From positions 1 to 64,000 of the IMG/VR virus record IMGVR_UViG_3300032268_000887: a stretch of 64,000 nucleotides of DNA. The stretch is one strand, 5' to 3'. The notes beneath the pieces were generated by a model. That model was not told where the DNA came from, made no database searches, and saw nothing but the letters and a program-made list of their open reading frames with translations. The translations under genes were made by a program, and so were the position numbers. Of the stretch, positions 1 to 64,000 are shown piece after piece (position 1 is the first letter of the stretch; every line of letters begins with the position of its first letter). The stretch comes from a virus.

Positions 1-124
1 CGTATGCAGGGCATATGGTTTGAAGGTTTGAAGGTTTGGGATAGGAAGGTTTTTCCGCCAGACATTACGAAGCCCCTATAAAAGCGCTCCATTCCCCACC
101 ACTTTACTCCACTTTACTCTACAG
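1..124. other. Left-edge segment, no complete gene
   Basis: Plus-strand frame 1 is open from the window edge to a TAA at 79-81 (26 codons), so this could be the 3' end of a rightward gene lying outside the window; nothing in it is recognisable. Two short direct repeats are visible: an 8-base unit GGTTTGAA at 17-24 and 25-32 with a variant GGTTTGGG at 33-40, and a 10-base unit beginning ACTTTACTC at 101-110 and 111-120. Base composition looks richer in GC than the flanking genes. Confidence 0.3.
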
Positions 125-775
125 TCAGATCCTGCTATCATCAGTAACATTTATTTGTGCTAAAACTATCTTTCTTCTCTTCTCCCAAGTGTCAATATCT
201 GCAGGAAAATCAAAGTCTTCAGTCCAATCATCTATCTCTACGGAGTGAAATTTTTGTTTATCTTGGGTTAATTGATCATGCAATCTCCAACCTCCAGCAC
301 TGTAATTCTCTTTGGATTCTATGATTTTTAATATAGCAGACTCTAGGATAGGAATGGAGGAACCTTCAAACCCTATACCCCATATCTCCTTCCATAACTT
401 TTTTGTAAGGTGAGATCCTTTGCTTCGTAGATAAAATGATAGGGCATAAGGATCATTCATAATTCGTTCAACTGCATCATCGGTAAAGTACACATCTGCA
501 AAAACCAGAATATTCTTACCCTCTGTCCAGATATCCCTACTTGAGTAGAATTTGGCTATATCTCTCCATGCTTTATTTTCAGGGGGGATATAAGTCTGGG
601 CAAAACCTTGTTCCTCATTTGCGACGATTATGACCTTATCTGCATACTTAGAAAACTGCCGATATGTACGTTCAATTAAGACTTCACCTTCAATTACGAG
701 CCTATGCTTGGGAGCACCTCTATAGTTATTCCATCTAGTGCCAGAACCTGCTGCTAGGATAAAGACTGTTTTCAT
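125..775 (-). CDS. Sugar/NDP-type nucleotidyltransferase
   Basis: A 216-residue protein with the N-terminal signature of GT-A nucleotidyltransferases: LAAGSGTRW at about residues 7-15 binds the nucleotide, and a following PKHRL supplies the conserved basic residue. A metal-site-like acidic patch (FADVYF) sits near residue 92. Members activate sugars or cofactor headgroups by transferring a nucleotide; the substrate cannot be read from the sequence. The ATG lies a few bases after the stop of the methyltransferase gene at 779-1525, with AGGT just upstream, so the two form an operon. Its length matches stand-alone pyrophosphorylase-like domains. With the glycosyltransferases further right it probably feeds a glycan-modification pathway, which is inference. 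Confidence 0.7.
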   Translation of the reverse strand: MKTVFILAAGSGTRWNNYRGAPKHRLVIEGEVLIERTYRQFSKYADKVIIVANEEQGFAQTYIPPENKAWRDIAKFYSSRDIWTEGKNILVFADVYFTDDAVERIMNDPYALSFYLRSKGSHLTKKLWKEIWGIGFEGSSIPILESAILKIIESKENYSAGGWRLHDQLTQDKQKFHSVEIDDWTEDFDFPADIDTWEKRRKIVLAQINVTDDSRI

Positions 776-778
776 TAC

Positions 779-1525
779 CTATAGGTCTTTTGGCATTGGT
801 AGTCTATCGTGCTTTGGATCAATCCCGTCGAAAACCAGCATAACCTTATCTGAGGTTTTTCTATTGTTTAGGTGATATTCTCTTAGATAGGAGAATGTAC
901 CACGTATGGAGGTTTCTTTGTCTGTGGTAAGGTTATAGCATAATACGGCATTACGATCCCCCAAAATATTTTCCAGTTCCTCTAAAACCTCTAAGATCTC
1001 TGGCAAAAACTCATTCCAAGCATTTCTTAGCATAAAGATAAATGGTCCTGTTTGATTTTTCAATAATTTTATTTGTTGTAGTCTTAAATTTTTTTCTTTA
1101 TGAAAAAATGATTTAAAGAAAAACTCACCAACACATCCAGATACAGCAGCAGCAGCGATGATACTGCTTGGTCCAGGCGTAGCCGAGATTGGAATTTTAT
1201 TCTCTATAGCCTTTTGAATTAAGAATTGCCCTGGATCTGCCAAACCTGGCATACCATCATCTGATAGGAAACAAACATCTTCCCCATTAAGAAGTACATT
1301 CAAGACCTCTTTGGATACCTCTATCTCAATATTTTCTTTATCTATAGTATCTGTGCTCATATAAAACATCTTAGCATTAGGGGTTTTTATATTTAGGGCT
1401 AGGAGAAATTCTTCATATTCCCCCTTATTTTCGACAACAAGGTTTGTAGCATTTTCGATTATCTCAATGTTTCTAGGTGGCATGTCGTTCCAGTTACCTA
1501 CTGGTAGCCCTACAAGATATAGCAT
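779..1525 (-). CDS. RsmI-like tetrapyrrole-methylase-fold methyltransferase
   Basis: A 248-residue protein that follows the RsmI pattern along its length. It begins LYLVGLPVGNWNDM (RsmI: VGTPIGN.ED), has a central FLSDDGMPGLADPG loop and then ATPGPSSIIAAAAVSG, the SAM-binding core of the tetrapyrrole methylase fold. RsmI 2'-O-methylates C1402 of 16S rRNA in the decoding site. This copy is somewhat shorter than cellular RsmI, and the usual EDTR segment is replaced by VENKG, so the substrate may differ. A TATACT -10 box ends six bases before the ATG and no Shine-Dalgarno is visible, so a leaderless mRNA is predicted. It heads an operon with the nucleotidyltransferase. Confidence 0.75.
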   Translation of the reverse strand: MLYLVGLPVGNWNDMPPRNIEIIENATNLVVENKGEYEEFLLALNIKTPNAKMFYMSTDTIDKENIEIEVSKEVLNVLLNGEDVCFLSDDGMPGLADPGQFLIQKAIENKIPISATPGPSSIIAAAAVSGCVGEFFFKSFFHKEKNLRLQQIKLLKNQTGPFIFMLRNAWNEFLPEILEVLEELENILGDRNAVLCYNLTTDKETSIRGTFSYLREYHLNNRKTSDKVMLVFDGIDPKHDRLPMPKDL

Positions 1526-1531
1526 TAACTC

Positions 1532-1537
1532 AGTATA
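1532..1537 (-). promoter_or_regulatory. Extended -10 promoter, leaderless, for 779-1525
   Basis: Reading leftward, TGA-TATACT (extended -10) ends exactly six bases before the ATG at 1525, placing the expected transcription start on the start codon. No -35 is recognisable. It overlaps the 3' end of the small gene 1538-1663. Confidence 0.6.
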
Positions 1538-1663
1538 TCAGTTCTTCTTGTCTATTTCTTTTATTATTTCTTCTGCTATTTCTAAAGACTTTGAGTCCTT
1601 ATGTTTATAGCGCAGGTGAGGGGCTATTATTGTTGCTATCTGTTTTAAAAGACTATCATTCAT
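1538..1663 (-). CDS. Small helical protein, 41 aa
   Basis: An ATG-started frame of 41 codons: MNDSLLKQIATII, then a basic HLRYKHKD segment, then a charged helix EIAEEIIKEIDKKN. It fills the gap upstream of the methyltransferase gene on the same strand. A TATAAT lies eight bases before the ATG at 1672-1677, consistent with a nearly leaderless mRNA. Function is unknown. Short proteins with an LRYKH-type core appear in other actinophages as far as I recall, unsearched. The coding call rests on the start signal, the amphipathic composition and the lack of any other use for the stretch. Confidence 0.5.
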   Translation of the reverse strand: MNDSLLKQIATIIAPHLRYKHKDSKSLEIAEEIIKEIDKKN

Positions 1664-1687
1664 ACAGGTATATTATATCATTATGGG

Positions 1688-1716
1688 TTGACAAACCTTT
1701 CAACCTTATGTATAAT
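1688..1716 (+). promoter_or_regulatory. Consensus sigma70-type promoter for the RNA at 1722
   Basis: TTGACA at 1688-1693 and TATAAT at 1711-1716 with a 17-base spacer, both perfect to consensus and the best promoter in the window. The predicted start is 1722-1723, which is where the terminal helix of the RNA begins. The next plus-strand gene starts 200 bases downstream and has its own -10 box. Confidence 0.85.
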
Positions 1717-1721
1717 TAATA

Positions 1722-1855
1722 GTGCAATACCCCACAAGACGAACAAATAGAGCCTGACAACGTCTATAAAGGAAAAGATCAGGATAGGACCTGGATAAGT
1801 CTTAAAACTGTCCTTTTATAATAGGCAATATAGAAGACTCTAACTGTTATTGCAC
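1722..1855 (+). ncRNA. Probable structured non-coding RNA, about 134 nt
   Basis: The segment follows the consensus promoter at 1688-1716, contains no credible gene and is richer in GC than its surroundings. Its two ends are perfectly complementary: GTGCAATA at 1722-1729 pairs with TATTGCAC at 1848-1855, closing the molecule at the predicted transcription start. Inside, 1737-1741 can pair with 1761-1765, 1753-1757 with 1779-1783, 1786-1790 with 1810-1814, and 1798-1803 with 1834-1839. The second and fourth of these would be pseudoknots. The inner helices are short enough to occur by chance; the end helix plus the promoter is the real evidence. No tmRNA, RNase P or tRNA motif was found. A 6S-like transcription decoy is one possibility. 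The 3' end is uncertain because no U-tract hairpin follows. Confidence 0.6.
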
Positions 1856-1911
1856 CGTTAGGGGCATAGATTAGTTTACTCTTTCTATTTTCCGCCGAAT
1901 TTTAAAATCAA

Positions 1912-1917
1912 TATGAT
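1912..1917 (+). promoter_or_regulatory. -10 box for 1929-2624
   Basis: TATGAT ends 11 bases before the ATG at 1929, giving a leader of only a few bases. There is no Shine-Dalgarno and no convincing -35. Confidence 0.45.
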
Positions 1918-1928
1918 AGACTCGTAGT

Positions 1929-2624
1929 ATGGCAAAAACTATAAAATTTTTAGCGCAAGACGACCATGTCTGGAAAGTTAGACCAAGGCCTTATCCAGCA
2001 GCAAAAAAAATTCCAGATTGGTGGAAAAATATTCCAGTTTATAGCGGTAATGGTTTCGATGTAAATCCAGCATCTACAGTTACTGTTAAAAGATGCGTTC
2101 CTACATTAGACATGCTTATTGCTGGATACTATGTGCCTCTGTGGGCAGATATTTTTGTAAAATGGGATAATCAAAGACTTAAAACAAAATGGACAACTCG
2201 TAAATCGGTAATAGAGACATGGTCTCCACAACAGGTTAGTTCTTTTAAAATACCAGAAGGTTTTAGTGACACTGTTTTTAAAAATCTGCATGGGTGGACA
2301 ATAAAAACACCTCCAGGATGGTCGTGTTTAATTATTCATCCAGTCGCATATCAAGATGCACCATTTTATACAATTCCTGGCATTGTTGATACAGATATTT
2401 ATGATGGGGAAATAAATGTACCATTTGTAATTAAAAATAATTTTGAAGGAATTTTAGAAAAAGGAACTCCGATGTTTCAAGTAATACCTTTTAAAAGAGA
2501 ACAGTGGAATTCAGAATTTGATGTTAAAAAAGAAAATCAACATTTTTTTGATAATGAAAAACTTTATTCAAAAATAGAACGTGCATATCACTCATTAATT
2601 AAAGATAAAAAAATTTATAGATAA
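1929..2624 (+). CDS. Conserved phage protein, DUF6065-like family (copy 1 of 3)
   Basis: A 231-residue protein of unknown function. It is clearly paralogous to the proteins at 23308-24036 and 24033-24758. All three share an N-terminal IPDWWK/IPQWYK/VPEWYK motif, then a KRCVP/KRCMP/KKCMP motif, a TPPGWS-type turn followed by a conserved HP, a GIVDTD segment and a KGTPMFQVIPFKRE block near the C-terminus. The order PPG, IVDTD, then GTP..Q.IPF recalls DUF6065 proteins; that match is from memory and moderate. No signal peptide or membrane segment is present, so it is probably cytosolic. It stands alone on the plus strand while the other copies sit in the glycan operon. Confidence 0.6.
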   Translation: MAKTIKFLAQDDHVWKVRPRPYPAAKKIPDWWKNIPVYSGNGFDVNPASTVTVKRCVPTLDMLIAGYYVPLWADIFVKWDNQRLKTKWTTRKSVIETWSPQQVSSFKIPEGFSDTVFKNLHGWTIKTPPGWSCLIIHPVAYQDAPFYTIPGIVDTDIYDGEINVPFVIKNNFEGILEKGTPMFQVIPFKREQWNSEFDVKKENQHFFDNEKLYSKIERAYHSLIKDKKIYR

Positions 2625-2641
2625 TTTATATTTTTTATAGT

Positions 2642-2980
2642 TTAAGGCTTTATTTTATATGAGTACACATTAAGCAAATCGTAGTTGCTTCCACCAGTGC
2701 TTTTGTTGTAGCGGGACACAAGTGAGTTATATCTATTAATAATGTCATCAATTACAGAATTTGCTTTATCTACCGTACGAACATGGGCATCTTGTTCTCT
2801 TATTAAGTCAAGACGGCTGCTTGCAATAATATCACTTGTATATTTTATACAGTAGTTAGATTGATCTAAGGTCATCTTACGAGCCTGTTTTAAATCTCCC
2901 CCCATAAAAAGCAGGGACACAGAAAGTATTGCGATTAATGCAGATTGTACCCAGATTATGCTTTTAAGTTTAAAACTCAT
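2642..2980 (-). CDS. Small single-pass membrane protein
   Basis: 112 residues. After a short basic start, residues 8-27 (IIWVQSALIAILSVSLLFMG) form one hydrophobic segment, followed by a mostly helical, charged region rich in Asp, Arg, Asn and Ser. The arrangement fits an N-in/C-out membrane protein with an extracytoplasmic helical domain, but no family is recognised. It converges with 1929-2624 and is served by its own promoter. A spanin-like role was considered but is unlikely if the host lacks an outer membrane. Confidence 0.55.
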   Translation of the reverse strand: MSFKLKSIIWVQSALIAILSVSLLFMGGDLKQARKMTLDQSNYCIKYTSDIIASSRLDLIREQDAHVRTVDKANSVIDDIINRYNSLVSRYNKSTGGSNYDLLNVYSYKIKP

Positions 2981-2988
2981 ATTACTCT

Positions 2989-3018
2989 AGTATATCTCAT
3001 AGTTAATGAATTAGTCAA
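2989..3018 (-). promoter_or_regulatory. Promoter for 2642-2980
   Basis: Leftward TTGACT (3013-3018) and TATACT (2989-2994) separated by 18 bases. The -10 ends eight bases before the ATG, so the mRNA is leaderless or nearly so. Confidence 0.65.
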
Positions 3019-3045
3019 GTTAAGGGGATGTTGATGTGGAAGCGT

Positions 3046-3369
3046 TCACTTAATATCCTTTATAGCACTATTAATAATCCTTATAACTTTCTTTGATGAT
3101 ATTTTCTCACTACTGAATGCTTCTGTATAGCCATCTTGAGGCATGTCTTCTTTGTTTAAGTACCGCCCAGGAAATCTATTACGAAAAACCTTTAAAACCT
3201 CCTGCTCCACAAGCCTAGCAATCTCTCTATCCTCAAAATACCAATAGTCAATAATCATCCAGCCTTTGACCCTGTGCTGTGAATATCTACGATTAGATAG
3301 ATTAGATATACCAACTTTGAACGCCCTTAGCGCTGGAGAATATATTAAGTATAGTAGTGCTCTTTCCAT
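3046..3369 (-). CDS. GIY-YIG/T5orf172-like nuclease domain protein
   Basis: 107 residues. The start LLYLIYSPALRAFKVGIS matches the beta-hairpin core of the T5orf172/GIY-YIG superfamily, where YLIY and KVGIS take the place of GIY and YIG. An Arg-rich helix (NRRYSQHR) and an Asp/Glu segment (EDREIARLVEQEVLK) follow, in the positions of the catalytic Arg and Glu. The protein is only the domain, with no DNA-binding extension. Such stand-alone copies in phages are candidate homing or repair nucleases. A TATACT box six bases before the ATG predicts a leaderless mRNA. It diverges from the small membrane protein at 3430. Confidence 0.6.
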   Translation of the reverse strand: MERALLYLIYSPALRAFKVGISNLSNRRYSQHRVKGWMIIDYWYFEDREIARLVEQEVLKVFRNRFPGRYLNKEDMPQDGYTEAFSSEKISSKKVIRIINSAIKDIK

Positions 3370-3375
3370 TTATAT

Positions 3376-3381
3376 AGTATA
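3376..3381 (-). promoter_or_regulatory. -10 box, leaderless, for 3046-3369
   Basis: Leftward TATACT ending exactly six bases before the ATG at 3369; no clear -35 and no Shine-Dalgarno. Confidence 0.5.
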
Positions 3382-3383
3382 TC

Positions 3384-3412
3384 TTGACTTATCCCCGTTT
3401 TTTTGGTATACT
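3384..3412 (+). promoter_or_regulatory. Promoter for 3430-3552 and following genes
   Basis: TTGACT (3384-3389) and TATACT (3407-3412) with a 17-base spacer, close to consensus. The predicted leader is about 10 bases and includes GGAGAAAAA, a Shine-Dalgarno for the ATG at 3430. The element lies back to back with the leftward -10 at 3376-3381. Confidence 0.75.
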
Positions 3413-3429
3413 GATACAAAGGAGAAAAA

Positions 3430-3552
3430 ATGACAGCATTATTGGTATTGTTTAGTTTTTTTATTGGTTTTATTTCTTGCTATTTTTATATGACAAAAGG
3501 CATAGATCAAGACGGAGTTTGGGTATCAAATAAACCATTTGAAGATGAATAA
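3430..3552 (+). CDS. Small membrane protein, 40 aa
   Basis: An ATG preceded by AAAGGAGAAAAA opens a 40-codon frame. Residues 3-20 are hydrophobic (LLVLFSFFIGFISCYFY), followed by a polar acidic tail KGIDQDGVWVSNKPFEDE. It is a one-helix membrane peptide behind a near-consensus promoter. No family is known to me; small toxins, holin partners and superinfection-exclusion peptides can look like this. It heads a plus-strand group with the two small genes that follow. Confidence 0.6.
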   Translation: MTALLVLFSFFIGFISCYFYMTKGIDQDGVWVSNKPFEDE

Positions 3553-3561
3553 GGGGTATAA

Positions 3562-3759
3562 ATGAAAAAAAGTAACGACAAAGTTTCTAAATCTAAAGTT
3601 AAAAGAGCCAACAAAAACAAAAAAAGATTATCAGATAAGGTCCAGTTGTCTAAATTTCAAAGACAACAGATAAGTATTTATGAAAAAATACGAGGAATGA
3701 CTTATGCAAATATTTTGCAAAATAAAAAAGAAAACAGCGATGAGCCAAGAAACTCATAA
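3562..3759 (+). CDS. Small basic protein, 65 aa
   Basis: 65 residues. The first 30 are very rich in Lys (KKSNDKVSKSKVKRANKNKK), then a short polar helix and a KENSDEPRNS tail. It starts 10 bases after the previous gene with GGGGTATAA before the ATG. The composition suggests nucleic-acid binding, but no motif supports a function. Confidence 0.45.
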   Translation: MKKSNDKVSKSKVKRANKNKKRLSDKVQLSKFQRQQISIYEKIRGMTYANILQNKKENSDEPRNS

Positions 3760-3895
3760 AGCAATAACAAAAATTCTTTTTGAGGAAATTGGTAAAATTA
3801 AAGTTCACACAATAGACATGAATAATGCTATTTTAGAAATTGAATACGATAAAATAGCAGATAGAATTATAAATGAAATTAAAGGTTTAGATTAA
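3740..3895 (+). CDS. Small helical protein, 51 aa
   Basis: Overlaps the end of the preceding gene in another frame. I chose the ATG at 3740 (MSQETHKAITKILFEE) over an upstream ATG at 3704, because the extra residues would only be read-through of the Lys-rich neighbour. The remaining 51 residues alternate hydrophobic and charged positions and end EIKGLD. Unknown function; the end overlaps the convergent methyltransferase gene by nine bases. Confidence 0.4.
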   Translation: MSQETHKAITKILFEEIGKIKVHTIDMNNAILEIEYDKIADRIINEIKGLD

Positions 3896-4492
3896 TTTTT
3901 TTAAATAAATATCTGAGGTAAGATTATCATTTAAAGCAAAAGCGTAAACGTACCAATCAGGGTTTTTATTAAGAAAATCGTTAATTGCAGGAACTACACC
4001 CATTTTTGCTCCTGTTTTTGTTTCATTTTCATAAATATTGTAATCATTAAAACCCAGTATCCCCTCTACATTTAGTTTAGATTTTGACATTTCTAATTGA
4101 TGAAGGACTGAGTTATAAGAAGTGTCATAATCCATATATAAAAAATCAAAAGTATCTTTATTTATTAAATTAAATTTTTCATATTTTCCTTTAAAAAGTT
4201 CTACCTCTGGCATACTAGAAAATCTTTCTTTTACAAAATTAAAATGTTCTTCTGGAGTATGCCACCTACTGCCGTTATATTCAGGAGCATGCCAATCAAT
4301 TTCTTCATATGGGTCAATTAAAATAGATTTAGATGGAGAGCACTCCTCTATTACCTTAAGAGCAAAATCTCCAGCAAGGACTCCAGCCTCTAAAAATGTT
4401 ATCCCCTTGGGCAATGTTTTTATAAAATCATACCTGGTGCTATACAACTTTGTATTATTTAGTCTATCTTGAGGAATTATAAGATTGTGCAT
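3887..4492 (-). CDS. Class I SAM-dependent methyltransferase-like protein (paralogue 1)
   Basis: 201 residues. Motif I is FLEAGVLAGDFALKV near residues 33-47, then an acidic end of strand 2 (ILIDPYEE), a motif-IV-like DFLYMDYD, and a GILGFNDY turn. It resembles Methyltransf_24 proteins, which methylate small molecules or sugars. The neighbour at 8920-9615 has the same architecture, with TLPFG, YLDIT, GLNDY and a matching IYIKK end, so the two are paralogues. The start has an extended TGC-TATAAT box six bases upstream and no Shine-Dalgarno. It is divergent from the dioxygenase at 4531. The substrate may be a sugar of the glycan module, by inference. Confidence 0.65.
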   Translation of the reverse strand: MHNLIIPQDRLNNTKLYSTRYDFIKTLPKGITFLEAGVLAGDFALKVIEECSPSKSILIDPYEEIDWHAPEYNGSRWHTPEEHFNFVKERFSSMPEVELFKGKYEKFNLINKDTFDFLYMDYDTSYNSVLHQLEMSKSKLNVEGILGFNDYNIYENETKTGAKMGVVPAINDFLNKNPDWYVYAFALNDNLTSDIYLKKLI

Positions 4493-4498
4493 TTAATT

Positions 4499-4507
4499 AT
4501 TATAGCA
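4499..4507 (-). promoter_or_regulatory. Extended -10 promoter, leaderless, for 3887-4492
   Basis: Leftward TGCTATAAT, with TATAAT ending six bases before the ATG. It overlaps the region that drives the divergent gene at 4531. Confidence 0.6.
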
Positions 4508-4510
4508 TGC

Positions 4511-4524
4511 GGATAGGGTACAAT
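4511..4524 (+). promoter_or_regulatory. GGG-type -10 promoter, leaderless, for 4531-5199
   Basis: GGATAGGGTACAAT, with TACAAT (4519-4524) ending six bases before the ATG at 4531. Nearly the same TAGGGTATAAT string precedes the dioxygenase genes at 40530 and 42831. Confidence 0.6.
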
Positions 4525-4530
4525 AGATCT

Positions 4531-5199
4531 ATGAATAATAATGACCGTATCGCCCCAGCCAATGTGCCAACAAAAAAAATAGATAACATAAGTAAAATTA
4601 TTGGTATTGGGCCAGACACTATAAAGGTAATTAAAAATTTTATTCCGCAATCTGATATTGATGAATTTGTGAACTTTGGAAAAATGATGTCAAAAATTGA
4701 AAAAAATAAAACACATCATTTTACTGTTAATGCTAATAATATTAATAATCCTAAATTACAAAAACAATTTGAGAAATACGAAAATATATTAAGAAATAAA
4801 GCAGAAGAAGTTTACGGACTTAAATTAGATAAAGATAGGCCGTTAGACCTATTTATACATCCAGCAGGGTCTTATCTTGAGCCACATACAGACATCATTG
4901 ATTATCATCAAGAAGAAGTTTACGATCAGCCTAACCTCTTTGCCGAACAAGAAAAAACTTGGCCATTTTTATGGAGTGGGCACTTGTCTATTATTTGTTA
5001 TTTAAACAAAGATTACGATGGAGGAATTTTATATTTTCCAGATCAGGGAGTAGAAATTGTTCCCGAACCAGGAATGTTTGTATGTTTCCCTGGAAACTTA
5101 CACTTCCTTCATGGAGTAACACAGACTACTGGAACAGCAAGATTTACTATTTCGTTATGGACTAGATTTAGTGATTTTAAAAATGAGATTATAAAGTAA
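4531..5199 (+). CDS. Prolyl-4-hydroxylase-like Fe(II)/2OG dioxygenase (P4H type)
   Basis: 222 residues from the ATG at 4531. That start was chosen because the -10 box sits six bases upstream; an ATG 24 bases earlier would lie before the promoter. The double-stranded beta-helix core shows EPHTD (Fe ligands His119 and Asp121), YLNKDYDGGILYFP, the EPGMFVCFPG turn, the distal Fe ligand His194 in FLHG, and Arg204 in TARFTISL for the 2-oxoglutarate carboxylate. All catalytic positions are present. The family hydroxylates prolines or other residues; phage substrates are unknown. The next gene (5204) is a diverged duplicate in the same operon. Confidence 0.8.
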   Translation: MNNNDRIAPANVPTKKIDNISKIIGIGPDTIKVIKNFIPQSDIDEFVNFGKMMSKIEKNKTHHFTVNANNINNPKLQKQFEKYENILRNKAEEVYGLKLDKDRPLDLFIHPAGSYLEPHTDIIDYHQEEVYDQPNLFAEQEKTWPFLWSGHLSIICYLNKDYDGGILYFPDQGVEIVPEPGMFVCFPGNLHFLHGVTQTTGTARFTISLWTRFSDFKNEIIK

Positions 5200-5203
5200 T
5201 AAT

Positions 5204-5914
5204 ATGATAATAAATACGCAAAATCCAGGAAAAGATAACTATTTTAAAATAGATGATGTATCTACGGCAGATCCTAAAAAAATATTTGTTGATTTAACTA
5301 AAGATAGTGAGTCAAATATAATAAAAGATGAAGCAACTAAAATTTTTGGAACAAATAAAGATACTATCAAAATTATAAAAAATTTTATGCCTGAAAATGA
5401 CCTTGCTGTTATAAACAAACTATGCAATTTGTATTATAAAAGTATGGCAATTGATGAAAAGTATAATGAATCAACGCATGAATCAATGGCTAAAAAACTA
5501 ATCCTAGAATATAAAGAAAAAATTAAAAATATTTCAGAAAATTTATTTAATTTAAAGTTAGAGCACGACGATGATGCAAATAGATATCATTTAGAAAGTA
5601 ATTATTTGAATGGGAGAAAGCCTAATTTTGCTACCAACATTCATAGCGACATATTGACTGATATAGAAAATAGTAAAAAATATGGGTGGAGTGGGCATAT
5701 ATCAAATTTATTATATTTAAATGATGATTACGATGGAGGAGAGTTATATTTTCCTTATCATGATTTTAAAATTAAACCAGAACCTGGCATGTTAGTTTCT
5801 TTTCCAGGAAATTGGTACAACAGGCATGGGATAATGCCAGCAAGTGATTTTAGATACGCAATAAATATTTTTTTAAAAATATCAAATTTTCCTGATCAAC
5901 CAGAATATATATGA
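5204..5914 (+). CDS. P4H-type Fe(II)/2OG dioxygenase, tandem copy
   Basis: 236 residues, four bases after the previous dioxygenase gene and similar along its second half. It shows HSD as Fe ligands, then WSGHISNLLYLNDDYDGGELYFP, the EPGMLVSFPG turn, RHG as distal ligand and FRYAINIF with the 2-oxoglutarate Arg. The N-terminal 70 residues are polar and not recognised. Arrangement and spacing show a local duplication followed by divergence, so the two probably act on related substrates or form a heteromer. The 3' end overlaps the convergent gene 5896-6471 by 19 bases. Confidence 0.8.
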   Translation: MIINTQNPGKDNYFKIDDVSTADPKKIFVDLTKDSESNIIKDEATKIFGTNKDTIKIIKNFMPENDLAVINKLCNLYYKSMAIDEKYNESTHESMAKKLILEYKEKIKNISENLFNLKLEHDDDANRYHLESNYLNGRKPNFATNIHSDILTDIENSKKYGWSGHISNLLYLNDDYDGGELYFPYHDFKIKPEPGMLVSFPGNWYNRHGIMPASDFRYAINIFLKISNFPDQPEYI

Positions 5915-6471
5915 GACCAATCTCTAAAGGTTTGCCTTATTCTTTTTGCTTGTTCAATCTCACTTAAAGGATTTACTGTGAGCGAATGTCTCCAATGATT
6001 TTCGCCAATACAATTAAAACAAATCATCTCTACAAATTCATCATCACTAAACAATACCTTTTCTCTCCAGTGCGCCTCCTCCTCTCCTTCAAAGCAAACC
6101 GCATCATTATCTAATAATTCTATTCTTTCTCCTTTAATAAACAGGTCCCACTTTTTATTAGTTTTAACTTGATAATCAAATACTACTTCGCAAGCGTAGT
6201 CATCTTTATGTGGTAATAGTTTAGGGGTCCCATATTCTTTTTTAAACCTCATAAAACCAATATCTTTTACTATTAATTTTTTATTGTATGTGTTGTTAAC
6301 ATAGGCTTCAACCTTATCGATAATATTTTTGTTTAAATTATCTAAACCAATTAACTTTCTTCCTGTCTGTCTGTATATTTTCCCAGCACCAGAATCTTCT
6401 GCTTCTTTAATAGCGTTTAATATAATATTTATTTCTTCTTCATTAAAAAAACTATTAATTATTTTATGCAT
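5896..6471 (-). CDS. HWR-type putative Fe(II)/2OG dioxygenase
   Basis: 191 residues of a second dioxygenase-like family that recurs at 15541, 21144 (diverged), 39850, 40821 (two domains) and 42163. Shared order: a short N-terminal helix after an IxNxFF/IVKNIF-type start, a PHKDD-type HxD motif, a DYQV...W segment, an NDAVCFEGE strand, then HWR and a C-terminal strand. HxD plus the later His fits the facial triad, and the Arg of HWR could bind 2-oxoglutarate, though that Arg is placed differently from the P4H type. Substrate unknown. A leaderless start is predicted from TGA-TACAAT six bases upstream. Confidence 0.65.
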   Translation of the reverse strand: MHKIINSFFNEEEINIILNAIKEAEDSGAGKIYRQTGRKLIGLDNLNKNIIDKVEAYVNNTYNKKLIVKDIGFMRFKKEYGTPKLLPHKDDYACEVVFDYQVKTNKKWDLFIKGERIELLDNDAVCFEGEEEAHWREKVLFSDDEFVEMICFNCIGENHWRHSLTVNPLSEIEQAKRIRQTFRDWSHIYSG

Positions 6472-6477
6472 ATTTTT

Positions 6478-6486
6478 ATTGTATCA
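6478..6486 (-). promoter_or_regulatory. Extended -10 promoter, leaderless, for 5896-6471
   Basis: Leftward TGATACAAT, with TACAAT ending six bases before the ATG. It lies directly after the T-tract of the terminator at 6490-6520. Confidence 0.55.
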
Positions 6487-6489
6487 TTA

Positions 6490-6520
6490 AATAAAAAAGG
6501 CCACACATTTCTGCATGGCC
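6490..6520 (-). terminator. Rho-independent terminator after 6536-6808
   Basis: In leftward transcripts the arms at 6512-6520 and 6499-6507 form a nine-pair stem (two G-U pairs) starting GGCCA, closed by a GAAA tetraloop and followed by TTTTTTATTT. It separates the small gene 6536-6808 from the dioxygenase promoter. Confidence 0.85.
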
Positions 6521-6535
6521 AATTTTAGATTAAAA

Positions 6536-6808
6536 CTACTTCTTTTTCTTTGCAGCAGCCTTCTTTACAGGGGCCTTAGCAGCCTTTAAAGCCTTGTCTA
6601 CGGACTCAACAGTTGGTAGTAGACCAAATGCTGGATCTCCAGGATTTATTGCACGTAATAGAACGGGCGCAACGGCAGCCACTAAAGCAGCCCATAGATC
6701 TTTTGGATCTGTAATACCAGACATGTATAGGGCAAGTCCTGCACCTAATACTGATCGACCATAGGATGCTCCCATAGCCTTTAATTGTTTAGTGTCAATG
6801 TTTGACAT
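6536..6808 (-). CDS. Small phage protein with hydrophobic centre and Lys/Ala tail
   Basis: 90 residues: a polar start with MGASYGRSVLGAGLALYM, a hydrophobic stretch (DLWAALVAAVAPVLLRAI), a conserved-looking NPGDPAFG, and a Lys/Ala-rich end (KAPVKKAAAKKKK). Proteins of this layout are common and unnamed in actinophages as far as I recall. The two hydrophobic helices could make it membrane-associated, possibly holin-like, but it sits away from the endolysin. It has its own extended -10 promoter, a proper Shine-Dalgarno (AAAGGAGAAAC) and a strong terminator, so it is expressed alone, probably at a high level. Confidence 0.6.
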   Translation of the reverse strand: MSNIDTKQLKAMGASYGRSVLGAGLALYMSGITDPKDLWAALVAAVAPVLLRAINPGDPAFGLLPTVESVDKALKAAKAPVKKAAAKKKK

Positions 6809-6857
6809 GTTTCTCCTTTTTATATATTTTTTATTCCCCCGTTTAAAGGGTACTTCT

Positions 6858-6866
6858 ATTATAGCA
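6858..6866 (-). promoter_or_regulatory. Extended -10 promoter for 6536-6808
   Basis: Leftward TGCTATAAT about 50 bases before the ATG, giving a leader with an AAAGGAGAAAC Shine-Dalgarno. It is one of the few promoters here with a normal leader. Confidence 0.6.
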
Positions 6867-6875
6867 CTATCAGCC

Positions 6876-7874
6876 CTAAACCTTTACTTTATACCCTTTC
6901 GGACATTTAGGGCTAGTTCCAGACATAGTTTTTATTAGTTTGCCCTTATAGCATTTTATTGTTTTTTGCACAACAGTTTTTGTAGTTGACTCAAATGCAA
7001 CTGCTTTTTCGGGTACTGCAATTGGAACATTATTTAAATTAATATAATCCTCAGCCTCTTTAATTAAAGATAAATAGTCATATGCAGCAACCGATCCCAT
7101 ATTCATTTCATTTGTCTTCCAACCGTTACCACTGCAATTTGGAATTCCACCAAAACCCCAAGACAATGGACCTAAATAAATAAAGTTTTCTCCATCTTTT
7201 ATGTAAAATGGTGAGCCTGAATCTCCAGAGCATGTGCTTGGTCCTCCAGGAACCTGAAGTACGTGAATTTTCATTCCATAATGGCCAACTCCAGCGTAAT
7301 TATAAACTTCTGAAATTACAGCATTAATTCTTTCATTTGAAATTAATGGAAACTGTGCATATTTTGGTTTTGTAAAATCGTTTTGTTGATGGTCTTTGCT
7401 TTGTAGGCCATAACCAATTGTTGTAACCATTGCTTTATTTTTTATATAGTTATCAACCTGTTCTTTTGTAGCAATGTATGTTTTTCCAGGAACTGAAATT
7501 TTATTTTTTAAAACTAAAACAGCAAAATCATCTGTATCCGAATAGTCTGTTCCTGTTTTGATTTTCCAATTTGAAAAAGTTTTTTCTATAGGGAATATCT
7601 CATATTCATCTGTGCCTGGTACGTAAGGCATACCTGGTTTTCCTATATACTGTTGTTGCCATAAATTTTGTGTTTTTCGGTCAAATATGCAGTGTCCTGC
7701 AGTTAAAACAATTTTTTCAGAATATAAAAACCCAGTGCAATTTTTACCACCACCCTGAATTATAAGCGGAACTGTTCTTCCGTCATTTGATGCATCAGGA
7801 GCATTCTCCATAGAATGTGCTGGAGAAGCAATAGAAATTAATAAAGCAGTTAAGATTATTTTTGTTTTTGTCAT
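6876..7874 (-). CDS. Secreted trypsin-like serine protease
   Basis: 332 residues. Residues 1-21 are a signal peptide (basic start, hydrophobic IILTALLISIA, cleavage near AHS-M). The S1 triad is visible: TAGHC (His), DDFAVL (Asp) and CSGDSGSP (Ser), with paired cysteines around the His. After the protease domain comes a C-terminal extension ending in a small Cys motif, KCYKGKLIK...PKCPKGYKVKV. From memory this resembles a tail found on exported proteins of freshwater actinobacteria; no search was possible. It should act outside the cell, on host surface proteins or competing phages. It is transcribed alone from a strong leaderless promoter, typical of a moron. Confidence 0.85.
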   Translation of the reverse strand: MTKTKIILTALLISIASPAHSMENAPDASNDGRTVPLIIQGGGKNCTGFLYSEKIVLTAGHCIFDRKTQNLWQQQYIGKPGMPYVPGTDEYEIFPIEKTFSNWKIKTGTDYSDTDDFAVLVLKNKISVPGKTYIATKEQVDNYIKNKAMVTTIGYGLQSKDHQQNDFTKPKYAQFPLISNERINAVISEVYNYAGVGHYGMKIHVLQVPGGPSTCSGDSGSPFYIKDGENFIYLGPLSWGFGGIPNCSGNGWKTNEMNMGSVAAYDYLSLIKEAEDYINLNNVPIAVPEKAVAFESTTKTVVQKTIKCYKGKLIKTMSGTSPKCPKGYKVKV

Positions 7875-7880
7875 ATATAA

Positions 7881-7909
7881 AGTATAGTCCGAAACTAATG
7901 ATTTGTCAA
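7881..7909 (-). promoter_or_regulatory. Strong leaderless promoter for the protease gene
   Basis: Leftward TTGACA (7904-7909), 17-base spacer, TATACT (7881-7886), then six bases to the ATG at 7874. Both hexamers are near perfect and there is no Shine-Dalgarno. Confidence 0.8.
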
Positions 7910-8005
7910 TATTAATATATAAAAGTTCGTGGCTTGTTTATTTGTTTTCTAATTTTTCTTATTTGTATTTTAAGTTTTATATATCTCTTTATTTTATTTA
8001 TCATA
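7910..8005. other. AT-rich spacer
   Basis: Between the protease promoter and the end of the SGNH-like gene. Only AT-rich sequence with short homopolymers; I see no gene and no convincing terminator here. Confidence 0.4.
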
Positions 8006-8920
8006 TTATTTTCCTAATTGCTGATATTTTTTATAGAATTCATCAGCCCAAAAATGATGAAGAACCCTCCCAGCATGACGATCTCTTTTCATATAATCAT
8101 CTTTTTTGATTTCATGGTCTTTATAGTATGTCTTGGCATAATTTTCAACCTTATTGTTTTTAATATTAACAAAATTGTCAAATGTTGCTAGTCTAGATAT
8201 ATTTTCTTTATCTATAGAATCCCAGGAAGAAAATATTAATTTAATATTTTTTTGTATACACAATTCGCTAAAAATTTTCCAAGAAATCAAAAAATAAACG
8301 AAATCCTCTAAATGCTCTTTAGGATCTGTTGCCCAGTCGGGATCGTTTGCTTTGTCAGGATTTTTCATCATATAGACTTTTGGGTATTTTTGCCAATATG
8401 CCCACGGATGTTCGTTGCCAGAATAAAGAAACTTTCTTTGATGATTTGGCAACATAATAAAATAAACATCAGGGTATCCATATTTTTTAAAATAAACTAA
8501 GGCATTTGTTATAATTCTTGACCAGCCCCAACCAGATCTTGACAAATTAAAAAATCCGGAACATTTTTCTTCTTTAGACAAAAGATCATACAAAATTTTA
8601 GACCAAGCGTCTTCTATGTTTCCGCCAACACCCTCTGTTTCTGAGCATCCAGAAAAAAGAATATGCTTTCCATTATGAACATTAGTAAAGTCATCAGATC
8701 TAAACTTTTGTTTGTTATAATTATAAGTAACCAAACCATCATCAATAGTTTCTTTTTCTGGTTCAATTATGCTAAATGTTTTTTGTTCGGTATTAATCAT
8801 CCATGTTGTATCAAATTCATTCTTAAATAAATCCATAAAAATATTATTTGGGTCAGTAAACATATAATCTTCTGTGACGAGGGAAGATGAAACATGTTTT
8901 GGAATATCATTATTTGTCAT
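8006..8920 (-). CDS. SGNH/GDSL-like hydrolase (paralogue 1)
   Basis: 304 residues. The block HILFSGCSETEGVG has the SGNH block-I layout with GCS in place of GDS, so the Ser would be the nucleophile. A FFNLSRSGWGWSR segment (Gly/Asn oxyanion region) follows and then DVYFIMLPN. The end RDRHAGRVLHHFWA aligns with RDGTHFG...HEFWA of 35800-36570, so the two are paralogues; here the catalytic Asp and His are spaced one residue closer. SGNH enzymes deacetylate or esterify sugars. It is the last gene of a leftward operon starting near 12047, translationally coupled to the methyltransferase upstream (TAATG). Confidence 0.6.
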   Translation of the reverse strand: MTNNDIPKHVSSSLVTEDYMFTDPNNIFMDLFKNEFDTTWMINTEQKTFSIIEPEKETIDDGLVTYNYNKQKFRSDDFTNVHNGKHILFSGCSETEGVGGNIEDAWSKILYDLLSKEEKCSGFFNLSRSGWGWSRIITNALVYFKKYGYPDVYFIMLPNHQRKFLYSGNEHPWAYWQKYPKVYMMKNPDKANDPDWATDPKEHLEDFVYFLISWKIFSELCIQKNIKLIFSSWDSIDKENISRLATFDNFVNIKNNKVENYAKTYYKDHEIKKDDYMKRDRHAGRVLHHFWADEFYKKYQQLGK

Positions 8921-9615
8921 TAGCAGTCCTTTTTTATATATATATCATAAAATCCTAGGGCATGTAATGCTATTGCATCAACGCTCCAATTATTATTATA
9001 GCGTAAAAACTCATTTACTACCTGAAATGTTGCGTATGGCTTGTCTTCAATTATTCCATCATAAATTAAATAATCATTGAGGCCAATAATTCCTCCATCT
9101 TTAACTAAAAAAGAGGCTGCTTGAAGGGTGGGCCTTATGTCTTTTCTATCGTTAGTTATATCTAAATATATATAGTCATATTTATTTAAAATATTTTTTA
9201 ATATTTTTTTACTATCCCCTTTAAACGTTTTTACGTTGTTGTATGTACTGAATTTATCAACTATATATGCTTCATGCGTTTCTGGAGTATATAATAGTTT
9301 ATGTTTTTGCCCAGAACATTTACACTCTCCAAATTTTCTCCAAGACCAACACTTTAAATCTTGATCAAAATAATCCACCAAGTGTATGCATTCTGGGGTT
9401 TTTTGTTTAGCCACTAATTCGGCATAATATCCCCAGGCTACTCCTACCTCCATATATTTTAAACCAAAAGGGAGAGTCTTAATGTATTCTTCCCTAGACG
9501 AATATATCTTTGCAAGATTAAGTTTGTTTTGATCAATTAAATAAGCACAGTCTATTTGATCATCTAACAAAACAAAGTCATCAGAAGATGCAGGAGGCAC
9601 TGGCATTCTTGACAT
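8920..9615 (-). CDS. SAM-dependent methyltransferase-like protein (paralogue 2)
   Basis: 231 residues, with the same plan as 3887-4492: YMEVGVAWGYYAELV as motif I, LVDYFD as acidic strand-2 end, YIYLDIT as motif IV, and GIIGLNDYLIYD. A Cys-rich insert (FGECKCSG) near residue 90 is absent in the paralogue and could bind zinc. It starts directly after the stop of the 57-residue zinc-ribbon gene and ends in a TAATG overlap with the SGNH-like gene, so all three are one unit. Methylation followed by deacylation of the same glycan is a reasonable guess but is not shown. Confidence 0.6.
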   Translation of the reverse strand: MSRMPVPPASSDDFVLLDDQIDCAYLIDQNKLNLAKIYSSREEYIKTLPFGLKYMEVGVAWGYYAELVAKQKTPECIHLVDYFDQDLKCWSWRKFGECKCSGQKHKLLYTPETHEAYIVDKFSTYNNVKTFKGDSKKILKNILNKYDYIYLDITNDRKDIRPTLQAASFLVKDGGIIGLNDYLIYDGIIEDKPYATFQVVNEFLRYNNNWSVDAIALHALGFYDIYIKKDC

Positions 9616-9789
9616 TTAAAAAGTTCCCCCGTCTAGAGTTGTTGGAGGGGATGACAGGGTTCCACATTGTGAACATCTCATATCTAAAAAATATAAAGCA
9701 ATTCCGCCATTTTCAAACATTGCTTGTATGTCCCATATTTTTGATCCACAAACACAAATATGTTTTGGGACTCCATTTGAATCAATCAT
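9616..9789 (-). CDS. Small zinc-ribbon protein, 57 aa
   Basis: ATG at 9789, 57 codons. Two Cys knuckles, CVCG near residue 12 and CSQCG near residue 40, frame a beta-type core (IALYFLDMR), a zinc ribbon. It is coupled to its neighbours on both sides: two bases after the upstream stop and directly abutting the methyltransferase start. No DNA-binding extension is present. It may be an adaptor or an accessory factor for transcription; unknown. Confidence 0.6.
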   Translation of the reverse strand: MIDSNGVPKHICVCGSKIWDIQAMFENGGIALYFLDMRCSQCGTLSSPPTTLDGGTF

Positions 9790-9791
9790 AC

Positions 9792-10019
9792 TTATATGGC
9801 CTTTCTGGTTAACAAAACGATTGCCCCATTTTCTTCTAATGCTTTTTTAACTTTTATCATATATTGCACTGCTTCTATTTTATCGTCATGTCCTAATTTT
9901 ATAAAAGCAATCTCATCTGCTCGAACAACCAAAAAATGTTCATTGTCTACAAGATCAACACTAAAATTTTTAGGGGCTCTGATAGATCTAAAAGCCTTAC
10001 GCATACTGTCTGTATACAT
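9792..10019 (-). CDS. Hypothetical protein, 75 aa
   Basis: 75 residues starting MYTDSMRKAF, with alternating strands (FLVVRADEIAFIKLGHDDK) and a C-terminal helix and strand (AVQYMIKVKKALEENGAIVLLTR). It starts in a TAATG overlap with whiB. A small alpha/beta fold is likely; no family is recognised. Confidence 0.5.
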   Translation of the reverse strand: MYTDSMRKAFRSIRAPKNFSVDLVDNEHFLVVRADEIAFIKLGHDDKIEAVQYMIKVKKALEENGAIVLLTRKAI

Positions 10020-10312
10020 TACAACTCTTTATCCATTGTTAATGCTTTCCAGTGAGTTGACCATTTTTCTTTTGTTTTGTGAGAGTTAAACTCTTTTGAT
10101 GGTTCCCCTTCTTCTAAATATATTCCACCCCAAAGACCATACTCTTTTCCAGATACTCCAACGGCAAAGCATTTTTTTAATACTGGACAATTTAAACAAA
10201 ATTGATCCATGCTGTCTTTGTAGTCTAGACTGCCTTCTTCGTACTGCTCAAAAAAAACACTAGTTGGCTGACCAAGACATAAAGCAGAATCTTTCCATTT
10301 ATGGTCCTTCAT
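10019..10312 (-). CDS. whiB: WhiB-family Fe-S transcription factor
   Basis: 97 residues from the ATG at 10312 (MKDHKWKDSALC); AGGAAAAA lies upstream. The four cluster cysteines are Cys11 in ALCLG and then FCLNCPVLKKC (C-x2-C-x5-C), followed by the family turn GLWGGI. WhiB proteins bind a 4Fe-4S cluster and contact the host sigma factor; they occur almost only in actinobacteria and their phages. This places the host and suggests the phage adjusts host promoter use or septation. It sits mid-operon between a dioxygenase and small genes. The basic tail HKTKEKW may contact DNA. Confidence 0.9.
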   Translation of the reverse strand: MKDHKWKDSALCLGQPTSVFFEQYEEGSLDYKDSMDQFCLNCPVLKKCFAVGVSGKEYGLWGGIYLEEGEPSKEFNSHKTKEKWSTHWKALTMDKEL

Positions 10313-11033
10313 TATAATTTTTCCTAACATCAATGCCAACTGGATCTATCTTGTCAAAATCTGGGAGACCTTCCCAAAGTTGAACAGAATCCAAATATGA
10401 ATATTTTTTATTTTCATCACCTTTTGATTCATTGACATCAAATGAATACCAAGATGGCATGGTATATCTGACTCCGCTTTCTACCTTTTGCACTGTGTGT
10501 TTATATGCATTGTTTCCTGGAAACATAATCATATCTCCTGGCTTTGGTTTTAAGACTAAGTCATAATCCGGAAAAGTAATTTCTCCCCCAGTATACTTAT
10601 CATTTGGATACATCAAAACTGACACGTTGTAAGTATAAAAATTTGCAGCCATTGCTGGAGTTCCGTCTGGTTTTTCACAATCACAATGTAGTTTAGAATT
10701 CATACCAGTTATCCATTTAACAAAATGTGTAGAATTAACTGGTTTTCTAATAATGGGAATTCCGTATTTTTCAGTAAAAAGTTTATATGCTTCAGCATAT
10801 ATTTTTTCTTCATATTTGTCTATAAGTTTGCCGACTGCTGGATTTTCTTCTTTAACTTTGTCTTCTCTTAAATCTTTTCCACCCATAAAATTATCATTAT
10901 CTTTGTACAAGTCAAGATAATTGTTGATGGCTAAAAGATCGTCATCGTTAATAAAATTATTAATTATGACAATGTTGTCTTTGTTTTTTCCTAAAACATC
11001 AAAATAGTTTTGATACGGCTGATAATTTATCAT
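10299..11033 (-). CDS. P4H-type Fe(II)/2OG dioxygenase
   Basis: 244 residues. LHCDCEKPDG carries the HxD iron ligands, then VLMYPNDKYTGGEITFPD, the KPGDMIMFPG turn, YKHTV (distal His) and GVRYTMPSWYSF with the 2-oxoglutarate Arg. The N-terminal 90 residues form helices typical of the P4H fold. The reading frame overlaps whiB downstream and the 71-residue gene upstream (ATGA), so it is translationally coupled. Confidence 0.8.
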   Translation of the reverse strand: MINYQPYQNYFDVLGKNKDNIVIINNFINDDDLLAINNYLDLYKDNDNFMGGKDLREDKVKEENPAVGKLIDKYEEKIYAEAYKLFTEKYGIPIIRKPVNSTHFVKWITGMNSKLHCDCEKPDGTPAMAANFYTYNVSVLMYPNDKYTGGEITFPDYDLVLKPKPGDMIMFPGNNAYKHTVQKVESGVRYTMPSWYSFDVNESKGDENKKYSYLDSVQLWEGLPDFDKIDPVGIDVRKNYNEGP

Positions 11034-11245
11034 TTTTTTGCCCCCAAACTATTTGGCAAGTACCAACCATTTTCTGTTATTGGATAGCGCCTGTCAATGC
11101 CCCAACGGTTATTAAGAAATGATCCAGATTTGTGACTAAATCCATTGTTTGTAATTTCTCTTGAAATTATGTCCCAGCCAGACCATCGTAAATCTTTATT
11201 AGACTTAACAATTTGTTCGGCTTCTTCTAGTTTTTTAATTAACAT
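11030..11245 (-). CDS. Hypothetical protein, 71 aa
   Basis: 71 residues with a good Shine-Dalgarno (AAAGGGGAG) before ATG. The N-terminal helix (KKLEEAEQIVKSNKD) leads to an aromatic segment LRWSGWDII and a C-terminal basic/aromatic part (NNRWGIDRRYPITENGWYLP). No family known; the layout resembles small phage DNA-binding proteins, which is weak evidence. Stop and next start overlap as ATGA. Confidence 0.5.
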   Translation of the reverse strand: MLIKKLEEAEQIVKSNKDLRWSGWDIISREITNNGFSHKSGSFLNNRWGIDRRYPITENGWYLPNSLGAKK

Positions 11246-11254
11246 ATCTCCCCT

Positions 11255-11611
11255 TTAGTACTGGAATGTTCCCAGTTCTACTCCCTGATCTTTGGCTTTT
11301 TTTGCCAATACCGATATTGGCTGTTTTATGTTGCTAAAAAATGCAAAATAATTCATTTGTGATAAACATGTATTAACCCAAGAATCTGTTGTTTTATACA
11401 TTTGGATTTTTTTGCCTCTTCCTTTCATTCCTCTTTCAGAAAGATTGCAAAACTCCATAGCAAATTCTTGTATCTTGCTATTCCTAGACCCTACAACGTA
11501 AAGAGCCAATTCTTTATCTTCAATTTTCATATTAGATAAAACAACGCCCATGGCACGCAAAAAAACCGAGTAGTCTTTAAACTCGTTAGTTCCCTGTATC
11601 ACTACCATCAT
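11255..11611 (-). CDS. Putative SLOG/DprA-like nucleotide-binding protein
   Basis: 118 residues. The start VVIQGTNEFKDYSVFLRAM has the shape of a Rossmann-like G-(T/S)-(R/N)-E-F-x-DY motif seen in YspA/DUF2493 SLOG proteins, and a second strand ALYVVGSRNSKIQEFA looks like the GGARG-type loop, although here it is GSRNSK. SLOG domains bind nucleotides or their derivatives. The match is by eye and the glycine pattern is incomplete, so this is tentative. It overlaps the membrane-protein gene upstream by 26 bases. Confidence 0.4.
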   Translation of the reverse strand: MMVVIQGTNEFKDYSVFLRAMGVVLSNMKIEDKELALYVVGSRNSKIQEFAMEFCNLSERGMKGRGKKIQMYKTTDSWVNTCLSQMNYFAFFSNIKQPISVLAKKAKDQGVELGTFQY

Positions 11612-12047
11612 TGTTTTCTACGCTCCTTAAATCATCAACAATTTTCATCAGTTTATCAATTTCTTCTATATCCATATTAGTCGTATCAACTGGTTTTGCT
11701 AACGACTGATCGATTTCTCCACCCTCAGTTATTTCTGTTTCATAAAACGTATTGTCTTGAATCCAATATGCCTTACTATTAATAACAACAACCTTGATGC
11801 GTTCTGGATTATATTTTTGATTAGACTGCTTTGCTTGTGGTGACCTCTCCCTATTCATAATTATGTTTTTAATTATGTCTTCATTGGTTGGTAAAATTAA
11901 TCTAACAGCATTATGCAAAGTGCTTTGCCTATGCCGAATCCCACCAAAAGTTTTTCCTTTTGTCAAGACTTTATTAATTTTAACCGTTACATATATTATA
12001 AAGGAAAGGACGATAGATGTCAAGCCTATAGCCACAAAGTATTCCAT
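11586..12047 (-). CDS. Single-pass membrane protein
   Basis: 153 residues. Residues 2-20 are hydrophobic (EYFVAIGLTSIVLSFIIYV), then a basic stretch (KINKVLTKGKTFGGIRHRQ) implies a cytoplasmic body. The rest is polar with an acidic end. First gene of the operon that runs to 8006 and includes whiB. Upstream a TATACT extended -10 lies nine bases before the ATG with a GGGGG run between them, so the leader is two or three bases at most. Unknown function. Confidence 0.55.
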   Translation of the reverse strand: MEYFVAIGLTSIVLSFIIYVTVKINKVLTKGKTFGGIRHRQSTLHNAVRLILPTNEDIIKNIIMNRERSPQAKQSNQKYNPERIKVVVINSKAYWIQDNTFYETEITEGGEIDQSLAKPVDTTNMDIEEIDKLMKIVDDLRSVENNDGSDTGN

Positions 12048-12056
12048 AATACCCCC

Positions 12057-12065
12057 AGTATATCA
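12057..12065 (-). promoter_or_regulatory. Extended -10 promoter of the 12047-8006 operon
   Basis: Leftward TGATATACT, with the hexamer ending nine bases before the ATG at 12047. It drives about ten genes including whiB. No -35 is obvious. Confidence 0.55.
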
Positions 12066-12066
12066 T

Positions 12067-12681
12067 TTAGTCAGAAAAGGAGATAGATATTGCATTTCTT
12101 GGGCACAAAGATTCTACGCTATGCTTTAGATTTTTTGGGATAAAAATAAGATCGCCAGAATTTAATGTATAATTTTCTTGTTCTAAATTATCATTATCAT
12201 ATACTCTCCATAGGGTTGAGCCTGCAAATTGAGTAAAAAATCCATCAACTGCATCAGAATGAATTGTAGGCTCAAACGCTTCTTTTGGAGGCAAAGGGTT
12301 AGGCATGGGATGTGGGTTTGTATTGACAAAATGCTCTTTAAAAATTTTGGCTATCTCATCGTTAATAGTATTATCATGCTTAGTTATAAAATGAATAATT
12401 GAAAAAACTGCTATTTTTTTTCCAGGATGAATTAAAGAAAATTTGTCTATAAAGCCATCAAAAATATCTGAATACTGTTCTGATTTATCGATAGTGCAAG
12501 TGCCAAAAGAGTTAAAATTAACACTGTTTGTTTTATGCGCTAACTTAAAAATATTAAAAACATCTGCCCAACTAGGAACTTCTTGCCAAAAATTTGAAGA
12601 TACTAAAACTTTGTTATTTTTTTTAGCAAAAAGTATAGATTCTTTAGTGACTTGAGACACTTTATTTAATTTTTCTACCAA
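12067..12681 (-). CDS. JmjC/cupin-type Fe(II)/2OG oxygenase
   Basis: 204 residues beginning at a TTG, because no ATG exists in frame before the upstream stop; the start is therefore uncertain. The C-terminal half shows PTIHSDAVDGFFTQFAGSTLW, which follows the H-x-D-x-x-D-x-F-x-x-Q-x-x-G pattern of ribosomal-oxygenase JmjC proteins, then SGDLIFIPKNLKHSV with the distal His. These enzymes hydroxylate protein side chains, for example in ribosomal proteins. It is a third dioxygenase superfamily in this window beside the P4H and HWR types, placed just after the gene at 12694. Confidence 0.6.
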   Translation of the reverse strand: MVEKLNKVSQVTKESILFAKKNNKVLVSSNFWQEVPSWADVFNIFKLAHKTNSVNFNSFGTCTIDKSEQYSDIFDGFIDKFSLIHPGKKIAVFSIIHFITKHDNTINDEIAKIFKEHFVNTNPHPMPNPLPPKEAFEPTIHSDAVDGFFTQFAGSTLWRVYDNDNLEQENYTLNSGDLIFIPKNLKHSVESLCPRNAISISFSD

Positions 12682-12693
12682 ATAAAAACATGT

Positions 12694-13569
12694 TTACCAA
12701 ATAATTCTTTGACTTGTTTTACTGATTGGTGATTCAAAAATATTTGCAAACAATGCTTTATCTCTTTCTGCGTTTGCAATTTTACGAGACCAAGAATATC
12801 CAGCATCTCCGCCCCATGCTAACCACATAATGTAACCGTTTGATGGGTTTGCTTGATTTGCCCAGTCTTTACCTTTTTTATCTACTTCATGTCTAGAAAA
12901 ATAAGAATACATTCTTTTAACAGTACTTAAAGAAATTGATTCTCCTCTTGCTAATTGCCCTGCACGAGTCCAACCTACTGATGTTCCTGCGCCATTTGCT
13001 TTGCCTTGTTCTTTAAATTTAATTGCTTTACGAGCAGCAGCCCTTGCGCCTGCTGGTGGTGAATATCCTTCAGCCTTTGACATTGTTTCTATATTATATT
13101 CAACTGTGTCGTCATCTTCAAACAAATCATCTGCTTTCGCAGCAGGAACACAATTAGGAACTGGCTTACCATTTTTCCCTGGCTTCATACCACGTTGGAC
13201 ATATCCTTTCCAGCATGGTGCTTGTTTTTCAATATTTTCTTCTGGGCAGCAGCCATCAAATTTATCCATTTCTTCTAAATCATCTTCTTCTTCATCATCT
13301 TCATTCATACTATTACTGTTCATATCTATAATTTGTGCGTCTTTGTACATCATGCCAATACTATATGCTGTTGGCTTCCACGTCCCGCCTTCTTTTTTGT
13401 AAACTCTAACAGCCATTGCTGGATTTTCTGGTGGCATTGATTGAATAGCATACTCTGTTCCAGGAACTCCATAAACTCCGCCTTCAGTCATGATGTGCTC
13501 TATAACTCCGTGAATAATTCCTTCGGATGTTGAGCCCATAACAAAATCGCCTTCTTTTAAAATAGACAT
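12694..13569 (-). CDS. Phage protein with acidic linker and conserved GWTRA...GGDAGYSW domain
   Basis: 291 residues. Residues 1-85 form a beta-rich domain (GVIEHI, VYGVPGTEYAI). An extremely acidic linker follows (EDDEEEDDLEEMD), then a Cys-containing segment. From about 170 on comes a helical domain with SPPAGARAAARKA, GWTRAGQLARGESIS, VKRMYSYFSRHE and GGDAGYSWSRK. That last domain is common in phage structural and prohead-associated proteins, as I remember it, and has no assigned activity. Here it stands far from the tail genes. Leaderless start: TGA-TACAAT six bases before the ATG. Confidence 0.55.
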   Translation of the reverse strand: MSILKEGDFVMGSTSEGIIHGVIEHIMTEGGVYGVPGTEYAIQSMPPENPAMAVRVYKKEGGTWKPTAYSIGMMYKDAQIIDMNSNSMNEDDEEEDDLEEMDKFDGCCPEENIEKQAPCWKGYVQRGMKPGKNGKPVPNCVPAAKADDLFEDDDTVEYNIETMSKAEGYSPPAGARAAARKAIKFKEQGKANGAGTSVGWTRAGQLARGESISLSTVKRMYSYFSRHEVDKKGKDWANQANPSNGYIMWLAWGGDAGYSWSRKIANAERDKALFANIFESPISKTSQRIIW

Positions 13570-13575
13570 ATTAAT

Positions 13576-13584
13576 ATTGTATCA
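13576..13584 (-). promoter_or_regulatory. Extended -10 promoter, leaderless, for 12694-13569
   Basis: Leftward TGATACAAT, with TACAAT ending six bases before the ATG at 13569. Confidence 0.6.
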
Positions 13585-13923
13585 CTTTTTACTTTCTTTT
13601 AAAGCATCCCTGATTCTAGCAAAAAGTTCTGCCTTTTCTGGCAATAGTTCTGATATGGCTTTAGGATCAAAAGCCTTAGAAGTAAGAGAAATCATTGGAT
13701 TTAGACTACTAAAATCGCTAATATCCAAAAACCCTCTTTCCCAAAAATACATGGTATCTGCATAAATCATATTCAAATGTTCGTTATAAAGAGTTCTGTT
13801 TATATCTTTCATTTTTTCTGTAATCTTATATAAGAACTCTCCGCTTTCTGAGTCTATTCCTTCAAGTTCAAGCGCTCCTGACCTTATCATTTCTTCCACA
13901 ATCTCATCATTGTCTTTGTGCAT
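13582..13923 (-). CDS. Hypothetical helical protein, 113 aa
   Basis: 113 residues, almost entirely helical and acidic (EIVEEMIRSGALELEGID, then LFARIRDALKESKK). It starts in an overlap with the zinc-protein gene upstream. No family recognised. Its end overlaps the promoter of the next gene to the left. Confidence 0.5.
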   Translation of the reverse strand: MHKDNDEIVEEMIRSGALELEGIDSESGEFLYKITEKMKDINRTLYNEHLNMIYADTMYFWERGFLDISDFSSLNPMISLTSKAFDPKAISELLPEKAELFARIRDALKESKK

Positions 13924-14177
13924 TATCTTTTTATTGCTTCCTCTAAGTCTTGTTTTGTCTCAAGGACATACCTTTTATCTAAAATTTCTTTTGCAAATTT
14001 CATCATTTTGTCATAACCAACGGCATTATCCATAATTTTATTATAGTGATGGGAACAAAACATTAAGTCTCCAACTTGTCCTTTTACTAAAACTGACGCT
14101 CTTGCTCCACACTGATCACACCTGTGAGTAGAATTAAGTTCTACTTTGGAGTTTGTATCAACTACGGCGGAGTTCAT
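13923..14177 (-). CDS. Zinc-binding small protein, 84 aa
   Basis: 84 residues. HRCDQCGARASVLV and DLMFCSHHYNKIM give four ligands (C-x2-C ... C-x2-H), a zinc knuckle of a type seen in small actinophage proteins. The remaining helix carries conserved-looking acidic and basic residues (KQDLEEAIKR). The start has both a -35 and a -10 with the -10 exactly six bases upstream, so the mRNA should be leaderless. Function unknown. Confidence 0.6.
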   Translation of the reverse strand: MNSAVVDTNSKVELNSTHRCDQCGARASVLVKGQVGDLMFCSHHYNKIMDNAVGYDKMMKFAKEILDKRYVLETKQDLEEAIKR

Positions 14178-14183
14178 ATACCA

Positions 14184-14212
14184 ATTATACTATAGTATTA
14201 GATGTACGTCAA
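14184..14212 (-). promoter_or_regulatory. Leaderless promoter for 13923-14177
   Basis: Leftward TTGACG (14207-14212), 17-base spacer, TATAAT (14184-14189), six bases to the ATG. It overlaps the end of the gene 14198-14731. Confidence 0.75.
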
Positions 14213-14731
14213 CAGAAGTATCTCTTCTTTTATAGAATAAGGCATCCTATACCTTTCATCTATAACTGTATGCTCTTTTAAAAGGTCAATTTTATTTGAT
14301 AAATATCTATAATATTTTTTTCTATAATGAAAATTACAAAATAACTCTTCTCTTCCTCCTTTAATAATACACGATACATATGCAGATAATTCACATTTTT
14401 CATTAAAACATTGCTTATTTAATATTTGTGAAGGGGTTCCAGGATCTTTAGCGAATGTTTGTTTTATGTCTTCTAATTCTTCAATTAAATATTCACAAAT
14501 CTGTGGCCAATTATCAGGAGTTCTTTCCATAACTATATCTTGTTCAAATACAAAGTGAAAATCACATAAAAATCTTTTTCCATGAATGCCTTCTGTATAC
14601 ACATATGCTGGACATAAACATGAGGTATTTTCTGTCATAGGCTTTATACCAATTTGCTCAGTTTTTGCTAAAATAGTCATCATTGGGTCAAACGCTTGAC
14701 ATAATTGTTCTTTAGGTATCCTAACAATCAT
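14198..14731 (-). CDS. Cys-rich hypothetical protein, 177 aa
   Basis: 177 residues with two similar halves: CLCPAYVYTEGIHGKRFLCDFH and later CELSAYVSCIIKGGREELFCNFH. Each carries Cys ligands followed by C-x2-H, so the protein looks like a tandem duplication of the zinc knuckle seen in the neighbour at 13923. Function unknown. It overlaps the FmdB-like gene (ATGA). Confidence 0.5.
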   Translation of the reverse strand: MIVRIPKEQLCQAFDPMMTILAKTEQIGIKPMTENTSCLCPAYVYTEGIHGKRFLCDFHFVFEQDIVMERTPDNWPQICEYLIEELEDIKQTFAKDPGTPSQILNKQCFNEKCELSAYVSCIIKGGREELFCNFHYRKKYYRYLSNKIDLLKEHTVIDERYRMPYSIKEEILLLTYI

Positions 14732-14910
14732 TTTCGATTATCTGTTCTATAAAACCCATTTCCATTAAACGTTACCCCGATATTAGAATATACCCGTACC
14801 AGTGAACCATTGCACTTGTCACAGTTATATCCAGGATCTACTTCAGACATTGTTCTAATTTTTGTATATCTTAACGCACAAGGCATGCAGTCATATTCGT
14901 AGGCAGGCAT
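14728..14910 (-). CDS. FmdB-family zinc-ribbon protein
   Basis: 60 residues from the ATG at 14910, in a TAATG overlap with the upstream dioxygenase gene. It starts MPAYEYDCMPC, the hallmark of the FmdB/CxxC_CXXC_SSSS family, with a second pair YNCDKCNG, then FNGNGFYRTD, the usual family end. Cellular members are putative regulators of unknown mechanism; phages often carry them. Confidence 0.8.
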   Translation of the reverse strand: MPAYEYDCMPCALRYTKIRTMSEVDPGYNCDKCNGSLVRVYSNIGVTFNGNGFYRTDNRK

Positions 14911-15551
14911 TAGACTTCTCCAGTAGACATTCTTGGTTCTTTTAAACTGTGGTACCACTGCGGTACTGCATATCTAAAACCTTTTTCAATAGGTTTTACC
15001 GTATGAGTAAAAACAAAATTTGATGGAAAAAATATAACACTTCCAGCCTCTGGTTTAATTTGAATATCTACCTGTGGAAAATATATTTCCCCGCCAACAT
15101 AATCATCATTTAAGTAAGCAACTGTAGATAAAACTCTACTGCTAACCCCCTGATCTTGATGCTCTGGCAAGTATCCCGTAGTTCCATATTTTAAAATACT
15201 TAACAATCCCTCTGTTGATTTAATATTTTGAGATGCATGTGGGTATAGTTCTTTTGAGTAATGATTGTATGCTCTTTCAATACCACCAAAAATTTTATCA
15301 TAGACAAAAGATATATGAGAATAAAGTGGGTCTAACTTAAATACATTTTTAGGTTCAGTTATAAAATGCCTTATACAAAATTTTTCTATTTCTGGGTTAG
15401 CCCCATTCCATTCATGCCACGGTAACGCAGCGCTCTTGACACCTCTTGCAAGTTGATCTTGCATATATTCAATAGAGCCAATTGTTTCTTTAGTATTTTC
15501 AATAGCATCTTTATAATAAACCATTCCGGCAGCCAAAATTTCATGTTGCAT
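14910..15551 (-). CDS. P4H-type Fe(II)/2OG dioxygenase
   Basis: 213 residues from the ATG at 15551 (MQHEILAAGM), chosen because GAAGAG lies just upstream and the overlap with the previous gene is small; an ATG 21 bases earlier is possible. EHQDQG has the HxD ligands, then TVAYLNDDYVGGEIYFP, the EAGSVIFFPS turn, FTHTV (distal His) and FRYAVPQW (Arg). It sits immediately after an HWR-type dioxygenase gene, so the two families are paired in one operon. Confidence 0.8.
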   Translation of the reverse strand: MQHEILAAGMVYYKDAIENTKETIGSIEYMQDQLARGVKSAALPWHEWNGANPEIEKFCIRHFITEPKNVFKLDPLYSHISFVYDKIFGGIERAYNHYSKELYPHASQNIKSTEGLLSILKYGTTGYLPEHQDQGVSSRVLSTVAYLNDDYVGGEIYFPQVDIQIKPEAGSVIFFPSNFVFTHTVKPIEKGFRYAVPQWYHSLKEPRMSTGEV

Positions 15552-16122
15552 CGTACTCTTCTTTCCATTCATCCTTTTTCTTTGACAGTCTTTTTTTAAA
15601 ATCAGAGTAATCTGGTCTTAGTTCGTGTTTATGAGACCAGTGGCTATCTTCTCTAAATTGAAACCACATTAAATCTAAAAATTCACCATCACTAAATTCC
15701 CTTTTAGGTCGCCAGTGCAATACATTTTCTCCCTCAAATACTAATGCATCATTATTTTCTAAAACATACTCTTTTCCTTCTACATTTAAAGACCAGGAAA
15801 TGTTGCCGTCTAGTTGATAATCTAGAGTAAACTGTGAGGGAACTTCATCCATATGGGGTCCTAATTTAGGGGTGCCAAACTCTTTGCTGTATCTTCCAAA
15901 CGCAACAGCATAAATCTCTAAAGGTTTTCCATAATGTGAAATTGCTATGTCTGTTAAAGTTTTTGTTACTCCTTCTGGTAATAAGTTAAGGTTTGGCAAT
16001 GGCTTTACTTCTCTACCAGGCCACCTTTTGCTAACAGCAACATTTTCTATGTTATCTCTAATAACTTTTATTTTTGCTATTTCTTCATCAGAAAAAATAT
16101 TTTTTACTATTGACGATTCCAA
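15541..16122 (-). CDS. HWR-type putative Fe(II)/2OG dioxygenase
   Basis: 193 residues. I use TTG at 16122 (M-ESSIVKNIFS) because GGAGG sits five bases upstream; a TTG 12 bases earlier would lie before that site. It shows GPHMDEV (HxD), LDYQLDGNISW, NNDALVFEGE, LHWR and a final LMWFQFREDSHWSHK strand. Nearly the same layout as 5896-6471, including a second HWSH near the C-terminus. TGATATAAT at 16147-16155 gives a short leader. Confidence 0.7.
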   Translation of the reverse strand: MESSIVKNIFSDEEIAKIKVIRDNIENVAVSKRWPGREVKPLPNLNLLPEGVTKTLTDIAISHYGKPLEIYAVAFGRYSKEFGTPKLGPHMDEVPSQFTLDYQLDGNISWSLNVEGKEYVLENNDALVFEGENVLHWRPKREFSDGEFLDLMWFQFREDSHWSHKHELRPDYSDFKKRLSKKKDEWKEEYDAT

Positions 16123-16146
16123 GATTACCTCCAAACCTTATAATTT

Positions 16147-16155
16147 ATTATATCA
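16147..16155 (-). promoter_or_regulatory. Extended -10 promoter for the 16122-14198 operon
   Basis: Leftward TGATATAAT. The predicted start is about 16140, with GGAGG of the leader ahead of the TTG start at 16122. Confidence 0.55.
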
Positions 16156-16302
16156 GATATATGCTTGCATTAAAAATTTGCTATCCCAAAGGGCACCCAA
16201 AGACTCATTTCCAATATCGTCAAAGAAATATCTGTTGGCAGTAAGGCTATATGTCCAGCCTTTCCAAATATCCCCGTCATCCCAAGTTAGGTTTGTATCC
16301 AT
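16153..16302 (-). CDS. Small acidic/aromatic protein, 49 aa
   Basis: ATG at 16302 in a TAATG overlap with the HNH gene; 49 codons. It is rich in Trp, Asp and Tyr (TWDDGDIWKGWTYS, RYFFDDIG). Coupling to the HNH gene and the tidy fit between neighbours support it as real. Function unknown. Confidence 0.5.
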   Translation of the reverse strand: MDTNLTWDDGDIWKGWTYSLTANRYFFDDIGNESLGALWDSKFLMQAYI

Positions 16303-16697
16303 TAATTCATCCTTATCTTATTTTTGGGAAACCCTAAATAATATTTAAAGTTCTTCCCTTCTTTTGTTCGCATTTCTGTTACATACCTATGACAGTTAGA
16401 ACAGATGATCTGACATTTCAACATCTCCCCCTGGATCTCTTCTATGGTTTTATCTCGTAGACCACTGCTGCTAAGGTTAAAGGATTTCTTGTATTGAGGA
16501 AGGTGGTCAAAATCAAGGGTATACCAAGGATATTCAACCTTACAACCTGGACAGGTACTATTTAAATCTTTAATATCTTTAAGGTATTGTCTCTTTGAAC
16601 TGCGCCTGCTTTTGATCCTTGCTCGTCTTATATCTTTATTGCGTTGATGCCAAAGCGCTTTATACTCAGCGTTTTTCTTTGGATCTGAATATGGCAT
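16302..16697 (-). CDS. HNH endonuclease
   Basis: 131 residues. A basic N-terminal helix region (RARIKSRRSSKRQ), then CPGCKVEYPWYTLDFDHLP and, 40 residues on, CQIICSNCHR: the zinc-stabilised HNH core with DH as metal-binding pair and NCH at the end. Free-standing HNH enzymes in phages are homing nucleases or help packaging; here it is far from the terminase, so homing is more likely. It follows the previous stop directly (TAAATG). Confidence 0.8.
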   Translation of the reverse strand: MPYSDPKKNAEYKALWHQRNKDIRRARIKSRRSSKRQYLKDIKDLNSTCPGCKVEYPWYTLDFDHLPQYKKSFNLSSSGLRDKTIEEIQGEMLKCQIICSNCHRYVTEMRTKEGKNFKYYLGFPKNKIRMN

Positions 16698-16877
16698 TTA
16701 GTCCTCACGGTTATTCATATCAACAACACCATTAGTATCAAAACAGTATTTGCATATTTCAAAGAACATACTCCCAGATGGATCTATGCTATAAATATAG
16801 TCACAGGCATGTGGGGTTTTTCGCATCTCATTAACTTTTTTCCAGGGATCCTTCATAAATTCATCTAAGTCGCTCAT
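16698..16877 (-). CDS. Hypothetical protein, 59 aa
   Basis: I start at the ATG 16877 (MSDLDEFMKDPWKKV), because TATGAT lies exactly six bases before it; an ATG-less extension to 16976 exists but would cross the promoter. It contains HACDYIY and FEICKYCFD, a possible zinc knuckle (H-x2-C, C-x2-C). First gene of the small operon with the HNH gene. Confidence 0.5.
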   Translation of the reverse strand: MSDLDEFMKDPWKKVNEMRKTPHACDYIYSIDPSGSMFFEICKYCFDTNGVVDMNNRED

Positions 16878-16883
16878 ACATTT

Positions 16884-16912
16884 ATCATACCAGAAATCGG
16901 AGGAAATTACAA
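16884..16912 (-). promoter_or_regulatory. Leaderless promoter for 16698-16877
   Basis: Leftward TTGTAA (16907-16912), 17-base spacer, extended TGG-TATGAT (16884-16889), then six bases to the ATG. Confidence 0.6.
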
Positions 16913-17010
16913 GTGAGCACTTTATACACATGCTCAGGTGTGTCCAGTTATTTACTGTCGCTGTCTCCCCCGACATATCTGCGACTTCCCGATGAGAGGA
17001 TGCAGAGTTC
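16893..17010 (-). other. Non-coding, GC-richer segment with hairpins
   Basis: No credible gene fits here. In the leftward RNA the segment contains TGAGCA/TGCTCA (six pairs) near 16914-16936, and a nested hairpin TCGC-TGTC/GACA-GCGA around a G-rich loop near 16957-16984. A TATAAT at 17012-17017 could start transcription just upstream. It may be a small RNA or a structured leader; evidence is modest. Confidence 0.35.
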
Positions 17011-17011
17011 T

Positions 17012-17017
17012 ATTATA
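17012..17017 (-). promoter_or_regulatory. Possible -10 box
   Basis: Leftward TATAAT within an AT-rich run after the hsp20 gene; no -35 seen. It would transcribe the structured segment at 16893-17010. Confidence 0.35.
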
Positions 17018-17022
17018 TTGTA

Positions 17023-17454
17023 TTATTTTATTTTAATTGTTTTAGGCTTCTTTTCTTCTGGAACAATACGATCAATTTGTATTTTTAACATACCGTCCTT
17101 TAGATCAGCACTAGTAATTTCCATGTATTCTCCAAGCGCAAAAGATCTTGAGAATTGGCGAGTTGCAATTCCATTATGAACTACTTCTGGATATTTTTTT
17201 CTTCCATCAGTCTGATCCTTTAATTCACCCTTAATAAATAAAGTTCTATCATCTAGAGTGACCTCTATATCATCTTTAGAAAATCCAGCCACAGCAATAG
17301 AAACTAGATAAGAATCTTCATCTAGTTTGACTATGTTGTAAGGTGGATACGACTGTGAGTTTGTTCTATATGCACTGTTTAGGCGACTCAACTCTTTGTT
17401 GAAACCAATAAAAAATGGATCCTTAAAAAGATCCATAGCGAATGTACTTACCAT
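17023..17454 (-). CDS. hsp20: Small heat-shock protein (Hsp20/alpha-crystallin)
   Basis: 143 residues. The alpha-crystallin domain runs from about residue 38 to 130: YPPYNIVKLDEDSYLVSIAVAG, DIEVTLDDRTLFIKGE, RQFSRSFALGE and GMLKIQI. The C-terminal I-x-I motif (TIKIK), which docks between dimers, is present. Hsp20 holds unfolding proteins in an ATP-independent way; phages use it during virion assembly or host stress. AAGGAGG precedes the ATG, and the gene has its own promoter and a structured leader, so it is probably regulated separately. Confidence 0.9.
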   Translation of the reverse strand: MVSTFAMDLFKDPFFIGFNKELSRLNSAYRTNSQSYPPYNIVKLDEDSYLVSIAVAGFSKDDIEVTLDDRTLFIKGELKDQTDGRKKYPEVVHNGIATRQFSRSFALGEYMEITSADLKDGMLKIQIDRIVPEEKKPKTIKIK

Positions 17455-17509
17455 TTTATTCCTCCTTCAAGCGAATAAGTTAATGTACCCCCCATTTGAG
17501 CAGGTACAT
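17455..17509 (-). promoter_or_regulatory. Structured 5' leader of hsp20
   Basis: The roughly 55-base leader has a seven-pair hairpin ATGTACC/GGTACAT (17503-17509 with 17483-17489). A second, AT-rich stem TTATTC/GAATAA encloses the AAGGAG ribosome-binding site in its loop. A weak stem around the ribosome site is what a fourU- or ROSE-type RNA thermometer does, but the sequence alone cannot show temperature response. Confidence 0.4.
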
Positions 17510-17513
17510 ACTA

Positions 17514-17541
17514 ATTATATCATATTTGTCTTAAAGGTCAA
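17514..17541 (-). promoter_or_regulatory. Promoter of hsp20
   Basis: Leftward TTGACC (17536-17541), 16-base spacer, extended TGA-TATAAT (17514-17519). It gives a leader of about 55 bases. Confidence 0.7.
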
Positions 17542-17551
17542 AGTTTTATAC

Positions 17552-17959
17552 TTAAACTTTAGATATTTTTCTTGCTTTAGCAAGTGCTTCAAAATCTTTA
17601 ATTTTTGTTTCTCCTAGATATCCCCAAGCATGACCTACGTCAATCATTTTTTGATTAATAGATCTATCTGATCCGTCCAAGAAAACCCATCCTAAAATTC
17701 TTCCATATTTTTCTGATGAATCCATTTTTTCTGTTTTAATCACAACAGATTTGGCTGCCTCAATTTCATGTTTTAAAAATGCTTTTGCTTCAAGACCTAA
17801 AGCCTTTTCTGCTTTATCTGCTGTACGAGATTCTGGAGTGTCTATCCCAGCAAGTCTTACTCTTGAACTAAAAGATATGTCAAACCCTAAATCTATATCT
17901 ACATCAATTGTATCCCCATCTACAATTTTATTTACTTTTTTAACATAATACTCAAACAT
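17552..17959 (-). CDS. Thermonuclease (SNase-like)
   Basis: 135 residues, the bare OB-fold nuclease domain: VDGDTIDVDIDLG (Asp metal ligands), RVRLAGIDTPESR (Arg35/Glu43 equivalents) and EKYGRILGWVF (Arg87 equivalent), so all catalytic residues are present. It has no signal peptide, unlike secreted micrococcal nuclease, so it should act inside the cell, perhaps degrading host nucleic acid. The start overlaps the small gene upstream (TAATG), with GAAGGT as Shine-Dalgarno. Confidence 0.85.
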   Translation of the reverse strand: MFEYYVKKVNKIVDGDTIDVDIDLGFDISFSSRVRLAGIDTPESRTADKAEKALGLEAKAFLKHEIEAAKSVVIKTEKMDSSEKYGRILGWVFLDGSDRSINQKMIDVGHAWGYLGETKIKDFEALAKARKISKV

Positions 17960-18069
17960 TACTTTACCTTCTTTTTTTCTTTTACATACCAGACTGGTAA
18001 CTTTAGATCATCGCCAGACCACTGGTATCCAAGAGCCTTTACAACAAACTTAATAATTTTAATACGCAT
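17959..18069 (-). CDS. Small basic protein, 36 aa
   Basis: ATG at 18069 with AGGAGG four bases upstream; 36 codons ending in a TAATG overlap with the thermonuclease gene. Sequence RIKIIKFVVKALGYQWSG... then a Lys-rich end KEKKKVK. It could be an inhibitor or partner of the nuclease or merely an upstream coupling peptide. An adjacent ATG three bases earlier is too close to the Shine-Dalgarno. Confidence 0.5.
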   Translation of the reverse strand: MRIKIIKFVVKALGYQWSGDDLKLPVWYVKEKKKVK

Positions 18070-18105
18070 CATTCCTCCTATTCTAGTAGACTTGCGCCTC
18101 TTTCT

Positions 18106-18114
18106 ATTATATCA
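18106..18114 (-). promoter_or_regulatory. Extended -10 promoter for 18069-17552
   Basis: Leftward TGATATAAT about 36 bases before the start at 18069, with a leader containing AGGAGG. No clear -35. Confidence 0.55.
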
Positions 18115-18116
18115 AA

Positions 18117-20033
18117 CTAATTGTGATTATGTGTCATTTCTGCTTGATTAGCCATGTATATATTCTTATACCCTCTTTCTTGAAATTCTTGACAAACAAC
18201 TACCATTTCACAGTCTGGCTCACCAGTTTCTTTGTTTATATGGCCATATCTAGCCCCATCTTTAAATGGTTGGGCTTGGTATAAACAAAACCCACTAGAA
18301 ACAGAATAATATTTTGTATATTTTTGTTTTTTGTATTGCTCAAACAATTCTTGAATTGCTGGATCATACCTAGGACCTTCTCTTGTTGCCCACTGATCAT
18401 ATAACATTCTTCTTCTTTTAGTTGCTGCTGCCACAATATCAAAATTAGGCTCTAGGTCTTTAAAATTTAATATTTTTTCGACATCAGACATTTTAAAATC
18501 TACATCTACATCTATCATTAAAACATAGTCAACGCTATTTAAAAAATTGTTTGCCGTAAGGGCTTTATTCCTTGCTAATGATAGGTTTTTTACTCTATCC
18601 TCATCTTTGGAAGAACCATAAAACCGTGTATTAATTTTTTCAGAAATAATTGACACACCATTAAACATTGAATAGTCTTGTTTAAGCATTAAACTGCTTG
18701 TTGCGTCTACTGAGTCATTTTCATATAAAGACAAATAAAACTCATATTCTGGAAAAAAATCCACCATTCCTTTAATTTTCTTGTAATAGTCTAAATAAAA
18801 ATGTTCATCGTTTCTAATAATAGAACATATTAAAATTTTTTCTTTTTCTTTTTTGAGATCAAGATCCTCTGTTTTGTTTTCAACATATTTATCTATAAAG
18901 CCATCAATGAAATCTGCATAGTCTTTTTTTATTTTATCCCAATTGTAGGTTTGTGAGTGTTTGTATGCGTTTTCACATAAATTTTTATAAACTTCTTTAT
19001 CTTTAAGTATTTTAATTTTTTCATAAAAACTATCCTCATCATCTGCGATTAACATTGCTTCTTCTATTTCTTGATTAGAAAATCCTCTTGCTCCGACAGT
19101 TGATGTGATTATTGGAATCCCATATCCTAGGGCTTTCATCATTTTTAAATGTGTTCCCGAACCATCAAGCATTGGATTAACAAAAGCAAAGGATGTTCTA
19201 AAATATTTATCTAATAGTTCATCATTTACGTGACCAACAATTTGGACATTGCTAGAAATATTTTGAGATTTAATCCCATTGCCACATCCGCCTATAATAA
19301 TAAAATTAAATTCTGGCATCGATTGTGCAAATGCAACAACTTTTTTTGCTGCTGCTTTGTTAGGTGGGTGACCACTACCAACAAAAATAATATCTCTAGA
19401 CTTAAGCCTATTTTCATAATTTATTTTGTCCTGAACCACCGTTCCATTTGGCACATATTTTCCACTAACACTTTGCCCATAGTAATCTTTTATTTTTATA
19501 AAGTCTGAAGAAGAGCAGTATGTAATTTCTTGTGCTTGCTTTAAAATACGAGTTTCCATTTTTTCAACTATTTTTATTAGTTCTTTGTTTTCCCCATGAA
19601 CTTGTTTTGCTAAATCAAGTTCTGCATTATGAGAATTATAAATAATTGGAATGTTTTTAATGTTTTGAAGAAGAGGAGAAACAGAATAATGATCAACAAT
19701 TATAAAATCACAATTTTTTGACAATTCTTTTACTCTGGAGGTAAAGATTTCTAAGTCGTCTTTTAAAAGTTCAAAAACTGTATCATGATTAAGTTTTGCA
19801 AAATCATTAATTAATGTTTGCCTACGCCTGTAAAGGTTGTGCCCTATTTGTGGCTGGAAATAGTATAAATTTTTATTAATTTTTTTATTAATTAGTTCAT
19901 TATTCCAGTTAAAAGATAAAAATGTTACTTCATGTTCTAATAGTGCTTCAATTAATGTTAGAGTTCTTTCTTTACCGCCACTATTTTTAGACCAATCTGG
20001 AAGATTTGCGCTTATAACTAATATTTTTGCCAT
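18117..20033 (-). CDS. Two-domain glycosyltransferase (GT-B fused to GT-A)
   Basis: 638 residues. Residues 1-380 are a GT4-like GT-B domain: SGGKERTLTLIEALLEHEV at the start, VGSGHPPNK and FNFIIIGG for the second Rossmann half, and GSGTHLKMMKALGYGIPIITS with the nucleotide-sugar binding region. Residues 400-638 are a GT-A-type domain with SIIRND, a DVDVDF metal motif in LMIDVDVDF, and an end with HN. The second half resembles CAP59/Anp1-like mannosyltransferases. Two transfers in one polypeptide suggest synthesis of a short oligosaccharide. It is transcribed alone from a -10 seven bases before the ATG, divergent from the Stealth-like gene. Confidence 0.75.
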   Translation of the reverse strand: MAKILVISANLPDWSKNSGGKERTLTLIEALLEHEVTFLSFNWNNELINKKINKNLYYFQPQIGHNLYRRRQTLINDFAKLNHDTVFELLKDDLEIFTSRVKELSKNCDFIIVDHYSVSPLLQNIKNIPIIYNSHNAELDLAKQVHGENKELIKIVEKMETRILKQAQEITYCSSSDFIKIKDYYGQSVSGKYVPNGTVVQDKINYENRLKSRDIIFVGSGHPPNKAAAKKVVAFAQSMPEFNFIIIGGCGNGIKSQNISSNVQIVGHVNDELLDKYFRTSFAFVNPMLDGSGTHLKMMKALGYGIPIITSTVGARGFSNQEIEEAMLIADDEDSFYEKIKILKDKEVYKNLCENAYKHSQTYNWDKIKKDYADFIDGFIDKYVENKTEDLDLKKEKEKILICSIIRNDEHFYLDYYKKIKGMVDFFPEYEFYLSLYENDSVDATSSLMLKQDYSMFNGVSIISEKINTRFYGSSKDEDRVKNLSLARNKALTANNFLNSVDYVLMIDVDVDFKMSDVEKILNFKDLEPNFDIVAAATKRRRMLYDQWATREGPRYDPAIQELFEQYKKQKYTKYYSVSSGFCLYQAQPFKDGARYGHINKETGEPDCEMVVVCQEFQERGYKNIYMANQAEMTHNHN

Positions 20034-20040
20034 ATTATTA

Positions 20041-20046
20041 ATTATA
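20041..20046 (-). promoter_or_regulatory. -10 box for 18117-20033
   Basis: Leftward TATAAT (preceded by GGTG) ending seven bases before the ATG; no Shine-Dalgarno, so nearly leaderless. Confidence 0.5.
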
Positions 20047-20051
20047 CACCA

Positions 20052-20060
20052 TGCTATAAT
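20052..20060 (+). promoter_or_regulatory. Extended -10 promoter, leaderless, for 20067-20774
   Basis: TGCTATAAT, with the hexamer at 20055-20060 ending six bases before the ATG. Confidence 0.6.
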
Positions 20061-20066
20061 TTTAAG

Positions 20067-20774
20067 ATGGACTATGTTTATATTGCTCGTAATGGAGACA
20101 ATGAAGAATTAAAATATTCTTTAAGGTCAATTGAGCAAAATATGCCAAAGGGAAGGGTCTGGGTTTTAGGCTATCGACCAGTTTGGTATATCGGTGATTT
20201 TATATATATAGAAGATACTGCTAAAAAATTTGACAACATTAGAAATTGCATTAAAGTTGCATCAGAACATCCAGAAATATCTGATGACTTTGTTTTAATG
20301 AATGATGATTTTTTTGCTTTAAACAAAATGGAAACTGTTCCAAATTTTCACGGGGGGCTTCTTGCCGATAAAATTAAACAATATAAAGAGTTAAAAATGG
20401 CGTCAGTCTATATACGTCTGTTAGAATTAACATACAAACAGTTAGTTCTGAGCGGGGTAAAAGATCCAATTGATTATGACATTCATGTTCCTATGGTTAT
20501 GAATAAAAACAAACTTAGGGAATCTTTAAACATTGCTTATTTCCCAAGGTCATCTTACGGTAATTTTGCTAAAATTGGTGGAGAGGAAATAAAAGATGTA
20601 AAAATTTATAATTCTACAGAAAAAATACAATTGGATAAAAATCTTTATTTTGTTTCTGTTGATGATAGATCTTTTCTTAGATTAAAAAATTCAACACTTG
20701 AGTCTGCCTTTCCATTGCCAAGCAGTTTAGAAAATCCTGAATATAGTCTTGCAGATTTTGCTTTAATTAATTAA
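20067..20774 (+). CDS. Stealth-like sugar-phosphotransferase/glycosyltransferase
   Basis: 235 residues. The N-terminal block NEELKYSLRSIEQNMP matches the Stealth conserved region (D/E-ELKYSLRSI), followed by RVWVLGYRP and, near residue 90, FVLMNDDFFALNKM, where NDD is the catalytic motif. Stealth proteins transfer hexose-1-phosphate in capsular polysaccharide synthesis. This copy is shorter than bacterial Stealth proteins and lacks their late conserved region, so the substrate may differ. It diverges from the two-domain glycosyltransferase. Confidence 0.65.
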   Translation: MDYVYIARNGDNEELKYSLRSIEQNMPKGRVWVLGYRPVWYIGDFIYIEDTAKKFDNIRNCIKVASEHPEISDDFVLMNDDFFALNKMETVPNFHGGLLADKIKQYKELKMASVYIRLLELTYKQLVLSGVKDPIDYDIHVPMVMNKNKLRESLNIAYFPRSSYGNFAKIGGEEIKDVKIYNSTEKIQLDKNLYFVSVDDRSFLRLKNSTLESAFPLPSSLENPEYSLADFALIN

Positions 20775-20782
20775 CAAACTAG

Positions 20783-20853
20783 AGCGACTAGCGAGAATCG
20801 AACTCGCACATCAACCTTGGCAAGGTTACGCACTACCACTATGCAATAGTCGC
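20783..20853 (-). tRNA. tRNA-Gly (GCC)
   Basis: 71 nt. Acceptor GCGACTA/TAGTCGC with discriminator T as usual for glycine; T arm GCGAG-TTCGATT-CTCGC; anticodon stem TAACC/GGTTG around TTGCCAA gives anticodon GCC. No CCA is encoded. Confidence 0.9.
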
Positions 20854-20857
20854 TAAG

Positions 20858-20931
20858 TACACCAGGTAGGACTTGAACCTACGATATCCGAATTATGAGT
20901 TCGGGGCCTTAACCAACTTGGCTACTGGTGC
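20858..20931 (-). tRNA. tRNA with CAU anticodon (Met or Ile2)
   Basis: 74 nt. Acceptor GCACCAG/CTGGTGT with a G-U first pair, discriminator A, T arm GTAGG-TTCAAGT-CCTAC, anticodon stem CCGAA/TTCGG around CTCATAA. The anticodon CAT is read as Met, or as Ile if lysidine-modified; the sequence alone does not decide. No CCA. Confidence 0.85.
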
Positions 20932-20937
20932 TTATCG

Positions 20938-21010
20938 TGTCCCCAACGGGATTTGAACCCGTGTTAACGCCGTGAAAGGGCGACGTCCTAGGCCACTAGA
21001 CGATGGGGAC
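20938..21010 (-). tRNA. tRNA-Glu (TTC)
   Basis: 73 nt. Acceptor GTCCCCA/TGGGGAC, discriminator A, T arm ACGGG-TTCAAAT-CCCGT, anticodon loop CTTTCAC on a CGCC/GGCG stem. No CCA. Confidence 0.9.
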
Positions 21011-21015
21011 CTGCG

Positions 21016-21088
21016 CTGGCTCACCAGGTTTCGATCCTGGGACATCCGAATTAACAGTTCGGCACTCTACCAACTGAGTTATGAGCCA
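21016..21088 (-). tRNA. tRNA-Asn (GTT)
   Basis: 73 nt. Acceptor TGGCTCA/TGAGCCA, discriminator G as usual for asparagine, anticodon loop CTGTTAA on a CCGAA/TTCGG stem. The T loop reads ATCGAAA on CCAGG/CCTGG, a departure from TTCGANN at its first base. No CCA. Confidence 0.85.
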
Positions 21089-21096
21089 ATCTAATA

Positions 21097-21125
21097 ATTG
21101 TATCATTTCTGTGGCTTTATTGCAA
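21097..21125 (-). promoter_or_regulatory. Promoter of the tRNA cluster
   Basis: Leftward TTGCAA (21120-21125), 17-base spacer, extended TGA-TACAAT (21097-21102). It ends nine bases before the first tRNA and reads all four. Confidence 0.7.
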
Positions 21126-21131
21126 TGGGTG

Positions 21132-21137
21132 TATACT
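21132..21137 (+). promoter_or_regulatory. -10 box, leaderless, for 21144-21815
   Basis: TATACT preceded by GGGTG, ending six bases before the ATG at 21144. The region overlaps the -35 of the divergent tRNA promoter. Confidence 0.5.
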
Positions 21138-21143
21138 TAAAGT

Positions 21144-21815
21144 ATGAGCCTTGATATTTTAAATTTTAAACCAATAATTATAAATAATTTTTTTACAAAT
21201 TATGAAATAGATGAAATGTATTCTGTAATCAATAATAAGATTATTAAAAATATTAATAATAATTTATTTGAATATGATGGTTTTGAAATTAATCAAGGCC
21301 ATGGTTCTTTTATGTATAATCAAACAGGTAAAAATGATACTATATTTTCTAAAAATATATACACAAAAATTAAAACAGAAATAGAAAAAATTTTAAACAC
21401 AGAGTTTGAAATGCCATCATTATGTTTTCAGAGATATTCTTTAATGACTGGAAAAAATCCGAGATTGCATCCTCACACGGATCAATATAAGATTGCAGAA
21501 GGTAAACACAATAAAAATAATTCTGTTCATTCCAACATTCATTTAATTAGTCTTTCAGTACCCCTAAAAAATAATTTTAACTGGGATATATCTGTTAATC
21601 GGACAAGTTATCAATTAAATAATAATGATGCTCTTTTATTTTCTGCAACCGCAGACCTTCATTGCAGGCCTCATAGGGAATTTAAGATAGAAGAAAAACA
21701 TGATGTGTTAATAGTTAGAATTATACCAAAAAATAATCAAGTGTCTGTGAATGAGTCAAAATATGAAGATATCAAATCAGAAATAAGCAAAATGCAAAAA
21801 ATTAATCAATATTAG
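21144..21815 (+). CDS. Diverged HWR-type putative dioxygenase
   Basis: 223 residues. It starts with the family's IIINNFFTNYEI motif, has HPHTD as HxD ligands, a WDISV strand, NNDALLFSAT and then LHCRPHR in place of HWR, so the His and Arg survive while Trp is replaced. An insert of about 15 residues follows the HxD motif. It is the most distant copy in the window. Single-gene transcription unit with a leaderless start. Confidence 0.55.
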   Translation: MSLDILNFKPIIINNFFTNYEIDEMYSVINNKIIKNINNNLFEYDGFEINQGHGSFMYNQTGKNDTIFSKNIYTKIKTEIEKILNTEFEMPSLCFQRYSLMTGKNPRLHPHTDQYKIAEGKHNKNNSVHSNIHLISLSVPLKNNFNWDISVNRTSYQLNNNDALLFSATADLHCRPHREFKIEEKHDVLIVRIIPKNNQVSVNESKYEDIKSEISKMQKINQY

Positions 21816-21832
21816 AAAAAATAACTGGGGAA

Positions 21833-22381
21833 TTATAGTTTAAAATCTGGGTCTTGAAATGCTTTTTGTGAGGTGTGCATATATAAAGCGGTATATCTGT
21901 GCCCAGTTTTTACTTCTGTGATTCCATGTATATACTCTGTGCCAGCACTTGGAAAAAATACGGCAGAAAATTTTTTAGGTTTATATGAAAATCCTTGATT
22001 TGGAAAATAAATCTCTCCGCCTTCATACTCTAAGGGATCATTAAGATACATTATAGTGCTCCACTCAATAAATGGCTCTGGTCCCTGGGCATCAATATGT
22101 AGGTCCCCTTTTGTTCCAGCAGTCCAATGGGAACCAAATGCTTTAAATACATAAATATCTTTTAAATATCCATTTAGCCCTTTATGCATTTCATTGCTTT
22201 TGTGGCCATATTTAGTTAACAAATTTATTACTTTTTGATTATAAGGAAACGCCGTTCCCCCATATCTTTTTTTATAATAATCTGGGTATGGATTTGTTTG
22301 AGATGGATTGTTCATTTCACCAATTAAAAGGTTGGCGTCTTCTTCAGAAATAAAATTATTGACTACGGTAATTCTGTGCAC
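21833..22381 (-). CDS. P4H-type Fe(II)/2OG dioxygenase
   Basis: 182 residues, GTG start directly after the stop of 22382-23308. DLHIDAQG (HxD), TIMYLNDPLEYEGGEIYFP, a KPKKFSAVFFPS turn, EYIHG (distal His) and GHRYTALYMH (Arg) are all present. It is the last gene of the long operon starting at 28918. The N-terminus (RITVVNNFISEEDANLLI) is the usual P4H helical entry. Confidence 0.8.
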   Translation of the reverse strand: MHRITVVNNFISEEDANLLIGEMNNPSQTNPYPDYYKKRYGGTAFPYNQKVINLLTKYGHKSNEMHKGLNGYLKDIYVFKAFGSHWTAGTKGDLHIDAQGPEPFIEWSTIMYLNDPLEYEGGEIYFPNQGFSYKPKKFSAVFFPSAGTEYIHGITEVKTGHRYTALYMHTSQKAFQDPDFKL

Positions 22382-23308
22382 TTAGTCCACCTTTTTTATG
22401 TCTTTAATAAATCTGTTTCCATCTATTTTATCATACTTTGAATCTGTAATTCTATAACTAACATCGTTTGTAGCAAATGGTAGATATTCCAAAGACTTAA
22501 AATTAAAATTATGGTACTGACTAAACTTATCAATAATATCTAAATTTATTTGTCCCACTACACTGTTATGGCCATGTTTAAAAAGATTAATGAGTTCGTT
22601 ATAATTGTGGTATTTAGAAAATGGAACATAATAGTTAAAATCTTCCAATGTGGTATATCCATCTATGTTTACAACATTTTCTGGGGCTGCGTATATTTCT
22701 ATGCCATCTTTAAAGTATTGCAAAGAAAGCGCTTCTTCTTCTCCATAATATTTTAACCATCCTGGTAAATTATAGGGCCCCATAAAACTATTTTTCATCA
22801 TAACAACATTTCCAAATATAAAATTTCTATCTATAAAATTTGTTAATGTGAAATCTTGAATGTTGGAAAATTCTTTTTTAACAAAGAATAAGTCTTTATT
22901 TGTTATTGATACTTTTTTGTTTCCAGAAACTATAACATTTTTATCTTTTACAAAATTAATTAAGTTTAAATCCCAATCCTGATCTACCATTGTTCCAGGA
23001 GTGATAGTTAGGTGATACCTGCCCCCTAACGTAACCTTTAATCTTAAATTTTTATATAATGCAGCACCATCTATGTCATCCCAAGCAACTGGAACATAAG
23101 TTCCATTGCAATTATCATAACTATTTACTAAATCTATTAATAGTTTTGATCTATCTACCCCATTTTGATCATGCCAATGAATAAATAAAAATATTTTTCC
23201 AGACCATTTTTGCATTAAATTTTCTAAAGTCTTAATTGCCTCTTTGCTTTTATAAGAATACATTACAACATTAATGCTATCTATTGTTGTATTTTGTTTT
23301 TCTGCCAT
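22382..23308 (-). CDS. GlcNAc-type glycosyltransferase (GT-A)
   Basis: 308 residues. SINVVMYSYKSKEAI starts a GT-A Rossmann half, FIHWHDQNG resembles the sugar-nucleotide segment of Skp1-type GlcNAc transferases (PF11397-like), MVDQDWD supplies the acidic metal motif, and PGWLKYYGEEEALSLQYFKDG matches the W..YGEE..L acceptor-side motif of that family. Family resemblance is by eye. It starts in a TAATG overlap with the DUF6065-like gene. Confidence 0.55.
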   Translation of the reverse strand: MAEKQNTTIDSINVVMYSYKSKEAIKTLENLMQKWSGKIFLFIHWHDQNGVDRSKLLIDLVNSYDNCNGTYVPVAWDDIDGAALYKNLRLKVTLGGRYHLTITPGTMVDQDWDLNLINFVKDKNVIVSGNKKVSITNKDLFFVKKEFSNIQDFTLTNFIDRNFIFGNVVMMKNSFMGPYNLPGWLKYYGEEEALSLQYFKDGIEIYAAPENVVNIDGYTTLEDFNYYVPFSKYHNYNELINLFKHGHNSVVGQINLDIIDKFSQYHNFNFKSLEYLPFATNDVSYRITDSKYDKIDGNRFIKDIKKVD

Positions 23309-24036
23309 TATGAAAACCTCTTTTTTTGCCAGACTTCTTCTTTGTAATATCCTGTGACCATAGTTCTTCTTTGCTCAGCCTTAAATTCTTCTTCTTCTAT
23401 AGACTCTTTATCATTTTTAACTTCAATTTCCCATTCATCTCTTTTAAAAGGAATAAATTGCATAATTGGTGTTCCTTTAGGAATTGTGCCAATAAAGTCT
23501 CGTTTTAGAAAAAAGGAAAAAAATACTGGCAATCCCCAGATATCTGAGTCTACCATTCCCGAAAGAGTATAAAATGGCAAATCATACCTATTCATCGGAT
23601 GAGTAACCAAAACAGAGTGTCCTGGTGGGGTACGATAAAACCAATTCATTCTAAATCCAAAATGTAATTGGTGGCAATCGCTTGGAATAGGAACCTGCAA
23701 GGTTGGTCTTTTATCAATTAACATGACTTCGCCTTTCCATGTTAACGTTGGAAAGCCTTCTTTATTTAAACTAACATGTAGATCATCTTCTAGTAAATAA
23801 TAATATCCTGAAGTAATCGCATCAAAAAATGGCATACATTTTTTTGTGTCTACCAAAGTGCCATCAGTTCCTATATGATTTACTGGTTGTAAATTTTTTA
23901 TATCATTTGAGTCTCCATATAGGGCAAGACTTTTATACCATTCTGGAACCATAGTTATTGCTGGAACTGGTGGGATATACATATCTTTAAAATTTTCCAA
24001 TGAAGGAATAAAAGTTATTTTATTTGTTTCACTCAT
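23308..24036 (-). CDS. Conserved phage protein, DUF6065-like family (copy 2 of 3)
   Basis: 242 residues. It carries the family marks of 1929-2624: VPEWYKSLALYGD, TKKCMPFFDAI, RTPPGHSVLVTHPMN, SGMVDSD and KGTPIMQFIPFKRDEWE. The middle is diverged. Overlapping starts and stops link it to copy 3 upstream and the glycosyltransferase downstream, so it is part of the glycan operon. Function unknown. Confidence 0.6.
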   Translation of the reverse strand: MSETNKITFIPSLENFKDMYIPPVPAITMVPEWYKSLALYGDSNDIKNLQPVNHIGTDGTLVDTKKCMPFFDAITSGYYYLLEDDLHVSLNKEGFPTLTWKGEVMLIDKRPTLQVPIPSDCHQLHFGFRMNWFYRTPPGHSVLVTHPMNRYDLPFYTLSGMVDSDIWGLPVFFSFFLKRDFIGTIPKGTPIMQFIPFKRDEWEIEVKNDKESIEEEEFKAEQRRTMVTGYYKEEVWQKKRFS

Positions 24037-24758
24037 CTATATTCCTTTTTTTGTCTAAGGCTATCTCTATAAAAATTTTTAAATCTACTTCTAACTGATA
24101 TTCTTTGTTTTCCTATAACTTTTGCTGATGTTTCAGGATCTACCTTCTCCATTTCATATTTTTCTCTTTTAAATGGAATAACTTGAACTAATGGAGTTCC
24201 TCTTTCAATTACTCCTTTAAAATCTTTTTCAATATACATTGATAAATGGCCATCGCTTATAAATTGATCAGTATCAATAATTGCTGAAAATGCTTGGAAA
24301 GGCAATCCATCTCTATGAATAGGATGTGTAAACAAGCAACTATATCCGCTTTCTGTTCCTACCGACCAAAATGGGAGTATTCTAAAAACTTCTTTGTGAT
24401 ATTTTTTTTCATCTCTTGGATAATGTGAAACTTGTTCTGGACTATGAGATGATACAAGATCTCTTTTAATCATTTTCATTTTTTCTGGAATAGACCAAGT
24501 TATTTTTTCTGGATCAGTAGCATCTATGTAGACATCGCATGGAAAATATATTAAATACCCACAATTTAATGCGTCAAATACTGGCATGCATCTTTTAACA
24601 GTAGAAGAAGATGCTCCTTTTTTAAGAAATTGTTCTTCATCTCCACCATAGGCTGGCTGTTTTTTATACCACTGTGGTATGTTTTTTGATGCTGGAGTTG
24701 GTTCTGGAGACATATCTATTGTCTCCTGATTAAATGGATAAAACTTAACTTTGGCCAT
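24033..24758 (-). CDS. Conserved phage protein, DUF6065-like family (copy 3 of 3)
   Basis: 241 residues with the same marks: IPQWYKKQPAYGG, TVKRCMPVFDAL, SGYSCLFTHPIHRDGLPF, AIIDTD and RGTPLVQVIPFKREKYE. A good Shine-Dalgarno (AAAGGAG) precedes ATG inside the end of the gene upstream. It is adjacent to copy 2, an evident tandem duplication. Confidence 0.6.
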   Translation of the reverse strand: MAKVKFYPFNQETIDMSPEPTPASKNIPQWYKKQPAYGGDEEQFLKKGASSSTVKRCMPVFDALNCGYLIYFPCDVYIDATDPEKITWSIPEKMKMIKRDLVSSHSPEQVSHYPRDEKKYHKEVFRILPFWSVGTESGYSCLFTHPIHRDGLPFQAFSAIIDTDQFISDGHLSMYIEKDFKGVIERGTPLVQVIPFKREKYEMEKVDPETSAKVIGKQRISVRSRFKNFYRDSLRQKKEYR

Positions 24759-25389
24759 AAAACTCCTTTATTCTCTTTACCATTATATCACTACCTGCAA
24801 ATTTTATCAAATATGCCGACTGATTCCTTTTTATTCTACCACATTCCTCGTCTATCATGTGACTTCCTTTATTTTTAAATTTAAAAAATAACATTATTGG
24901 ATCAACTTTATTTTTATTATTTATTTTGCTTTTATATGAAAAATTATAAAAATAGAATGGAGATTGATCAACATTTAAAATCTCAACTTCAATATTATCC
25001 TCATCAATAAACCATGGCATTGCCCACCGAAATACTGGATCAAAATAATCGGGATCTGATGCTTTTATAATTTTAGACAAATAAAATTGTCTCATATGAA
25101 TTTTTTCTATTGCTCTTAAATTTTTTGAATTTCTTATTTTTAATAAAAATATTTCAGCAAAATTTTCTTGACATAGAGTTACAATATTATTATCAATAGA
25201 TATTAATTTTGGTGGTGGGCACAATTTATACATGTATTTGTTTATTGGTTTAATTATTGAATCTTTATGCTCAGTCTTTAATACTTCATCATAATTTAAC
25301 CACTCTGGTTTAATGTTTGATCTTTCATTAATAAATAAAAATGATTCATCAAAAGATTTATACCAAATATTAAAATCAGGACTGTTCAT
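24745..25389 (-). CDS. Hypothetical protein in glycan operon, 214 aa
   Basis: I use the ATG at 25389 (MNSPDFNIWYKSF) instead of one at 25452, which would sit 77 bases inside the carbamoyltransferase gene; the shorter form overlaps it by 14 bases. The protein has a beta-rich middle (LISIDNNIVTL) and a C-terminal DPVFRWAMPWFIDEDN segment. The rhythm of its second half recalls the DUF6065-like neighbours but the conserved blocks are missing. Unknown function. Confidence 0.5.
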   Translation of the reverse strand: MNSPDFNIWYKSFDESFLFINERSNIKPEWLNYDEVLKTEHKDSIIKPINKYMYKLCPPPKLISIDNNIVTLCQENFAEIFLLKIRNSKNLRAIEKIHMRQFYLSKIIKASDPDYFDPVFRWAMPWFIDEDNIEVEILNVDQSPFYFYNFSYKSKINNKNKVDPIMLFFKFKNKGSHMIDEECGRIKRNQSAYLIKFAGSDIMVKRIKEFYGQS

Positions 25390-26827
25390 TTTTGCCACGT
25401 ATAACTTTGGCGTTATATGTTTTTTCCCATGCCAAAATATCCTCTTCGTCATTTAATAGTGGCTGCCCTTTAATATTTAAACTGGTATTTAATAATACTG
25501 GGACACCAGTAAGTGCATACCAACTAGATAAAACTTCATGTAGTCCAGGATGCTGATCTTTGTTTACTGTTTGTACTCTTGACGTTCCATCTTTATGAAC
25601 TACTGCTGGAATTTTATCTGGCTGCAAACATTTAACTGCATACTGCATATATGGAGATGTAAAGTTCATATCAAACCATTTATCAGCATATTCTTCCAAA
25701 ACTACTGGAGCAAATGGTCTAAAAAGTTCTCTTTTTTTAATTTTATTTACTTCATCTTTTATATTTGCATCTCTTGGATCTGCTAGGATGCTTCTATTTC
25801 CTAATGCTCTTGGTCCATATTCTGCTCTACCGACAGCAACTGCTGCCACTTTATTTCTAATTAACTCTGTAATTATTTCTGATACTGGATAAGTACCGCC
25901 CAAATCATAGCCTAGATAAGGATTTTGCCATTTAATATGCTTTCCATGTGATGCAACTGCTGCTCCTAGTGAACTGCCAGAATCTCCAGGATTTGGCATA
26001 ATCCAGACATCATCAAATATATCCCATAATTTTGTATTAGCAGAACAGTTTAATGCACAGCCACCCATGAATACTAACTCAGTTTTTCCTGTGATAGTTC
26101 TTGCCATTTTCATAAATTCAATAAGTCTAAGTTCATAAACTTTTTGAACTGATGCTGCAATATCAAACTTATCTTGTTCTGTTACCCATCCCCAATCGGT
26201 AATACCTTTATGAAAATTATATTTTTGTTTATTGTGCTCTGGAAAATAATCTTTTACTTTATTATAATATTTATTTGCATCCCCGTAGGCTGCCATACCC
26301 ATAAAAATATATTCTTCTTCATTTGGCTTTAGGCCAACTAATTGTGTAAATGCTGAATAGAATAACCCAAAACTAAATGGATAATTTTTTTTGTAAACTT
26401 GTTTAATGCTTGAGCCATCTCCTACCCATATGGTAGAGGTGTTGTACTCGCCAATAGCATCTAAAACAACAATAACAGCATCACGAAATGGGCTTGTGTA
26501 GTAGCCTGCTGCTGCGTGTGAATAGTGATGGCTAAATGATTCTCTTGGCACCCACCTTAAATCTTTTCTGTCTAAGTAGTGTGGCTTATCTCCACCAAAA
26601 CCACCCTTTAATAATATTCTAGATTTTTTTAACCAACGATTTTCATAATAGGCTATGCGATCTGGCTTTCCATATTGAAGTGCACAATCAATTAATTTAT
26701 CATTAGTAAACCAGTCATTTTTTTGTTTACTGAAGCGTTCTGCGTGTGCAGCAAAAACCAACTCTCCATGTTTTAATAAAGATACTGATGCATCATGAGT
26801 TGTTTCATTAATGCCTAAGATTATCAT
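25376..26827 (-). CDS. Carbamoyltransferase (NodU/CmcH family)
   Basis: 483 residues. The N-terminal ASKHA-fold domain starts GINETTHDASVSLL with the family HDAS motif, then HHYSHAAAGYY and VVVLDAIGEYNTS. The C-terminal domain has GPRALGNRSILADPRD, the diagnostic family signature, and FRPFAPVV. Members transfer a carbamoyl group to sugar hydroxyls, as in Nod factors and tobramycin; cyanophages also carry them. Length is somewhat short of cellular enzymes (about 550) but both domains look complete. It should decorate a glycan made by the neighbouring transferases. Confidence 0.9.
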   Translation of the reverse strand: MIILGINETTHDASVSLLKHGELVFAAHAERFSKQKNDWFTNDKLIDCALQYGKPDRIAYYENRWLKKSRILLKGGFGGDKPHYLDRKDLRWVPRESFSHHYSHAAAGYYTSPFRDAVIVVLDAIGEYNTSTIWVGDGSSIKQVYKKNYPFSFGLFYSAFTQLVGLKPNEEEYIFMGMAAYGDANKYYNKVKDYFPEHNKQKYNFHKGITDWGWVTEQDKFDIAASVQKVYELRLIEFMKMARTITGKTELVFMGGCALNCSANTKLWDIFDDVWIMPNPGDSGSSLGAAVASHGKHIKWQNPYLGYDLGGTYPVSEIITELIRNKVAAVAVGRAEYGPRALGNRSILADPRDANIKDEVNKIKKRELFRPFAPVVLEEYADKWFDMNFTSPYMQYAVKCLQPDKIPAVVHKDGTSRVQTVNKDQHPGLHEVLSSWYALTGVPVLLNTSLNIKGQPLLNDEEDILAWEKTYNAKVIRGKNEQS

Positions 26828-27033
26828 TAACTAATAACTTTCAGTACAACTTGACAAGGATCTCCACCATCTTCCCATTCTTGTTCTTCTTCTTGAGTCA
26901 TATATGGGTCTCCATCGTGTGTGTTGCAAAATGGAGGAGTTATCCATTTTCTATTAATTCCATTTTCTAGCCAAATTTCAAATTCTTGAATATTTGCTAA
27001 CTCTTCTTTTTCTTCTTTAAAGATATCACTCAT
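26827..27033 (-). CDS. Small acidic protein, 68 aa
   Basis: 68 residues, very acidic (KEEKEELANIQEFE; QEEEQEWEDGGD), with single-base/ATGA-type overlaps to the peptidase upstream and the carbamoyltransferase downstream. The short W..PPFCN segment could be a structural core. Unknown; it might be a partner or inhibitor of the peptidase. Confidence 0.45.
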   Translation of the reverse strand: MSDIFKEEKEELANIQEFEIWLENGINRKWITPPFCNTHDGDPYMTQEEEQEWEDGGDPCQVVLKVIS

Positions 27034-27554
27034 TATGCACTCACCGTATCTATTGGCCCTTTACATGAAGGGGAGTATTCTATTGCTGATGCAACTGCTT
27101 GTCTTACTCTATTTCTAGGATTTTTTTGTTTTTGTGTTGAATATAAAGATCCATATGCATACCCTGATCCAGATCCCATACACAAGAATGGCTGTTGATA
27201 TTCTGTTAAAGACATGTCTATTGCGTTATGCTCAAAGATTCTTCCACGAACACAAATGATCATTCCAAAATCAGCATCTTTAGTCGTATCTACCCACCAC
27301 TCTTCATAAAATTTACGTAATGATTTGATAAATTTTGTATACATAAACTTATCTAAATTTCCTTCTGGTAGTGGCGGTTTAAAGTTATGTCTAATTCTTT
27401 CACCATCCATTGTTCCAGCATATCCAAAAAGATATGGTCCAGTTTTCCAAACTTTGGGAGCGACAATAGACATTATATTATCATCATCAGAGGCACCACG
27501 ATCTCCTGCCATATAGACCTTACCATCTTGTTTAACGACAGCAATGATTGTCAT
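27033..27554 (-). CDS. Proteasome-beta/HslV-like Ntn hydrolase
   Basis: 173 residues from the ATG at 27554, chosen because AGGGGAG lies six bases before it; a longer frame to 27608 lacks such a site and would bury the active Thr. After removal of Met the protein begins T-I-I-A, so Thr1 becomes the N-terminal nucleophile. Asp17 (AGDR) and Lys33 (APKV) fall at exactly the numbers of the archaeal beta subunit, and GSGSGYAYG gives Ser129 with the conserved Gly pair. The C-terminal GPID block also fits proteasome, HslV or Anbu subunits, but the Asp166/Ser169 partners are replaced (Ser160/Cys163 by my alignment). No ATPase partner gene is in the window. It probably assembles into a ring and may process virion or host proteins. 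Confidence 0.8.
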   Translation of the reverse strand: MTIIAVVKQDGKVYMAGDRGASDDDNIMSIVAPKVWKTGPYLFGYAGTMDGERIRHNFKPPLPEGNLDKFMYTKFIKSLRKFYEEWWVDTTKDADFGMIICVRGRIFEHNAIDMSLTEYQQPFLCMGSGSGYAYGSLYSTQKQKNPRNRVRQAVASAIEYSPSCKGPIDTVSA

Positions 27555-27614
27555 AGGCTCCCCTTCACTTTTTCTATTTAAGTATACCAAAAAATTTTGG
27601 CTAGTCAAGCACTA

Positions 27615-28190
27615 TTATTTTATAGTTTGTCCACATGCTGAGCATGTTTTAATTTTGTTTGAGGGTTTTTTTGCTGTAGTTGGAGCAGCCCCACCAAATT
27701 TAGGTCTACCAAAGCCTACAATAGACACTAAAATGTTTTTCTTATTTTTCTTATAAGCACGAAGTTTTTTGCAAACCTCTCCACCATTACGCTGGCTACC
27801 CTTTGGATCTCCGGAAGTGTTACCTTCAACACACCAGACTGTTCCGTCTCCATTGTCTGCTACTACTATTGCTACGTGGCTAATTCTATCTACCCCGTCA
27901 GATGGAAAATCAAAATATGCAATGTCTCCTGGCTCTGGATCTGCTAAGTCTCCGTCAATCCAACTACCTGCTTTTTTAAATGCTGCTGCTCCACCAGGCG
28001 TGTAAACAGTGTTAGGAATTTTTACTCCTGCTTCATTCCCGCACCAGTTTACAAAAGATCCGCACCATGGTTGAAAGTCTGCCTTAGTAAATTTACCATA
28101 CTTAGTTTCATTATCTTTAGGACCTTCAACAGTTCCTACTTCTGAAGTAGCAACTTCAATAAGACGGGCTGCTGTACCTTGCTCCGCCAT
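27615..28190 (-). CDS. CHAP-domain endolysin
   Basis: 191 residues. CHAP cysteine in QPWCGSFVNWC (about residue 43), a PGDIAYFDFPS strand, catalytic His in RISHVAIVV, and CVEGNTSGD for the third position. Cleaves peptidoglycan cross-links or stem peptides for lysis. The end carries KPSNKIKTCSACGQTIK, a small C-x2-C motif that may bind zinc or the wall. No signal peptide, so it needs a holin; the membrane protein at 28336 is the likely one. Confidence 0.85.
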   Translation of the reverse strand: MAEQGTAARLIEVATSEVGTVEGPKDNETKYGKFTKADFQPWCGSFVNWCGNEAGVKIPNTVYTPGGAAAFKKAGSWIDGDLADPEPGDIAYFDFPSDGVDRISHVAIVVADNGDGTVWCVEGNTSGDPKGSQRNGGEVCKKLRAYKKNKKNILVSIVGFGRPKFGGAAPTTAKKPSNKIKTCSACGQTIK

Positions 28191-28336
28191 TATTTACTAC
28201 CTTTTTTTGTTTTGTATGGACCTAAGTCCGCTTTAACGGTACCGTCTTTTCTTAAACGAACAATTCTTCCGTCTTTAATTTGCATTGCGTTAAATCCATA
28301 ATCTTTAAAATAAGAGGCAGATGATCTGTTAGCCAT
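28190..28336 (-). CDS. Small basic protein, 48 aa
   Basis: ATG at 28336 in a TAATG overlap with the holin-like gene, ending in another TAATG overlap with the endolysin. Residues read ANRSSASYFKDYGFNAMQ..., then RIVRLRKDGTVKADLGPYK. Tight coupling on both sides marks it as real. Small beta-strand protein, unknown function. Confidence 0.55.
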   Translation of the reverse strand: MANRSSASYFKDYGFNAMQIKDGRIVRLRKDGTVKADLGPYKTKKGSK

Positions 28337-28740
28337 TATTTAATCCAATCAGTGTCTACTGGCTGTTCTTCTGGCATTGCACCATCAGGTTTGTTTAGTC
28401 TCCGTGCTTTTGCTTCATCAATTTCTGATTCAAGTTTTTTATCTGCTAATGTATTTTTAGAATCCATTTCTTTATTAGACAACTGTGCATCCATAATATC
28501 TTTTGCACCAGACTGACCAATTAAAATACCTGCAAGCGTTCCAGTAATAAAAGTTGCTACGCTACCCAAAACATTAAAAAACATTTTGTCGTTTTCAGAT
28601 TGACCAATTAGTGGTTGCTCAACAAAAACGAGGGCATATAAAATACCCATTGTTGTAAAGAATAAAATTGCTCCTAAAGTAAGACCTAATACAAACTTTA
28701 ATAAACCATCTAGTTCTGCTTGCGTTCTACGTTTACCCAT
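28336..28740 (-). CDS. Holin-like membrane protein
   Basis: 134 residues. Two hydrophobic segments, at about 14-39 (LKFVLGLTLGAILFFTTMG) and 53-77 (VLGSVATFITGTLAGILIGQ), are followed by a long charged coil (SKNTLADKKLESEIDEAKARR). Two-helix topology next to an endolysin fits a class II holin, though the C-terminal tail is long. It overlaps the lipoprotein gene by eight bases. Confidence 0.6.
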   Translation of the reverse strand: MGKRRTQAELDGLLKFVLGLTLGAILFFTTMGILYALVFVEQPLIGQSENDKMFFNVLGSVATFITGTLAGILIGQSGAKDIMDAQLSNKEMDSKNTLADKKLESEIDEAKARRLNKPDGAMPEEQPVDTDWIK

Positions 28741-28918
28741 TGTCAGTTTCCTTTACTAAATCTTTTGTACATGTACCGCTTGCCTCACACTCTGGCGGAA
28801 TGCACTTTGTTTCTTTCCAGTTTGCTGGGTCTTGACAGGCATACCTGTAGCGACTTGAACAAGCAGAAAGGCTCATTACAAGTATACCGCAAAGTAGGGC
28901 TGAGGTCAACTTTTTCAT
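28733..28918 (-). CDS. Small lipoprotein, 61 aa
   Basis: 61 residues. Signal peptide with a lipobox: LTSALLCGILVMSLSAC, cleavage before Cys20. The mature part has further cysteines (ACQDPANW, KCIPPEC, TCTKD), likely disulfides. It heads the long operon 28918-21833, with a leaderless start. In a host without an outer membrane it is not a spanin; an exclusion lipoprotein or a lysis accessory is likelier. Confidence 0.7.
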   Translation of the reverse strand: MKKLTSALLCGILVMSLSACSSRYRYACQDPANWKETKCIPPECEASGTCTKDLVKETDNG

Positions 28919-28924
28919 ATTAAT

Positions 28925-28930
28925 ATTATA
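28925..28930 (-). promoter_or_regulatory. -10 box, leaderless, of the 28918-21833 operon
   Basis: Leftward TATAAT ending six bases before the ATG of the lipoprotein gene. No good -35. It appears to drive the whole lysis-to-glycan operon. Confidence 0.55.
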
Positions 28931-28978
28931 CTATACATTAAGATAATGTTTTATAGTATTATTAATAGGATAGTGTTA

Positions 28979-29158
28979 TTACTCTTCCCCTTTTTCACGA
29001 ATGCCCATAGTTAAAAACCATAGGGCTACTGAGGCTATAGTTACATATCCTACTACTGTTTTTGCGCTGCCCTCAAGTACTACCCAGGCTACGAAAAACC
29101 CTAGAAATGTAAAGTTTTCATTTAGGGCTGCCATGCCCCATTTTTTTAACCATTTCAT
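28979..29158 (-). CDS. Small two-helix membrane protein, 59 aa
   Basis: 59 residues from the ATG at 29158 (MKWLKKWGMA), where GGAGG lies five to ten bases upstream; an earlier ATG has none. Two hydrophobic segments (TFLGFFVAWVVLEG and VVGYVTIASVALWFLTMGI) around a short polar turn, then a charged end REKGEE. A second holin-like candidate beside the lysis genes, or an antiholin. Confidence 0.6.
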   Translation of the reverse strand: MKWLKKWGMAALNENFTFLGFFVAWVVLEGSAKTVVGYVTIASVALWFLTMGIREKGEE

Positions 29159-29159
29159 T

Positions 29160-31763
29160 TTATTTCCTCCTTCTTGATGCAGTTCCAACTATCACTTGGC
29201 CAGCAATGATTGTTACAACTACAATATCTTCCGCTTTTTCACGTTCTGGAATAGACATATCAGCACCGATGTTAAGCAAGGCTTTTCCTAACTCACACTT
29301 TTGCTCTTCTGTCAAACCTTCTATTGCTTGTTCTGGATTAAAACACCCAGCAATCGCTTCTGCTAATGCTGCTGGGTTTTCTAACACAAGTAATGCAGAT
29401 GCTACCTCTGCTTGAATTACTACGGGGTTTCCATTAATGTCTTCTCTTACTTCTACTGGAATTGTAGGAGGAAGATCACGATATTCAAGTCCCGCCGATT
29501 CTATGTTTGCAGCAGTTACTGGTGCTCCTTCTGCTGAGGTTACCAATACATCTGCAACTAGATCCTTTTCTGCTAAAGTAAATTTACCGTCTTCAGATAA
29601 GACTTCAGATAAATTAGCAACTTCTTCAATTGTTATTTCTCCATCTGCAGATAACATTTCTGTAATAAAATCTGCTTCTGATTCTGTTAATCCACCCTCT
29701 GATAATGTTGATGAAACTTCTGCAGCAATTTCTTCAGATACTTCTCCACCATTAGCAATCGCCTCTAAAACTTCGGTAACTTCAGAAGCATCCAAACCAC
29801 TATCTGAAACCAAATCACTAACTATATCTTGCACTTCTTCTACAGATAAGGTATCATTATCTTGTGCAATTTCTTCAAAAGAATCCTGACTTTCTTCAAG
29901 AATATTTTCTAGTTCATCGTTGGATGAAGATTCATCAGATTCAGGTGTATCCGTTTCAGGAGATTCAATTTCTTCGGAAGGCACTTCTTCAGCAGGGATC
30001 TCTTCCACAGGAGTTTCCTCTACAGGAATCTCTTCTGTTTCTGTACTCTCCTCTTCAGTTGGAATGGTCTCGTCTGGTAAGGTTTGTTCAGGCGCATAAA
30101 TAAAAACTGGCTCTGGGGCTGGGGCTATAATAATTTCTTCTGGTGCGGGTATAGAAATAACAACCTCTGTATATTCACTTACAGGTCCAGACCAGTTAGC
30201 AACTCTAACAGTATAAGTAGCGCCTTCTGTCAAACCACTTAATTCAATAGATGCAGGAGCACCATCTGTATTGTATGTTCCACCAGCATATGGATTTTCT
30301 GCATCAGGATCTTCAGTTACTACCTGATAAAACCAAGTGTTTCCTTCATACCCTGTTGGCATATCTACTTCAACATACATCAATGGACCAACTGCTGGGA
30401 TTGTAATAATGGGTGCTGGAGTTGGAATATTAGCACTAATTGCTGTAGTTAACTCTTGAGCATTTGTGTTTAATTGTGTTTGTAAGTTTGTCTTACTAGA
30501 TACCGCTGAGTTTACGGTATTAGTTAAAGATGTTGTATTAATAGCATTTATTGCTGATGTGTTTGTAGTATTTTGAGCAACTACTGGAGTAAGGCTTGAA
30601 TTTAGTTGTGCAATAGTTGCATTTGCTGCATCAACTGCTGCTTGAACTGTTTCTGTGTTTGGATCTACATACGGAGTAAATGCTGCACCTTGACTTATTT
30701 GTCCAGCAAAACCTGCTCCAACATTAGTATCTGTAATTGGAATAAGTGCGCCATTGGTTGTTTCTCTAACATTAAATCTTGCTTGATCTGGTATTGGCCC
30801 ATTAGCAGTTACACTTGCCATCCAAGCACCATCATTTGGATTTACATCAGCATTAAATCTTATTTGAACCATTTGTGTAGAAGCGTCTTGTTGTGGGTAT
30901 GGACGTAGGTCCCAAGCAATATCTAAACTTGTACCAGTTGTTGCATAAGTAATACCTGTTCCTGTGCTCCAGGTTGTCCAGTCCCATCCCGCTATAGATA
31001 CCGATGGGGCACTTGGAGTTGTATGGTATATGGCACCCTCATTTACACCAAATGTTATAGTTGCATTAGACCCAACATAAACGTTGTTATAAACAGTTCC
31101 ACCCATTTGCATTCCAAACGGAAGATTCATTTGAATACCAGCATCATCTACACCAGCAAGGACATTTGTACTTGTTCCAATAGTAGCCTGCAAATTATTT
31201 ACTGCTGTTTGTGCATTATCAATTGCAATGTTGGCTTGAGTTAGTTCGGTTTGTGCGGTGGCTTGTGCTGTTGTTGCTGTTGTTTTTGCTGCAACGGCTT
31301 CAGATATTTGTACCTGTGCAGTAGATGTGTCAATATTATTTATGGAGGTTTGGCCTGTTGTAATTGTATTTTTTGCATCTATAACTATTTGAGAACTTTG
31401 ATCTATTGGAGTAACGGTTAAGTTTATGTTATTAATTGTTGCAGTGGCTGTGTCTACTAAGGCTATATTTGATTGTGCTATTACTACTGTGGCTGTTACT
31501 GTGTCTACCGCTGCCTGAGCCTCTACCCTTTCAGCAACTGCTACTGCTATGGTGGCGGTGGCGCTATCAGTGGCTGTAATAGCCTGCTGAACCTCTGTAA
31601 TAGCCGTTTCAAGGGCTGTATTAACTGCCTGTTGGGCAGGACTTATAACGACTTGCTCTTGATTATCTGTAGCATAAGCCTCATTGGGCGCCATAAAAGC
31701 AAAAACGGTTATGCACAAGGCAGAACCGAATATAATAAAAAATTTACGTTTTATACTATTCAA
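29160..31763 (-). CDS. Large secreted surface protein with helical repeats
   Basis: 867 residues from a TTG start (31763); GGAG lies 11 bases upstream and no ATG fits. Residues 1-32 are a signal peptide (basic start, IIFGSALCITVFAFM, AYA). Then comes a Thr/Ala/Val-rich helical region to about 190 and a beta domain with an FGVNEGAIYH...GWDWTTWS segment (about 195-340), resembling a lectin or nidogen-like module. A second helical stretch, an Ig-like part and a very acidic Glu/Ser/Pro section (about 560-640) follow. The C-terminus has a hydrophobic VVVTIIAGQVIVGTA and RRRK end, as in wall or membrane anchors. Probably a host-surface-anchored adhesin or barrier protein made during infection. Confidence 0.6.
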   Translation of the reverse strand: MNSIKRKFFIIFGSALCITVFAFMAPNEAYATDNQEQVVISPAQQAVNTALETAITEVQQAITATDSATATIAVAVAERVEAQAAVDTVTATVVIAQSNIALVDTATATINNINLTVTPIDQSSQIVIDAKNTITTGQTSINNIDTSTAQVQISEAVAAKTTATTAQATAQTELTQANIAIDNAQTAVNNLQATIGTSTNVLAGVDDAGIQMNLPFGMQMGGTVYNNVYVGSNATITFGVNEGAIYHTTPSAPSVSIAGWDWTTWSTGTGITYATTGTSLDIAWDLRPYPQQDASTQMVQIRFNADVNPNDGAWMASVTANGPIPDQARFNVRETTNGALIPITDTNVGAGFAGQISQGAAFTPYVDPNTETVQAAVDAANATIAQLNSSLTPVVAQNTTNTSAINAINTTSLTNTVNSAVSSKTNLQTQLNTNAQELTTAISANIPTPAPIITIPAVGPLMYVEVDMPTGYEGNTWFYQVVTEDPDAENPYAGGTYNTDGAPASIELSGLTEGATYTVRVANWSGPVSEYTEVVISIPAPEEIIIAPAPEPVFIYAPEQTLPDETIPTEEESTETEEIPVEETPVEEIPAEEVPSEEIESPETDTPESDESSSNDELENILEESQDSFEEIAQDNDTLSVEEVQDIVSDLVSDSGLDASEVTEVLEAIANGGEVSEEIAAEVSSTLSEGGLTESEADFITEMLSADGEITIEEVANLSEVLSEDGKFTLAEKDLVADVLVTSAEGAPVTAANIESAGLEYRDLPPTIPVEVREDINGNPVVIQAEVASALLVLENPAALAEAIAGCFNPEQAIEGLTEEQKCELGKALLNIGADMSIPEREKAEDIVVVTIIAGQVIVGTASRRRK

Positions 31764-31797
31764 TTGGGTGGGTCTCCAATGTATCTCTACACTGCCA

Positions 31798-31806
31798 ATT
31801 ATATCA
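31798..31806 (-). promoter_or_regulatory. Extended -10 promoter for 29160-31763
   Basis: Leftward TGATATAAT about 30 bases before the TTG start, just past the terminator of the S-layer-like gene. It makes 29160-31763 a new transcription unit. Confidence 0.6.
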
Positions 31807-31825
31807 TTTATTAATTAATTAATGA

Positions 31826-31866
31826 TAATAAAAAATAAAAAAGAGGGTAGAAATTAATCTACCCTC
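31826..31866 (-). terminator. Strong rho-independent terminator after 31886-33484
   Basis: Leftward: nine-pair perfect stem GAGGGTAGA/TCTACCCTC (31858-31866 with 31843-31851), six-base loop, then TTTTTTATTTTTTATT. It closes the S-layer-like gene. The other strand has only a short T-run, so it is mainly leftward. Confidence 0.9.
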
Positions 31867-31885
31867 AATTTTTATAAGGAGTTTA

Positions 31886-33484
31886 TTAAGCCTTTACCTT
31901 TTTTTGAATCTTAAGAACTAGGTTCATAATAGTTGTAATTAAGGCTTTAAGTTGTGCTACAACTACAGATAATGCAGCCACAGCAGCAAGTGCTTGTGAT
32001 GCTGAATCAGTAACTGTTGCAGATGCTGACACCTTTACTTGACCTGCTGCTGGTAAATCAGTTCCACCAGTTGCGCTGATAGTAACTGCTCCTGCAGATA
32101 ATGGCATGTAAACTTTGTAAGTTTTTACACCATCTGCGTCAGTTGTAATAGATGTTGCAGTAATAGTATCGCTTGATCCACCAAAAGAATAACTTGTAGT
32201 AATTCCTGTAGAAGCAAGTAGGCTAGCATATGTCTTTCCAGACAATACTGCACCTGTTGCATCAATTGGTGAAAGAGTAATTGTGGCTTGCTCTCCTGCT
32301 ACATAGTTTGCTTTATCAAAAGCCAACTTAATAGAAGCAACGGCAGCCTCTACACGCACAGTAACTGTGTCTGCAGAGATTGTTCCACTCTTTACTACTA
32401 CCCCTGCTGAACCAGTCTTAACACCAGCCAAAGAGAACAACGCTGCACCATTAGAAATGGAAGCAGTTGTTGCTGAATTGCTGATTACTGTAAGATCGTT
32501 TGAAGTAACTGTTAATGTTCCCGCTCCTACAACTACGCCAGCAGCATCATATGCTACGGCAGAAATTGCGTCTGCGTTAGAACCTACAGCAATTGCTGGC
32601 TTCTTTACAGTTGTAACAACTTTGGCAATGTCACCATAAAATGTTACTTTCTCTGTTGCTAACAATGCTCCAGACTGTGAAGTAAGTGTAATTGTTCCTA
32701 CTCCAGATGTTCCATCAGAGAATACTCCAATGTAGTTTCCTGCAGGCACAACTAATGATCGACCAAGACCGTTAATTGTTGTATGGTTTGTACCATATCC
32801 TAACATACCTGCTCCTGAGATTGTTGCAGTAACAGATTCTGAAGCAGAAGCGTTAACAGCATTCTTTTGAGTTAAAACAATAACTGCTGCTGCATCAGAT
32901 GAGACTGTCTTTGAAGCATATACAGTGGCATCTGTTGTTGCTGAAATTGTTTCTCCAGTATTAATAAAAGATGTTGTATAAGCAGTTGATGCCTTAAGGT
33001 CTGGAGCGGTAACAGTAACTGTCCATGTAATGGCAGCAGATGTAACTGAACCAGATGCGCTAGTCAATGTAGGAATAAATCTAACTACATATGATCCAGC
33101 AACGGTAGGCACATAAAATGATGATGTTAACTTTGCAGTAACATAACCAGAAGTATTAGTTGCTGGTGATACTGCTGCTGTTTTTGTGTCTGCTGATAAT
33201 GCCACTGTTGCGCTAGATGTTTCTGTAACGGCAAACTGTGGAACGCTAGCAGTAGATGGGGCAGATAGTACTGCAGATATTACCGAAACGGTATCTCCAA
33301 CACTTGTTCCCAAAAATGATACTGATACTACTGCTGTTGCAGTCTCACCAGGATTAATTGTATCTGCTACGGCATCAATGGTGACAACGTCAGCATATAC
33401 TGTAGCCTGCGTCGGAAGTGCCGACATCACGCCAAGTGTTAAGGCTGCAGCCAAAACGGTGGCAATTTTCTTGAATGAATTCAT
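31886..33484 (-). CDS. S-layer-like secreted surface protein
   Basis: 532 residues from the ATG at 33484 (MNSFKK), chosen because GAGGAGAAAG lies just before it; an upstream ATG would overlap that site. Signal peptide: KIATVLAAALTLGVMSALPTQA. The mature protein is Ala/Ser/Thr/Val-rich, almost free of Cys, in repeated Ig-like beta domains. The last 40 residues switch to a hydrophobic helix with AVAALSVVVAQLKALI and end VLKIQKKVKA. From memory that ending recurs on S-layer-type proteins of freshwater actinobacteria; no search was done. Inferred role: masking or rebuilding the host surface, for example superinfection exclusion. Followed by the terminator at 31826-31866. Confidence 0.7.
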   Translation of the reverse strand: MNSFKKIATVLAAALTLGVMSALPTQATVYADVVTIDAVADTINPGETATAVVSVSFLGTSVGDTVSVISAVLSAPSTASVPQFAVTETSSATVALSADTKTAAVSPATNTSGYVTAKLTSSFYVPTVAGSYVVRFIPTLTSASGSVTSAAITWTVTVTAPDLKASTAYTTSFINTGETISATTDATVYASKTVSSDAAAVIVLTQKNAVNASASESVTATISGAGMLGYGTNHTTINGLGRSLVVPAGNYIGVFSDGTSGVGTITLTSQSGALLATEKVTFYGDIAKVVTTVKKPAIAVGSNADAISAVAYDAAGVVVGAGTLTVTSNDLTVISNSATTASISNGAALFSLAGVKTGSAGVVVKSGTISADTVTVRVEAAVASIKLAFDKANYVAGEQATITLSPIDATGAVLSGKTYASLLASTGITTSYSFGGSSDTITATSITTDADGVKTYKVYMPLSAGAVTISATGGTDLPAAGQVKVSASATVTDSASQALAAVAALSVVVAQLKALITTIMNLVLKIQKKVKA

Positions 33485-33498
33485 CTTTCTCCTCATAT

Positions 33499-35280
33499 CT
33501 ATAGTAAATTGAACCTATCCAAATATTCTTTTACGTCATCTGGTATAGGCTTATATTGTATCACGTTATCAGGTAGGTCGTCAACTTGCCTTGGCCTATC
33601 TTTAAATGTGTGAACCTCTATTTCTTGATTTACATTTTTAGGTGTAAAACTAATGGCACCAAAGACCGCCCCACAAACGGCATCTGCCAAATCTTTAGAC
33701 TTTTTGCGTGGGTGGTCTACTTTTTTATCATTAATTATTTTAAGTTCTCCCATTTCTTCTAACAAGAGGGGGATTAATGGCATAGCAACTCTCTCTTCAT
33801 AAATTAACATAGCAAAATCTTCATAATGTTTTTTGGCAACAGATACAGTATCAGTCCTAATACCAACAGACTTTAGTTCTTGTTGAATATCAAATGACTG
33901 CCATCGGTCAAATGTGACCATGCCAATATTAAATCCTTGCCTTCTAAGATTAATAATCCAGTTTTTTACATCGCTAAGATTAACTGGGCCTTCGACTTTT
34001 GGTTCCCACCAAGCAACAGCATCAACAATAACAACTGGAGCAATCTGTTCATAGTCTTTTAAAACTTGAACATTTACCCATTTGTCAACATGTGCTATTG
34101 CTACGGCGCACTTATCATGTTTTTGTGCAAGGTCAGCATGAATATAATAAATCTTTTCTGGATCTGGTTTAAAAGAAGAATCAAACCTTTTGTTATTATC
34201 TATTGGATTTCTTAAAGACATACATTTTTCTAGTTTATCTCTTTGTTTAAAAAAAGCATCAGACGAATACGTTGGCTTGCATGCAAAACGCATTAAGGCA
34301 TCTCCAGGATCTGTAAAAAATGATAACTTAAAATCTTCAATTTTTCTTGTTGGGTTTACTTCCCATGTTGGTCTTTTGATTGCCAATACTCCTGGAAATT
34401 TGTATGACTTAATATAATCTTCGTCCCAATTTATTTCAAAAGTGTTGTCTGGGTTGTCTTCTGGCAATGCTGGATTAATTATAAACGTATGTTTTTTTTC
34501 AATAATTTCTTTTTCTGCAATTACATCTTCATATCTTTTAGAAATAAAATCTCCAACATACCTTGGAAAAGATAAGAGTGCAACTTTTCCTAAATCTGGA
34601 AAACGAGAATCTACTGATCCACGAAATGCTTTATAGATATTTTCCGCAGTTTTGCCTTGCTCATTTGCGGTTCCAACTTCTGATGCAAAACCAGAAATCT
34701 CATCAAGCACTGCAAGTATTAAGTTTAAGCCTTCATGAGACTCTCTTTCTGAATGTCCAGAATAAACTGTTATTGATTTATTAAACTCTACGCTATCTGC
34801 TTTAGCATAAAATTTTCCAGCAAACCATGGAGAAGATTCTATCTTTGTTTTAAAACCTTTAAAGAAAACGTTCTTTGCTTGTTGTGCATTTATGGCAACG
34901 TTAATCAAATCTATAGCGTCCCCACTTGGTTTACCAAAATATTTTGCTGGGTCTTTAAGGCATAAAAGTTTATAAACTAAATATGCACATCCTACTGTAG
35001 ATGTAAAGTCTTTTCCGCTACCCTTGCCAAGTTGTAAAATGATTTCATTTTTTGTATATTTATCATAATGGGCACTTCCATTATTTGTACCCATCAGATC
35101 TTCAAGATCTTTTTTATAATAAATTTGACTCATGGCCTCTACAATGTTATATTGTATTTCTGACAGTGGTGGCTGCCCAAGATAGTTTGAGGACTCAACA
35201 AATGTTTTTACATCTACCGGATTTTCTTCAAAAACATTATCTGTTAAGACATCAAGAAAATCATTAAACGTCTTGGACAA
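33499..35280 (-). CDS. terL: Terminase large subunit
   Basis: 593 residues. ATPase domain with Walker A LGKGSGKDF near residue 78 and Walker B ILAVLDEISG near 185. The C-terminal nuclease domain has IHADLAQKHDKCAVAIAH and a later Asp-rich KDLADAVCGA. It powers DNA packaging and cuts the concatemer. Full length for the family. It overlaps the small-terminase candidate upstream by 17 bases. Confidence 0.9.
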   Translation of the reverse strand: MSKTFNDFLDVLTDNVFEENPVDVKTFVESSNYLGQPPLSEIQYNIVEAMSQIYYKKDLEDLMGTNNGSAHYDKYTKNEIILQLGKGSGKDFTSTVGCAYLVYKLLCLKDPAKYFGKPSGDAIDLINVAINAQQAKNVFFKGFKTKIESSPWFAGKFYAKADSVEFNKSITVYSGHSERESHEGLNLILAVLDEISGFASEVGTANEQGKTAENIYKAFRGSVDSRFPDLGKVALLSFPRYVGDFISKRYEDVIAEKEIIEKKHTFIINPALPEDNPDNTFEINWDEDYIKSYKFPGVLAIKRPTWEVNPTRKIEDFKLSFFTDPGDALMRFACKPTYSSDAFFKQRDKLEKCMSLRNPIDNNKRFDSSFKPDPEKIYYIHADLAQKHDKCAVAIAHVDKWVNVQVLKDYEQIAPVVIVDAVAWWEPKVEGPVNLSDVKNWIINLRRQGFNIGMVTFDRWQSFDIQQELKSVGIRTDTVSVAKKHYEDFAMLIYEERVAMPLIPLLLEEMGELKIINDKKVDHPRKKSKDLADAVCGAVFGAISFTPKNVNQEIEVHTFKDRPRQVDDLPDNVIQYKPIPDDVKEYLDRFNLL

Positions 35281-35797
35281 TTGTAATCACCTCATTTTCT
35301 TTGGCAATATCGGATAGCCTTCTCATGATTTTATCTCTTACCTCTGGATGCTCGCTTGCAATGTCTCTTAATATTTCAACAAGAATTTCTTGTCTTTTTT
35401 CTATTTCAACTATTTCTTCAGCCAATTCTTTATTTTCTAATAAGCCTGCCTTTTGTAACATTTCAATTCTAGCCTTTTCAATATCTACAACCAACTTAAT
35501 TGCTTGAGTTTTTGCTGAAAGATTATTTGTTAGGCTGGCCTCATCAATAACTTCGTATGCTTTTGTAATTAATTTGCCATAGTGAGCGTCCATTGATGCC
35601 ATTGCTTCTTTGGCACGTGCACGAATTGCATCGTTAGCCGAAGCCATGACTTTCCACTCATTGATCAATGCAACAACACGAGTTCTAGGGATATCTAGAT
35701 CTTTAGATATCTTTGTTGGATCACTTCCTTTTAGATATTCTTCAACTACTTGGTTGACTTGATCTAAATGTTTTACTATTTCTTGTTCTTGTGACAT
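35264..35797 (-). CDS. Probable terminase small subunit
   Basis: 177 residues directly upstream of the large subunit. The N-terminal 60 residues contain a helix-turn-helix (VVEEYLKGSDPTKISKDLDIPRTRVVALI), and the remainder is long helices that could make a ring oligomer. Position and layout fit a small terminase that recognises pac or cos. GGGGAG precedes the ATG. Confidence 0.7.
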   Translation of the reverse strand: MSQEQEIVKHLDQVNQVVEEYLKGSDPTKISKDLDIPRTRVVALINEWKVMASANDAIRARAKEAMASMDAHYGKLITKAYEVIDEASLTNNLSAKTQAIKLVVDIEKARIEMLQKAGLLENKELAEEIVEIEKRQEILVEILRDIASEHPEVRDKIMRRLSDIAKENEVITIVQDV

Positions 35798-35799
35798 TT

Positions 35800-36570
35800 T
35801 TAACTCCCCTGCTTGTACAAACTATAATAAATATTTGCCCAGAATTCATGATACGCTTCTCCAAAATGTGTACCGTCTCTAGCAGATATGGCATATTCAT
35901 TATCAGGATATCTTATGCAAAATTTTTCAACACTTGCATCTAAAACGTTTTTGTCTATTTCAAAAAATCTATTTAAATCCATTGTAGGAAAATGGTTATC
36001 GTATGAAAAATAGTATAGTTTAATGTCATTTGATTTACAAAACATTTCTAAAAACATTAAGTAGTGAAATGAATGAACTTGAACGATGGGATAGTATTCA
36101 TCTGATTTATAATTTTTATATACAGCATGGTGAATGTTTTTTTCATGGTCTTGGTTATCATTAGGCATATAAACATATCTTCGTTTTAAAGGTGGCAACA
36201 AAATAAAAATTAAATCTGGTTTATTGAAACTATTAATATATTTAAAAACATTGGCAACAATGTCACAAATACCAGTTCCAGGTATTGCTAAATTAAAAAA
36301 TCCAGAAACAGAAGTTTCTTGTTTTATTTTATAATATAATTTTTTAGCCCAAGTTTCATCTTCTAGCAGGCCTTGGCCATATGCAACAGAACATCCAGAA
36401 AATAGTATGTGTTTTCCTTCATGATTTTTTTTAAATTCATCACATCTAAATGCCCTGCTATTAAGTCTTAAATCTGGATAGACAGAGTCTTGAACTAGCC
36501 CTTCAAATCCAGTTAGTTCCATTTCAAATAAATTAGGTACTTTTTGACCAACGTTTAGGGAATCAGACAT
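35800..36570 (-). CDS. SGNH/GDSL-like hydrolase (paralogue 2)
   Basis: 256 residues. HILFSGCSVAYGQG as block I (GCS instead of GDS), FFNLAIPGTGICD, DLIFILLPP and the C-terminal ARDGTHFGEAYHEFWA with the D-x-x-H pair intact, unlike the copy at 8006-8920. Likely a sugar esterase or acyltransferase. It lies in the packaging region, so duplication or moving of an accessory gene into the late cluster is likely. Confidence 0.65.
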   Translation of the reverse strand: MSDSLNVGQKVPNLFEMELTGFEGLVQDSVYPDLRLNSRAFRCDEFKKNHEGKHILFSGCSVAYGQGLLEDETWAKKLYYKIKQETSVSGFFNLAIPGTGICDIVANVFKYINSFNKPDLIFILLPPLKRRYVYMPNDNQDHEKNIHHAVYKNYKSDEYYPIVQVHSFHYLMFLEMFCKSNDIKLYYFSYDNHFPTMDLNRFFEIDKNVLDASVEKFCIRYPDNEYAISARDGTHFGEAYHEFWANIYYSLYKQGS

Positions 36571-36895
36571 TTTTTTCTTTAGCCACCTTTAGTAAAATTA
36601 AATATCCAATTAAATCATCAATATCATTGTCCCCAATCATTGCTGTTCCCTTCATTAAACGACTCAATTTATCGTCTATTCTTACATGAAGTTGTTCTAT
36701 AGGGTTGGCTTTACTAAAAATTCTTACAGGCTTTAATGCAGAATCTCCATAGGATATGTTTTTTTCAATTAACATTTGGGCTATTGCTAAACAGTTCATT
36801 AGAATATCTGTTCCAGATGGGGCAGATAAAGCATGCATATATAAATCATTGTAAACAAAATGATCAACATCTTGATACACTGGAACTGGTTTCAT
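36563..36895 (-). CDS. Nucleotide-modification-associated domain 1-like (DUF1599) protein
   Basis: 110 residues. IEKNISYGDSALKPVRIFSK, QLHVRIDDKLSRL and DDLIGYLILLKVAKE follow the domain's K..YGDS...IR.DDKL.R....D...D..GY.L order. In other phages the domain is associated with DNA or nucleotide modification; whether it is catalytic is not known to me. It overlaps the SGNH-like gene. Confidence 0.7.
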   Translation of the reverse strand: MKPVPVYQDVDHFVYNDLYMHALSAPSGTDILMNCLAIAQMLIEKNISYGDSALKPVRIFSKANPIEQLHVRIDDKLSRLMKGTAMIGDNDIDDLIGYLILLKVAKEKNV

Positions 36896-37047
36896 CTTTT
36901 AGATCTCCTTAAGCCAAACTTAGCAAGATATACGCAAATAGTTTCTACGCTAGCCCCGCACTCTTTTGCAATTTCTTGTGGAGACTTTTTATCCATAACG
37001 TATCGTTTACGAAGCCAAGTCTCGCTTGTATATAGTTTAGCAGGCAT
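36892..37047 (-). CDS. Small helix-turn-helix protein, 51 aa
   Basis: 51 residues from the ATG at 37047 (MPAKLYTSETWLRK); a longer frame to 37098 overlaps the upstream gene. SPQEIAKECGASVETICVYLAKFGLRR is a clear helix-turn-helix of the kind seen in small DNA-binding and homing-associated proteins. Probably a DNA-binding regulator or packaging accessory. Confidence 0.65.
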   Translation of the reverse strand: MPAKLYTSETWLRKRYVMDKKSPQEIAKECGASVETICVYLAKFGLRRSKR

Positions 37048-37051
37048 CAGA

Positions 37052-37696
37052 TTATTTGTCAACCCCAGTCTCATTAATATCATAGTTAAACCTATCACTG
37101 TCTTCTAGGGTCCATTTGTCTTGATTTTCTACGTCCCACTTATACTTATTAATTATTCTATCTATTACATAGTCCTTTTTTAAAGTAAATGAAGGTTCAT
37201 ATATGCGAACTCTATTGTTAGGTTGAATAGCAAAATTTCCATCATCTCTTTGTATAACATGCCCACACTTATGTTCAGAGGGACTTTCAGAATATCCATC
37301 ATCCATTACGTTACTATCTGGATTGTGCCAATCAAGAGTAAACAAATAAGTACCATTGTGTTTTGTTTTTGTTCTATCAATGTATGACATTCTAAGGTTT
37401 GTAAGGCTTTCAAATTTAGTTACAGATATGTGGTGACTAAAAGCATTCCATAAAACTAAATTATGTATGTCTATTTCTGGAACCCCAGGCTTTGTACAAA
37501 ATGCACTAATTGGTAATCTCCACCACAGCCCACCGTCCTCCATCATTATATGAAATAAAGGACTTCTGTTTTTTATACTGGCAACACCAAATATAAAACA
37601 TGGAAAATATTTATCATGACTATCTAATTGATTTCTTAAGTAGTTTCCACGCACATAACATTCTATTGGTGGTATATTTGCATTTAACTCTGGCAT
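37052..37696 (-). CDS. Hypothetical protein, 214 aa
   Basis: 214 residues, rich in aromatic residues and beta strands (GGLWWRLPISAFC, YLFTLDWHNPD, CGHVIQRDDGNFAIQPNNRVRIYEPSF). Conserved-looking blocks suggest an enzyme or binding fold, and I recall similar unannotated proteins in other phages. No motif assigns a role. Positioned between DNA-binding genes and RuvC. Confidence 0.5.
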   Translation of the reverse strand: MPELNANIPPIECYVRGNYLRNQLDSHDKYFPCFIFGVASIKNRSPLFHIMMEDGGLWWRLPISAFCTKPGVPEIDIHNLVLWNAFSHHISVTKFESLTNLRMSYIDRTKTKHNGTYLFTLDWHNPDSNVMDDGYSESPSEHKCGHVIQRDDGNFAIQPNNRVRIYEPSFTLKKDYVIDRIINKYKWDVENQDKWTLEDSDRFNYDINETGVDK

Positions 37697-37698
37697 TA

Positions 37699-37869
37699 TT
37701 ATTCACCTCTTTTCATGGTTTTAAGTTTATCCCAAAATCCGCCAGGATTTCCTTGATATGTTTGTCCAGTTTCACGATCTATTAATAACCATTTTTCCGG
37801 AGACAATGTTTTTACAATTAAAGAAACCTCACTATCTTCTTCTTTAAAAACAAAACTATTTCTATTCAT
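37699..37869 (-). CDS. Small protein, 56 aa
   Basis: 56 residues from ATG 37869 (MNRNSFVFKEEDSE), overlapping the end of ruvC by eight bases. Two or three beta strands (VSLIVKTL, KWLLIDRETGQTYQG) and a basic end. A longer frame would add a hydrophobic stretch that is read-through of ruvC. Unknown function. Confidence 0.5.
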   Translation of the reverse strand: MNRNSFVFKEEDSEVSLIVKTLSPEKWLLIDRETGQTYQGNPGGFWDKLKTMKRGE

Positions 37870-38458
37870 AATTTCCCATTGCCTTATTCCAATTATTAAT
37901 AGCCCAGTGACCAATGCCACAAGCATCAGCAACATCGTTATCTGTTATTGCTTTGTCGTACTGCATATTAATAAACCTAATTGTCTTTTCTTTTCTAACT
38001 TCTCTTTCTTGAGTTTTATACCAAGATTCTGATTTGTTAGGCATTGCTGCTCTCATTGATATTTTTTCTTCTTTGCTAAATCTTTTATTACCAATATAGT
38101 TTTGCCAAGTAATGGGAGAAACTGATCCCATATCTTTTACTCCACAAGACCACATGGCAGCAAGAACTCCGCCTTGTACTAATGCTAAATCTGATACTGT
38201 TTTGGGGCTATTCATAAATACTGTGTGTTCAATTACAACTGCATCAATCTTATATAAATCAAATAGTGCTTTTGTTTTTGCATGGGCGTCTCCTATTTTT
38301 TTATATATGGTGCTGCCACTAAAATTTAACTTACCGACATATTTTATTTCTTTTTTATTAAAAACTGCAAACGCAATATTATTGGTGCTGGCGTCTATAG
38401 CACAAATATTTTCAGGCGTTGCATTATTGCTATTAAGTATCTTTGCTATCACGAGCAA
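37862..38458 (-). CDS. ruvC: RuvC-like Holliday junction resolvase
   Basis: 198 residues. RNase-H-fold acidic residues are visible: Asp in CAIDASTNNIAFAVF, Glu in AVVIEHTVF and the pair in DNDVADACGIGHWA. Resolves branched DNA before packaging or late in replication. The start ATG lies 26 bases inside the upstream zinc-ribbon gene; no nearer start is evident. Confidence 0.85.
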   Translation of the reverse strand: MLVIAKILNSNNATPENICAIDASTNNIAFAVFNKKEIKYVGKLNFSGSTIYKKIGDAHAKTKALFDLYKIDAVVIEHTVFMNSPKTVSDLALVQGGVLAAMWSCGVKDMGSVSPITWQNYIGNKRFSKEEKISMRAAMPNKSESWYKTQEREVRKEKTIRFINMQYDKAITDNDVADACGIGHWAINNWNKAMGNYE

Positions 38459-38726
38459 TCCTTTTTATTTTTTTTAAAACTTTAAAAACATCTTTATTAT
38501 TAATTCTACAAGTATTGCATAAACTGTCGTCATTGTAGATAGATAAAGTTATGCCACATCCGCCCAAACATTTTCTTATTTTGTTTTTTCTTTTTTGTCT
38601 TTTTGCAACAGAATACCTTGCTACAATTTTTTCTTTTGTGGCAAGGTCTCTACAATCAGCGCTGCAGTAAATTTGGTAAGTTACTTTAGGCTTAAAGTCT
38701 TGATTGCACCAACTACATTGTTTCAC
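38433..38726 (-). CDS. Zinc-ribbon protein, 97 aa
   Basis: 97 residues. Two Cys clusters: CSWCNQDF...YCSADCRD at the N-terminus (treble-clef-like) and CLGGCG...LCNTCR further on, separated by a basic helix. Probably a nucleic-acid-binding or HNH-derived accessory; no active-site His is seen. Confidence 0.6.
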   Translation of the reverse strand: MKQCSWCNQDFKPKVTYQIYCSADCRDLATKEKIVARYSVAKRQKRKNKIRKCLGGCGITLSIYNDDSLCNTCRINNKDVFKVLKKIKRIARDSKDT

Positions 38727-39534
38727 TTAATTCCTTTAGAGAGGCTATCTTAATTACTCCATCCCCAGCCTCGTCACAAGTTTTTCTGACTGGACAATTT
38801 TTACAGACCTTAGAATTATTTCTATAGTTTTTGATTGGCAACTGTTTATTTTTCCAAGCACTATGGACTTCGTTCATCCATTCAAATGTATTATCGATCC
38901 ACTGTCTATAGTGATCGTTAACTTCAATAGGAAACAACAACAACTCGTGATTGTTTTTGTTTTCATAAATCACAATACCTTTAGATCTTTTGAGAATTTT
39001 CATGTATATAAGAGTTTGTTCTATATGATCTAGTTTAGCCTTGCCAACTTTTTTTCTATATTCAAACGCTTCTTGACTTGTTGTTTTTATTTCTCCAACA
39101 ATCTCTTCATCATTCCAAACTAGCATACAGTCACCATATCCAAAAATTGGTGGTTGAGAATTTGATACTTTAAACTCTGTTGTATCATTGTTATCGTCAT
39201 CTTTAAAAGATTTTGCAATTCCAGAATCAAGCATTACTTTTTGAATTCTGCTATGTGACAAAACCCCATTTCCCATATTGGCTATACTAGTAGCAGTATT
39301 GTTACTTTCAAAAGTTGTGCCCTCAAAAGCAATATACCAATACCTTGGACAAACCCCGTTGCCATCACTATAAGATATTGTTGATGGGGCAAATGTTTTT
39401 TTCTTAGTAAATTTTGGAACCTGCCCAATAAGGTACCCATCGTTAATCTTTTCAATCATTCCAGACACATCAAAGTCTGGCTTTGGAATGCTATCTGCTT
39501 TAATCATAATTTGCTGTAATAAGTTTTTAGTCAT
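38713..39534 (-). CDS. Cas4/RecB-like PD-(D/E)XK exonuclease with Fe-S cysteines
   Basis: 273 residues from ATG 39534, where AAAAGAGAT lies upstream; a TTG 39 bases earlier has no ribosome site. VCPRYWYIAF carries the first Cys, FGYGDCMLVWNDEEIVGEIKTT gives the GD...E-x-K nuclease core, and VCKNCPVRKTCDE supplies three more Cys, the Cas4-type Fe-S cluster. Works in DNA end processing with RecA. Common in phage recombination modules; no CRISPR array is present. Confidence 0.8.
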   Translation of the reverse strand: MTKNLLQQIMIKADSIPKPDFDVSGMIEKINDGYLIGQVPKFTKKKTFAPSTISYSDGNGVCPRYWYIAFEGTTFESNNTATSIANMGNGVLSHSRIQKVMLDSGIAKSFKDDDNNDTTEFKVSNSQPPIFGYGDCMLVWNDEEIVGEIKTTSQEAFEYRKKVGKAKLDHIEQTLIYMKILKRSKGIVIYENKNNHELLLFPIEVNDHYRQWIDNTFEWMNEVHSAWKNKQLPIKNYRNNSKVCKNCPVRKTCDEAGDGVIKIASLKELSETM

Positions 39535-39569
39535 ATCTCTCTTTTCATTAGCATTCAGTATATCAGTTA

Positions 39570-39875
39570 TCAACGTGCTATGTATTTAAGAGCAGACACT
39601 AAATTGTTTACTGACTCTGCTGCAGTGTAGTATATGTTTTTCTTTGCCCTGTTATTTTTATCTACATTAGCCATCCAAGTTGCTTTTAAAGATAGTTTTG
39701 CTGCGATGGCTTGTAATCTAACTATTTCTACAGTTGCCACTGCAATTGGAATGTCTGGCCTAATAATTAATTTAGCAATCATTTCCAATGAAGTTGTAAG
39801 TTCTTCGTCGTCCATATATTCTGCAATTTCTGCTAAACCATTAATGCTTTCAAGCGTTGTTTTTACTGGCTCCAT
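39570..39875 (-). CDS. Hypothetical helical protein, 101 aa
   Basis: 101 residues, all helix (LAEIAEYMDDEELTTSLEM; VNNLVSALKYIAR). Preceded by AGAGGAAAAG. Layout resembles small phage proteins encoded beside exonucleases, role unknown. Confidence 0.5.
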   Translation of the reverse strand: MEPVKTTLESINGLAEIAEYMDDEELTTSLEMIAKLIIRPDIPIAVATVEIVRLQAIAAKLSLKATWMANVDKNNRAKKNIYYTAAESVNNLVSALKYIAR

Positions 39876-40530
39876 CTTTTCCTCTTTTCAGTTTGTCTAG
39901 TTGTTCAAAAAATTGTTTTCTATACTCAATCATTCTTGGCATATTATTATGTTTTGCCACAATAAATTCTCTTTCTATTGGAGACATTTGTTTTTCTGCA
40001 TAAGGCTTATGGTCATGTTTATTAGAAAAATGAAACACAATTACTTCACATCTATCGTTTTCTTTTAATGTAACGGGTGCTCTCCAGTGTATTCTTTCTG
40101 CTGCCTCAAAAACTAAAACCTCATTGTTTTTTAAAAAGAACTCTTGTCCTTCTACAACTACAGCCCAATCTATGTTACTTGACATTTGATAGTCAATGCT
40201 TACTTTTGTATAATAATTCTCTGTATCTAAATGTGGCGGAAGCATAGGGGAGTTTCCATTTCCATATTTTCCATAGTAGTCTAAATATTGATAATGAGTT
40301 AATTCCAGATCTGGGTCATTAACATATTCTAAAGCAAGATTTTTTAATTTTTCTACAATATTGCCTGGAGCATCGAACTCAATCTGTACCCTTGACATGC
40401 TCTCAATTGTCATAGGGGAGTATCTGCTTACTCCAGGAGTTAGCATTCTATTTGTTTCAACTAGTAGTCTAAGTTCTTCTTCTTCTTCTCTTGTAAAAAA
40501 ATTTTTTACAATTCCGCAATTAGTATTCAT
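39850..40530 (-). CDS. HWR-type putative Fe(II)/2OG dioxygenase
   Basis: 226 residues: GIVKNFFTREEEEELR start, PPHLDTE as HxD, IDYQMSSNIDWAVVVEG, NNEVLVFEAAERIHWR with the HWR motif, then a long charged C-terminal helix. It is the copy placed in the recombination/replication module. Leaderless: TATAAT six bases before the ATG, preceded by TAGGG. Confidence 0.7.
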   Translation of the reverse strand: MNTNCGIVKNFFTREEEEELRLLVETNRMLTPGVSRYSPMTIESMSRVQIEFDAPGNIVEKLKNLALEYVNDPDLELTHYQYLDYYGKYGNGNSPMLPPHLDTENYYTKVSIDYQMSSNIDWAVVVEGQEFFLKNNEVLVFEAAERIHWRAPVTLKENDRCEVIVFHFSNKHDHKPYAEKQMSPIEREFIVAKHNNMPRMIEYRKQFFEQLDKLKRGKDGASKNNA

Positions 40531-40536
40531 ATTAAA

Positions 40537-40542
40537 ATTATA
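40537..40542 (-). promoter_or_regulatory. GGG-type -10, leaderless, for 39850-40530
   Basis: Leftward TAGGGTATAAT, hexamer ending six bases before the ATG; same string as at 42838 and, with one change, at 4511. Confidence 0.6.
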
Positions 40543-40828
40543 CCCTATCTACCAAATCTTCAATAACCGATAGTTCGGCAACTAGCAATCGTGTTTTTTT
40601 AGGCCCATTGCCTAACACTATTATTAGTGCTGGAGATTTATTAATTCCAGATTTAATGGCATCTGTTGTTATTTTTGCCCAAACATTTTCATTTAACGTA
40701 AAAGATTTTTTTGCTTCCTTTATATCAACCACAAAAGATTTCCAGGTAGCATCTCCTTTTTTATTTCCTCTTCCAGAATTTTTATGAGGAATAGCATTCA
40801 TTCTTTTTATTTCATTTTTTTCACTCAT
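40538..40828 (-). CDS. Small PD-(D/E)XK/Holliday-resolvase-like nuclease
   Basis: 96 residues. SGRGNKKGDATWKSFVVDIKEAKKSF has the GD...(D/E)-x-K spacing, with GD, then DIKEAKKS, as in Hjc-type resolvases and small endonucleases. A C-terminal strand (PALIIVLGNG) completes the fold. Overlaps the dioxygenase gene upstream by eight bases. Medium certainty because it is short. Confidence 0.55.
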   Translation of the reverse strand: MSEKNEIKRMNAIPHKNSGRGNKKGDATWKSFVVDIKEAKKSFTLNENVWAKITTDAIKSGINKSPALIIVLGNGPKKTRLLVAELSVIEDLVDRV

Positions 40829-42155
40829 TGCTATACCTTTTTATGGCTTCCTTTAAATCTAAGTTTTCTTTCATTAGATCGACAGAAAATTTATTTGAAA
40901 ATCTCATCATGTTTGACTCTATTTTTTGCTTTTCATCTAAAGTTATTGGCAGACTATCCTCTAAAGAAAAATGACAAAACAGCATTTCTACAAAATCTCC
41001 ATCTTTAAATTCTATTGGTTTTCTCCAATGAACTTGATGTGTTCCAGAAAAAGCAGCAGCCATGTTATTTCCAAGTTTAATTTCGTAATCTTCTACTACA
41101 ATTGCCCACTCAACGTTAGCCCTTAGTTGTACATCTAATGTAACCCTGGGATGCGTAAATGTATTGTCATAGTGTGGAGTTAATACTGGAATGTCTGAGT
41201 ATTCTTTAGAGTATCTTGCAAAAGAGATTTCTTCTAGTTTTACATTTTGCATATGAATAGTTTTCATTTGCATTGCAACTTTATCTTTTATTGTTTGAGG
41301 AAGATCTATAAACCAAACTTTTTGTCCATAAATTTTAACCTTTGTCGTGCCCTCACTAGAGTTTAAATCTATTGTTTTGTAAATTAGGTCAATCTCATCT
41401 TGTGTAAAAATATTGCCGTATCTTCCTTTATGGGTTAGTGGTGATCTTTTTTCAACGCCAGATTCTTTATAGCCTTCTATTTTTATTGGAATATCGCTTA
41501 TTTGTGTTTCTTCTTTTAGCAACTTTTTGCGTTTTTCCATAATTGTATAACTATCGTTGCTAAACTCTCTTTGTTTTTTATGGGTTAAAAAAACAAACAT
41601 TAAAACTGTTTCTTGTCCTGGTTTTATTTTTTTATTTTCTCGCCAATGCATCTGGTTAGTCCCGCCAAATAAAATTGCTTGCCCATCTTTTAGATCATAA
41701 TCTTTTCCTTCTACAACAAGATTCCATTTATGATTAGATAATATTTGAAGATCAAAGATAAGTGTTTCTAATGCCCTTGAATCGTAATGCGGAAATAGTT
41801 TTACTTCCCAGCCAAAGTCAGCAGTATATTTTGTTAAAGAAAGGTTTGCAATTTCTAACTCTTCTCCATAGGCTTCGCTACAGAATTGTTGAATTCTTTT
41901 ATGAATTGATTTAAATGTTGGATCTTCCATTGAAATATTTAAGTTTGCTTGGCCATCCCAATTTTTAAGAACAATTTTATCTTCTGGAATATTTTTAACT
42001 AAATTTTGAATATATAATAATTCATCTGAAGATAAAAAATTGTCAAAAATAAAAGGTGGCAAATCTTCATCATTTACAATTTCATTTTTTTCTTTTTGTT
42101 CTTCTCTTAACTTTTTATATTCTGGCAATTTAGAGTAGTCTGGAAAATTATTCAT
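40821..42155 (-). CDS. Tandem two-domain HWR-type putative dioxygenase
   Basis: 444 residues from ATG 42155 (MNNFPDYSKL), chosen because TATAAT ends six bases upstream. Domain 1 (about 30-215) has FPHYDSRA (HxD), FDLQILSNHKWNLVVEG, DGQAILFGGT and MHWR. Domain 2 (about 225-410) repeats it: TPHYDNTFTHP, LDVQLRANVEWAIVVED, NNMAAAFSGT and VHWRKP. Both domains keep HxD and HWR, so both may be active. The separate gene at 42163 is closest to domain 1 (both have PEYKKLR and FPHYD), so this looks like duplication followed by fusion. Confidence 0.75.
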   Translation of the reverse strand: MNNFPDYSKLPEYKKLREEQKEKNEIVNDEDLPPFIFDNFLSSDELLYIQNLVKNIPEDKIVLKNWDGQANLNISMEDPTFKSIHKRIQQFCSEAYGEELEIANLSLTKYTADFGWEVKLFPHYDSRALETLIFDLQILSNHKWNLVVEGKDYDLKDGQAILFGGTNQMHWRENKKIKPGQETVLMFVFLTHKKQREFSNDSYTIMEKRKKLLKEETQISDIPIKIEGYKESGVEKRSPLTHKGRYGNIFTQDEIDLIYKTIDLNSSEGTTKVKIYGQKVWFIDLPQTIKDKVAMQMKTIHMQNVKLEEISFARYSKEYSDIPVLTPHYDNTFTHPRVTLDVQLRANVEWAIVVEDYEIKLGNNMAAAFSGTHQVHWRKPIEFKDGDFVEMLFCHFSLEDSLPITLDEKQKIESNMMRFSNKFSVDLMKENLDLKEAIKRYSNE

Positions 42156-42161
42156 GTTAAT

Positions 42162-42167
42162 ATTATA
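42162..42167 (-). promoter_or_regulatory. -10 box, leaderless, for 40821-42155
   Basis: Leftward TATAAT preceded by GTG, ending six bases before the ATG at 42155; it coincides with the stop codon of the gene upstream. Confidence 0.55.
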
Positions 42168-42831
42168 CACTTTCCCTTAAGGTTTCGTCACTTAAAATAT
42201 TGGTCTCTCTTTGAAGAACTTTTTGTCTTTCAAGCATATTAACTGATTGAGTTTCAGATATAGGTTTTGAAATTTTATGCTTAAGCCAGCAGAACATCAT
42301 TAGAATTTCTGAGTTATCTTGCAATTTTTTATTTTCTCTCCAGTGCATCTGTTGAGTACCAGAAAATAATAGGGCCTGATTGTCTAAAAGATTAAATTGT
42401 TTGCCTTCAACAATTATTCCCCAATCCTCATTTGTTTGCAATTGAATATCAAAAACAAACATCTCATACGGCCTTGTGTCATAATGTGGAAATAGTTTAA
42501 CTTCATATCCGTATTCAGGAGAATACCTGACAATAGAATATTCTGCAACAATCAAGTCTTTATTGCATGCTTCTGATGCTAAGTTTTGTATTTTTGCAAT
42601 TACGCTATTTGAAATTTTTATATGATCTAAAACTCCTTGCCCACCCCATTTTTGAATTCTAATTTTTTCTAAAGGAAATTCTTTGGCTGTTTGCAATATA
42701 TCTTTTAGTTCTTTATCAGTAAAAATATTATCTACTAATATTGGAATAAAATCTTGATCAGACACATAGTCTTGAGATGTGCGTAATTTTTTATACTCAG
42801 GAAATTCATCTAGGTTAGGGAAAATACTCAT
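42163..42831 (-). CDS. HWR-type putative Fe(II)/2OG dioxygenase
   Basis: 222 residues. It starts IFPNLDEFPEYKKLR, as in the fusion next door. FPHYDTRPYEM (HxD), FDIQLQTNEDWGIIVEG, DNQALLFSGT and MHWR are present. Leaderless with TAGGG-TATAAT. Closest relative of domain 1 of 40821-42155. Confidence 0.7.
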   Translation of the reverse strand: MSIFPNLDEFPEYKKLRTSQDYVSDQDFIPILVDNIFTDKELKDILQTAKEFPLEKIRIQKWGGQGVLDHIKISNSVIAKIQNLASEACNKDLIVAEYSIVRYSPEYGYEVKLFPHYDTRPYEMFVFDIQLQTNEDWGIIVEGKQFNLLDNQALLFSGTQQMHWRENKKLQDNSEILMMFCWLKHKISKPISETQSVNMLERQKVLQRETNILSDETLRESV

Positions 42832-42837
42832 AATAAT

Positions 42838-42843
42838 ATTATA
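42838..42843 (-). promoter_or_regulatory. GGG-type -10, leaderless, for 42163-42831
   Basis: Leftward TAGGGTATAAT with the hexamer ending six bases before the ATG; it overlaps the stop of the zinc-ribbon gene at 42839. Confidence 0.6.
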
Positions 42844-43018
42844 CCCTACCCCTCTTTGTATAACTTGTTTGCTTAACTAGTGTTAATCTTGATAAATGTT
42901 TTTTACTGCACATCCACGTACACTCTGTTGTTTCTGGAAAAAGTCTCATAGATGTTACTTCTTCTTTACAGGTCTGACATAAAAATTTGCCAGGATATAC
43001 CGAATACTGTTTATCCAA
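42839..43018 (-). CDS. Small zinc-ribbon protein, 59 aa
   Basis: TTG start at 43018 inside the end of recA; 59 codons. YPGKFLCQTCKEEV and ECTWMCSKKHLSR form a four-Cys ribbon (C-x2-C and C-x3-C) with a basic tail (KQTSYTKRGRV). Such recA-adjacent ribbons recur in actinophages as far as I recall. Likely a DNA- or RNA-polymerase-binding protein. Confidence 0.6.
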   Translation of the reverse strand: MDKQYSVYPGKFLCQTCKEEVTSMRLFPETTECTWMCSKKHLSRLTLVKQTSYTKRGRV

Positions 43019-44048
43019 ACTCTTTGACCTTACTTAGGATGTCTGCAAACAATTCTTTGTCTTCTCTAACTTTACTGATAAAACCTTCTCTTCCTTGAAC
43101 CTTTGTTTCATCTGGAAGAATGTACCAAGCACCAGTCCTGTTTACAATACCCATTAACTCTGCTGTATCTACTAGATCGGCAATTGTGTCAATTCCTGTT
43201 TTGCCCCCTCGAAAATAGAAGTCATACTCTCCAGATTGAAATCCAGGGGATGTCTTTGAAAATTGTAAGTCCCACCTAATTTTTCTTCCAACCTTTTCTT
43301 CTATTAATTTATCACCTACATGGATCTTGCCTTTGATGGCTTGATTATCTGACTCTGAAGAAAATAATTTAATAACACAAGAAGAGTAGAATTTTGTAGC
43401 CTGACCACCAGAAGGTTGTTGGCTAGTATACATAGCATTAATATTATTCCTAGATTGAGAAATTAAAATAAATAAAGTTGGCTTAACTTTGTTGTTTGCA
43501 TAATTGATCATTTTCCATGCGTTACTAAAGTCACGAGACTCTGCCCCAATTTGTTTTGTATTTTCTAATTGCTTTAATTCGCTTGAATCTTTTTCAAAAT
43601 AAATTGCCGGAAGTAAAGAGGTTATTGAGTCTACAACAACTAAATCTACACCCGCATTAATTAGGTTAGTTCCAACATCAACCATTTCATTAATAGTTCT
43701 GGCAGAAGAGTAAATTAATTTTGAAGTATCTACTCCTAAACTTTGTGCCCAATCTTCAGAGTATGACATCTCTGCATCTATCCAAGCACAAACCTTTCCT
43801 TCTTGTTGAGCAAGAGCAATTGTTTGTAAACATAAAGATGACTTGGCACTTGATTTACTGCCCCAAATTAACACTTGGCGACCATATGGAAGTCCACCAT
43901 TTAGTGCTTTGTTAAGTCCATGGCTTGGTGTTGGCTGATACTCTACACGAATGCCTTCTCCGTTTGTTAAATTTTTTCTAATTCTTGGATCAAGTTGTGC
44001 TAATACATCTTCTGTGGTCATTGTCATTTTTATTTTTTCCTTTTCCAT
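43011..44048 (-). CDS. recA: RecA/UvsX-like recombinase
   Basis: 345 residues if the ATG at 44048 is used; an internal ATG at 44027 follows AAAAGGAAAAAA and is also plausible. The Walker A reads GSKSSAKSS, with Ala where the loop normally has Gly (GxxxxGKS). Walker B is LVVVDSITS, and PTLFILISQSRNN is the RecA family L2-side motif. Strand exchange for recombination-dependent replication. The Ala substitution may slow ATP turnover; other features are normal. Confidence 0.85.
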   Translation of the reverse strand: MEKEKIKMTMTTEDVLAQLDPRIRKNLTNGEGIRVEYQPTPSHGLNKALNGGLPYGRQVLIWGSKSSAKSSLCLQTIALAQQEGKVCAWIDAEMSYSEDWAQSLGVDTSKLIYSSARTINEMVDVGTNLINAGVDLVVVDSITSLLPAIYFEKDSSELKQLENTKQIGAESRDFSNAWKMINYANNKVKPTLFILISQSRNNINAMYTSQQPSGGQATKFYSSCVIKLFSSESDNQAIKGKIHVGDKLIEEKVGRKIRWDLQFSKTSPGFQSGEYDFYFRGGKTGIDTIADLVDTAELMGIVNRTGAWYILPDETKVQGREGFISKVREDKELFADILSKVKEFG

Positions 44049-44051
44049 ATT

Positions 44052-47000
44052 TTAAATAAGTACATCATCTAGTATAACAGTTCCATCTTTTGTTTTTCCA
44101 AAAACAAAATTATACGAGTTGCCTTCTTTAATATTCATATAGGCCTTAGCAAATGCCGTAGGAAATATAAGCACAGATTTTAATTCCCTAGATGTATTAG
44201 CCAAGGTCATTGAGGCCATTTTTTTACCTTCTTTAGTTGTTCTTGGTTTAAATGCAACAACAAACATTTCTTCATCTTTAAATGGTAATTGTTTATAACT
44301 TAAAAATTTAACAAGAGCACTAGAAGATTGCTTTATTTCATCAATAGGAACTGAAGATATAATCCTATTATCATTAGCAAGAACCAGGTAAGTGCGACCC
44401 GTCTCAATAACTGTTCCTTCTTCATCAAATATACCAACACTCCCAGTTTTGTCCAGAATTTCAACTCGTGACCAACCCTTTCCTCGCTTAATTGCTTTTA
44501 CCATACCCATCAAAATAAAAGAACCTTTTTCTTCAAACTCATCAACTTGCTGAATAAAAGCATGGTAATGAGATGGAATATTAATATTAAATTCTGGAAG
44601 ATTTAAATATTCGTATAGATTTTCTTTTATTTGATCATCATTACGAGGGTTGTCTAAAAAGGTTAATGATCCAACAGCATTCATTGCTGCTAATGCACGA
44701 CTGTTTACCCCGTTACCTTTAGTAAAAGTAAAATCTTCTACCTCTTTATAAGATTTAAATGGTCTTGCAGCAATATATTTATCTGCTATCTTGTCCGATA
44801 TATATTTAATTGCAGTTAGGCCAAATCTAATTCCTTTTCCCTCAATTTGAAAATCTTTGCCAGAGTCATTAATATGTGGAAGTTTAACTGGAATTCCCAT
44901 TCGTTTTGCTTCAATTAAATACTCAGTTCTGTTGTCAGGATTTTTTTCATTTTTTAATAAAGCAAACATAAATTCTAGTGGATAGTAATACTTTAACCAC
45001 GCCGTCCAATACGAGAGCGTAGAATAAGCAACCGCATGACTCTTGTTGAACGAATAGCCTGCATGCGCCTCAAAGTCATGCCATAAATCACGAGCCTGAT
45101 TAGGAGTAATATAGGAAGAAGCGCCAGTAATAAAACGTTCTTTATAAATATCGAACTCTTTGGCGTCTTTCTTTTTTCCAATGATCTTTCTAACTTTATC
45201 TGCTTCAGACATGGACATTTGTCCAAGGTGTACGCATGCTTGCATAACTTGTTCCTGGTAAAGAATGCAGCCATAGGTGTCCTCCGTGTAAGGCTTTAAT
45301 ATCTGATGTAAATATGATACAGCCTGTTTTCCGTGTTTTCTTGCAACGTAGTCTTTTCCAATAGTATTCATTGCTCCTGGTCTAACAAGAGCGTTTGATG
45401 CTGCTAATTCATTAAGATTTTTTACACCCATCTTAACAATTAAATTGGTGTAGGGCGTTGCTTCACACTGAAAAATTCCTTTAGTGTGTCCATCTGAAAT
45501 CATTTCGTACACTTTGGGATCTTCCATGTCTATCTCAAGTGGATTAATTTTAACAAAATGATTTTTTTCAATCATCTTGATAGTATCATCTAAAACACTT
45601 AAAGTTTTTAGTCCTAGGGCATCGATTTTAATTAGGCCTATTCTTTCTGCTTCTTCCATATCTACCCCGACAACTGGTATGCGATTTTCTGATCCTGGAG
45701 AAGACCTTGTTTCTAGTGGAGCATGTTTAAAAATTGGCTCTTTACTAGTAACAATTCCAGCAGCATGAATTCCGGTGCCTCTAATACGGCCACGCAATTG
45801 TTCTCCATAAACTTCCACCTCTGGATATTTTTCTCTAAATTCTAACGTAGATTTAGAAGTACAAAAATCATCCCATGTATCTACTGTTTTTAAAATTTTG
45901 TTTACATCTGATAATGGAATATTAAGAACTCTGGCAACATCACGAACAATTCCTTTTCCTGTAAACTCTAAAAATGTTGCAATAGAGGCTACATGCCTAT
46001 ACTGTCTAACAAGATAATCTTTTACTTCTTCTCTTCTAGAATCTTGAATGTCTGTGTCAATATCTGGGAAATCGTTACGTTCTGGATTAATAAATCGAAA
46101 GAACAAAAGCCCATGCTCTATTGGATCAATTTCTGTAATTCCAATTAAATAACAAAGTAAAGAGCCAGCAGAAGATCCACGACCTGGACCAACTCTAATG
46201 CCTTCTTTTTTTGCCCAATTAATCATGTTGCTTACAACAAGAAAATAGGGAGCAAATTTTTTATCTCTAATAATTGATAGTTCTTCATCAAGTCTTTGTT
46301 CGTATATATCATTACCAAGCCAGTTAGAGTTAAGTCTTTTTTCTTCTAGTCCAGCAAAGGCAAGGTTTGCCAACTCTTGATCTGGATTTTTATATTGAAC
46401 TGGCAATAAGTTTAAATGTTCTTTAATATCATAATCTTCTACTTTATTCATAATTTCAAGAGTTGAATCAAACATGTCTGTTCTTGTAAACATTTGTTTT
46501 TGCATTTCTTCTAACATTTCTGTTCCACTTAATAGGTGAATATTAAACTTGTTAAAACTCATTTGTCTATCTTTGCCATACAAATAATCAAGTTTTGTCA
46601 TCATGTCATTATACTTTTTAGATTTTTCGTAAGTAACGTTTTTCTCTAATTTTGCATGAGTATTTAAAATTAACTTTAATTCTTGGATTTCTTTTTGACT
46701 TTTATCCGAATGATGACAATCTGGAGTAACAACAATTTTTATATTAAATTCATCTGCTAAATCCATTAAATGCATGTTTACTTGCTGTGGGTTATGTGGC
46801 ATTATTTCTATATAGTAGTCGTCCTTAAATGTATCTTTAAACCATTTTATAGACTTTTTGGCTTTTGCAAATTCTTCAAGTTCTACTGCCTTGGTAACAA
46901 TTCCACTTAAACATCCCGATGTAACAATAATTCCTTCTTTGTATTTTTCTAATGTTTCAAAATCAAACCTTGGTTTTCTAAAGTAACCCTCAGTCCATGC

Positions 47001-47336
47001 AATTTCATTAATTTTGTTAAGATTTTCCAAGCCCTGTTTATTCTTGGCTAGAAGAACTATATGGTTGTATACATTATCTAGTGGATCTTTTCTTTCTGCC
47101 CTGTCTCTTTTATCAAAACGGTCAGCACACATATAGCCTTCTATGCCAAGAATTGGTTTTATACCTTTTTCTTTTGCAATGCGGTAGAACTCACGATGCC
47201 CAGATAGAGTGCCATGATCTGTAATTGCCAGTGCTGGCATACCAAGAGTCACGGCACGTTCTAAATATTCTTCTGGTGTAGCAACACCATCCATTAATGA
47301 ATAGTGCGTATGTACGTGTAGTCCTATATAATTCAC
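44052..47336 (-). CDS. dnaE: DNA polymerase III alpha subunit-like replicative polymerase
   Basis: 1094 residues from a GTG start. PHP domain at the N-terminus with HVHTHYSLMDG and further His/Asp ligands (ITDHGT). The palm has PDIDTDIQDSRR with the catalytic Asps, and GPGRGSSAGS precedes it. The helix-hairpin-helix-like and OB regions occupy the last third. Phage-size, slightly shorter than cellular DnaE, no separate proofreading subunit in the window. It carries out genome replication together with the DnaB and primase genes just to its right. Confidence 0.9.
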   Translation of the reverse strand: MNYIGLHVHTHYSLMDGVATPEEYLERAVTLGMPALAITDHGTLSGHREFYRIAKEKGIKPILGIEGYMCADRFDKRDRAERKDPLDNVYNHIVLLAKNKQGLENLNKINEIAWTEGYFRKPRFDFETLEKYKEGIIVTSGCLSGIVTKAVELEEFAKAKKSIKWFKDTFKDDYYIEIMPHNPQQVNMHLMDLADEFNIKIVVTPDCHHSDKSQKEIQELKLILNTHAKLEKNVTYEKSKKYNDMMTKLDYLYGKDRQMSFNKFNIHLLSGTEMLEEMQKQMFTRTDMFDSTLEIMNKVEDYDIKEHLNLLPVQYKNPDQELANLAFAGLEEKRLNSNWLGNDIYEQRLDEELSIIRDKKFAPYFLVVSNMINWAKKEGIRVGPGRGSSAGSLLCYLIGITEIDPIEHGLLFFRFINPERNDFPDIDTDIQDSRREEVKDYLVRQYRHVASIATFLEFTGKGIVRDVARVLNIPLSDVNKILKTVDTWDDFCTSKSTLEFREKYPEVEVYGEQLRGRIRGTGIHAAGIVTSKEPIFKHAPLETRSSPGSENRIPVVGVDMEEAERIGLIKIDALGLKTLSVLDDTIKMIEKNHFVKINPLEIDMEDPKVYEMISDGHTKGIFQCEATPYTNLIVKMGVKNLNELAASNALVRPGAMNTIGKDYVARKHGKQAVSYLHQILKPYTEDTYGCILYQEQVMQACVHLGQMSMSEADKVRKIIGKKKDAKEFDIYKERFITGASSYITPNQARDLWHDFEAHAGYSFNKSHAVAYSTLSYWTAWLKYYYPLEFMFALLKNEKNPDNRTEYLIEAKRMGIPVKLPHINDSGKDFQIEGKGIRFGLTAIKYISDKIADKYIAARPFKSYKEVEDFTFTKGNGVNSRALAAMNAVGSLTFLDNPRNDDQIKENLYEYLNLPEFNINIPSHYHAFIQQVDEFEEKGSFILMGMVKAIKRGKGWSRVEILDKTGSVGIFDEEGTVIETGRTYLVLANDNRIISSVPIDEIKQSSSALVKFLSYKQLPFKDEEMFVVAFKPRTTKEGKKMASMTLANTSRELKSVLIFPTAFAKAYMNIKEGNSYNFVFGKTKDGTVILDDVLI

Positions 47337-47339
47337 ATA

Positions 47340-47990
47340 CTACCAATCAGCATTTGTTGCTGAAGTTACTGACGGTGAATCAAAGCCAAGATAAAAACTT
47401 TCTTGCTCTGCATATGGAATACGACGCAAAGCCAGTTCAAGTGGATAAGGCGCTATGCCTTCCCAATTAAATGGTTCTTTATCTGGAGCAGACGGAATCA
47501 TGGTATAACTAGTTTCTGTGCTTTGTCCATTACGCTTAAGTTTCCAAGTTAGATTTGAGATGCTTCCTGTTTCTAAAGCAAACTCACGAATTGTATTAAA
47601 TGATGATTGCTTGCTAACACCCATTGACCAAATTGCCACATATGGTGGTTCAATACCATCATCTACTAAAACGTTGCAATAAAAACGAAGGCGTGCTCTC
47701 CAGCCAGCCTTTGGATCTTTTCTGTGCATTTCTTCTGCCCAGTCACGACCTTCGGCATCCATGGTGTCTACAGCCTTGCGCTTATAGTCTTTTGGATTAA
47801 CATGTTCTTTTACAACAAGAGCAAGACCACGATCTGCATTGTAACTTGCAGAATCCTCATCTAGTTCTTCTATAAAACGAATTTTAACTGATTGTCCGTC
47901 AGCCAACTTAAGCCAACGAACTTTTGGTGAATCTGATTTTGGTTTGTCGAGCAGGGCGTTGATGTTCTTTAGTCCCTTAATAACGCTCAT
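47340..47990 (-). CDS. Probable single-stranded DNA-binding protein
   Basis: 216 residues with an AAAGGAG ribosome site. Beta-rich centre (WLKLADGQSVKIRFIEELDE, GWRARLRFYCNVLV), surrounded by charged residues, followed by WKLKRNGQSTETSY. Position between polymerase and primase and an OB-like strand pattern fit a phage SSB; no definite motif, and the last residues lack the strongly acidic tip. Confidence 0.5.
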   Translation of the reverse strand: MSVIKGLKNINALLDKPKSDSPKVRWLKLADGQSVKIRFIEELDEDSASYNADRGLALVVKEHVNPKDYKRKAVDTMDAEGRDWAEEMHRKDPKAGWRARLRFYCNVLVDDGIEPPYVAIWSMGVSKQSSFNTIREFALETGSISNLTWKLKRNGQSTETSYTMIPSAPDKEPFNWEGIAPYPLELALRRIPYAEQESFYLGFDSPSVTSATNADW

Positions 47991-48016
47991 AGTTTTCTCC
48001 TTTGTGTTTTGTATAT

Positions 48017-48949
48017 CTAGTTTAGCATAAGCGATATAGATTTGTCAAACTGAAATTCTAGATTCCTGATTGCATTATCATCCATATCGCCTATGTCTTT
48101 ATATTCTGTATTAAGTTGTATTACGGAGACACGAGATTTTAATTTTTCAATTATTCTCTCTTTCATGTTTCCCCCTGCTTCATCGTTATCTGCAATAACA
48201 ATAATGTTATTGAAATATTTTTGAAGCAAATCTATTTGTGTGTTTGATACATTGGCCCCTAGGGTAGCAACAGCAGCAAAGCCAACCTGATCTAGCCTAA
48301 TTGCATCAAATGAAGATTCTACTACATAAACCTTTTCTGATGCCTTAACTCTGTAAAGATTAAAAAGTGTTTTTGCTTTTGGAAGTTTGGGAGTATTTTT
48401 AAAATCTTTTCCTTCAATAGACCTTCCAACAAAACCAACTGCCAATCCGTCTGGAGAATGAACTGGAACAGTAACCATATCTTGTTTTTCTGAATAGCCT
48501 AAGTTAAATTTAATAACTGAGTCTTTTGTTATTTTTCTGCTTTCATAATAAGACATAGCCCTTGGTGAAATTAATGCGTGATTATTTAATCTTTTAATAA
48601 CTAATTCATCAAAAGCAATATATTCTGGAACATCTACAAGGGCTTTGTTAACAAACTGTTCAATGTTTGTTTCTTTCCCTTTACTTGCAATAAATCTAAT
48701 TGTTTCAAAGTAGGTTCTATTTGTAGCATTCATGACTAACTCAACTAAATCTTTAGTTTCTTGACAAGAAAAACAAAAGAATGTTCCTTTTGTTTTTGAC
48801 ACTTCTCCTGCAGGGGTTCTAAAATTATTGTGATACGGACAAAATATCATAAAGTCATTATCCATTTCTGACTCTATATTAATACCAGATCCGTCTAGTA
48901 CTCTTTTTACCTGATCTTCGCTATATAAATCTATTTTATTATTTGCCAC
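48017..48949 (-). CDS. dnaG: DNA primase (zinc finger plus TOPRIM)
   Basis: 310 residues. Zinc-finger CPYHNNFRTP and FFCFSCQE (CHC2-like) lie at 30-65. The catalytic core has YVVESSFDAIRLDQVG (TOPRIM Glu) and IIVIADNDEAGGNM (D-x-D). It makes RNA primers for the DnaE-like polymerase. Shorter than bacterial DnaG because the helicase-binding domain is absent. Overlaps dnaB. Confidence 0.85.
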   Translation of the reverse strand: MANNKIDLYSEDQVKRVLDGSGINIESEMDNDFMIFCPYHNNFRTPAGEVSKTKGTFFCFSCQETKDLVELVMNATNRTYFETIRFIASKGKETNIEQFVNKALVDVPEYIAFDELVIKRLNNHALISPRAMSYYESRKITKDSVIKFNLGYSEKQDMVTVPVHSPDGLAVGFVGRSIEGKDFKNTPKLPKAKTLFNLYRVKASEKVYVVESSFDAIRLDQVGFAAVATLGANVSNTQIDLLQKYFNNIIVIADNDEAGGNMKERIIEKLKSRVSVIQLNTEYKDIGDMDDNAIRNLEFQFDKSISLMLN

Positions 48950-50168
48950 TTAGATCCTCAAAATCTTTATATCGATAGTATCCTTTATCAAAGTCTGCTT
49001 GAACTAAAAATTCTCCCATAAAACCATTTCTATTTTTTCTAAAAGCACATTCAATAATATCACTATTTGCTGCTCGGCCTAATGCTAGCACCCAGTCTGC
49101 ATCATAGGCAATCTGTCTAGACCAAGCGGTTTGGCCCAGTGTAGGCACTGTGTTAAGGTTTGTGACATCATCTGGGGTTGCTGATGAGATAGCAATGATA
49201 GGTACTTCTTCACCAATTGCCATAAGTTTTAATTCTCTTGAAAGGTTTTTCATTCTTACCGTTTCGTTATCAGATTTTTGGTTTGGAGACATTAGTTGTA
49301 GATAATCTACAATAACAAAGTCTGGTCTGTATTGATCAATTTTTCCACGGACAACTGAAGGGTTTACTTCTCCACCACTGTCATTTGAAATAATGTGAAA
49401 CTCTGGTTTTCCAACTAGATTTTTTTCATGCCATGACTTTAACATATCTAGTTCAATCTCACCATTGCTTATTTTTCTGTGTGACCAAACGCCTTGTCCC
49501 ATAATAGTGTATACACGATTTCTAACTTCTACCTCTGACATTTCTAAACTTATTACTAGTGGAGACTTGCCTTGTTTCCACGCTTGTACCGCAAAATAAA
49601 GAGCAAGCCAAGATTTACCAATTCCTGGATATGCAAGAAAAACGCCAAGTTGTCCTGGCATGATTCCAGATGGCAGGTAATTATCAAATCCTGGTAAGCC
49701 TGTTTTAATTCCAATTGCGCCCAACTCTTTCATCTTTTGAACATTAGTAAAATACGCAAGAGCAGAGTCTAAATCCGTAGCATCAATATCTCTAATTGTT
49801 GCAACATTCTTTTTTAATTCTGATGTTTTATTAATTAACCCTGTTAGGGCTATGTCTCCATTTCCACCCTGAACATCTGTTGCAGCAGACCTTAAAATAT
49901 CTTTTAAACTATCGGTTAAATATTCGGCCTGTAATTCTTCTAAATGATACTTAGTTGCACCAATATTTTCTATTGTTTGAAAATCCCTAAATTTTTCAAC
50001 AACCAATGACTCGGGAGGAACTGCATTGTTGGCCTCATAATACTTTCTTATAAATAGCCAAAGGTCTGTATGTGTTTTTAAAAGATTTTCAACATTAGCC
50101 TGCAAAAGAACATGCATTTGTTTATCTTTAAGAAGTGCCGATATAAGTTTAGATTCTGTGTTATTCAC
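48939..50168 (-). CDS. dnaB: Replicative DNA helicase DnaB
   Basis: 409 residues. RecA-fold with Walker A AYPGIGKSWLALYF near residue 183 and Walker B FVIVDYLQLM near 285, an NXNS/arginine-finger region later. N-terminal helical domain for primase contact is present. Unwinds DNA at the fork. It starts in an overlap with the small gene at 50161. Confidence 0.9.
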   Translation of the reverse strand: MNNTESKLISALLKDKQMHVLLQANVENLLKTHTDLWLFIRKYYEANNAVPPESLVVEKFRDFQTIENIGATKYHLEELQAEYLTDSLKDILRSAATDVQGGNGDIALTGLINKTSELKKNVATIRDIDATDLDSALAYFTNVQKMKELGAIGIKTGLPGFDNYLPSGIMPGQLGVFLAYPGIGKSWLALYFAVQAWKQGKSPLVISLEMSEVEVRNRVYTIMGQGVWSHRKISNGEIELDMLKSWHEKNLVGKPEFHIISNDSGGEVNPSVVRGKIDQYRPDFVIVDYLQLMSPNQKSDNETVRMKNLSRELKLMAIGEEVPIIAISSATPDDVTNLNTVPTLGQTAWSRQIAYDADWVLALGRAANSDIIECAFRKNRNGFMGEFLVQADFDKGYYRYKDFEDLSGK

Positions 50169-50469
50169 TTAGCCACTCCTTTGCAAGTCTTTTTCGTTCT
50201 TCACGTTCTTTATCATCTTTAATTTTATTTAATTTTGCTTGAAGTATTTTCTCTGCATTGTATGCAAAGTAATTCCAAGAGGGGGCTGAAGCAACATCAA
50301 AATAGTACTGAAGTAAATCATAGCACTGTCCTATGCCGTAGGATTCTATTAAAGCGTCAGAAGCCCATTGCTCAACATTTAAGTTTAACGATGCTTTTTG
50401 CTCATACTTTGCCGTATGTAACTTACTATACCTACTTAGCAAAGCCATTCGGTCTTTGCGTTCAGCCAC
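50161..50469 (-). CDS. Hypothetical replication-linked protein, 102 aa
   Basis: 102 residues. Helical with a Trp-centred middle (NVEQWASDALIESYGIGQCYDLLQYY, SWNYFAYNAEKILQAK) and a charged end (KEREERKRLAKEWLSE). Directly upstream of and overlapping dnaB, in the place where some phages have a helicase loader. Loader identity is not supported by a motif. Confidence 0.5.
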   Translation of the reverse strand: MAERKDRMALLSRYSKLHTAKYEQKASLNLNVEQWASDALIESYGIGQCYDLLQYYFDVASAPSWNYFAYNAEKILQAKLNKIKDDKEREERKRLAKEWLSE

Positions 50470-50696
50470 TATACGTCTATTTCTGCTTTGGCTTCGTTAA
50501 GTTTATTGGTTAATTTATCTTCAACAAACTTATAAACTCTTTCAAAAGCCTGATCCGTATTTTCCCCATCACGCCTGCTATCGACTACGCCAAGATCAAG
50601 CCTTAGTGATTGGAAATTTCCAAGGTTTAGCGTATAGCCAAGTGTTACTGATACTTTGGTTGGTTCATTTATTGCCACAGGATTATTGTCTGACAT
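50469..50696 (-). CDS. Hypothetical protein, 75 aa
   Basis: 75 residues with a regular strand region (KVSVTLGYTLNLGNFQSLRLDLG) and a C-terminal helix. Similar proteins occur beside phage replication genes as far as I recall. Function unknown; single-base overlap with the next gene. Confidence 0.5.
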   Translation of the reverse strand: MSDNNPVAINEPTKVSVTLGYTLNLGNFQSLRLDLGVVDSRRDGENTDQAFERVYKFVEDKLTNKLNEAKAEIDV

Positions 50697-50718
50697 CTTG
50701 TTACCCCTTTCAATTTAA

Positions 50719-51264
50719 CTATCTTATTGATTCGTTCCAAATAGGAATAAATCTTCCATCTTCAGTTTTCGTATATGTAAGTATACCATCGCCCATTTTT
50801 CTTGTCAACTCTTGTTTTGTGGGAGTCATATTGTTTGTAATTAATCCATCCTTTCTAGGTTGGCCAATATGTATACTTGCAAGTATATCACGTATCTCTT
50901 TTACTTGTGATTCAGAGTAGTATGCTCTTATCTGATATCCACGCTTTCCATTTTCAGAACAGCCAAGTGGAGGAGGAATGACTCCTCGTTTTATTAAACT
51001 TGGCATGTATTTTCTATGCCTATTGACAAGTTTAGCGGTCTCTGCTATAGTATATGCCTTTTCTCTATTTTTTTTAAAATCTAAAATAAAACAAAGTTCA
51101 ATTTTATTTTTAACAATATTATAAATAGCAACAGTTCCATCTGATCTATTGTAGTGACGAATTCTAACTAAGTCTTTATTTAAAAACCAAACTGAGCCAC
51201 TACCTTTTATTACAGATGACTGATTGTATTCTTGGCCCTCAATTTTTCCTTTTGCAGTAGCCAT
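50719..51264 (-). CDS. Helix-turn-helix-containing protein, 181 aa
   Basis: 181 residues. The middle (AYTIAETAKLVNRHRKYMPSLIKRGVIPPPLG) is a MerR-type helix-turn-helix with wing, followed by SESQVKEIRDILASI. GAGGGG precedes the ATG. It could bind the origin or regulate the replication operon; it sits at the junction between replication and tail genes. Confidence 0.55.
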   Translation of the reverse strand: MATAKGKIEGQEYNQSSVIKGSGSVWFLNKDLVRIRHYNRSDGTVAIYNIVKNKIELCFILDFKKNREKAYTIAETAKLVNRHRKYMPSLIKRGVIPPPLGCSENGKRGYQIRAYYSESQVKEIRDILASIHIGQPRKDGLITNNMTPTKQELTRKMGDGILTYTKTEDGRFIPIWNESIR

Positions 51265-51401
51265 AGCCCCTCACTTGATGTTGACGGTGGATTATAAAAT
51301 TTTCTAGTACCACATTTTAAGCAAAATGTTTCTAAGTGCTGTTCTTGACTGTACTGTCGATCAATAAACATTCTATCTTTACATTTTGGACATTTAATCA
51401 T
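51210..51401 (-). CDS. Small zinc-ribbon protein, 63 aa
   Basis: 63 residues from the ATG at 51401 (MIKCPKCKDRMF), in a TAATG overlap with the tail-region gene. Two C-x2-C pairs (CPKCKD, CLKCGTRKFY) are about 25 residues apart. The C-terminus overlaps the helix-turn-helix gene. Probably DNA- or RNA-polymerase-associated. Confidence 0.6.
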   Translation of the reverse strand: MIKCPKCKDRMFIDRQYSQEQHLETFCLKCGTRKFYNPPSTSSEGLWLLQKEKLRAKNTISHL

Positions 51402-51844
51402 TAATTTGGAATGCCTACAATAATAAGATTTACCCATACTGATAAATCTCCAGACGCTCCGAATTTTACGCTCCCCTCTACACGAGAAGTTGTAATATTT
51501 TTTAAAATTATAGATACATTTTTTCCTGCTGGAGTGTTTCCTACGTTAACTGGGGTTGCCGTAACAATTGGAGCATACTTAAAGTTAGTGCTAAAGTTAT
51601 AGAAAAAATCTTTTTCTGTTGTTGGCGTTACGGTCGTGTTATTAAAAATTTCAACTCGGCCAGCAACTACTCTTAACTCTGAGGTTTTTACGTTTGTTTT
51701 ATCTGATCCAATTGTGTCTACTGTTGCATAATTAGAAGTTGTTGAAGAAACTTCTGACGCAAGATCATTTACGGCTTCGGCCAATTGGTAGATGTACGTT
51801 ACATCTAAAGGCTGTCCTCTTTCTGGTAATGGTATTTTTGACAT
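51401..51844 (-). CDS. Putative tail/fibre structural protein, 147 aa
   Basis: 147 residues. A helical N-terminal part (PLDVTYIYQLAEAVNDLASEV) is followed by a beta-rich part (APIVTATPVNVG, NVSIILKNITTSRVEGSVKF). It has its own Shine-Dalgarno and a promoter, separating it from the tail operon. Consistent with a small fibre or tail-tip protein; no direct motif. Confidence 0.5.
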   Translation of the reverse strand: MSKIPLPERGQPLDVTYIYQLAEAVNDLASEVSSTTSNYATVDTIGSDKTNVKTSELRVVAGRVEIFNNTTVTPTTEKDFFYNFSTNFKYAPIVTATPVNVGNTPAGKNVSIILKNITTSRVEGSVKFGASGDLSVWVNLIIVGIPN

Positions 51845-51859
51845 TTTTCTCCTTTTACT

Positions 51860-51868
51860 ATTATATCA
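51860..51868 (-). promoter_or_regulatory. Extended -10 promoter for 51844-51401
   Basis: Leftward TGATATAAT about 15 bases before the ATG, with AAAAGGAG between. A possible start for the replication operon as well. Confidence 0.55.
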
Positions 51869-52420
51869 GGTCAAACTTTTTAAATCACTAATTAGATACG
51901 TGGCTGCATTAAATGGTCCCTTTAATATGGTCACCTTTTGCACTCTAATTTTAATATGGCTTGGAGCATCAACAGTATATGGATAAGAGATTGAATAACT
52001 TGTTCCTGTAGATTTTCCAACCCAAATCCAGTTACTTAAAACGCTGTCTGTTGTCCATTGAACATAAATATCAAATTCTTTAATTGATGCCTGCTCTGCT
52101 TGTAATATTTTTTCTTCATCTGTTGGATCAGCAATTAATAAGGAAGGCAGTGTCCATGAAATATTAACTATGTGTGCGCTAGTGTCAACACTAACATTGT
52201 GAGGAATGTTAGTAGTTTCTGGACTACTTGGATTAAAGCCAGTTTCAATAAATGTATTTTGTATTTCTATTTGTTTTATTGGAGACCAGTGTGAGAACCT
52301 GTTCTTGTCTTCTGATAATATTCGATATCTTAGCGTATAGACTAAGTTTGTATTGTCTCCTAATGTTGGGGGGAGGTCAGATGACTTTATAATACTTTGT
52401 TTAATGCCAGCGTCTGCCAT
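51866..52420 (-). CDS. Tail protein with fibronectin-III-like domain
   Basis: 184 residues. IKQIEIQNTF and VNISWTLPSLL open a fibronectin-III-like fold; Trp and Tyr spacing (FDIYVQWTTD, YSISYPYTVDAPSHIKIRVQKV) supports one domain. Probably on the tail or baseplate surface. Tight coupling to 52420. Confidence 0.55.
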   Translation of the reverse strand: MADAGIKQSIIKSSDLPPTLGDNTNLVYTLRYRILSEDKNRFSHWSPIKQIEIQNTFIETGFNPSSPETTNIPHNVSVDTSAHIVNISWTLPSLLIADPTDEEKILQAEQASIKEFDIYVQWTTDSVLSNWIWVGKSTGTSYSISYPYTVDAPSHIKIRVQKVTILKGPFNAATYLISDLKSLT

Positions 52421-53544
52421 TATCCCACACCAATAGAAAATTTAAATTCTACGTAGTTGCTTGTGTTTGAAGATTTAATAATTGTTGTAGCGTTGTCATT
52501 TTGAACAACTGAATACCCCACTAGTCCATAAAGTGGATTTATTGTGTTTAAATTTTCAAGTCTGAGTGCATCTAAGACAACATAAAAGTCATCAGACTCA
52601 GTCCCACCATCAACAACTGACACATAAATATTAATAGTATCAGCAGTGGCCCATGTAAAATTTGATGTGGTGTAAAGTTCCTGCTTTTGTTTTTTTACAA
52701 TGCAATATCTGTTATTTACAAAATCTTGTTGTCCAGAACCACTACCGTTAGCAACGGTTGCTTCAAATCTGGAAAATTTAGTTTCATCACTACTGCTAAC
52801 AAACTCAACAATAACTTTAACTGTATCTGGAACTGCTACAGAATCTCCGTCTTTATTTATTACAGAAAATGCTAGGCTTAATTCATCTGAAGGAGCATTC
52901 TTCGAAAGATCTAAAGATATCCCACTTGTTCTAATGTGTTGAGGGTCACTTCCTACAACTAAATGTCCTCCAGAACTTGTCATTGTCGAAGAGTCTCCAC
53001 GTATTGCAATAATGTTATTGTAATATCTGCAACGCTCATACCTTTCTGCCCTGTTTGTATTATAAAAAATTTTGTTGTCTGCATTGGTTTCAAAAATTTT
53101 TGACGTTGTTTCAATTACGTTATCTGATAACGATCCATCTAGGGGCTGCGTAATTCTTTCAATATCTACAGTTGCGCTTGGAGAAACGTGTTGCCAATTT
53201 TCTGTTTGTGTAAAAGTTAACAAAGTTCTACTATCATAGGCTCCAGCATAAGGGTTTGATCCAGCAGAATAAATACCAATTTCAGAAATTTCATACCTTT
53301 CTTCTGTTGGTAACTCTGCTGTTAACACCAACTTTGACTGTCCATCTTCTACAACATATCCTCTTGAACTTATTGGTATGCGAAACATTTCAAAATCTAA
53401 ATTTTCTTTTGTAGCGTAATCTGGTGGGCTATCGGATGTATCTAGGGGTTTAGGTCCGCAGCCAAGAGCCATGTATGAAGCATATGCTGGAGTCTGGCCC
53501 AACAAATATTTTGCAATAATGTACTTTCCAGTGTTAGTTATCAT
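52420..53544 (-). CDS. Tail-region structural protein, 374 aa
   Basis: 374 residues. The start ITNTGKYIIAKYLLGQTPAYASYMALGCG is typical of minor tail proteins seen in actinophages and cyanophages. Beta-rich, with DEL and LVVGS repeats. Positioned between the fibre-like proteins and the large tail protein. Confidence 0.6.
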   Translation of the reverse strand: MITNTGKYIIAKYLLGQTPAYASYMALGCGPKPLDTSDSPPDYATKENLDFEMFRIPISSRGYVVEDGQSKLVLTAELPTEERYEISEIGIYSAGSNPYAGAYDSRTLLTFTQTENWQHVSPSATVDIERITQPLDGSLSDNVIETTSKIFETNADNKIFYNTNRAERYERCRYYNNIIAIRGDSSTMTSSGGHLVVGSDPQHIRTSGISLDLSKNAPSDELSLAFSVINKDGDSVAVPDTVKVIVEFVSSSDETKFSRFEATVANGSGSGQQDFVNNRYCIVKKQKQELYTTSNFTWATADTINIYVSVVDGGTESDDFYVVLDALRLENLNTINPLYGLVGYSVVQNDNATTIIKSSNTSNYVEFKFSIGVG

Positions 53545-54221
53545 GATTCTCCCGCTTCAAGCACTATAGTATACATTGTACCACTTATGCTCAATTGCAC
53601 CTCTATCTGTTCGTCTATATCCAAATTCACTAAATCAATAACAATGTCTTGGCTATCATTTAAATATACATTTTCTCCATTAGGGCCGTTACCAATAAAA
53701 GGTATTTTATTTTCTAGTTTAATACCAAAATTAGAAAAATATTTGTCTGAAGTATTTTGTAGGCTTAATAAGCGCTTTGAAGAAAATTCTTGATTTAAAG
53801 ATGTTAAATTTTTAATCAATTGATTAGGAACGTAATCTCCTGAAATTGTGTCATGTCTGGACATAGACAAAAGTTCTTGTCCTCCAATGTCTTCAAACAA
53901 AATATCAATTAACGTTATGGCTGGCAGAGTTTCATCATCAAACAAAATTATTTCCGGTGTAGCAGTTTTTACTTTATACGTTGTTGGTGGGGGTGGTGGT
54001 GGGGCTGGTAAATTTATTGGAACCGCAGTAACGGTTGGCACAAAGATAACAGGGTCGGAAGAAAATGGTACTATGTCTACTACTACTGTTTTATCTTTTG
54101 CTTTAATTGATGTAGTATCTCCTCTTTCTCCCGCTCTATAATTATTCCAGTCCTCACCTCTTGTTACGGCTTTTGTTGTTTTTGAAATAAACTTACCTTC
54201 TCCCGAATTTTCTCCTGGCAT
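53541..54221 (-). CDS. Tail-region protein with proline-rich linker
   Basis: 226 residues. Positive N-terminal part, then PINLPAPPPPPPTTYKV at about 67-83, a flexible linker, then a beta-domain (DEQIEVQLSISGTMYTIVLEAG). A linker of this type often joins tail tip and fibre. GGAGGT precedes the ATG. Confidence 0.5.
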   Translation of the reverse strand: MPGENSGEGKFISKTTKAVTRGEDWNNYRAGERGDTTSIKAKDKTVVVDIVPFSSDPVIFVPTVTAVPINLPAPPPPPPTTYKVKTATPEIILFDDETLPAITLIDILFEDIGGQELLSMSRHDTISGDYVPNQLIKNLTSLNQEFSSKRLLSLQNTSDKYFSNFGIKLENKIPFIGNGPNGENVYLNDSQDIVIDLVNLDIDEQIEVQLSISGTMYTIVLEAGES

Positions 54222-54222
54222 G

Positions 54223-57200
54223 TTACACCTCCGCCATATATAGTGTCATGCTTGGGCCACTAACATTTCTTTTATAGTCTATGTTATATATAACAAACTG
54301 TTTATTTGAGTCTGAAATTAAATCTACCCCATCTTTGTTGTAATCAATTTTAACTATATCCCCTAGTTGAATTATTGGTAATGAGAATATTTCTGCGCCA
54401 ACTAGTTTTTTAGGTTTCATTGATTTTTCAACAATCCACCCCAAAATATTTTCAGCGTCTGACGATGTTTGAATATATGGAGTTTCTAAAGTAAAACTAC
54501 TAACCCCATAATTTATTCTACTTTGCTTAATTTGATTGTAATCTTGAATGTTTATTAATTCAGACCTAATTGTTGTATTATCTAAATTGTTTGACTCAGA
54601 AAAATTTGACTTTTTATTAAAATAATCATCCACAGATAACGTGTATGTTGTGTCTTGTGTAAATGTTATTCCTTGAATTTTTAAAAAATTTCCTCCAGTT
54701 CCATCTAAGGAAAGTACGGAATCTGTTGCATTAAATACTAAAAATTCTGCTCCGTAAGAGTCTGCTTGAAAACCGGAAACAACGTATCCTTTTATTGTGC
54801 TTGGGGAGGGGGACATTTTTGCATACAACGCTGGATATGCTTTATCATATTTTATATTAAAAGATGCAACTTCTCTAAAAATAGAACCAAACTCATCATA
54901 ATACATGTTGTATCTTGGTGGCTCTAAACTGGATATTCCACTCAAATATGTAGATTGAACAATTCCACTCATTGCATATTTTCTTAGTGCTGAATTGGCG
55001 TTAACCTGGTTTGCTCCAAATACTGAAGATATAGAGTCAGTAACATTAAACACTGTATTCTGAGAATAATTTTCTCCTAAAGCATAAATATTTTCAAACA
55101 TGCATTTTGAAGACCCTCTTACAAAAAGAGAAACATTGTTGTATGCTGGCAAGGGTTCAGCGTCGTCAACTATACCAACTAATTTATTGTTAATATATAA
55201 ATAAAATTTTCTTGTTGTTCCGACATTGGAGTACTCAACTGCTAAGTCATATACGGTTGGATTTTCTTCTCCAGATTTTCTATACTGGCCAGTAAACTTG
55301 CCATCATCTACCAAGACATTAGTTAACCCTGACCAAAGTTTTATTGGTATGGCATTTCCAGAACTATCTTTTTTAATTTTATAAAAAACAATATTTGAAA
55401 TACTGTTTTCAGATGACCCATCAGAATTAACTTTTAAATATGATTCAACATTTTTTTCTGTTAATGCAACTATTTCAAAGTAATAGCCATTATTTGTTTC
55501 TGGGTTGATCATAAGACCAAGACCGCCAGATCCGCCACCAATGCTTGAATTTTGATTTGGCTGTGTTGTTGGCACTTGATAATATGCTGAACTGCCTATT
55601 GGGGTTTGAAGTCTATCTTCATTACTTCCCTGATTTCCAACAATTCTTATTCTAGTTCCAAAATGTTTATAAGAATTGTTTAATGGTTTGTATACATAAG
55701 ATATAAAGTCTATAGGGGTATCTGTAGAGGTAAATGATGGGCCAGACATGACTAAGGCTGAGGACTGCATAGTTCCGCTTTGGGTTGATTGCAGACTATT
55801 AAGTTCTGTCTCTGTTAAATAATTGCTTGCCATAAAATTTCTGACTATGCCAGTTCTTGAAGATTTTTTAGCCAATACGTTATTAATTCCAGCAGCCCCT
55901 TCTGTAAGATTTAGAGGATACTCAATTGTTGAATTGGTTGTAAACAGATATTCCGATTTCATCGTACATCCACGAAGATATGTATTTTCAGTCCAATGAC
56001 TGGATATTCCAGACAAATGTTCGCTAATTAGAGTTCCAAACTGTCCCCTGCCATGTTCAAAAACTGGACCATTTTTTATTTTTGTTTCGCCATCTATTGT
56101 TTCATAATACGGGTTTGCTAAAATTCTAATAAGTCCAGTAGGATATATTTTTCCATTAAAGGGAAGAGATGCCATGTACTCTTGATACTCTTGATTATTT
56201 GATATCCAAACATTTCCAGTTCCTGTTACATTAAACTGGACAGCATCATATCTAAGAATTTCCCCATTAGAATAAAAATAACCTTTGTGTTGAGTTATCC
56301 AATAAATATTTTCTCCAAGATCCACAACATTATTAATAATGGATCTATTGACAACTGACGGAACTAATGCTGGTAAATTAGAATTAATTGGCATAGCGCT
56401 TAGCGCAAGACTTGACTGTTTGGCTACTTGTGAATTTATTGTTTTTAGTACGTCTTGTCCTGATGCTTCCCATAGCAATGATGGTTTATATATCCAAGTT
56501 TTTTCTTTATCAATTAACGTGCTTTGTTTAATCGATCCATAAGATCTTTGTATGTACCTTTGAGTATAATTTATTTTCCCGTCGTTGTATATTTTTTTAT
56601 CATTTGAGGATATAGAAATGATGTTAGGCAATTCTGATGATGTTTGTTTGTTTTTAATTTGACCAAGTTTTGCCTGATTGTTGGTGCCAACTAAAGTAAA
56701 AGATGACTCTCTTTCTCCAGCATTTGGCATTATGTAGTTTTTACTCATAACAGTAAAATTATTGTATTCATCAAAAAACATTGCAGTTTGAGTTGATACG
56801 GCCAAGTCATTTAGAACTTGGGCTAAAGTTTGATCTGGAGCAATAAAGAAAAAGGGAATGGTTGGGTCTTTTTCTAGTCCTATTCTTTTAAATGTATAGT
56901 TAGAAAATCCGACTGAGTCTAGTAATGTCGATATTGCAAAACTTAAAGAAACATCTGTCAATAGCATTCTTGGTGCCGTTTGAGATTCAAAATAAAAATA
57001 AAAATCACGTAATTCAATTGAGACTAAAGAGCCGTCATCGCTTGCTTGTGGAAAATTGTCTGAGTATAATGTTTTTATTGGTACAAAATAATCAATAGTA
57101 AAATCATCATTATATATGTTTTCATAAAAAACAAATTTTATATTTTTATTTAAATAATTTTTTATAATACTGTTTTCATTGTTTTCATTAAAAGATAAGT

Positions 57201-58353
57201 CTTCATCAAAAATAGATATAGTTCCATTTGAGGCAAGTAGTTGTCCTACTGGCATAGCCCCTTGAGACATATCGGACATTGTCTTTGTTATTGAAAAATC
57301 TAAAACGTTGTTTGAAACATTTATAGCAAGTCTTGGAGATATCTCAATTAAATCAAAGACTGAGTCAAATTTATTCATTGATAAAACTACTACTCTTATT
57401 CCGTCAATATATTCAAACTCATTATAAAAAAATGTATTATCACTATTAGTTGTCTTTAGTGGGTTAGAAATTTTTGTAACAAATGGGGTTTCATTGTCAA
57501 CTGTTTCAGATTTTAAAAACCATTCATTGTTTAAATATGATAATTCTAAATATCCATCTGGACCAATAATATCAGAACCATCTGCTCTTGTATCATTTTG
57601 ATTAATACTTAAAATATCTATCCAGTTATTATTCTTTAAAACTTGTATTTTAAATCTATTTGGAACGGTTTTATTTTCATTGCCATAAAATGGACTAGAG
57701 TTTGTTCCAAGAATATCTTGAAAATTTCCTGGATCTTCTTGTCCTACGTTAGTTTGCATTTTTATTACAATTCTGTTGCAAGGAACGCTTTCTTTATAGA
57801 CTACAAAGGGGCATGAGTCTTCTATATAATTAATGCCATTTACTTTGTTGTTTGCAATTCCCCTCTCAATTCCATCTTCTTTTCTATAGGATGTCCAATA
57901 TTTAAAAATATCATTTCTTGAAGACATGTAGTATCTTGGGGCATTATTTCCAAACATAACATTTGTTGGTATATATTTTTTAGTAAAAAAAGACATCTTA
58001 TTAATGCCAGACCTTGGTCTAAAAGGTTTAATACAATCTTCTAGCGAGTAATATAAAGATCTTTTTTGGTCTAAAGATTTAAAAATTTGTGGAGTAGCGT
58101 CAGTATTATATGTATTTTGTTTTTGTTCATAAGACAATTCGGCATCTGTATAATAGTCTCCGCTATCTTCTAAATCAAAAGTATTTGGAATATTTCTATA
58201 AATGCTAGAATTGTTTTGTGGTCTATATCTATAATTTCCTATCTTTTTTATATTGCCAGGAGTATTCATATTCCATTCAGCAATAACAATTGACCTCAAA
58301 GAAACATCGCTAGATGTTTTTAAATAATCTACAAGATCGCTATTACTAAACAT
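54223..58353 (-). CDS. Large minor tail protein, 1376 aa
   Basis: 1376 residues. N-terminal SDVSLRSIVIAEWNMN recurs in actinophage minor tail proteins. The central part is rich in strands, with segments such as FKIQVLKNNNWIDIL and a possible concanavalin-like LYINNKLVGIVDDA region, and the end has NYGVSSFTLETPYIQTSSD. Together with 58355-58957 it likely forms the tail tip. No depolymerase motif. Confidence 0.65.
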   Translation of the reverse strand: MFSNSDLVDYLKTSSDVSLRSIVIAEWNMNTPGNIKKIGNYRYRPQNNSSIYRNIPNTFDLEDSGDYYTDAELSYEQKQNTYNTDATPQIFKSLDQKRSLYYSLEDCIKPFRPRSGINKMSFFTKKYIPTNVMFGNNAPRYYMSSRNDIFKYWTSYRKEDGIERGIANNKVNGINYIEDSCPFVVYKESVPCNRIVIKMQTNVGQEDPGNFQDILGTNSSPFYGNENKTVPNRFKIQVLKNNNWIDILSINQNDTRADGSDIIGPDGYLELSYLNNEWFLKSETVDNETPFVTKISNPLKTTNSDNTFFYNEFEYIDGIRVVVLSMNKFDSVFDLIEISPRLAINVSNNVLDFSITKTMSDMSQGAMPVGQLLASNGTISIFDEDLSFNENNENSIIKNYLNKNIKFVFYENIYNDDFTIDYFVPIKTLYSDNFPQASDDGSLVSIELRDFYFYFESQTAPRMLLTDVSLSFAISTLLDSVGFSNYTFKRIGLEKDPTIPFFFIAPDQTLAQVLNDLAVSTQTAMFFDEYNNFTVMSKNYIMPNAGERESSFTLVGTNNQAKLGQIKNKQTSSELPNIISISSNDKKIYNDGKINYTQRYIQRSYGSIKQSTLIDKEKTWIYKPSLLWEASGQDVLKTINSQVAKQSSLALSAMPINSNLPALVPSVVNRSIINNVVDLGENIYWITQHKGYFYSNGEILRYDAVQFNVTGTGNVWISNNQEYQEYMASLPFNGKIYPTGLIRILANPYYETIDGETKIKNGPVFEHGRGQFGTLISEHLSGISSHWTENTYLRGCTMKSEYLFTTNSTIEYPLNLTEGAAGINNVLAKKSSRTGIVRNFMASNYLTETELNSLQSTQSGTMQSSALVMSGPSFTSTDTPIDFISYVYKPLNNSYKHFGTRIRIVGNQGSNEDRLQTPIGSSAYYQVPTTQPNQNSSIGGGSGGLGLMINPETNNGYYFEIVALTEKNVESYLKVNSDGSSENSISNIVFYKIKKDSSGNAIPIKLWSGLTNVLVDDGKFTGQYRKSGEENPTVYDLAVEYSNVGTTRKFYLYINNKLVGIVDDAEPLPAYNNVSLFVRGSSKCMFENIYALGENYSQNTVFNVTDSISSVFGANQVNANSALRKYAMSGIVQSTYLSGISSLEPPRYNMYYDEFGSIFREVASFNIKYDKAYPALYAKMSPSPSTIKGYVVSGFQADSYGAEFLVFNATDSVLSLDGTGGNFLKIQGITFTQDTTYTLSVDDYFNKKSNFSESNNLDNTTIRSELINIQDYNQIKQSRINYGVSSFTLETPYIQTSSDAENILGWIVEKSMKPKKLVGAEIFSLPIIQLGDIVKIDYNKDGVDLISDSNKQFVIYNIDYKRNVSGPSMTLYMAEV

Positions 58354-58354
58354 G

Positions 58355-58957
58355 TTAAACTTCTTCTAGCGTTAAATTAATATTCCATAGGTCATGAGTA
58401 GTTGATCCTCTTTTTACTACAGAGTAAGAAAAATCTGTAAAATACATTTGAATTATTTGATTGTATTTAGTGTTATCATCATATTTATCATATGCCAAAT
58501 AGACCCAAAAAGGACCTTTATGATTTTCGTACCACTCTAATAATTCTAATCCGCCAGCGCCACCATCAACAGTAAATTCATCGGTAGTTCCCTTAAGAGA
58601 TGTTAGGCCTGATGTATCAAATGCTGGGTTATCAGCGTATGCTTTTGATGGTAACATTTGCCAAGATGTTGATAAACTAATCTTATCTGCAATGTTATAT
58701 GCCCTCATATTTCCATTGATCATTCTTTCTCTTTTTTGTATTCTTTCTTGACTAAAGGCTAGTTCAGCCCTATTATGATCCGACAAAATTAAAAATGTAT
58801 TCTGTTCATCTGTTGGAACCCCCGCTAAATCTGATCCAATTTCATATCCGTCTGGATAATAAAATCCGCTAGATAAAGTTCCTGAATTTTCAGACCAAAG
58901 CATTGCTTGCGGAAGTCCATACTTACGTCTACCTGCTAAATATGCTGAGTTAGCCAT
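58355..58957 (-). CDS. Distal tail/tail-tip protein, 200 aa
   Basis: 200 residues. AYLAGRRKYGLPQAML, then LSDHNRAELAF and KGPFWVYLAYDK; the mix of strands and a conserved RKYG start resembles tail-tip proteins between the tape measure and the minor tail protein. Coupled to both neighbours. Confidence 0.55.
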   Translation of the reverse strand: MANSAYLAGRRKYGLPQAMLWSENSGTLSSGFYYPDGYEIGSDLAGVPTDEQNTFLILSDHNRAELAFSQERIQKRERMINGNMRAYNIADKISLSTSWQMLPSKAYADNPAFDTSGLTSLKGTTDEFTVDGGAGGLELLEWYENHKGPFWVYLAYDKYDDNTKYNQIIQMYFTDFSYSVVKRGSTTHDLWNINLTLEEV

Positions 58958-61900
58958 TAGTATGTATTCCCCCTCAATCTTCTAGCATCCATTTGTCTAA
59001 TTTGTGTAATTACTGTTCTTGCAATATCATCTGGACTTGCAGAGGTATCATTTACCCCCACACTTAGACTATAATTATACACTGAAGTGTTGTTGTTATT
59101 TACTGAATTATTATTAATTGCTGTGACTGTAGGAGTTCCTCCAAGAGACAAACTGTCTGGATATTTGGACTCATTTATTCTTTCTAGTAATGGCCCAAAT
59201 TTTTGTGAAGCAGCCCTATTCATAACAAACTCTCCTGGGGTAAGCATTGCACGAACGCTGTCCGTCATTCCGGATCCAGAAACTGAGCCTCCTGATGAAT
59301 ATTTCTTTATAAACCCACCGTACATGTTTCTTTCTCCTGCACGAAAATTTTGATATGCTGCATTATTTTTATATCCTGCCCCTAATGCGCTTGCTGTTAT
59401 GTTTGCGTCTGGGGCCTGTGTGCCAGCCTTTATTGCTGATGAAATTGGCGTACCTACTGTATTAACACTTAATGTTATATTTTTATCTTTAATATCGTCC
59501 CAAAGTTTTTTAATTGCAGCAACAATACCTTCTCCAATTTTAAATCTATCATTGGTTTTATCTGCTTCAAATGCTGCCGCTTGTATAGCCAGTTGTTGAT
59601 TTTCCCATGCTGTTCTTGCTGTATCAATATTTTTAATTCTTGCATCCAAAGCATCTCTAAGCGGTTGTAACTCATTAACCTGATAATTATAGTTTTTATC
59701 TTGTAGCGCTGTAATTTCAGCAATTATTGGTAATCTTTTTTGTTCAAGATTATATATTTTTTCTTCAATTTGCGCCCTAGTAAATCCTCCTGCTGTAAGT
59801 GCTGAAATTTCTGATTCTTTTGCTGTCTGTAAAGCATTAGAACTTATCTGTATGGCATTTGCAGCATCGGTAGCACGCATTTCTTGTGCTGCTCTTGCTG
59901 CAGCAGAAATATCTCCACTTGTTAAAGCATCTGCAAGATTTAATCTTCCTCTTTCTTGTTCAGCAATTTCTTGATTAAGACTAGATATTTTTTCAAGTGC
60001 TTTTTCTTGTTTATCATATTTTTTATTAATATCATCTGCAGCCTTATTAATTATTGCTAAGTCTTGATTAAGTTTTTCAATTGGTCTGTCATAATCCATC
60101 TCAATGCTGCGTTGCTTAATGTCGATTAATTTTTCGTTAGCATCAATAAGTCCGTTAACTCTATCAATTTCTGGTTGAGCAGCAGCCCTTGCTTGTTTTT
60201 CAAGGAAGTCATAATATTTCATTGCCTTATTCATTTGAATATCAAAGGCTTTTTCTGGGTCAGTGTCTTCTAATAATTTTTGTTCTGCAGCCACTCTTTC
60301 ATTATATTTTGCAATTAACTTATCCTGTAACTCAATACTTTTTGCCTGTTGTAGGTCATACATAAATTGTTCATCGCTCATCATTTCTAAAGAGTCTGCA
60401 ACAGAAACTCCAGCCTCTCTAAGCCTAATAAAACCTTCTGTCTGCATCTTTATTGCGGTTATTGCTGTATCAGCCTCTGCAGCAAAACCACCTAAGCCTG
60501 CTTCTTGCATAAGTTGCATAGCCTTTTCTCCAACAGGAGTAAGTTCTACGAATCCCTCTTTAAGTTTTGCAACATTAAGGTATGCTGCTTGAGTTTTATT
60601 GTCTAATCCTTCAATAAAATTAACAAAGTCAAGGTTTGCACCCATGTCATTAAGTTGTTGAATAACACCAGTGAATTTTGTCATATCTCCGCCAGACTCT
60701 TTAAATATTCTATTAAGTTCTCCTATTCCACCTTCTGCATCAATACCTGCATCCCTTGTCATTTTTAATTTTCTTAAAAGATCGTCAAGGGTTGTATCTC
60801 GATCGCCACCGCCTAAGCCAGCACCGCCTGGTTGATTGCCTGAACTTGTTTTTTCTTTAGGAAGATATTCTTTTGTTGCTTTTGCAGCACCTTTATCACT
60901 TATTTTATATGAATATACTTTTTCTCCTTCTTTGTCTACACCTTCTATTTTTTCTATAGATCCTGCACCTTCTGCAATGAGTTGGCTTTCTTTTATATCT
61001 CTTCCTATACCCGTTAAACCAACTAGTTGATCGTCTATGTTTTGTGCTGCTGCTGCATTGGCTGAAGCCAGATCTGCATACCTTGTTTCACGAATTGTTA
61101 CAAATTTAGAAATTGCTTCTTTTTGTATTGAGTCTGGTAAAGCATCAAAATCTTTCCATTGTGACATTAAAAGTTCTAGTGACTTTTCGTCAAGTCCAGT
61201 TCCATTAAGTGCACCATCTTTAAGAGATTGTATAATAATCTTTTTAGATAATTTTTTAGGTAATTTTTCTACAATTGATAGTTTATCTGCTAACTTTACT
61301 AGTCCATCATATCCAACAGTCTCTATATATGCAGACATATTTACTTCATGACCATCTAATACTTGCAGTGCAGCAAGTGCTTCTCCAATTTTATCAAAAG
61401 TTGCAGGATCAGAGTTTATAATTTGTGTAGATATCTTAACTGCTTTTTCTTTATCTAAATCAAGACCTGTAAAAAAGTCTAGCATTGCTACAGTTTTTTC
61501 TGATCCCTGTTTTCTAATTCCAAGGGCAAGTGTTTGTTGTAACTCTGGCAATTTGCCTGCAAATAAATCTAGCAAGGCATTACTTTGCTCTGGATTTAAA
61601 ATTTTATTTTTCAATAACAAAGACATTTGAACTTCAAGTTCTTGGGCTTTTTCTGCTGATCCAAAACCACTTTTTGTTTTTCCACCATCAAGTAGGGAAA
61701 GACCGCCGGTTAAATCACTTAATTTAGAAAGACGTTTTAATGCATTGCTAGCAAGGCCTTCATACTCTGTACCTTTATATGCATCTTTTACTGTTGATTT
61801 AAGAGAGTCAAAATATGCGTCTTCTCGCATATTTGTATCGTTAAATGGCAAATCAATAGCAAATTGATCTTTAGTCTGAATCCTTGTTTTAAATATTTCT

Positions 61901-64000
61901 ATTTCTTTTTGTAGCCTATCGGATAACATGGTATTAATTTTTGAAACATCTGTTGCTTGATTTGTTTCTAAATCTGATATTTGTTGTTTTATTTGAAGTT
62001 GTTTTTCAAGGCTTGCTGTTGTTTCTAATTGCTTGTTTAGTAAATCAATTTGTTTTTGATACATCATGTTGGTCGCATCTGCTTGAGCCTGTATGATTTC
62101 TAAGTTATTTGCACCAACTGCTGCAATTCTTGCTGCTTCATTTCTTCCGGTAGTCGATCCAGACTCTGCTTTTGATAACCTTGTTAATTCTTTATCTGTT
62201 CGCTTAATAGCCTGAGCAATAATTTGTGTTCTAATTCTTAATGGGTCTTTTGCTAAATCTTCTCCATTTGGACCTATAATTGATCTAATATTTCCTTTAA
62301 TTTCAATGCCATATTTTTGATTTCCAAGTTGAATGCCTATTTGTTCTGCTATTCCCTCTGCTTGTTCGGCAGTTAAAACACCATCAGATACATATGTTGA
62401 TAGTTGTAATGCAAAGTCTGATGCTGCTTGTTTTGATCCAAACTTTTCCATATTTTCAACAAAACCTTTAACCATGTTTTTGCCAAGATCGGATTGTAAG
62501 AATTTATCTCCAAACATTGAACCTGCTCTTTGAGCATCATTATATGCTCCAAAAGAGCCAGATCTTCTCCTTCTTTCCATTATTTGCGAAGCACCGACTG
62601 CTCCTGTTATTTTTCCAACTTCTTCCATTTTCTGTGCTGTTCCAGATGTTGCTTTTACGAACTCTGCTTGTTTCTTTGCGCTTTGTTCTAAATTTTTACT
62701 TAATAATAAAAATCCCCCAGCAAGTGCTGCTGCAGCGGCTGCTGCTGCGACATATGGGTTCATTAGCATTGGGAGCATTGATGTTACAGCAGATGCACCC
62801 ATTAATCCCATACCCAAATTATTATTGCCAGTCATAAATGCACCCATAGAGGCCATACCTAACGCACCCGCTGCTGGTCCCGCAACAGATCCAACTCTTT
62901 GTGCACGTTGTGCCCTTTGTTCACGTTTTAGATCTTTAGCACTTTGTGTTGTTGGCTGTGTTAGTTTATCTGTTGCCTCTGTGTTTGCATTTAATGATGT
63001 AATTAACTGTTGAAGTTGTGTGCCAGGAACATTTATATTTGGAGCAATACTGCTCATTGGGGCAACATTGCCCATTTTAAATCCTGATCCTGGCGTAGTA
63101 ACAGAAGGATTCACCCATCCACCATCTGCGCCTAAAGCAAAACTTCCAGGGCCTTTAAATCCAGGCCTAGGAATAACTCTCATAACCTTTGACGCATCCA
63201 AAAGACGAGTATCTCGCTTACTTCCACCTATTTGTGTTGTATCTTTTGTTTTAGAGTTTCCAGTTGATGGTGTTACTTGACTTGCTCTTCCTTTATTGTC
63301 TATAACGCCTTCTCCCGGAGCCACAGCAATTTTAGGCTTTGTGCCACCTCTCATTGCCTCAAGTAAGGCGTTGTCTTCTCTATCGTAACGGGCCTGCTGA
63401 ATTCTACGTATGTCATCTACTATAGTGCTTCCTGTTTTTCCTGCTACAGTAGATGCTGTAGGTTGGTACCCTTGTGCCAAAGATTTATCTGAAAAATAAA
63501 TTCTATTGGCTTTTGATCCACGGCCAAGACTTACTTCTTTTCCATCGTTAGTTTTAATAATAAGACTTTTTGTTGCTGTTGCTCCAGATTGTCTTTGTCT
63601 TGTTTCCACTCTAAAGTCTTTAATAATCCCAGCACGTTTTGCTTGTTCTAAAACTTTAGCGCTAGTCTCAGGAGTAGATCCTAATCCTCTTCCTAAAGAG
63701 TATCCCCCAATTCTGTCATACTGACTTAGCATTTTTTGATATGCTGGAGTAGATTTAATATTGTCAGGAACATTCTTAAAAGCATTTTCTATAACGGCAT
63801 CAGTAACTCTTGGAGATCTTCTTATTTGATCCATCATTGCTGAATCAATTGATTGGGCTTGTGCTGAAGTTAATCCTGAAGGTGCCCACTTATTTGGGCG
63901 ACTTGTCCATTCTCTTTCAAAATCGATTAAAGACACACCATTCTTTGTTGCCAAACCTTTATTTAGGTTAGGATCAAATGAAAGTGCTAAGGAGCCATAT
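58957..64000 (-). CDS. Tape-measure protein (5' end outside the window)
   Basis: The frame is open to the right edge: at least 1680 residues. TTG at 63954 is not a natural start, because the frame continues upstream without a stop (GSLALSFDPNLNKG precedes it). A Gly/Ala/hydrophobic region (MNPYVAAAAAAAALAGGF) is followed by long helical coils, and the C-terminal region has GSVSGSGMTDSVRAMLTPGEFV, the usual tape-measure C-terminal motif. It sets tail length and is ejected with DNA. Length suggests a tail of roughly 250 nm by the common 1.5 angstrom per residue rule. Confidence 0.9.
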   Translation of the reverse strand, partial: YGSLALSFDPNLNKGLATKNGVSLIDFEREWTSRPNKWAPSGLTSAQAQSIDSAMMDQIRRSPRVTDAVIENAFKNVPDNIKSTPAYQKMLSQYDRIGGYSLGRGLGSTPETSAKVLEQAKRAGIIKDFRVETRQRQSGATATKSLIIKTNDGKEVSLGRGSKANRIYFSDKSLAQGYQPTASTVAGKTGSTIVDDIRRIQQARYDREDNALLEAMRGGTKPKIAVAPGEGVIDNKGRASQVTPSTGNSKTKDTTQIGGSKRDTRLLDASKVMRVIPRPGFKGPGSFALGADGGWVNPSVTTPGSGFKMGNVAPMSSIAPNINVPGTQLQQLITSLNANTEATDKLTQPTTQSAKDLKREQRAQRAQRVGSVAGPAAGALGMASMGAFMTGNNNLGMGLMGASAVTSMLPMLMNPYVAAAAAAAALAGGFLLLSKNLEQSAKKQAEFVKATSGTAQKMEEVGKITGAVGASQIMERRRRSGSFGAYNDAQRAGSMFGDKFLQSDLGKNMVKGFVENMEKFGSKQAASDFALQLSTYVSDGVLTAEQAEGIAEQIGIQLGNQKYGIEIKGNIRSIIGPNGEDLAKDPLRIRTQIIAQAIKRTDKELTRLSKAESGSTTGRNEAARIAAVGANNLEIIQAQADATNMMYQKQIDLLNKQLETTASLEKQLQIKQQISDLETNQATDVSKINTMLSDRLQKEIEIFKTRIQTKDQFAIDLPFNDTNMREDAYFDSLKSTVKDAYKGTEYEGLASNALKRLSKLSDLTGGLSLLDGGKTKSGFGSAEKAQELEVQMSLLLKNKILNPEQSNALLDLFAGKLPELQQTLALGIRKQGSEKTVAMLDFFTGLDLDKEKAVKISTQIINSDPATFDKIGEALAALQVLDGHEVNMSAYIETVGYDGLVKLADKLSIVEKLPKKLSKKIIIQSLKDGALNGTGLDEKSLELLMSQWKDFDALPDSIQKEAISKFVTIRETRYADLASANAAAAQNIDDQLVGLTGIGRDIKESQLIAEGAGSIEKIEGVDKEGEKVYSYKISDKGAAKATKEYLPKEKTSSGNQPGGAGLGGGDRDTTLDDLLRKLKMTRDAGIDAEGGIGELNRIFKESGGDMTKFTGVIQQLNDMGANLDFVNFIEGLDNKTQAAYLNVAKLKEGFVELTPVGEKAMQLMQEAGLGGFAAEADTAITAIKMQTEGFIRLREAGVSVADSLEMMSDEQFMYDLQQAKSIELQDKLIAKYNERVAAEQKLLEDTDPEKAFDIQMNKAMKYYDFLEKQARAAAQPEIDRVNGLIDANEKLIDIKQRSIEMDYDRPIEKLNQDLAIINKAADDINKKYDKQEKALEKISSLNQEIAEQERGRLNLADALTSGDISAAARAAQEMRATDAANAIQISSNALQTAKESEISALTAGGFTRAQIEEKIYNLEQKRLPIIAEITALQDKNYNYQVNELQPLRDALDARIKNIDTARTAWENQQLAIQAAAFEADKTNDRFKIGEGIVAAIKKLWDDIKDKNITLSVNTVGTPISSAIKAGTQAPDANITASALGAGYKNNAAYQNFRAGERNMYGGFIKKYSSGGSVSGSGMTDSVRAMLTPGEFVMNRAASQKFGPLLERINESKYPDSLSLGGTPTVTAINNNSVNNNNTSVYNYSLSVGVNDTSASPDDIARTVITQIRQMDARRLRGNTY

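Follow-up and report, generated by a model that had tools for sequence, protein, structure and literature searches.

A putative proteasome-like threonine hydrolase of a freshwater phage, predicted to belong to a separate clade of the group I type

The DNA analyzed here (the window) consists of positions 1 to 64,000 of an IMG/VR virus record (102,686 bp) derived from a freshwater phage. An open reading frame of 173 codons plus a stop lies on the minus strand at 27554-27033, and its 173-residue product begins with MTIIAVVKQDGKVYMAGDRGASDD. A PHROG match, alignments, and a fold model mark this product, hereafter the peptidase, as a putative proteasome-like threonine Ntn-hydrolase of the group I type. 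The stop codon of the gene overlaps by one base (TAATG, 27035-27031) the start codon of a gene for a 68-residue acidic protein (26827-27033, minus strand) that carries the motif EF.IWL.NGI.RGW..PFCNTHDGD.YM..EE..EW..GGDPC, and the stop codon of the latter likewise overlaps by one base the start codon of a carbamoyltransferase gene (25376-26827, minus strand; Pfam PF16861/PF02543), the next gene but one. Upstream lies a gene for a CHAP-domain endolysin (27615-28190, minus strand; Pfam CHAP, E = 1.7e-10), and, farther upstream, one for a small hydrophobic protein that probably spans the membrane with two helices (28979-29188, minus strand). This small membrane protein is holin-like by size only, and family searches with it gave no match above the cut-off.

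Relatives of the peptidase gene were gathered from IMG/VR (78 loci), and start codons were compared across 116 loci. The sequence-only reading, made before any database search, had placed the gene between those of the endolysin and the carbamoyltransferase. This is true of the window locus, but as a conserved context the arrangement did not hold: the endolysin gene was directly upstream in 19 of 80 loci and the carbamoyltransferase gene was adjacent in 19 of 105, both being confined to the window and its close kin. A conserved endolysin-peptidase-carbamoyltransferase module is thereby refuted. In 99 of the 102 loci with enough sequence, the gene for the 68-residue protein followed the peptidase gene within 1.5 kb and on the same strand, and in 77 of 78 relatives the gene for the small membrane protein preceded the peptidase gene by no more than 1.8 kb; from these counts, the stable unit consists of the membrane protein, the peptidase, and the 68-residue protein. 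The window also encodes an Hsp20 small heat-shock protein (17023-17454, minus strand; phrog_432, E = 2e-39), which was considered as a constant partner and dismissed as not general, since it lies at most 3.2 kb downstream of the peptidase gene in only 16 of 93 loci.

As a functional partner or substrate adaptor of the peptidase, the 68-residue protein is the foremost candidate. A relative of it, 39% identical, adjoins the terminase genes of Mycobacterium phage Aminay, which is absent among the peptidase matches listed, so that the 68-residue protein may be just an actinophage gene. This relative in a Mycobacterium phage, together with a terminase that is 53-54% identical to those of Streptomyces phages, makes an actinobacterial host likely on sequence grounds.

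Translation of the peptidase was proposed to begin at the ATG at 27554, and the comparison of relatives supports this start. An in-frame stop codon precedes the Met-Thr start at all 116 loci, and at 71 of them no alternative start codon is present between that stop and the Met-Thr start. The start position itself is occupied by ATG, TTG, or GTG among the relatives, and the codon that follows encodes Thr throughout the aligned set. The AGGGGAG sequence upstream of the ATG is separated from it by 3 bases, not by six as had been described. We also considered initiation at the TTG at 27608, which would yield a product with an 18-residue propeptide. The reading frame does stay open as far as 27608 in the window; however, the upstream stretch shows no conservation as protein, the frame is closed by stops in the relatives as noted above, and 20S beta and HslV alone have propeptides (Fuchs, Alva and Lupas 2021, PMC8665760). 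Furthermore, the TTG belongs to the −35 hexamer, TTGACT (27603-27608, minus strand; found in relatives), of a putative sigma-70-like promoter whose −10 hexamer, TATACT (27581-27586, minus strand), is preceded by TG and separated from the −35 hexamer by a 16-base spacer. The stops in relatives and the identity of the TTG as part of the −35 box rule out the upstream start, to which we assign a practically negligible probability.

Of 72 distinct upstream sequences, 64 have the putative promoter and 70 have TATACT, with few exceptions between positions −31 and −38 relative to the start codon. The sequence-only reading took the gene to be expressed late from its position beside the endolysin and carbamoyltransferase genes; this deduction fails, because those neighbors are local and the peptidase gene has its own conserved sigma-70-like promoter. 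Exact matches to TTGAC-N15-18-TATACT occur five times in the window (3384-3412, plus strand; 7881-7909, 27581-27608, 28881-28909, and 50780-50808, minus strand) against 0.17 expected, and the element therefore looks like a promoter class of the phage. The site at 28881 falls within a coding sequence, and that at 7881 is separated by 6 bases from the ATG of a gene for a second protease of this phage, a trypsin-like protein that apparently has a signal peptide (6876-7874, minus strand; Pfam Trypsin, E = 6e-19); given the 6-base gap, the message for this secreted protein may be leaderless.

Once Met is removed, Thr1, Asp17, and Lys33 (codons 27549-27551, 27501-27503, and 27453-27455, minus strand) fall at the numbers claimed for them from the 20S beta subunit. 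All three are invariant in an alignment of 21 close relatives, in 10 distant phage and bacterial relatives (from Vibrio, Ochrobactrum, Moorella, T5-like, and Microbacterium phages and from Rhizobium and Mesorhizobium plasmids), and in 54 aligned sequences with identity down to 22%. Thr1, the predicted nucleophile, is encoded by ACA, ACC, ACG, and ACT among the relatives, all four codons being in use, and the dN/dS values of the gene (0.03-0.23) denote strong purifying selection. The window family also has an invariant Gly46 (27414-27416, minus strand), aligned with the oxyanion-hole Gly47 of 20S beta (Gly50 of Td-BPH); its assignment to the oxyanion hole is tentative because the AAH-type relatives have Ser or Thr there.

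The GSGS motif was said to place Ser129 correctly, and here the numbering has to be amended. In the BPH/HslV alignment of the GSG sequence, the equivalent of the proteasome Ser129 (Ser139 of Td-BPH) is mature Ser127 (27171-27173, minus strand), the first Ser of GSGS. Ser127 does not vary within the window family, whereas the residue numbered 129 is the second Ser and is replaced by Ala or Thr in some relatives. Since the matching loop in Cupriavidus BPH reads GSGR, the first Ser must be the helper residue. At this position the AAH-type phage proteins have Cys, in contrast to the Ser of the window family. The Asp166 and Ser169 partners are, as had been noted, not conserved: an ungapped alignment with BPH puts Ser in place of Asp166 and Cys163 (27063-27065, minus strand; invariant in the window family) in place of Ser169.

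The peptidase scored 15.6 bits against Pfam PF00227 (Proteasome), below the gathering score of 22.4, which makes it a remote homolog whose membership is decided by fold evidence. A full-length profile match was obtained with PHROG 1040, annotated as 'peptidase HslV family' (E = 5.8e-18). With a profile of the window family, BPH was the top match in the PDB (E = 2e-5, full length) and HslV the next, and with a wider profile both were matched at about 3e-8. The NCBIfam HslV equivalog gave 19.2 of the 157.75 bits needed, far under its cut-off, and the 20S proteasome beta equivalog gave 23.7 of 191.9 bits; the propeptide of 20S beta is also missing, as the start at 27554 leaves none. A search of the 102,686-bp record with the peptidase as query found no second homolog.

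AlphaFold2 gave a pLDDT of 72 with the 21 close sequences; with 54 diverse sequences, to which AAH-type and T5-like proteins had been added, the pLDDT was 93.7 and the pTM 0.89, and all five models exceeded 91. In the model of the mature protein (172 residues), the chain stops with the strand that follows the last helix, and helices 51-57 and 67-85 are both present. Foldseek ranked BPH first (E = 1.4e-13, TM 0.80) and HslV second (E = 2e-12, TM 0.73), with 20S beta after HslV, and among predicted viral structures the best matches, at TM values reaching 0.90, were to phage proteins, one of them from a Gordonia phage (TM 0.81). A predicted structure lacking the Ntn fold had been named as evidence against the proposed proteasome-beta-like fold; the model is a confident Ntn sandwich, and together with the Foldseek ranking it allows the proteasome/Ntn fold to be confidently predicted for the peptidase. 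The family similarity to 20S beta and the likely actinobacterial host would favor another function, in which the protein joins the assembly of the host 20S proteasome or blocks it, as a decoy or inhibitor. We consider this very improbable, given that the peptidase is closer to BPH and HslV than to 20S beta, and that it has kept the full catalytic triad with synonymous turnover, which a mere decoy would not need.

Proteasome homologs in phages, PPH and AAH, were assigned to group I by Fuchs, Alva and Lupas (2021, PMC8665760), a group that consists of BPH, AAH, PPH, CPH, and HslV and is characterized by compact proteins without insertions or the C-terminal S12/H5. The compact 172-residue model and the top matches to BPH and HslV agree with this description. 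The peptidase resembles PPH and AAH in being a small, compact, propeptide-free protein with Thr1, Asp17, and Lys33, encoded by Caudoviricetes without an AAA+ partner. PPH is about 140 residues long and lacks helix H2 (PMC8665760); the window protein, in contrast, has 172 residues and both helices of the first pair. AAH clusters with alphaproteobacterial and actinobacterial homologs (PMC8665760). The profile of the close family matched an AAH-type gene of Frankia at E = 9.5e-21, versus 1e-3 for the 20S beta gene of the same genome, and among 397 genomes of the Frankia phylum no other one was matched by this profile. With PHROG 1040, matches were present in 34 of 35 Frankia-family genomes, usually accompanied by a second, weaker one (20S beta in genome G001). 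In a phylogenetic tree, the window family formed a separate clade (support 97/99) on a long branch (2.0). Its sister group consisted of the AAH-type, T5-like, and rhizobial proteins that had been sampled, with support of 80/78 for the union; the deeper branching order is unsure because the outgroup branches are long. The homology to AAH-type proteins is distant yet clear, and the window clade lies outside the AAH-type clade as sampled in this tree.

The resemblance to PHROG 1040 extends over the whole protein, and this group has members in T5-like, Aeromonas, Vibrio, Ochrobactrum, and Moorella phages; tblastn with the peptidase found matches in 146 phage records, with identities of at most about 33% among the matches listed. 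The neighbors in T5-like phages are nucleotide metabolism genes, unlike those of the window locus. A pattern built from the close alignment detected the family in at least 597 IMG/VR contigs and no relative in the bacterial genomes that were scanned with it, and a viral scan with the Vibrio phage protein gave no matches. The statement of the sequence-only reading that no described example was known has to be withdrawn in view of PPH and AAH (PMC8665760), PHROG 1040 with its T5-like phages, and a Salmonella jumbo phage reported to have HslV genes but no HslU (PMC7823757). A literature search found no reported function for any phage proteasome homolog and no experimental study of PPH or AAH. What is new, as judged from sequence comparison, is a separate and widespread clade in hundreds of uncultured phages; being separate and without the PPH features, it appears to be a new branch of an already known kind. 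Fuchs 2021 (PMC8665760) reported no actinobacterial phage with AAH; the window clade, Microbacterium phage Pumpernickel, and the Gordonia match suggest that actinophages do carry proteins of the proteasome fold.

Several other phage homologs were noted in these searches. Viral contigs of up to 481 kb (loci L133-L149) encode AAH-type homologs that share 48-53% identity with the Frankia gene, and several of these homologs end in basic Lys/Arg-rich C-terminal tails. Aeromonas phage 2L372D (L164:1501-2954) and Vibrio phage R16F (L166:1501-2489) each carry a pair of neighboring genes with HslV-family or Ntn annotations, and the products of such pairs possibly form two-subunit particles.

Among proteins of determined structure, BPH (PDB 5OVS, 5OVT, 5OVU) is the most similar, sharing the Met-Thr start and the absence of both a propeptide and an ATPase. 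It differs in being a cellular protein with only about 19-22% identity to the peptidase, a longer acidic pore loop, and residues like Asp166 and Ser169, which it keeps. BPH is a 14-mer with exposed Thr1; mass spectrometry showed that its start Met is removed and that Thr1 reacts with epoxomicin, and yet it showed no activity on casein or standard peptides (PMC5777263). Hydrolysis by the window protein therefore cannot be assumed. The inertness of BPH on general substrates suggests a narrow specificity, and connectase is a proteasome-type fold turned ligase (PMC8665760); both findings would be consistent with a specialized transpeptidase or ligase of the connectase type, or with an enzyme of high specificity that processes a single phage protein, in place of a general peptidase. 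Connectase, however, has a two-helix insertion between S3 and S4 (PMC8665760) that is missing from the compact model of the window protein, and we regard this function as quite unlikely.

HslV shares the fold and the catalytic residues, but the window protein comes from a phage without HslU. The sequence-only reading saw no ATPase partner in the window, and this can be extended to the full 102,686-bp record, in which no member of the AAA or AAA_2 families (including HslU) was detected by a search that was positive in 14 of 14 controls. A host AAA+ protein could be the partner of the peptidase, and it is conceivable, if unlikely, that a host unfoldase (Mpa/ARC-type, ClpX, or ClpC) feeds the peptidase and that the phage reprograms host proteolysis in this way. 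HslV and 20S require AAA+ partners, the phage supplies none, and actinobacterial hosts, such as the one probably used here, often have Mpa. Against this, BPH has no known partner, and no AAA+ protein was found to co-occur with the group I homologs of phages (Fuchs 2021, PMC8665760).

The best explanation overall, with a rough probability of 0.75, is that the peptidase is a group-I-type proteasome homolog, kin to BPH, HslV, AAH, and PPH, which would act as a Met-removed Thr1 enzyme without a dedicated unfoldase. The gene would be transcribed from its own sigma-70-like promoter jointly with that of the translationally coupled 68-residue protein. Host methionine aminopeptidase is expected to strip the Met, as measured for BPH, and to expose Thr1, so that no propeptide cleavage would be needed. 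The subunits would then build a closed single or double ring, in which Thr1, aided by Lys33, Asp17, and Ser127, would cleave peptides or one specific protein, again with no dedicated unfoldase. As to its role, our guess is that the peptidase might trim, without ATP and in the course of infection, proteins that are unfolded or specific to the phage; the sequence-only reading had proposed virion proteins, the host Pup-proteasome, or the modifying enzymes as targets. The loss of the Asp166 and Ser169 partners and the inertness of BPH on standard substrates speak against this explanation.

A further feature of the peptidase leader was detected in sister phages. In 42 of about 64 distinct promoters, the spacer between the −35 and −10 hexamers is complementary, over about 7-15 bases, to the Shine-Dalgarno region, and the predicted hairpin in these sister lineages covers the ribosome-binding site of the peptidase gene, with the peptidase promoter inside the 5' arm. 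Covarying hairpins are located at L055:1971-2045, L050:1354-1428, L068:708-782, L100:7938-8012, and about 38 more loci, the window not being among them. None of 5000 re-pairings of the arms equaled the cognate pairing, RNAalifold gave 9 pairs, 6 of them with compensatory changes, and double changes numbered 37 versus 18 in shuffles, these counts coming from related, not independent, sequences and so not being probabilities; sliding the partner weakened the pairing. Single sister sequences fold at z values of −3.7 to −5.5. When a fixed promoter pattern was scanned, 29 strong hairpin cases were found at the peptidase gene and 1 elsewhere, the latter (L120) being 846 bases upstream of the peptidase gene.

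Leader hairpins have been described for T4 genes e, soc, 49, and I-TevI (PMC3014915; gene e and I-TevI also in PMC2988022), and the sister phages resemble T4 in that the ribosome-binding site is paired with a 5' arm containing the promoter (PMC3014915). The sister-phage promoter is, however, sigma-70-like, whereas that of T4 is a late promoter, and the hairpin is missing from the window clade, folding having revealed none in the window (z = −0.6) or its near kin. By analogy with T4 gene e and I-TevI, the ribosome-binding site would be hidden in read-through transcripts, and a message from the peptidase promoter, which would not include the first arm, would leave it accessible. From this arrangement, the peptidase promoter seems to be the intended source of peptidase expression; early or late timing is not indicated. 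A more inclusive proposal, which we offer as speculative, is that of a widespread freshwater-phage enzyme, with hosts that are probably Actinobacteria, which performs ATP-independent proteolysis with the 68-residue protein as substrate or adaptor, and the dosage of which is adjusted in sister phages by an RNA hairpin that blocks read-through translation while the peptidase promoter provides expression.

The hairpin device in the relatives suggests that expression of the peptidase is actively controlled, and the clade offers hundreds of natural variants together with a constant neighbor gene as a possible partner. If the enzyme is active, it would represent a minimal AAA-free proteasome-type enzyme of viruses, and would help account for so many phages keeping such genes.

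The window contains additional genes of interest. Proteins that resemble 2OG-Fe(II) oxygenases are unusually many (about ten open reading frames as judged by eye, within 4507-6471, 10299-11033, 14910-16134, 21144-22381, and 39850-42831); the only one of these frames to be matched in a search was that at 21833-22381 (phrog_61, E = 1.3e-14). They are accompanied by glycosyltransferase-like proteins, suggesting heavy modification of something. Three proteins of the phrog_7084 type were also noted (23308-24758 and 1929-2624), one having a DUF6065 match and the third being recognized by eye.
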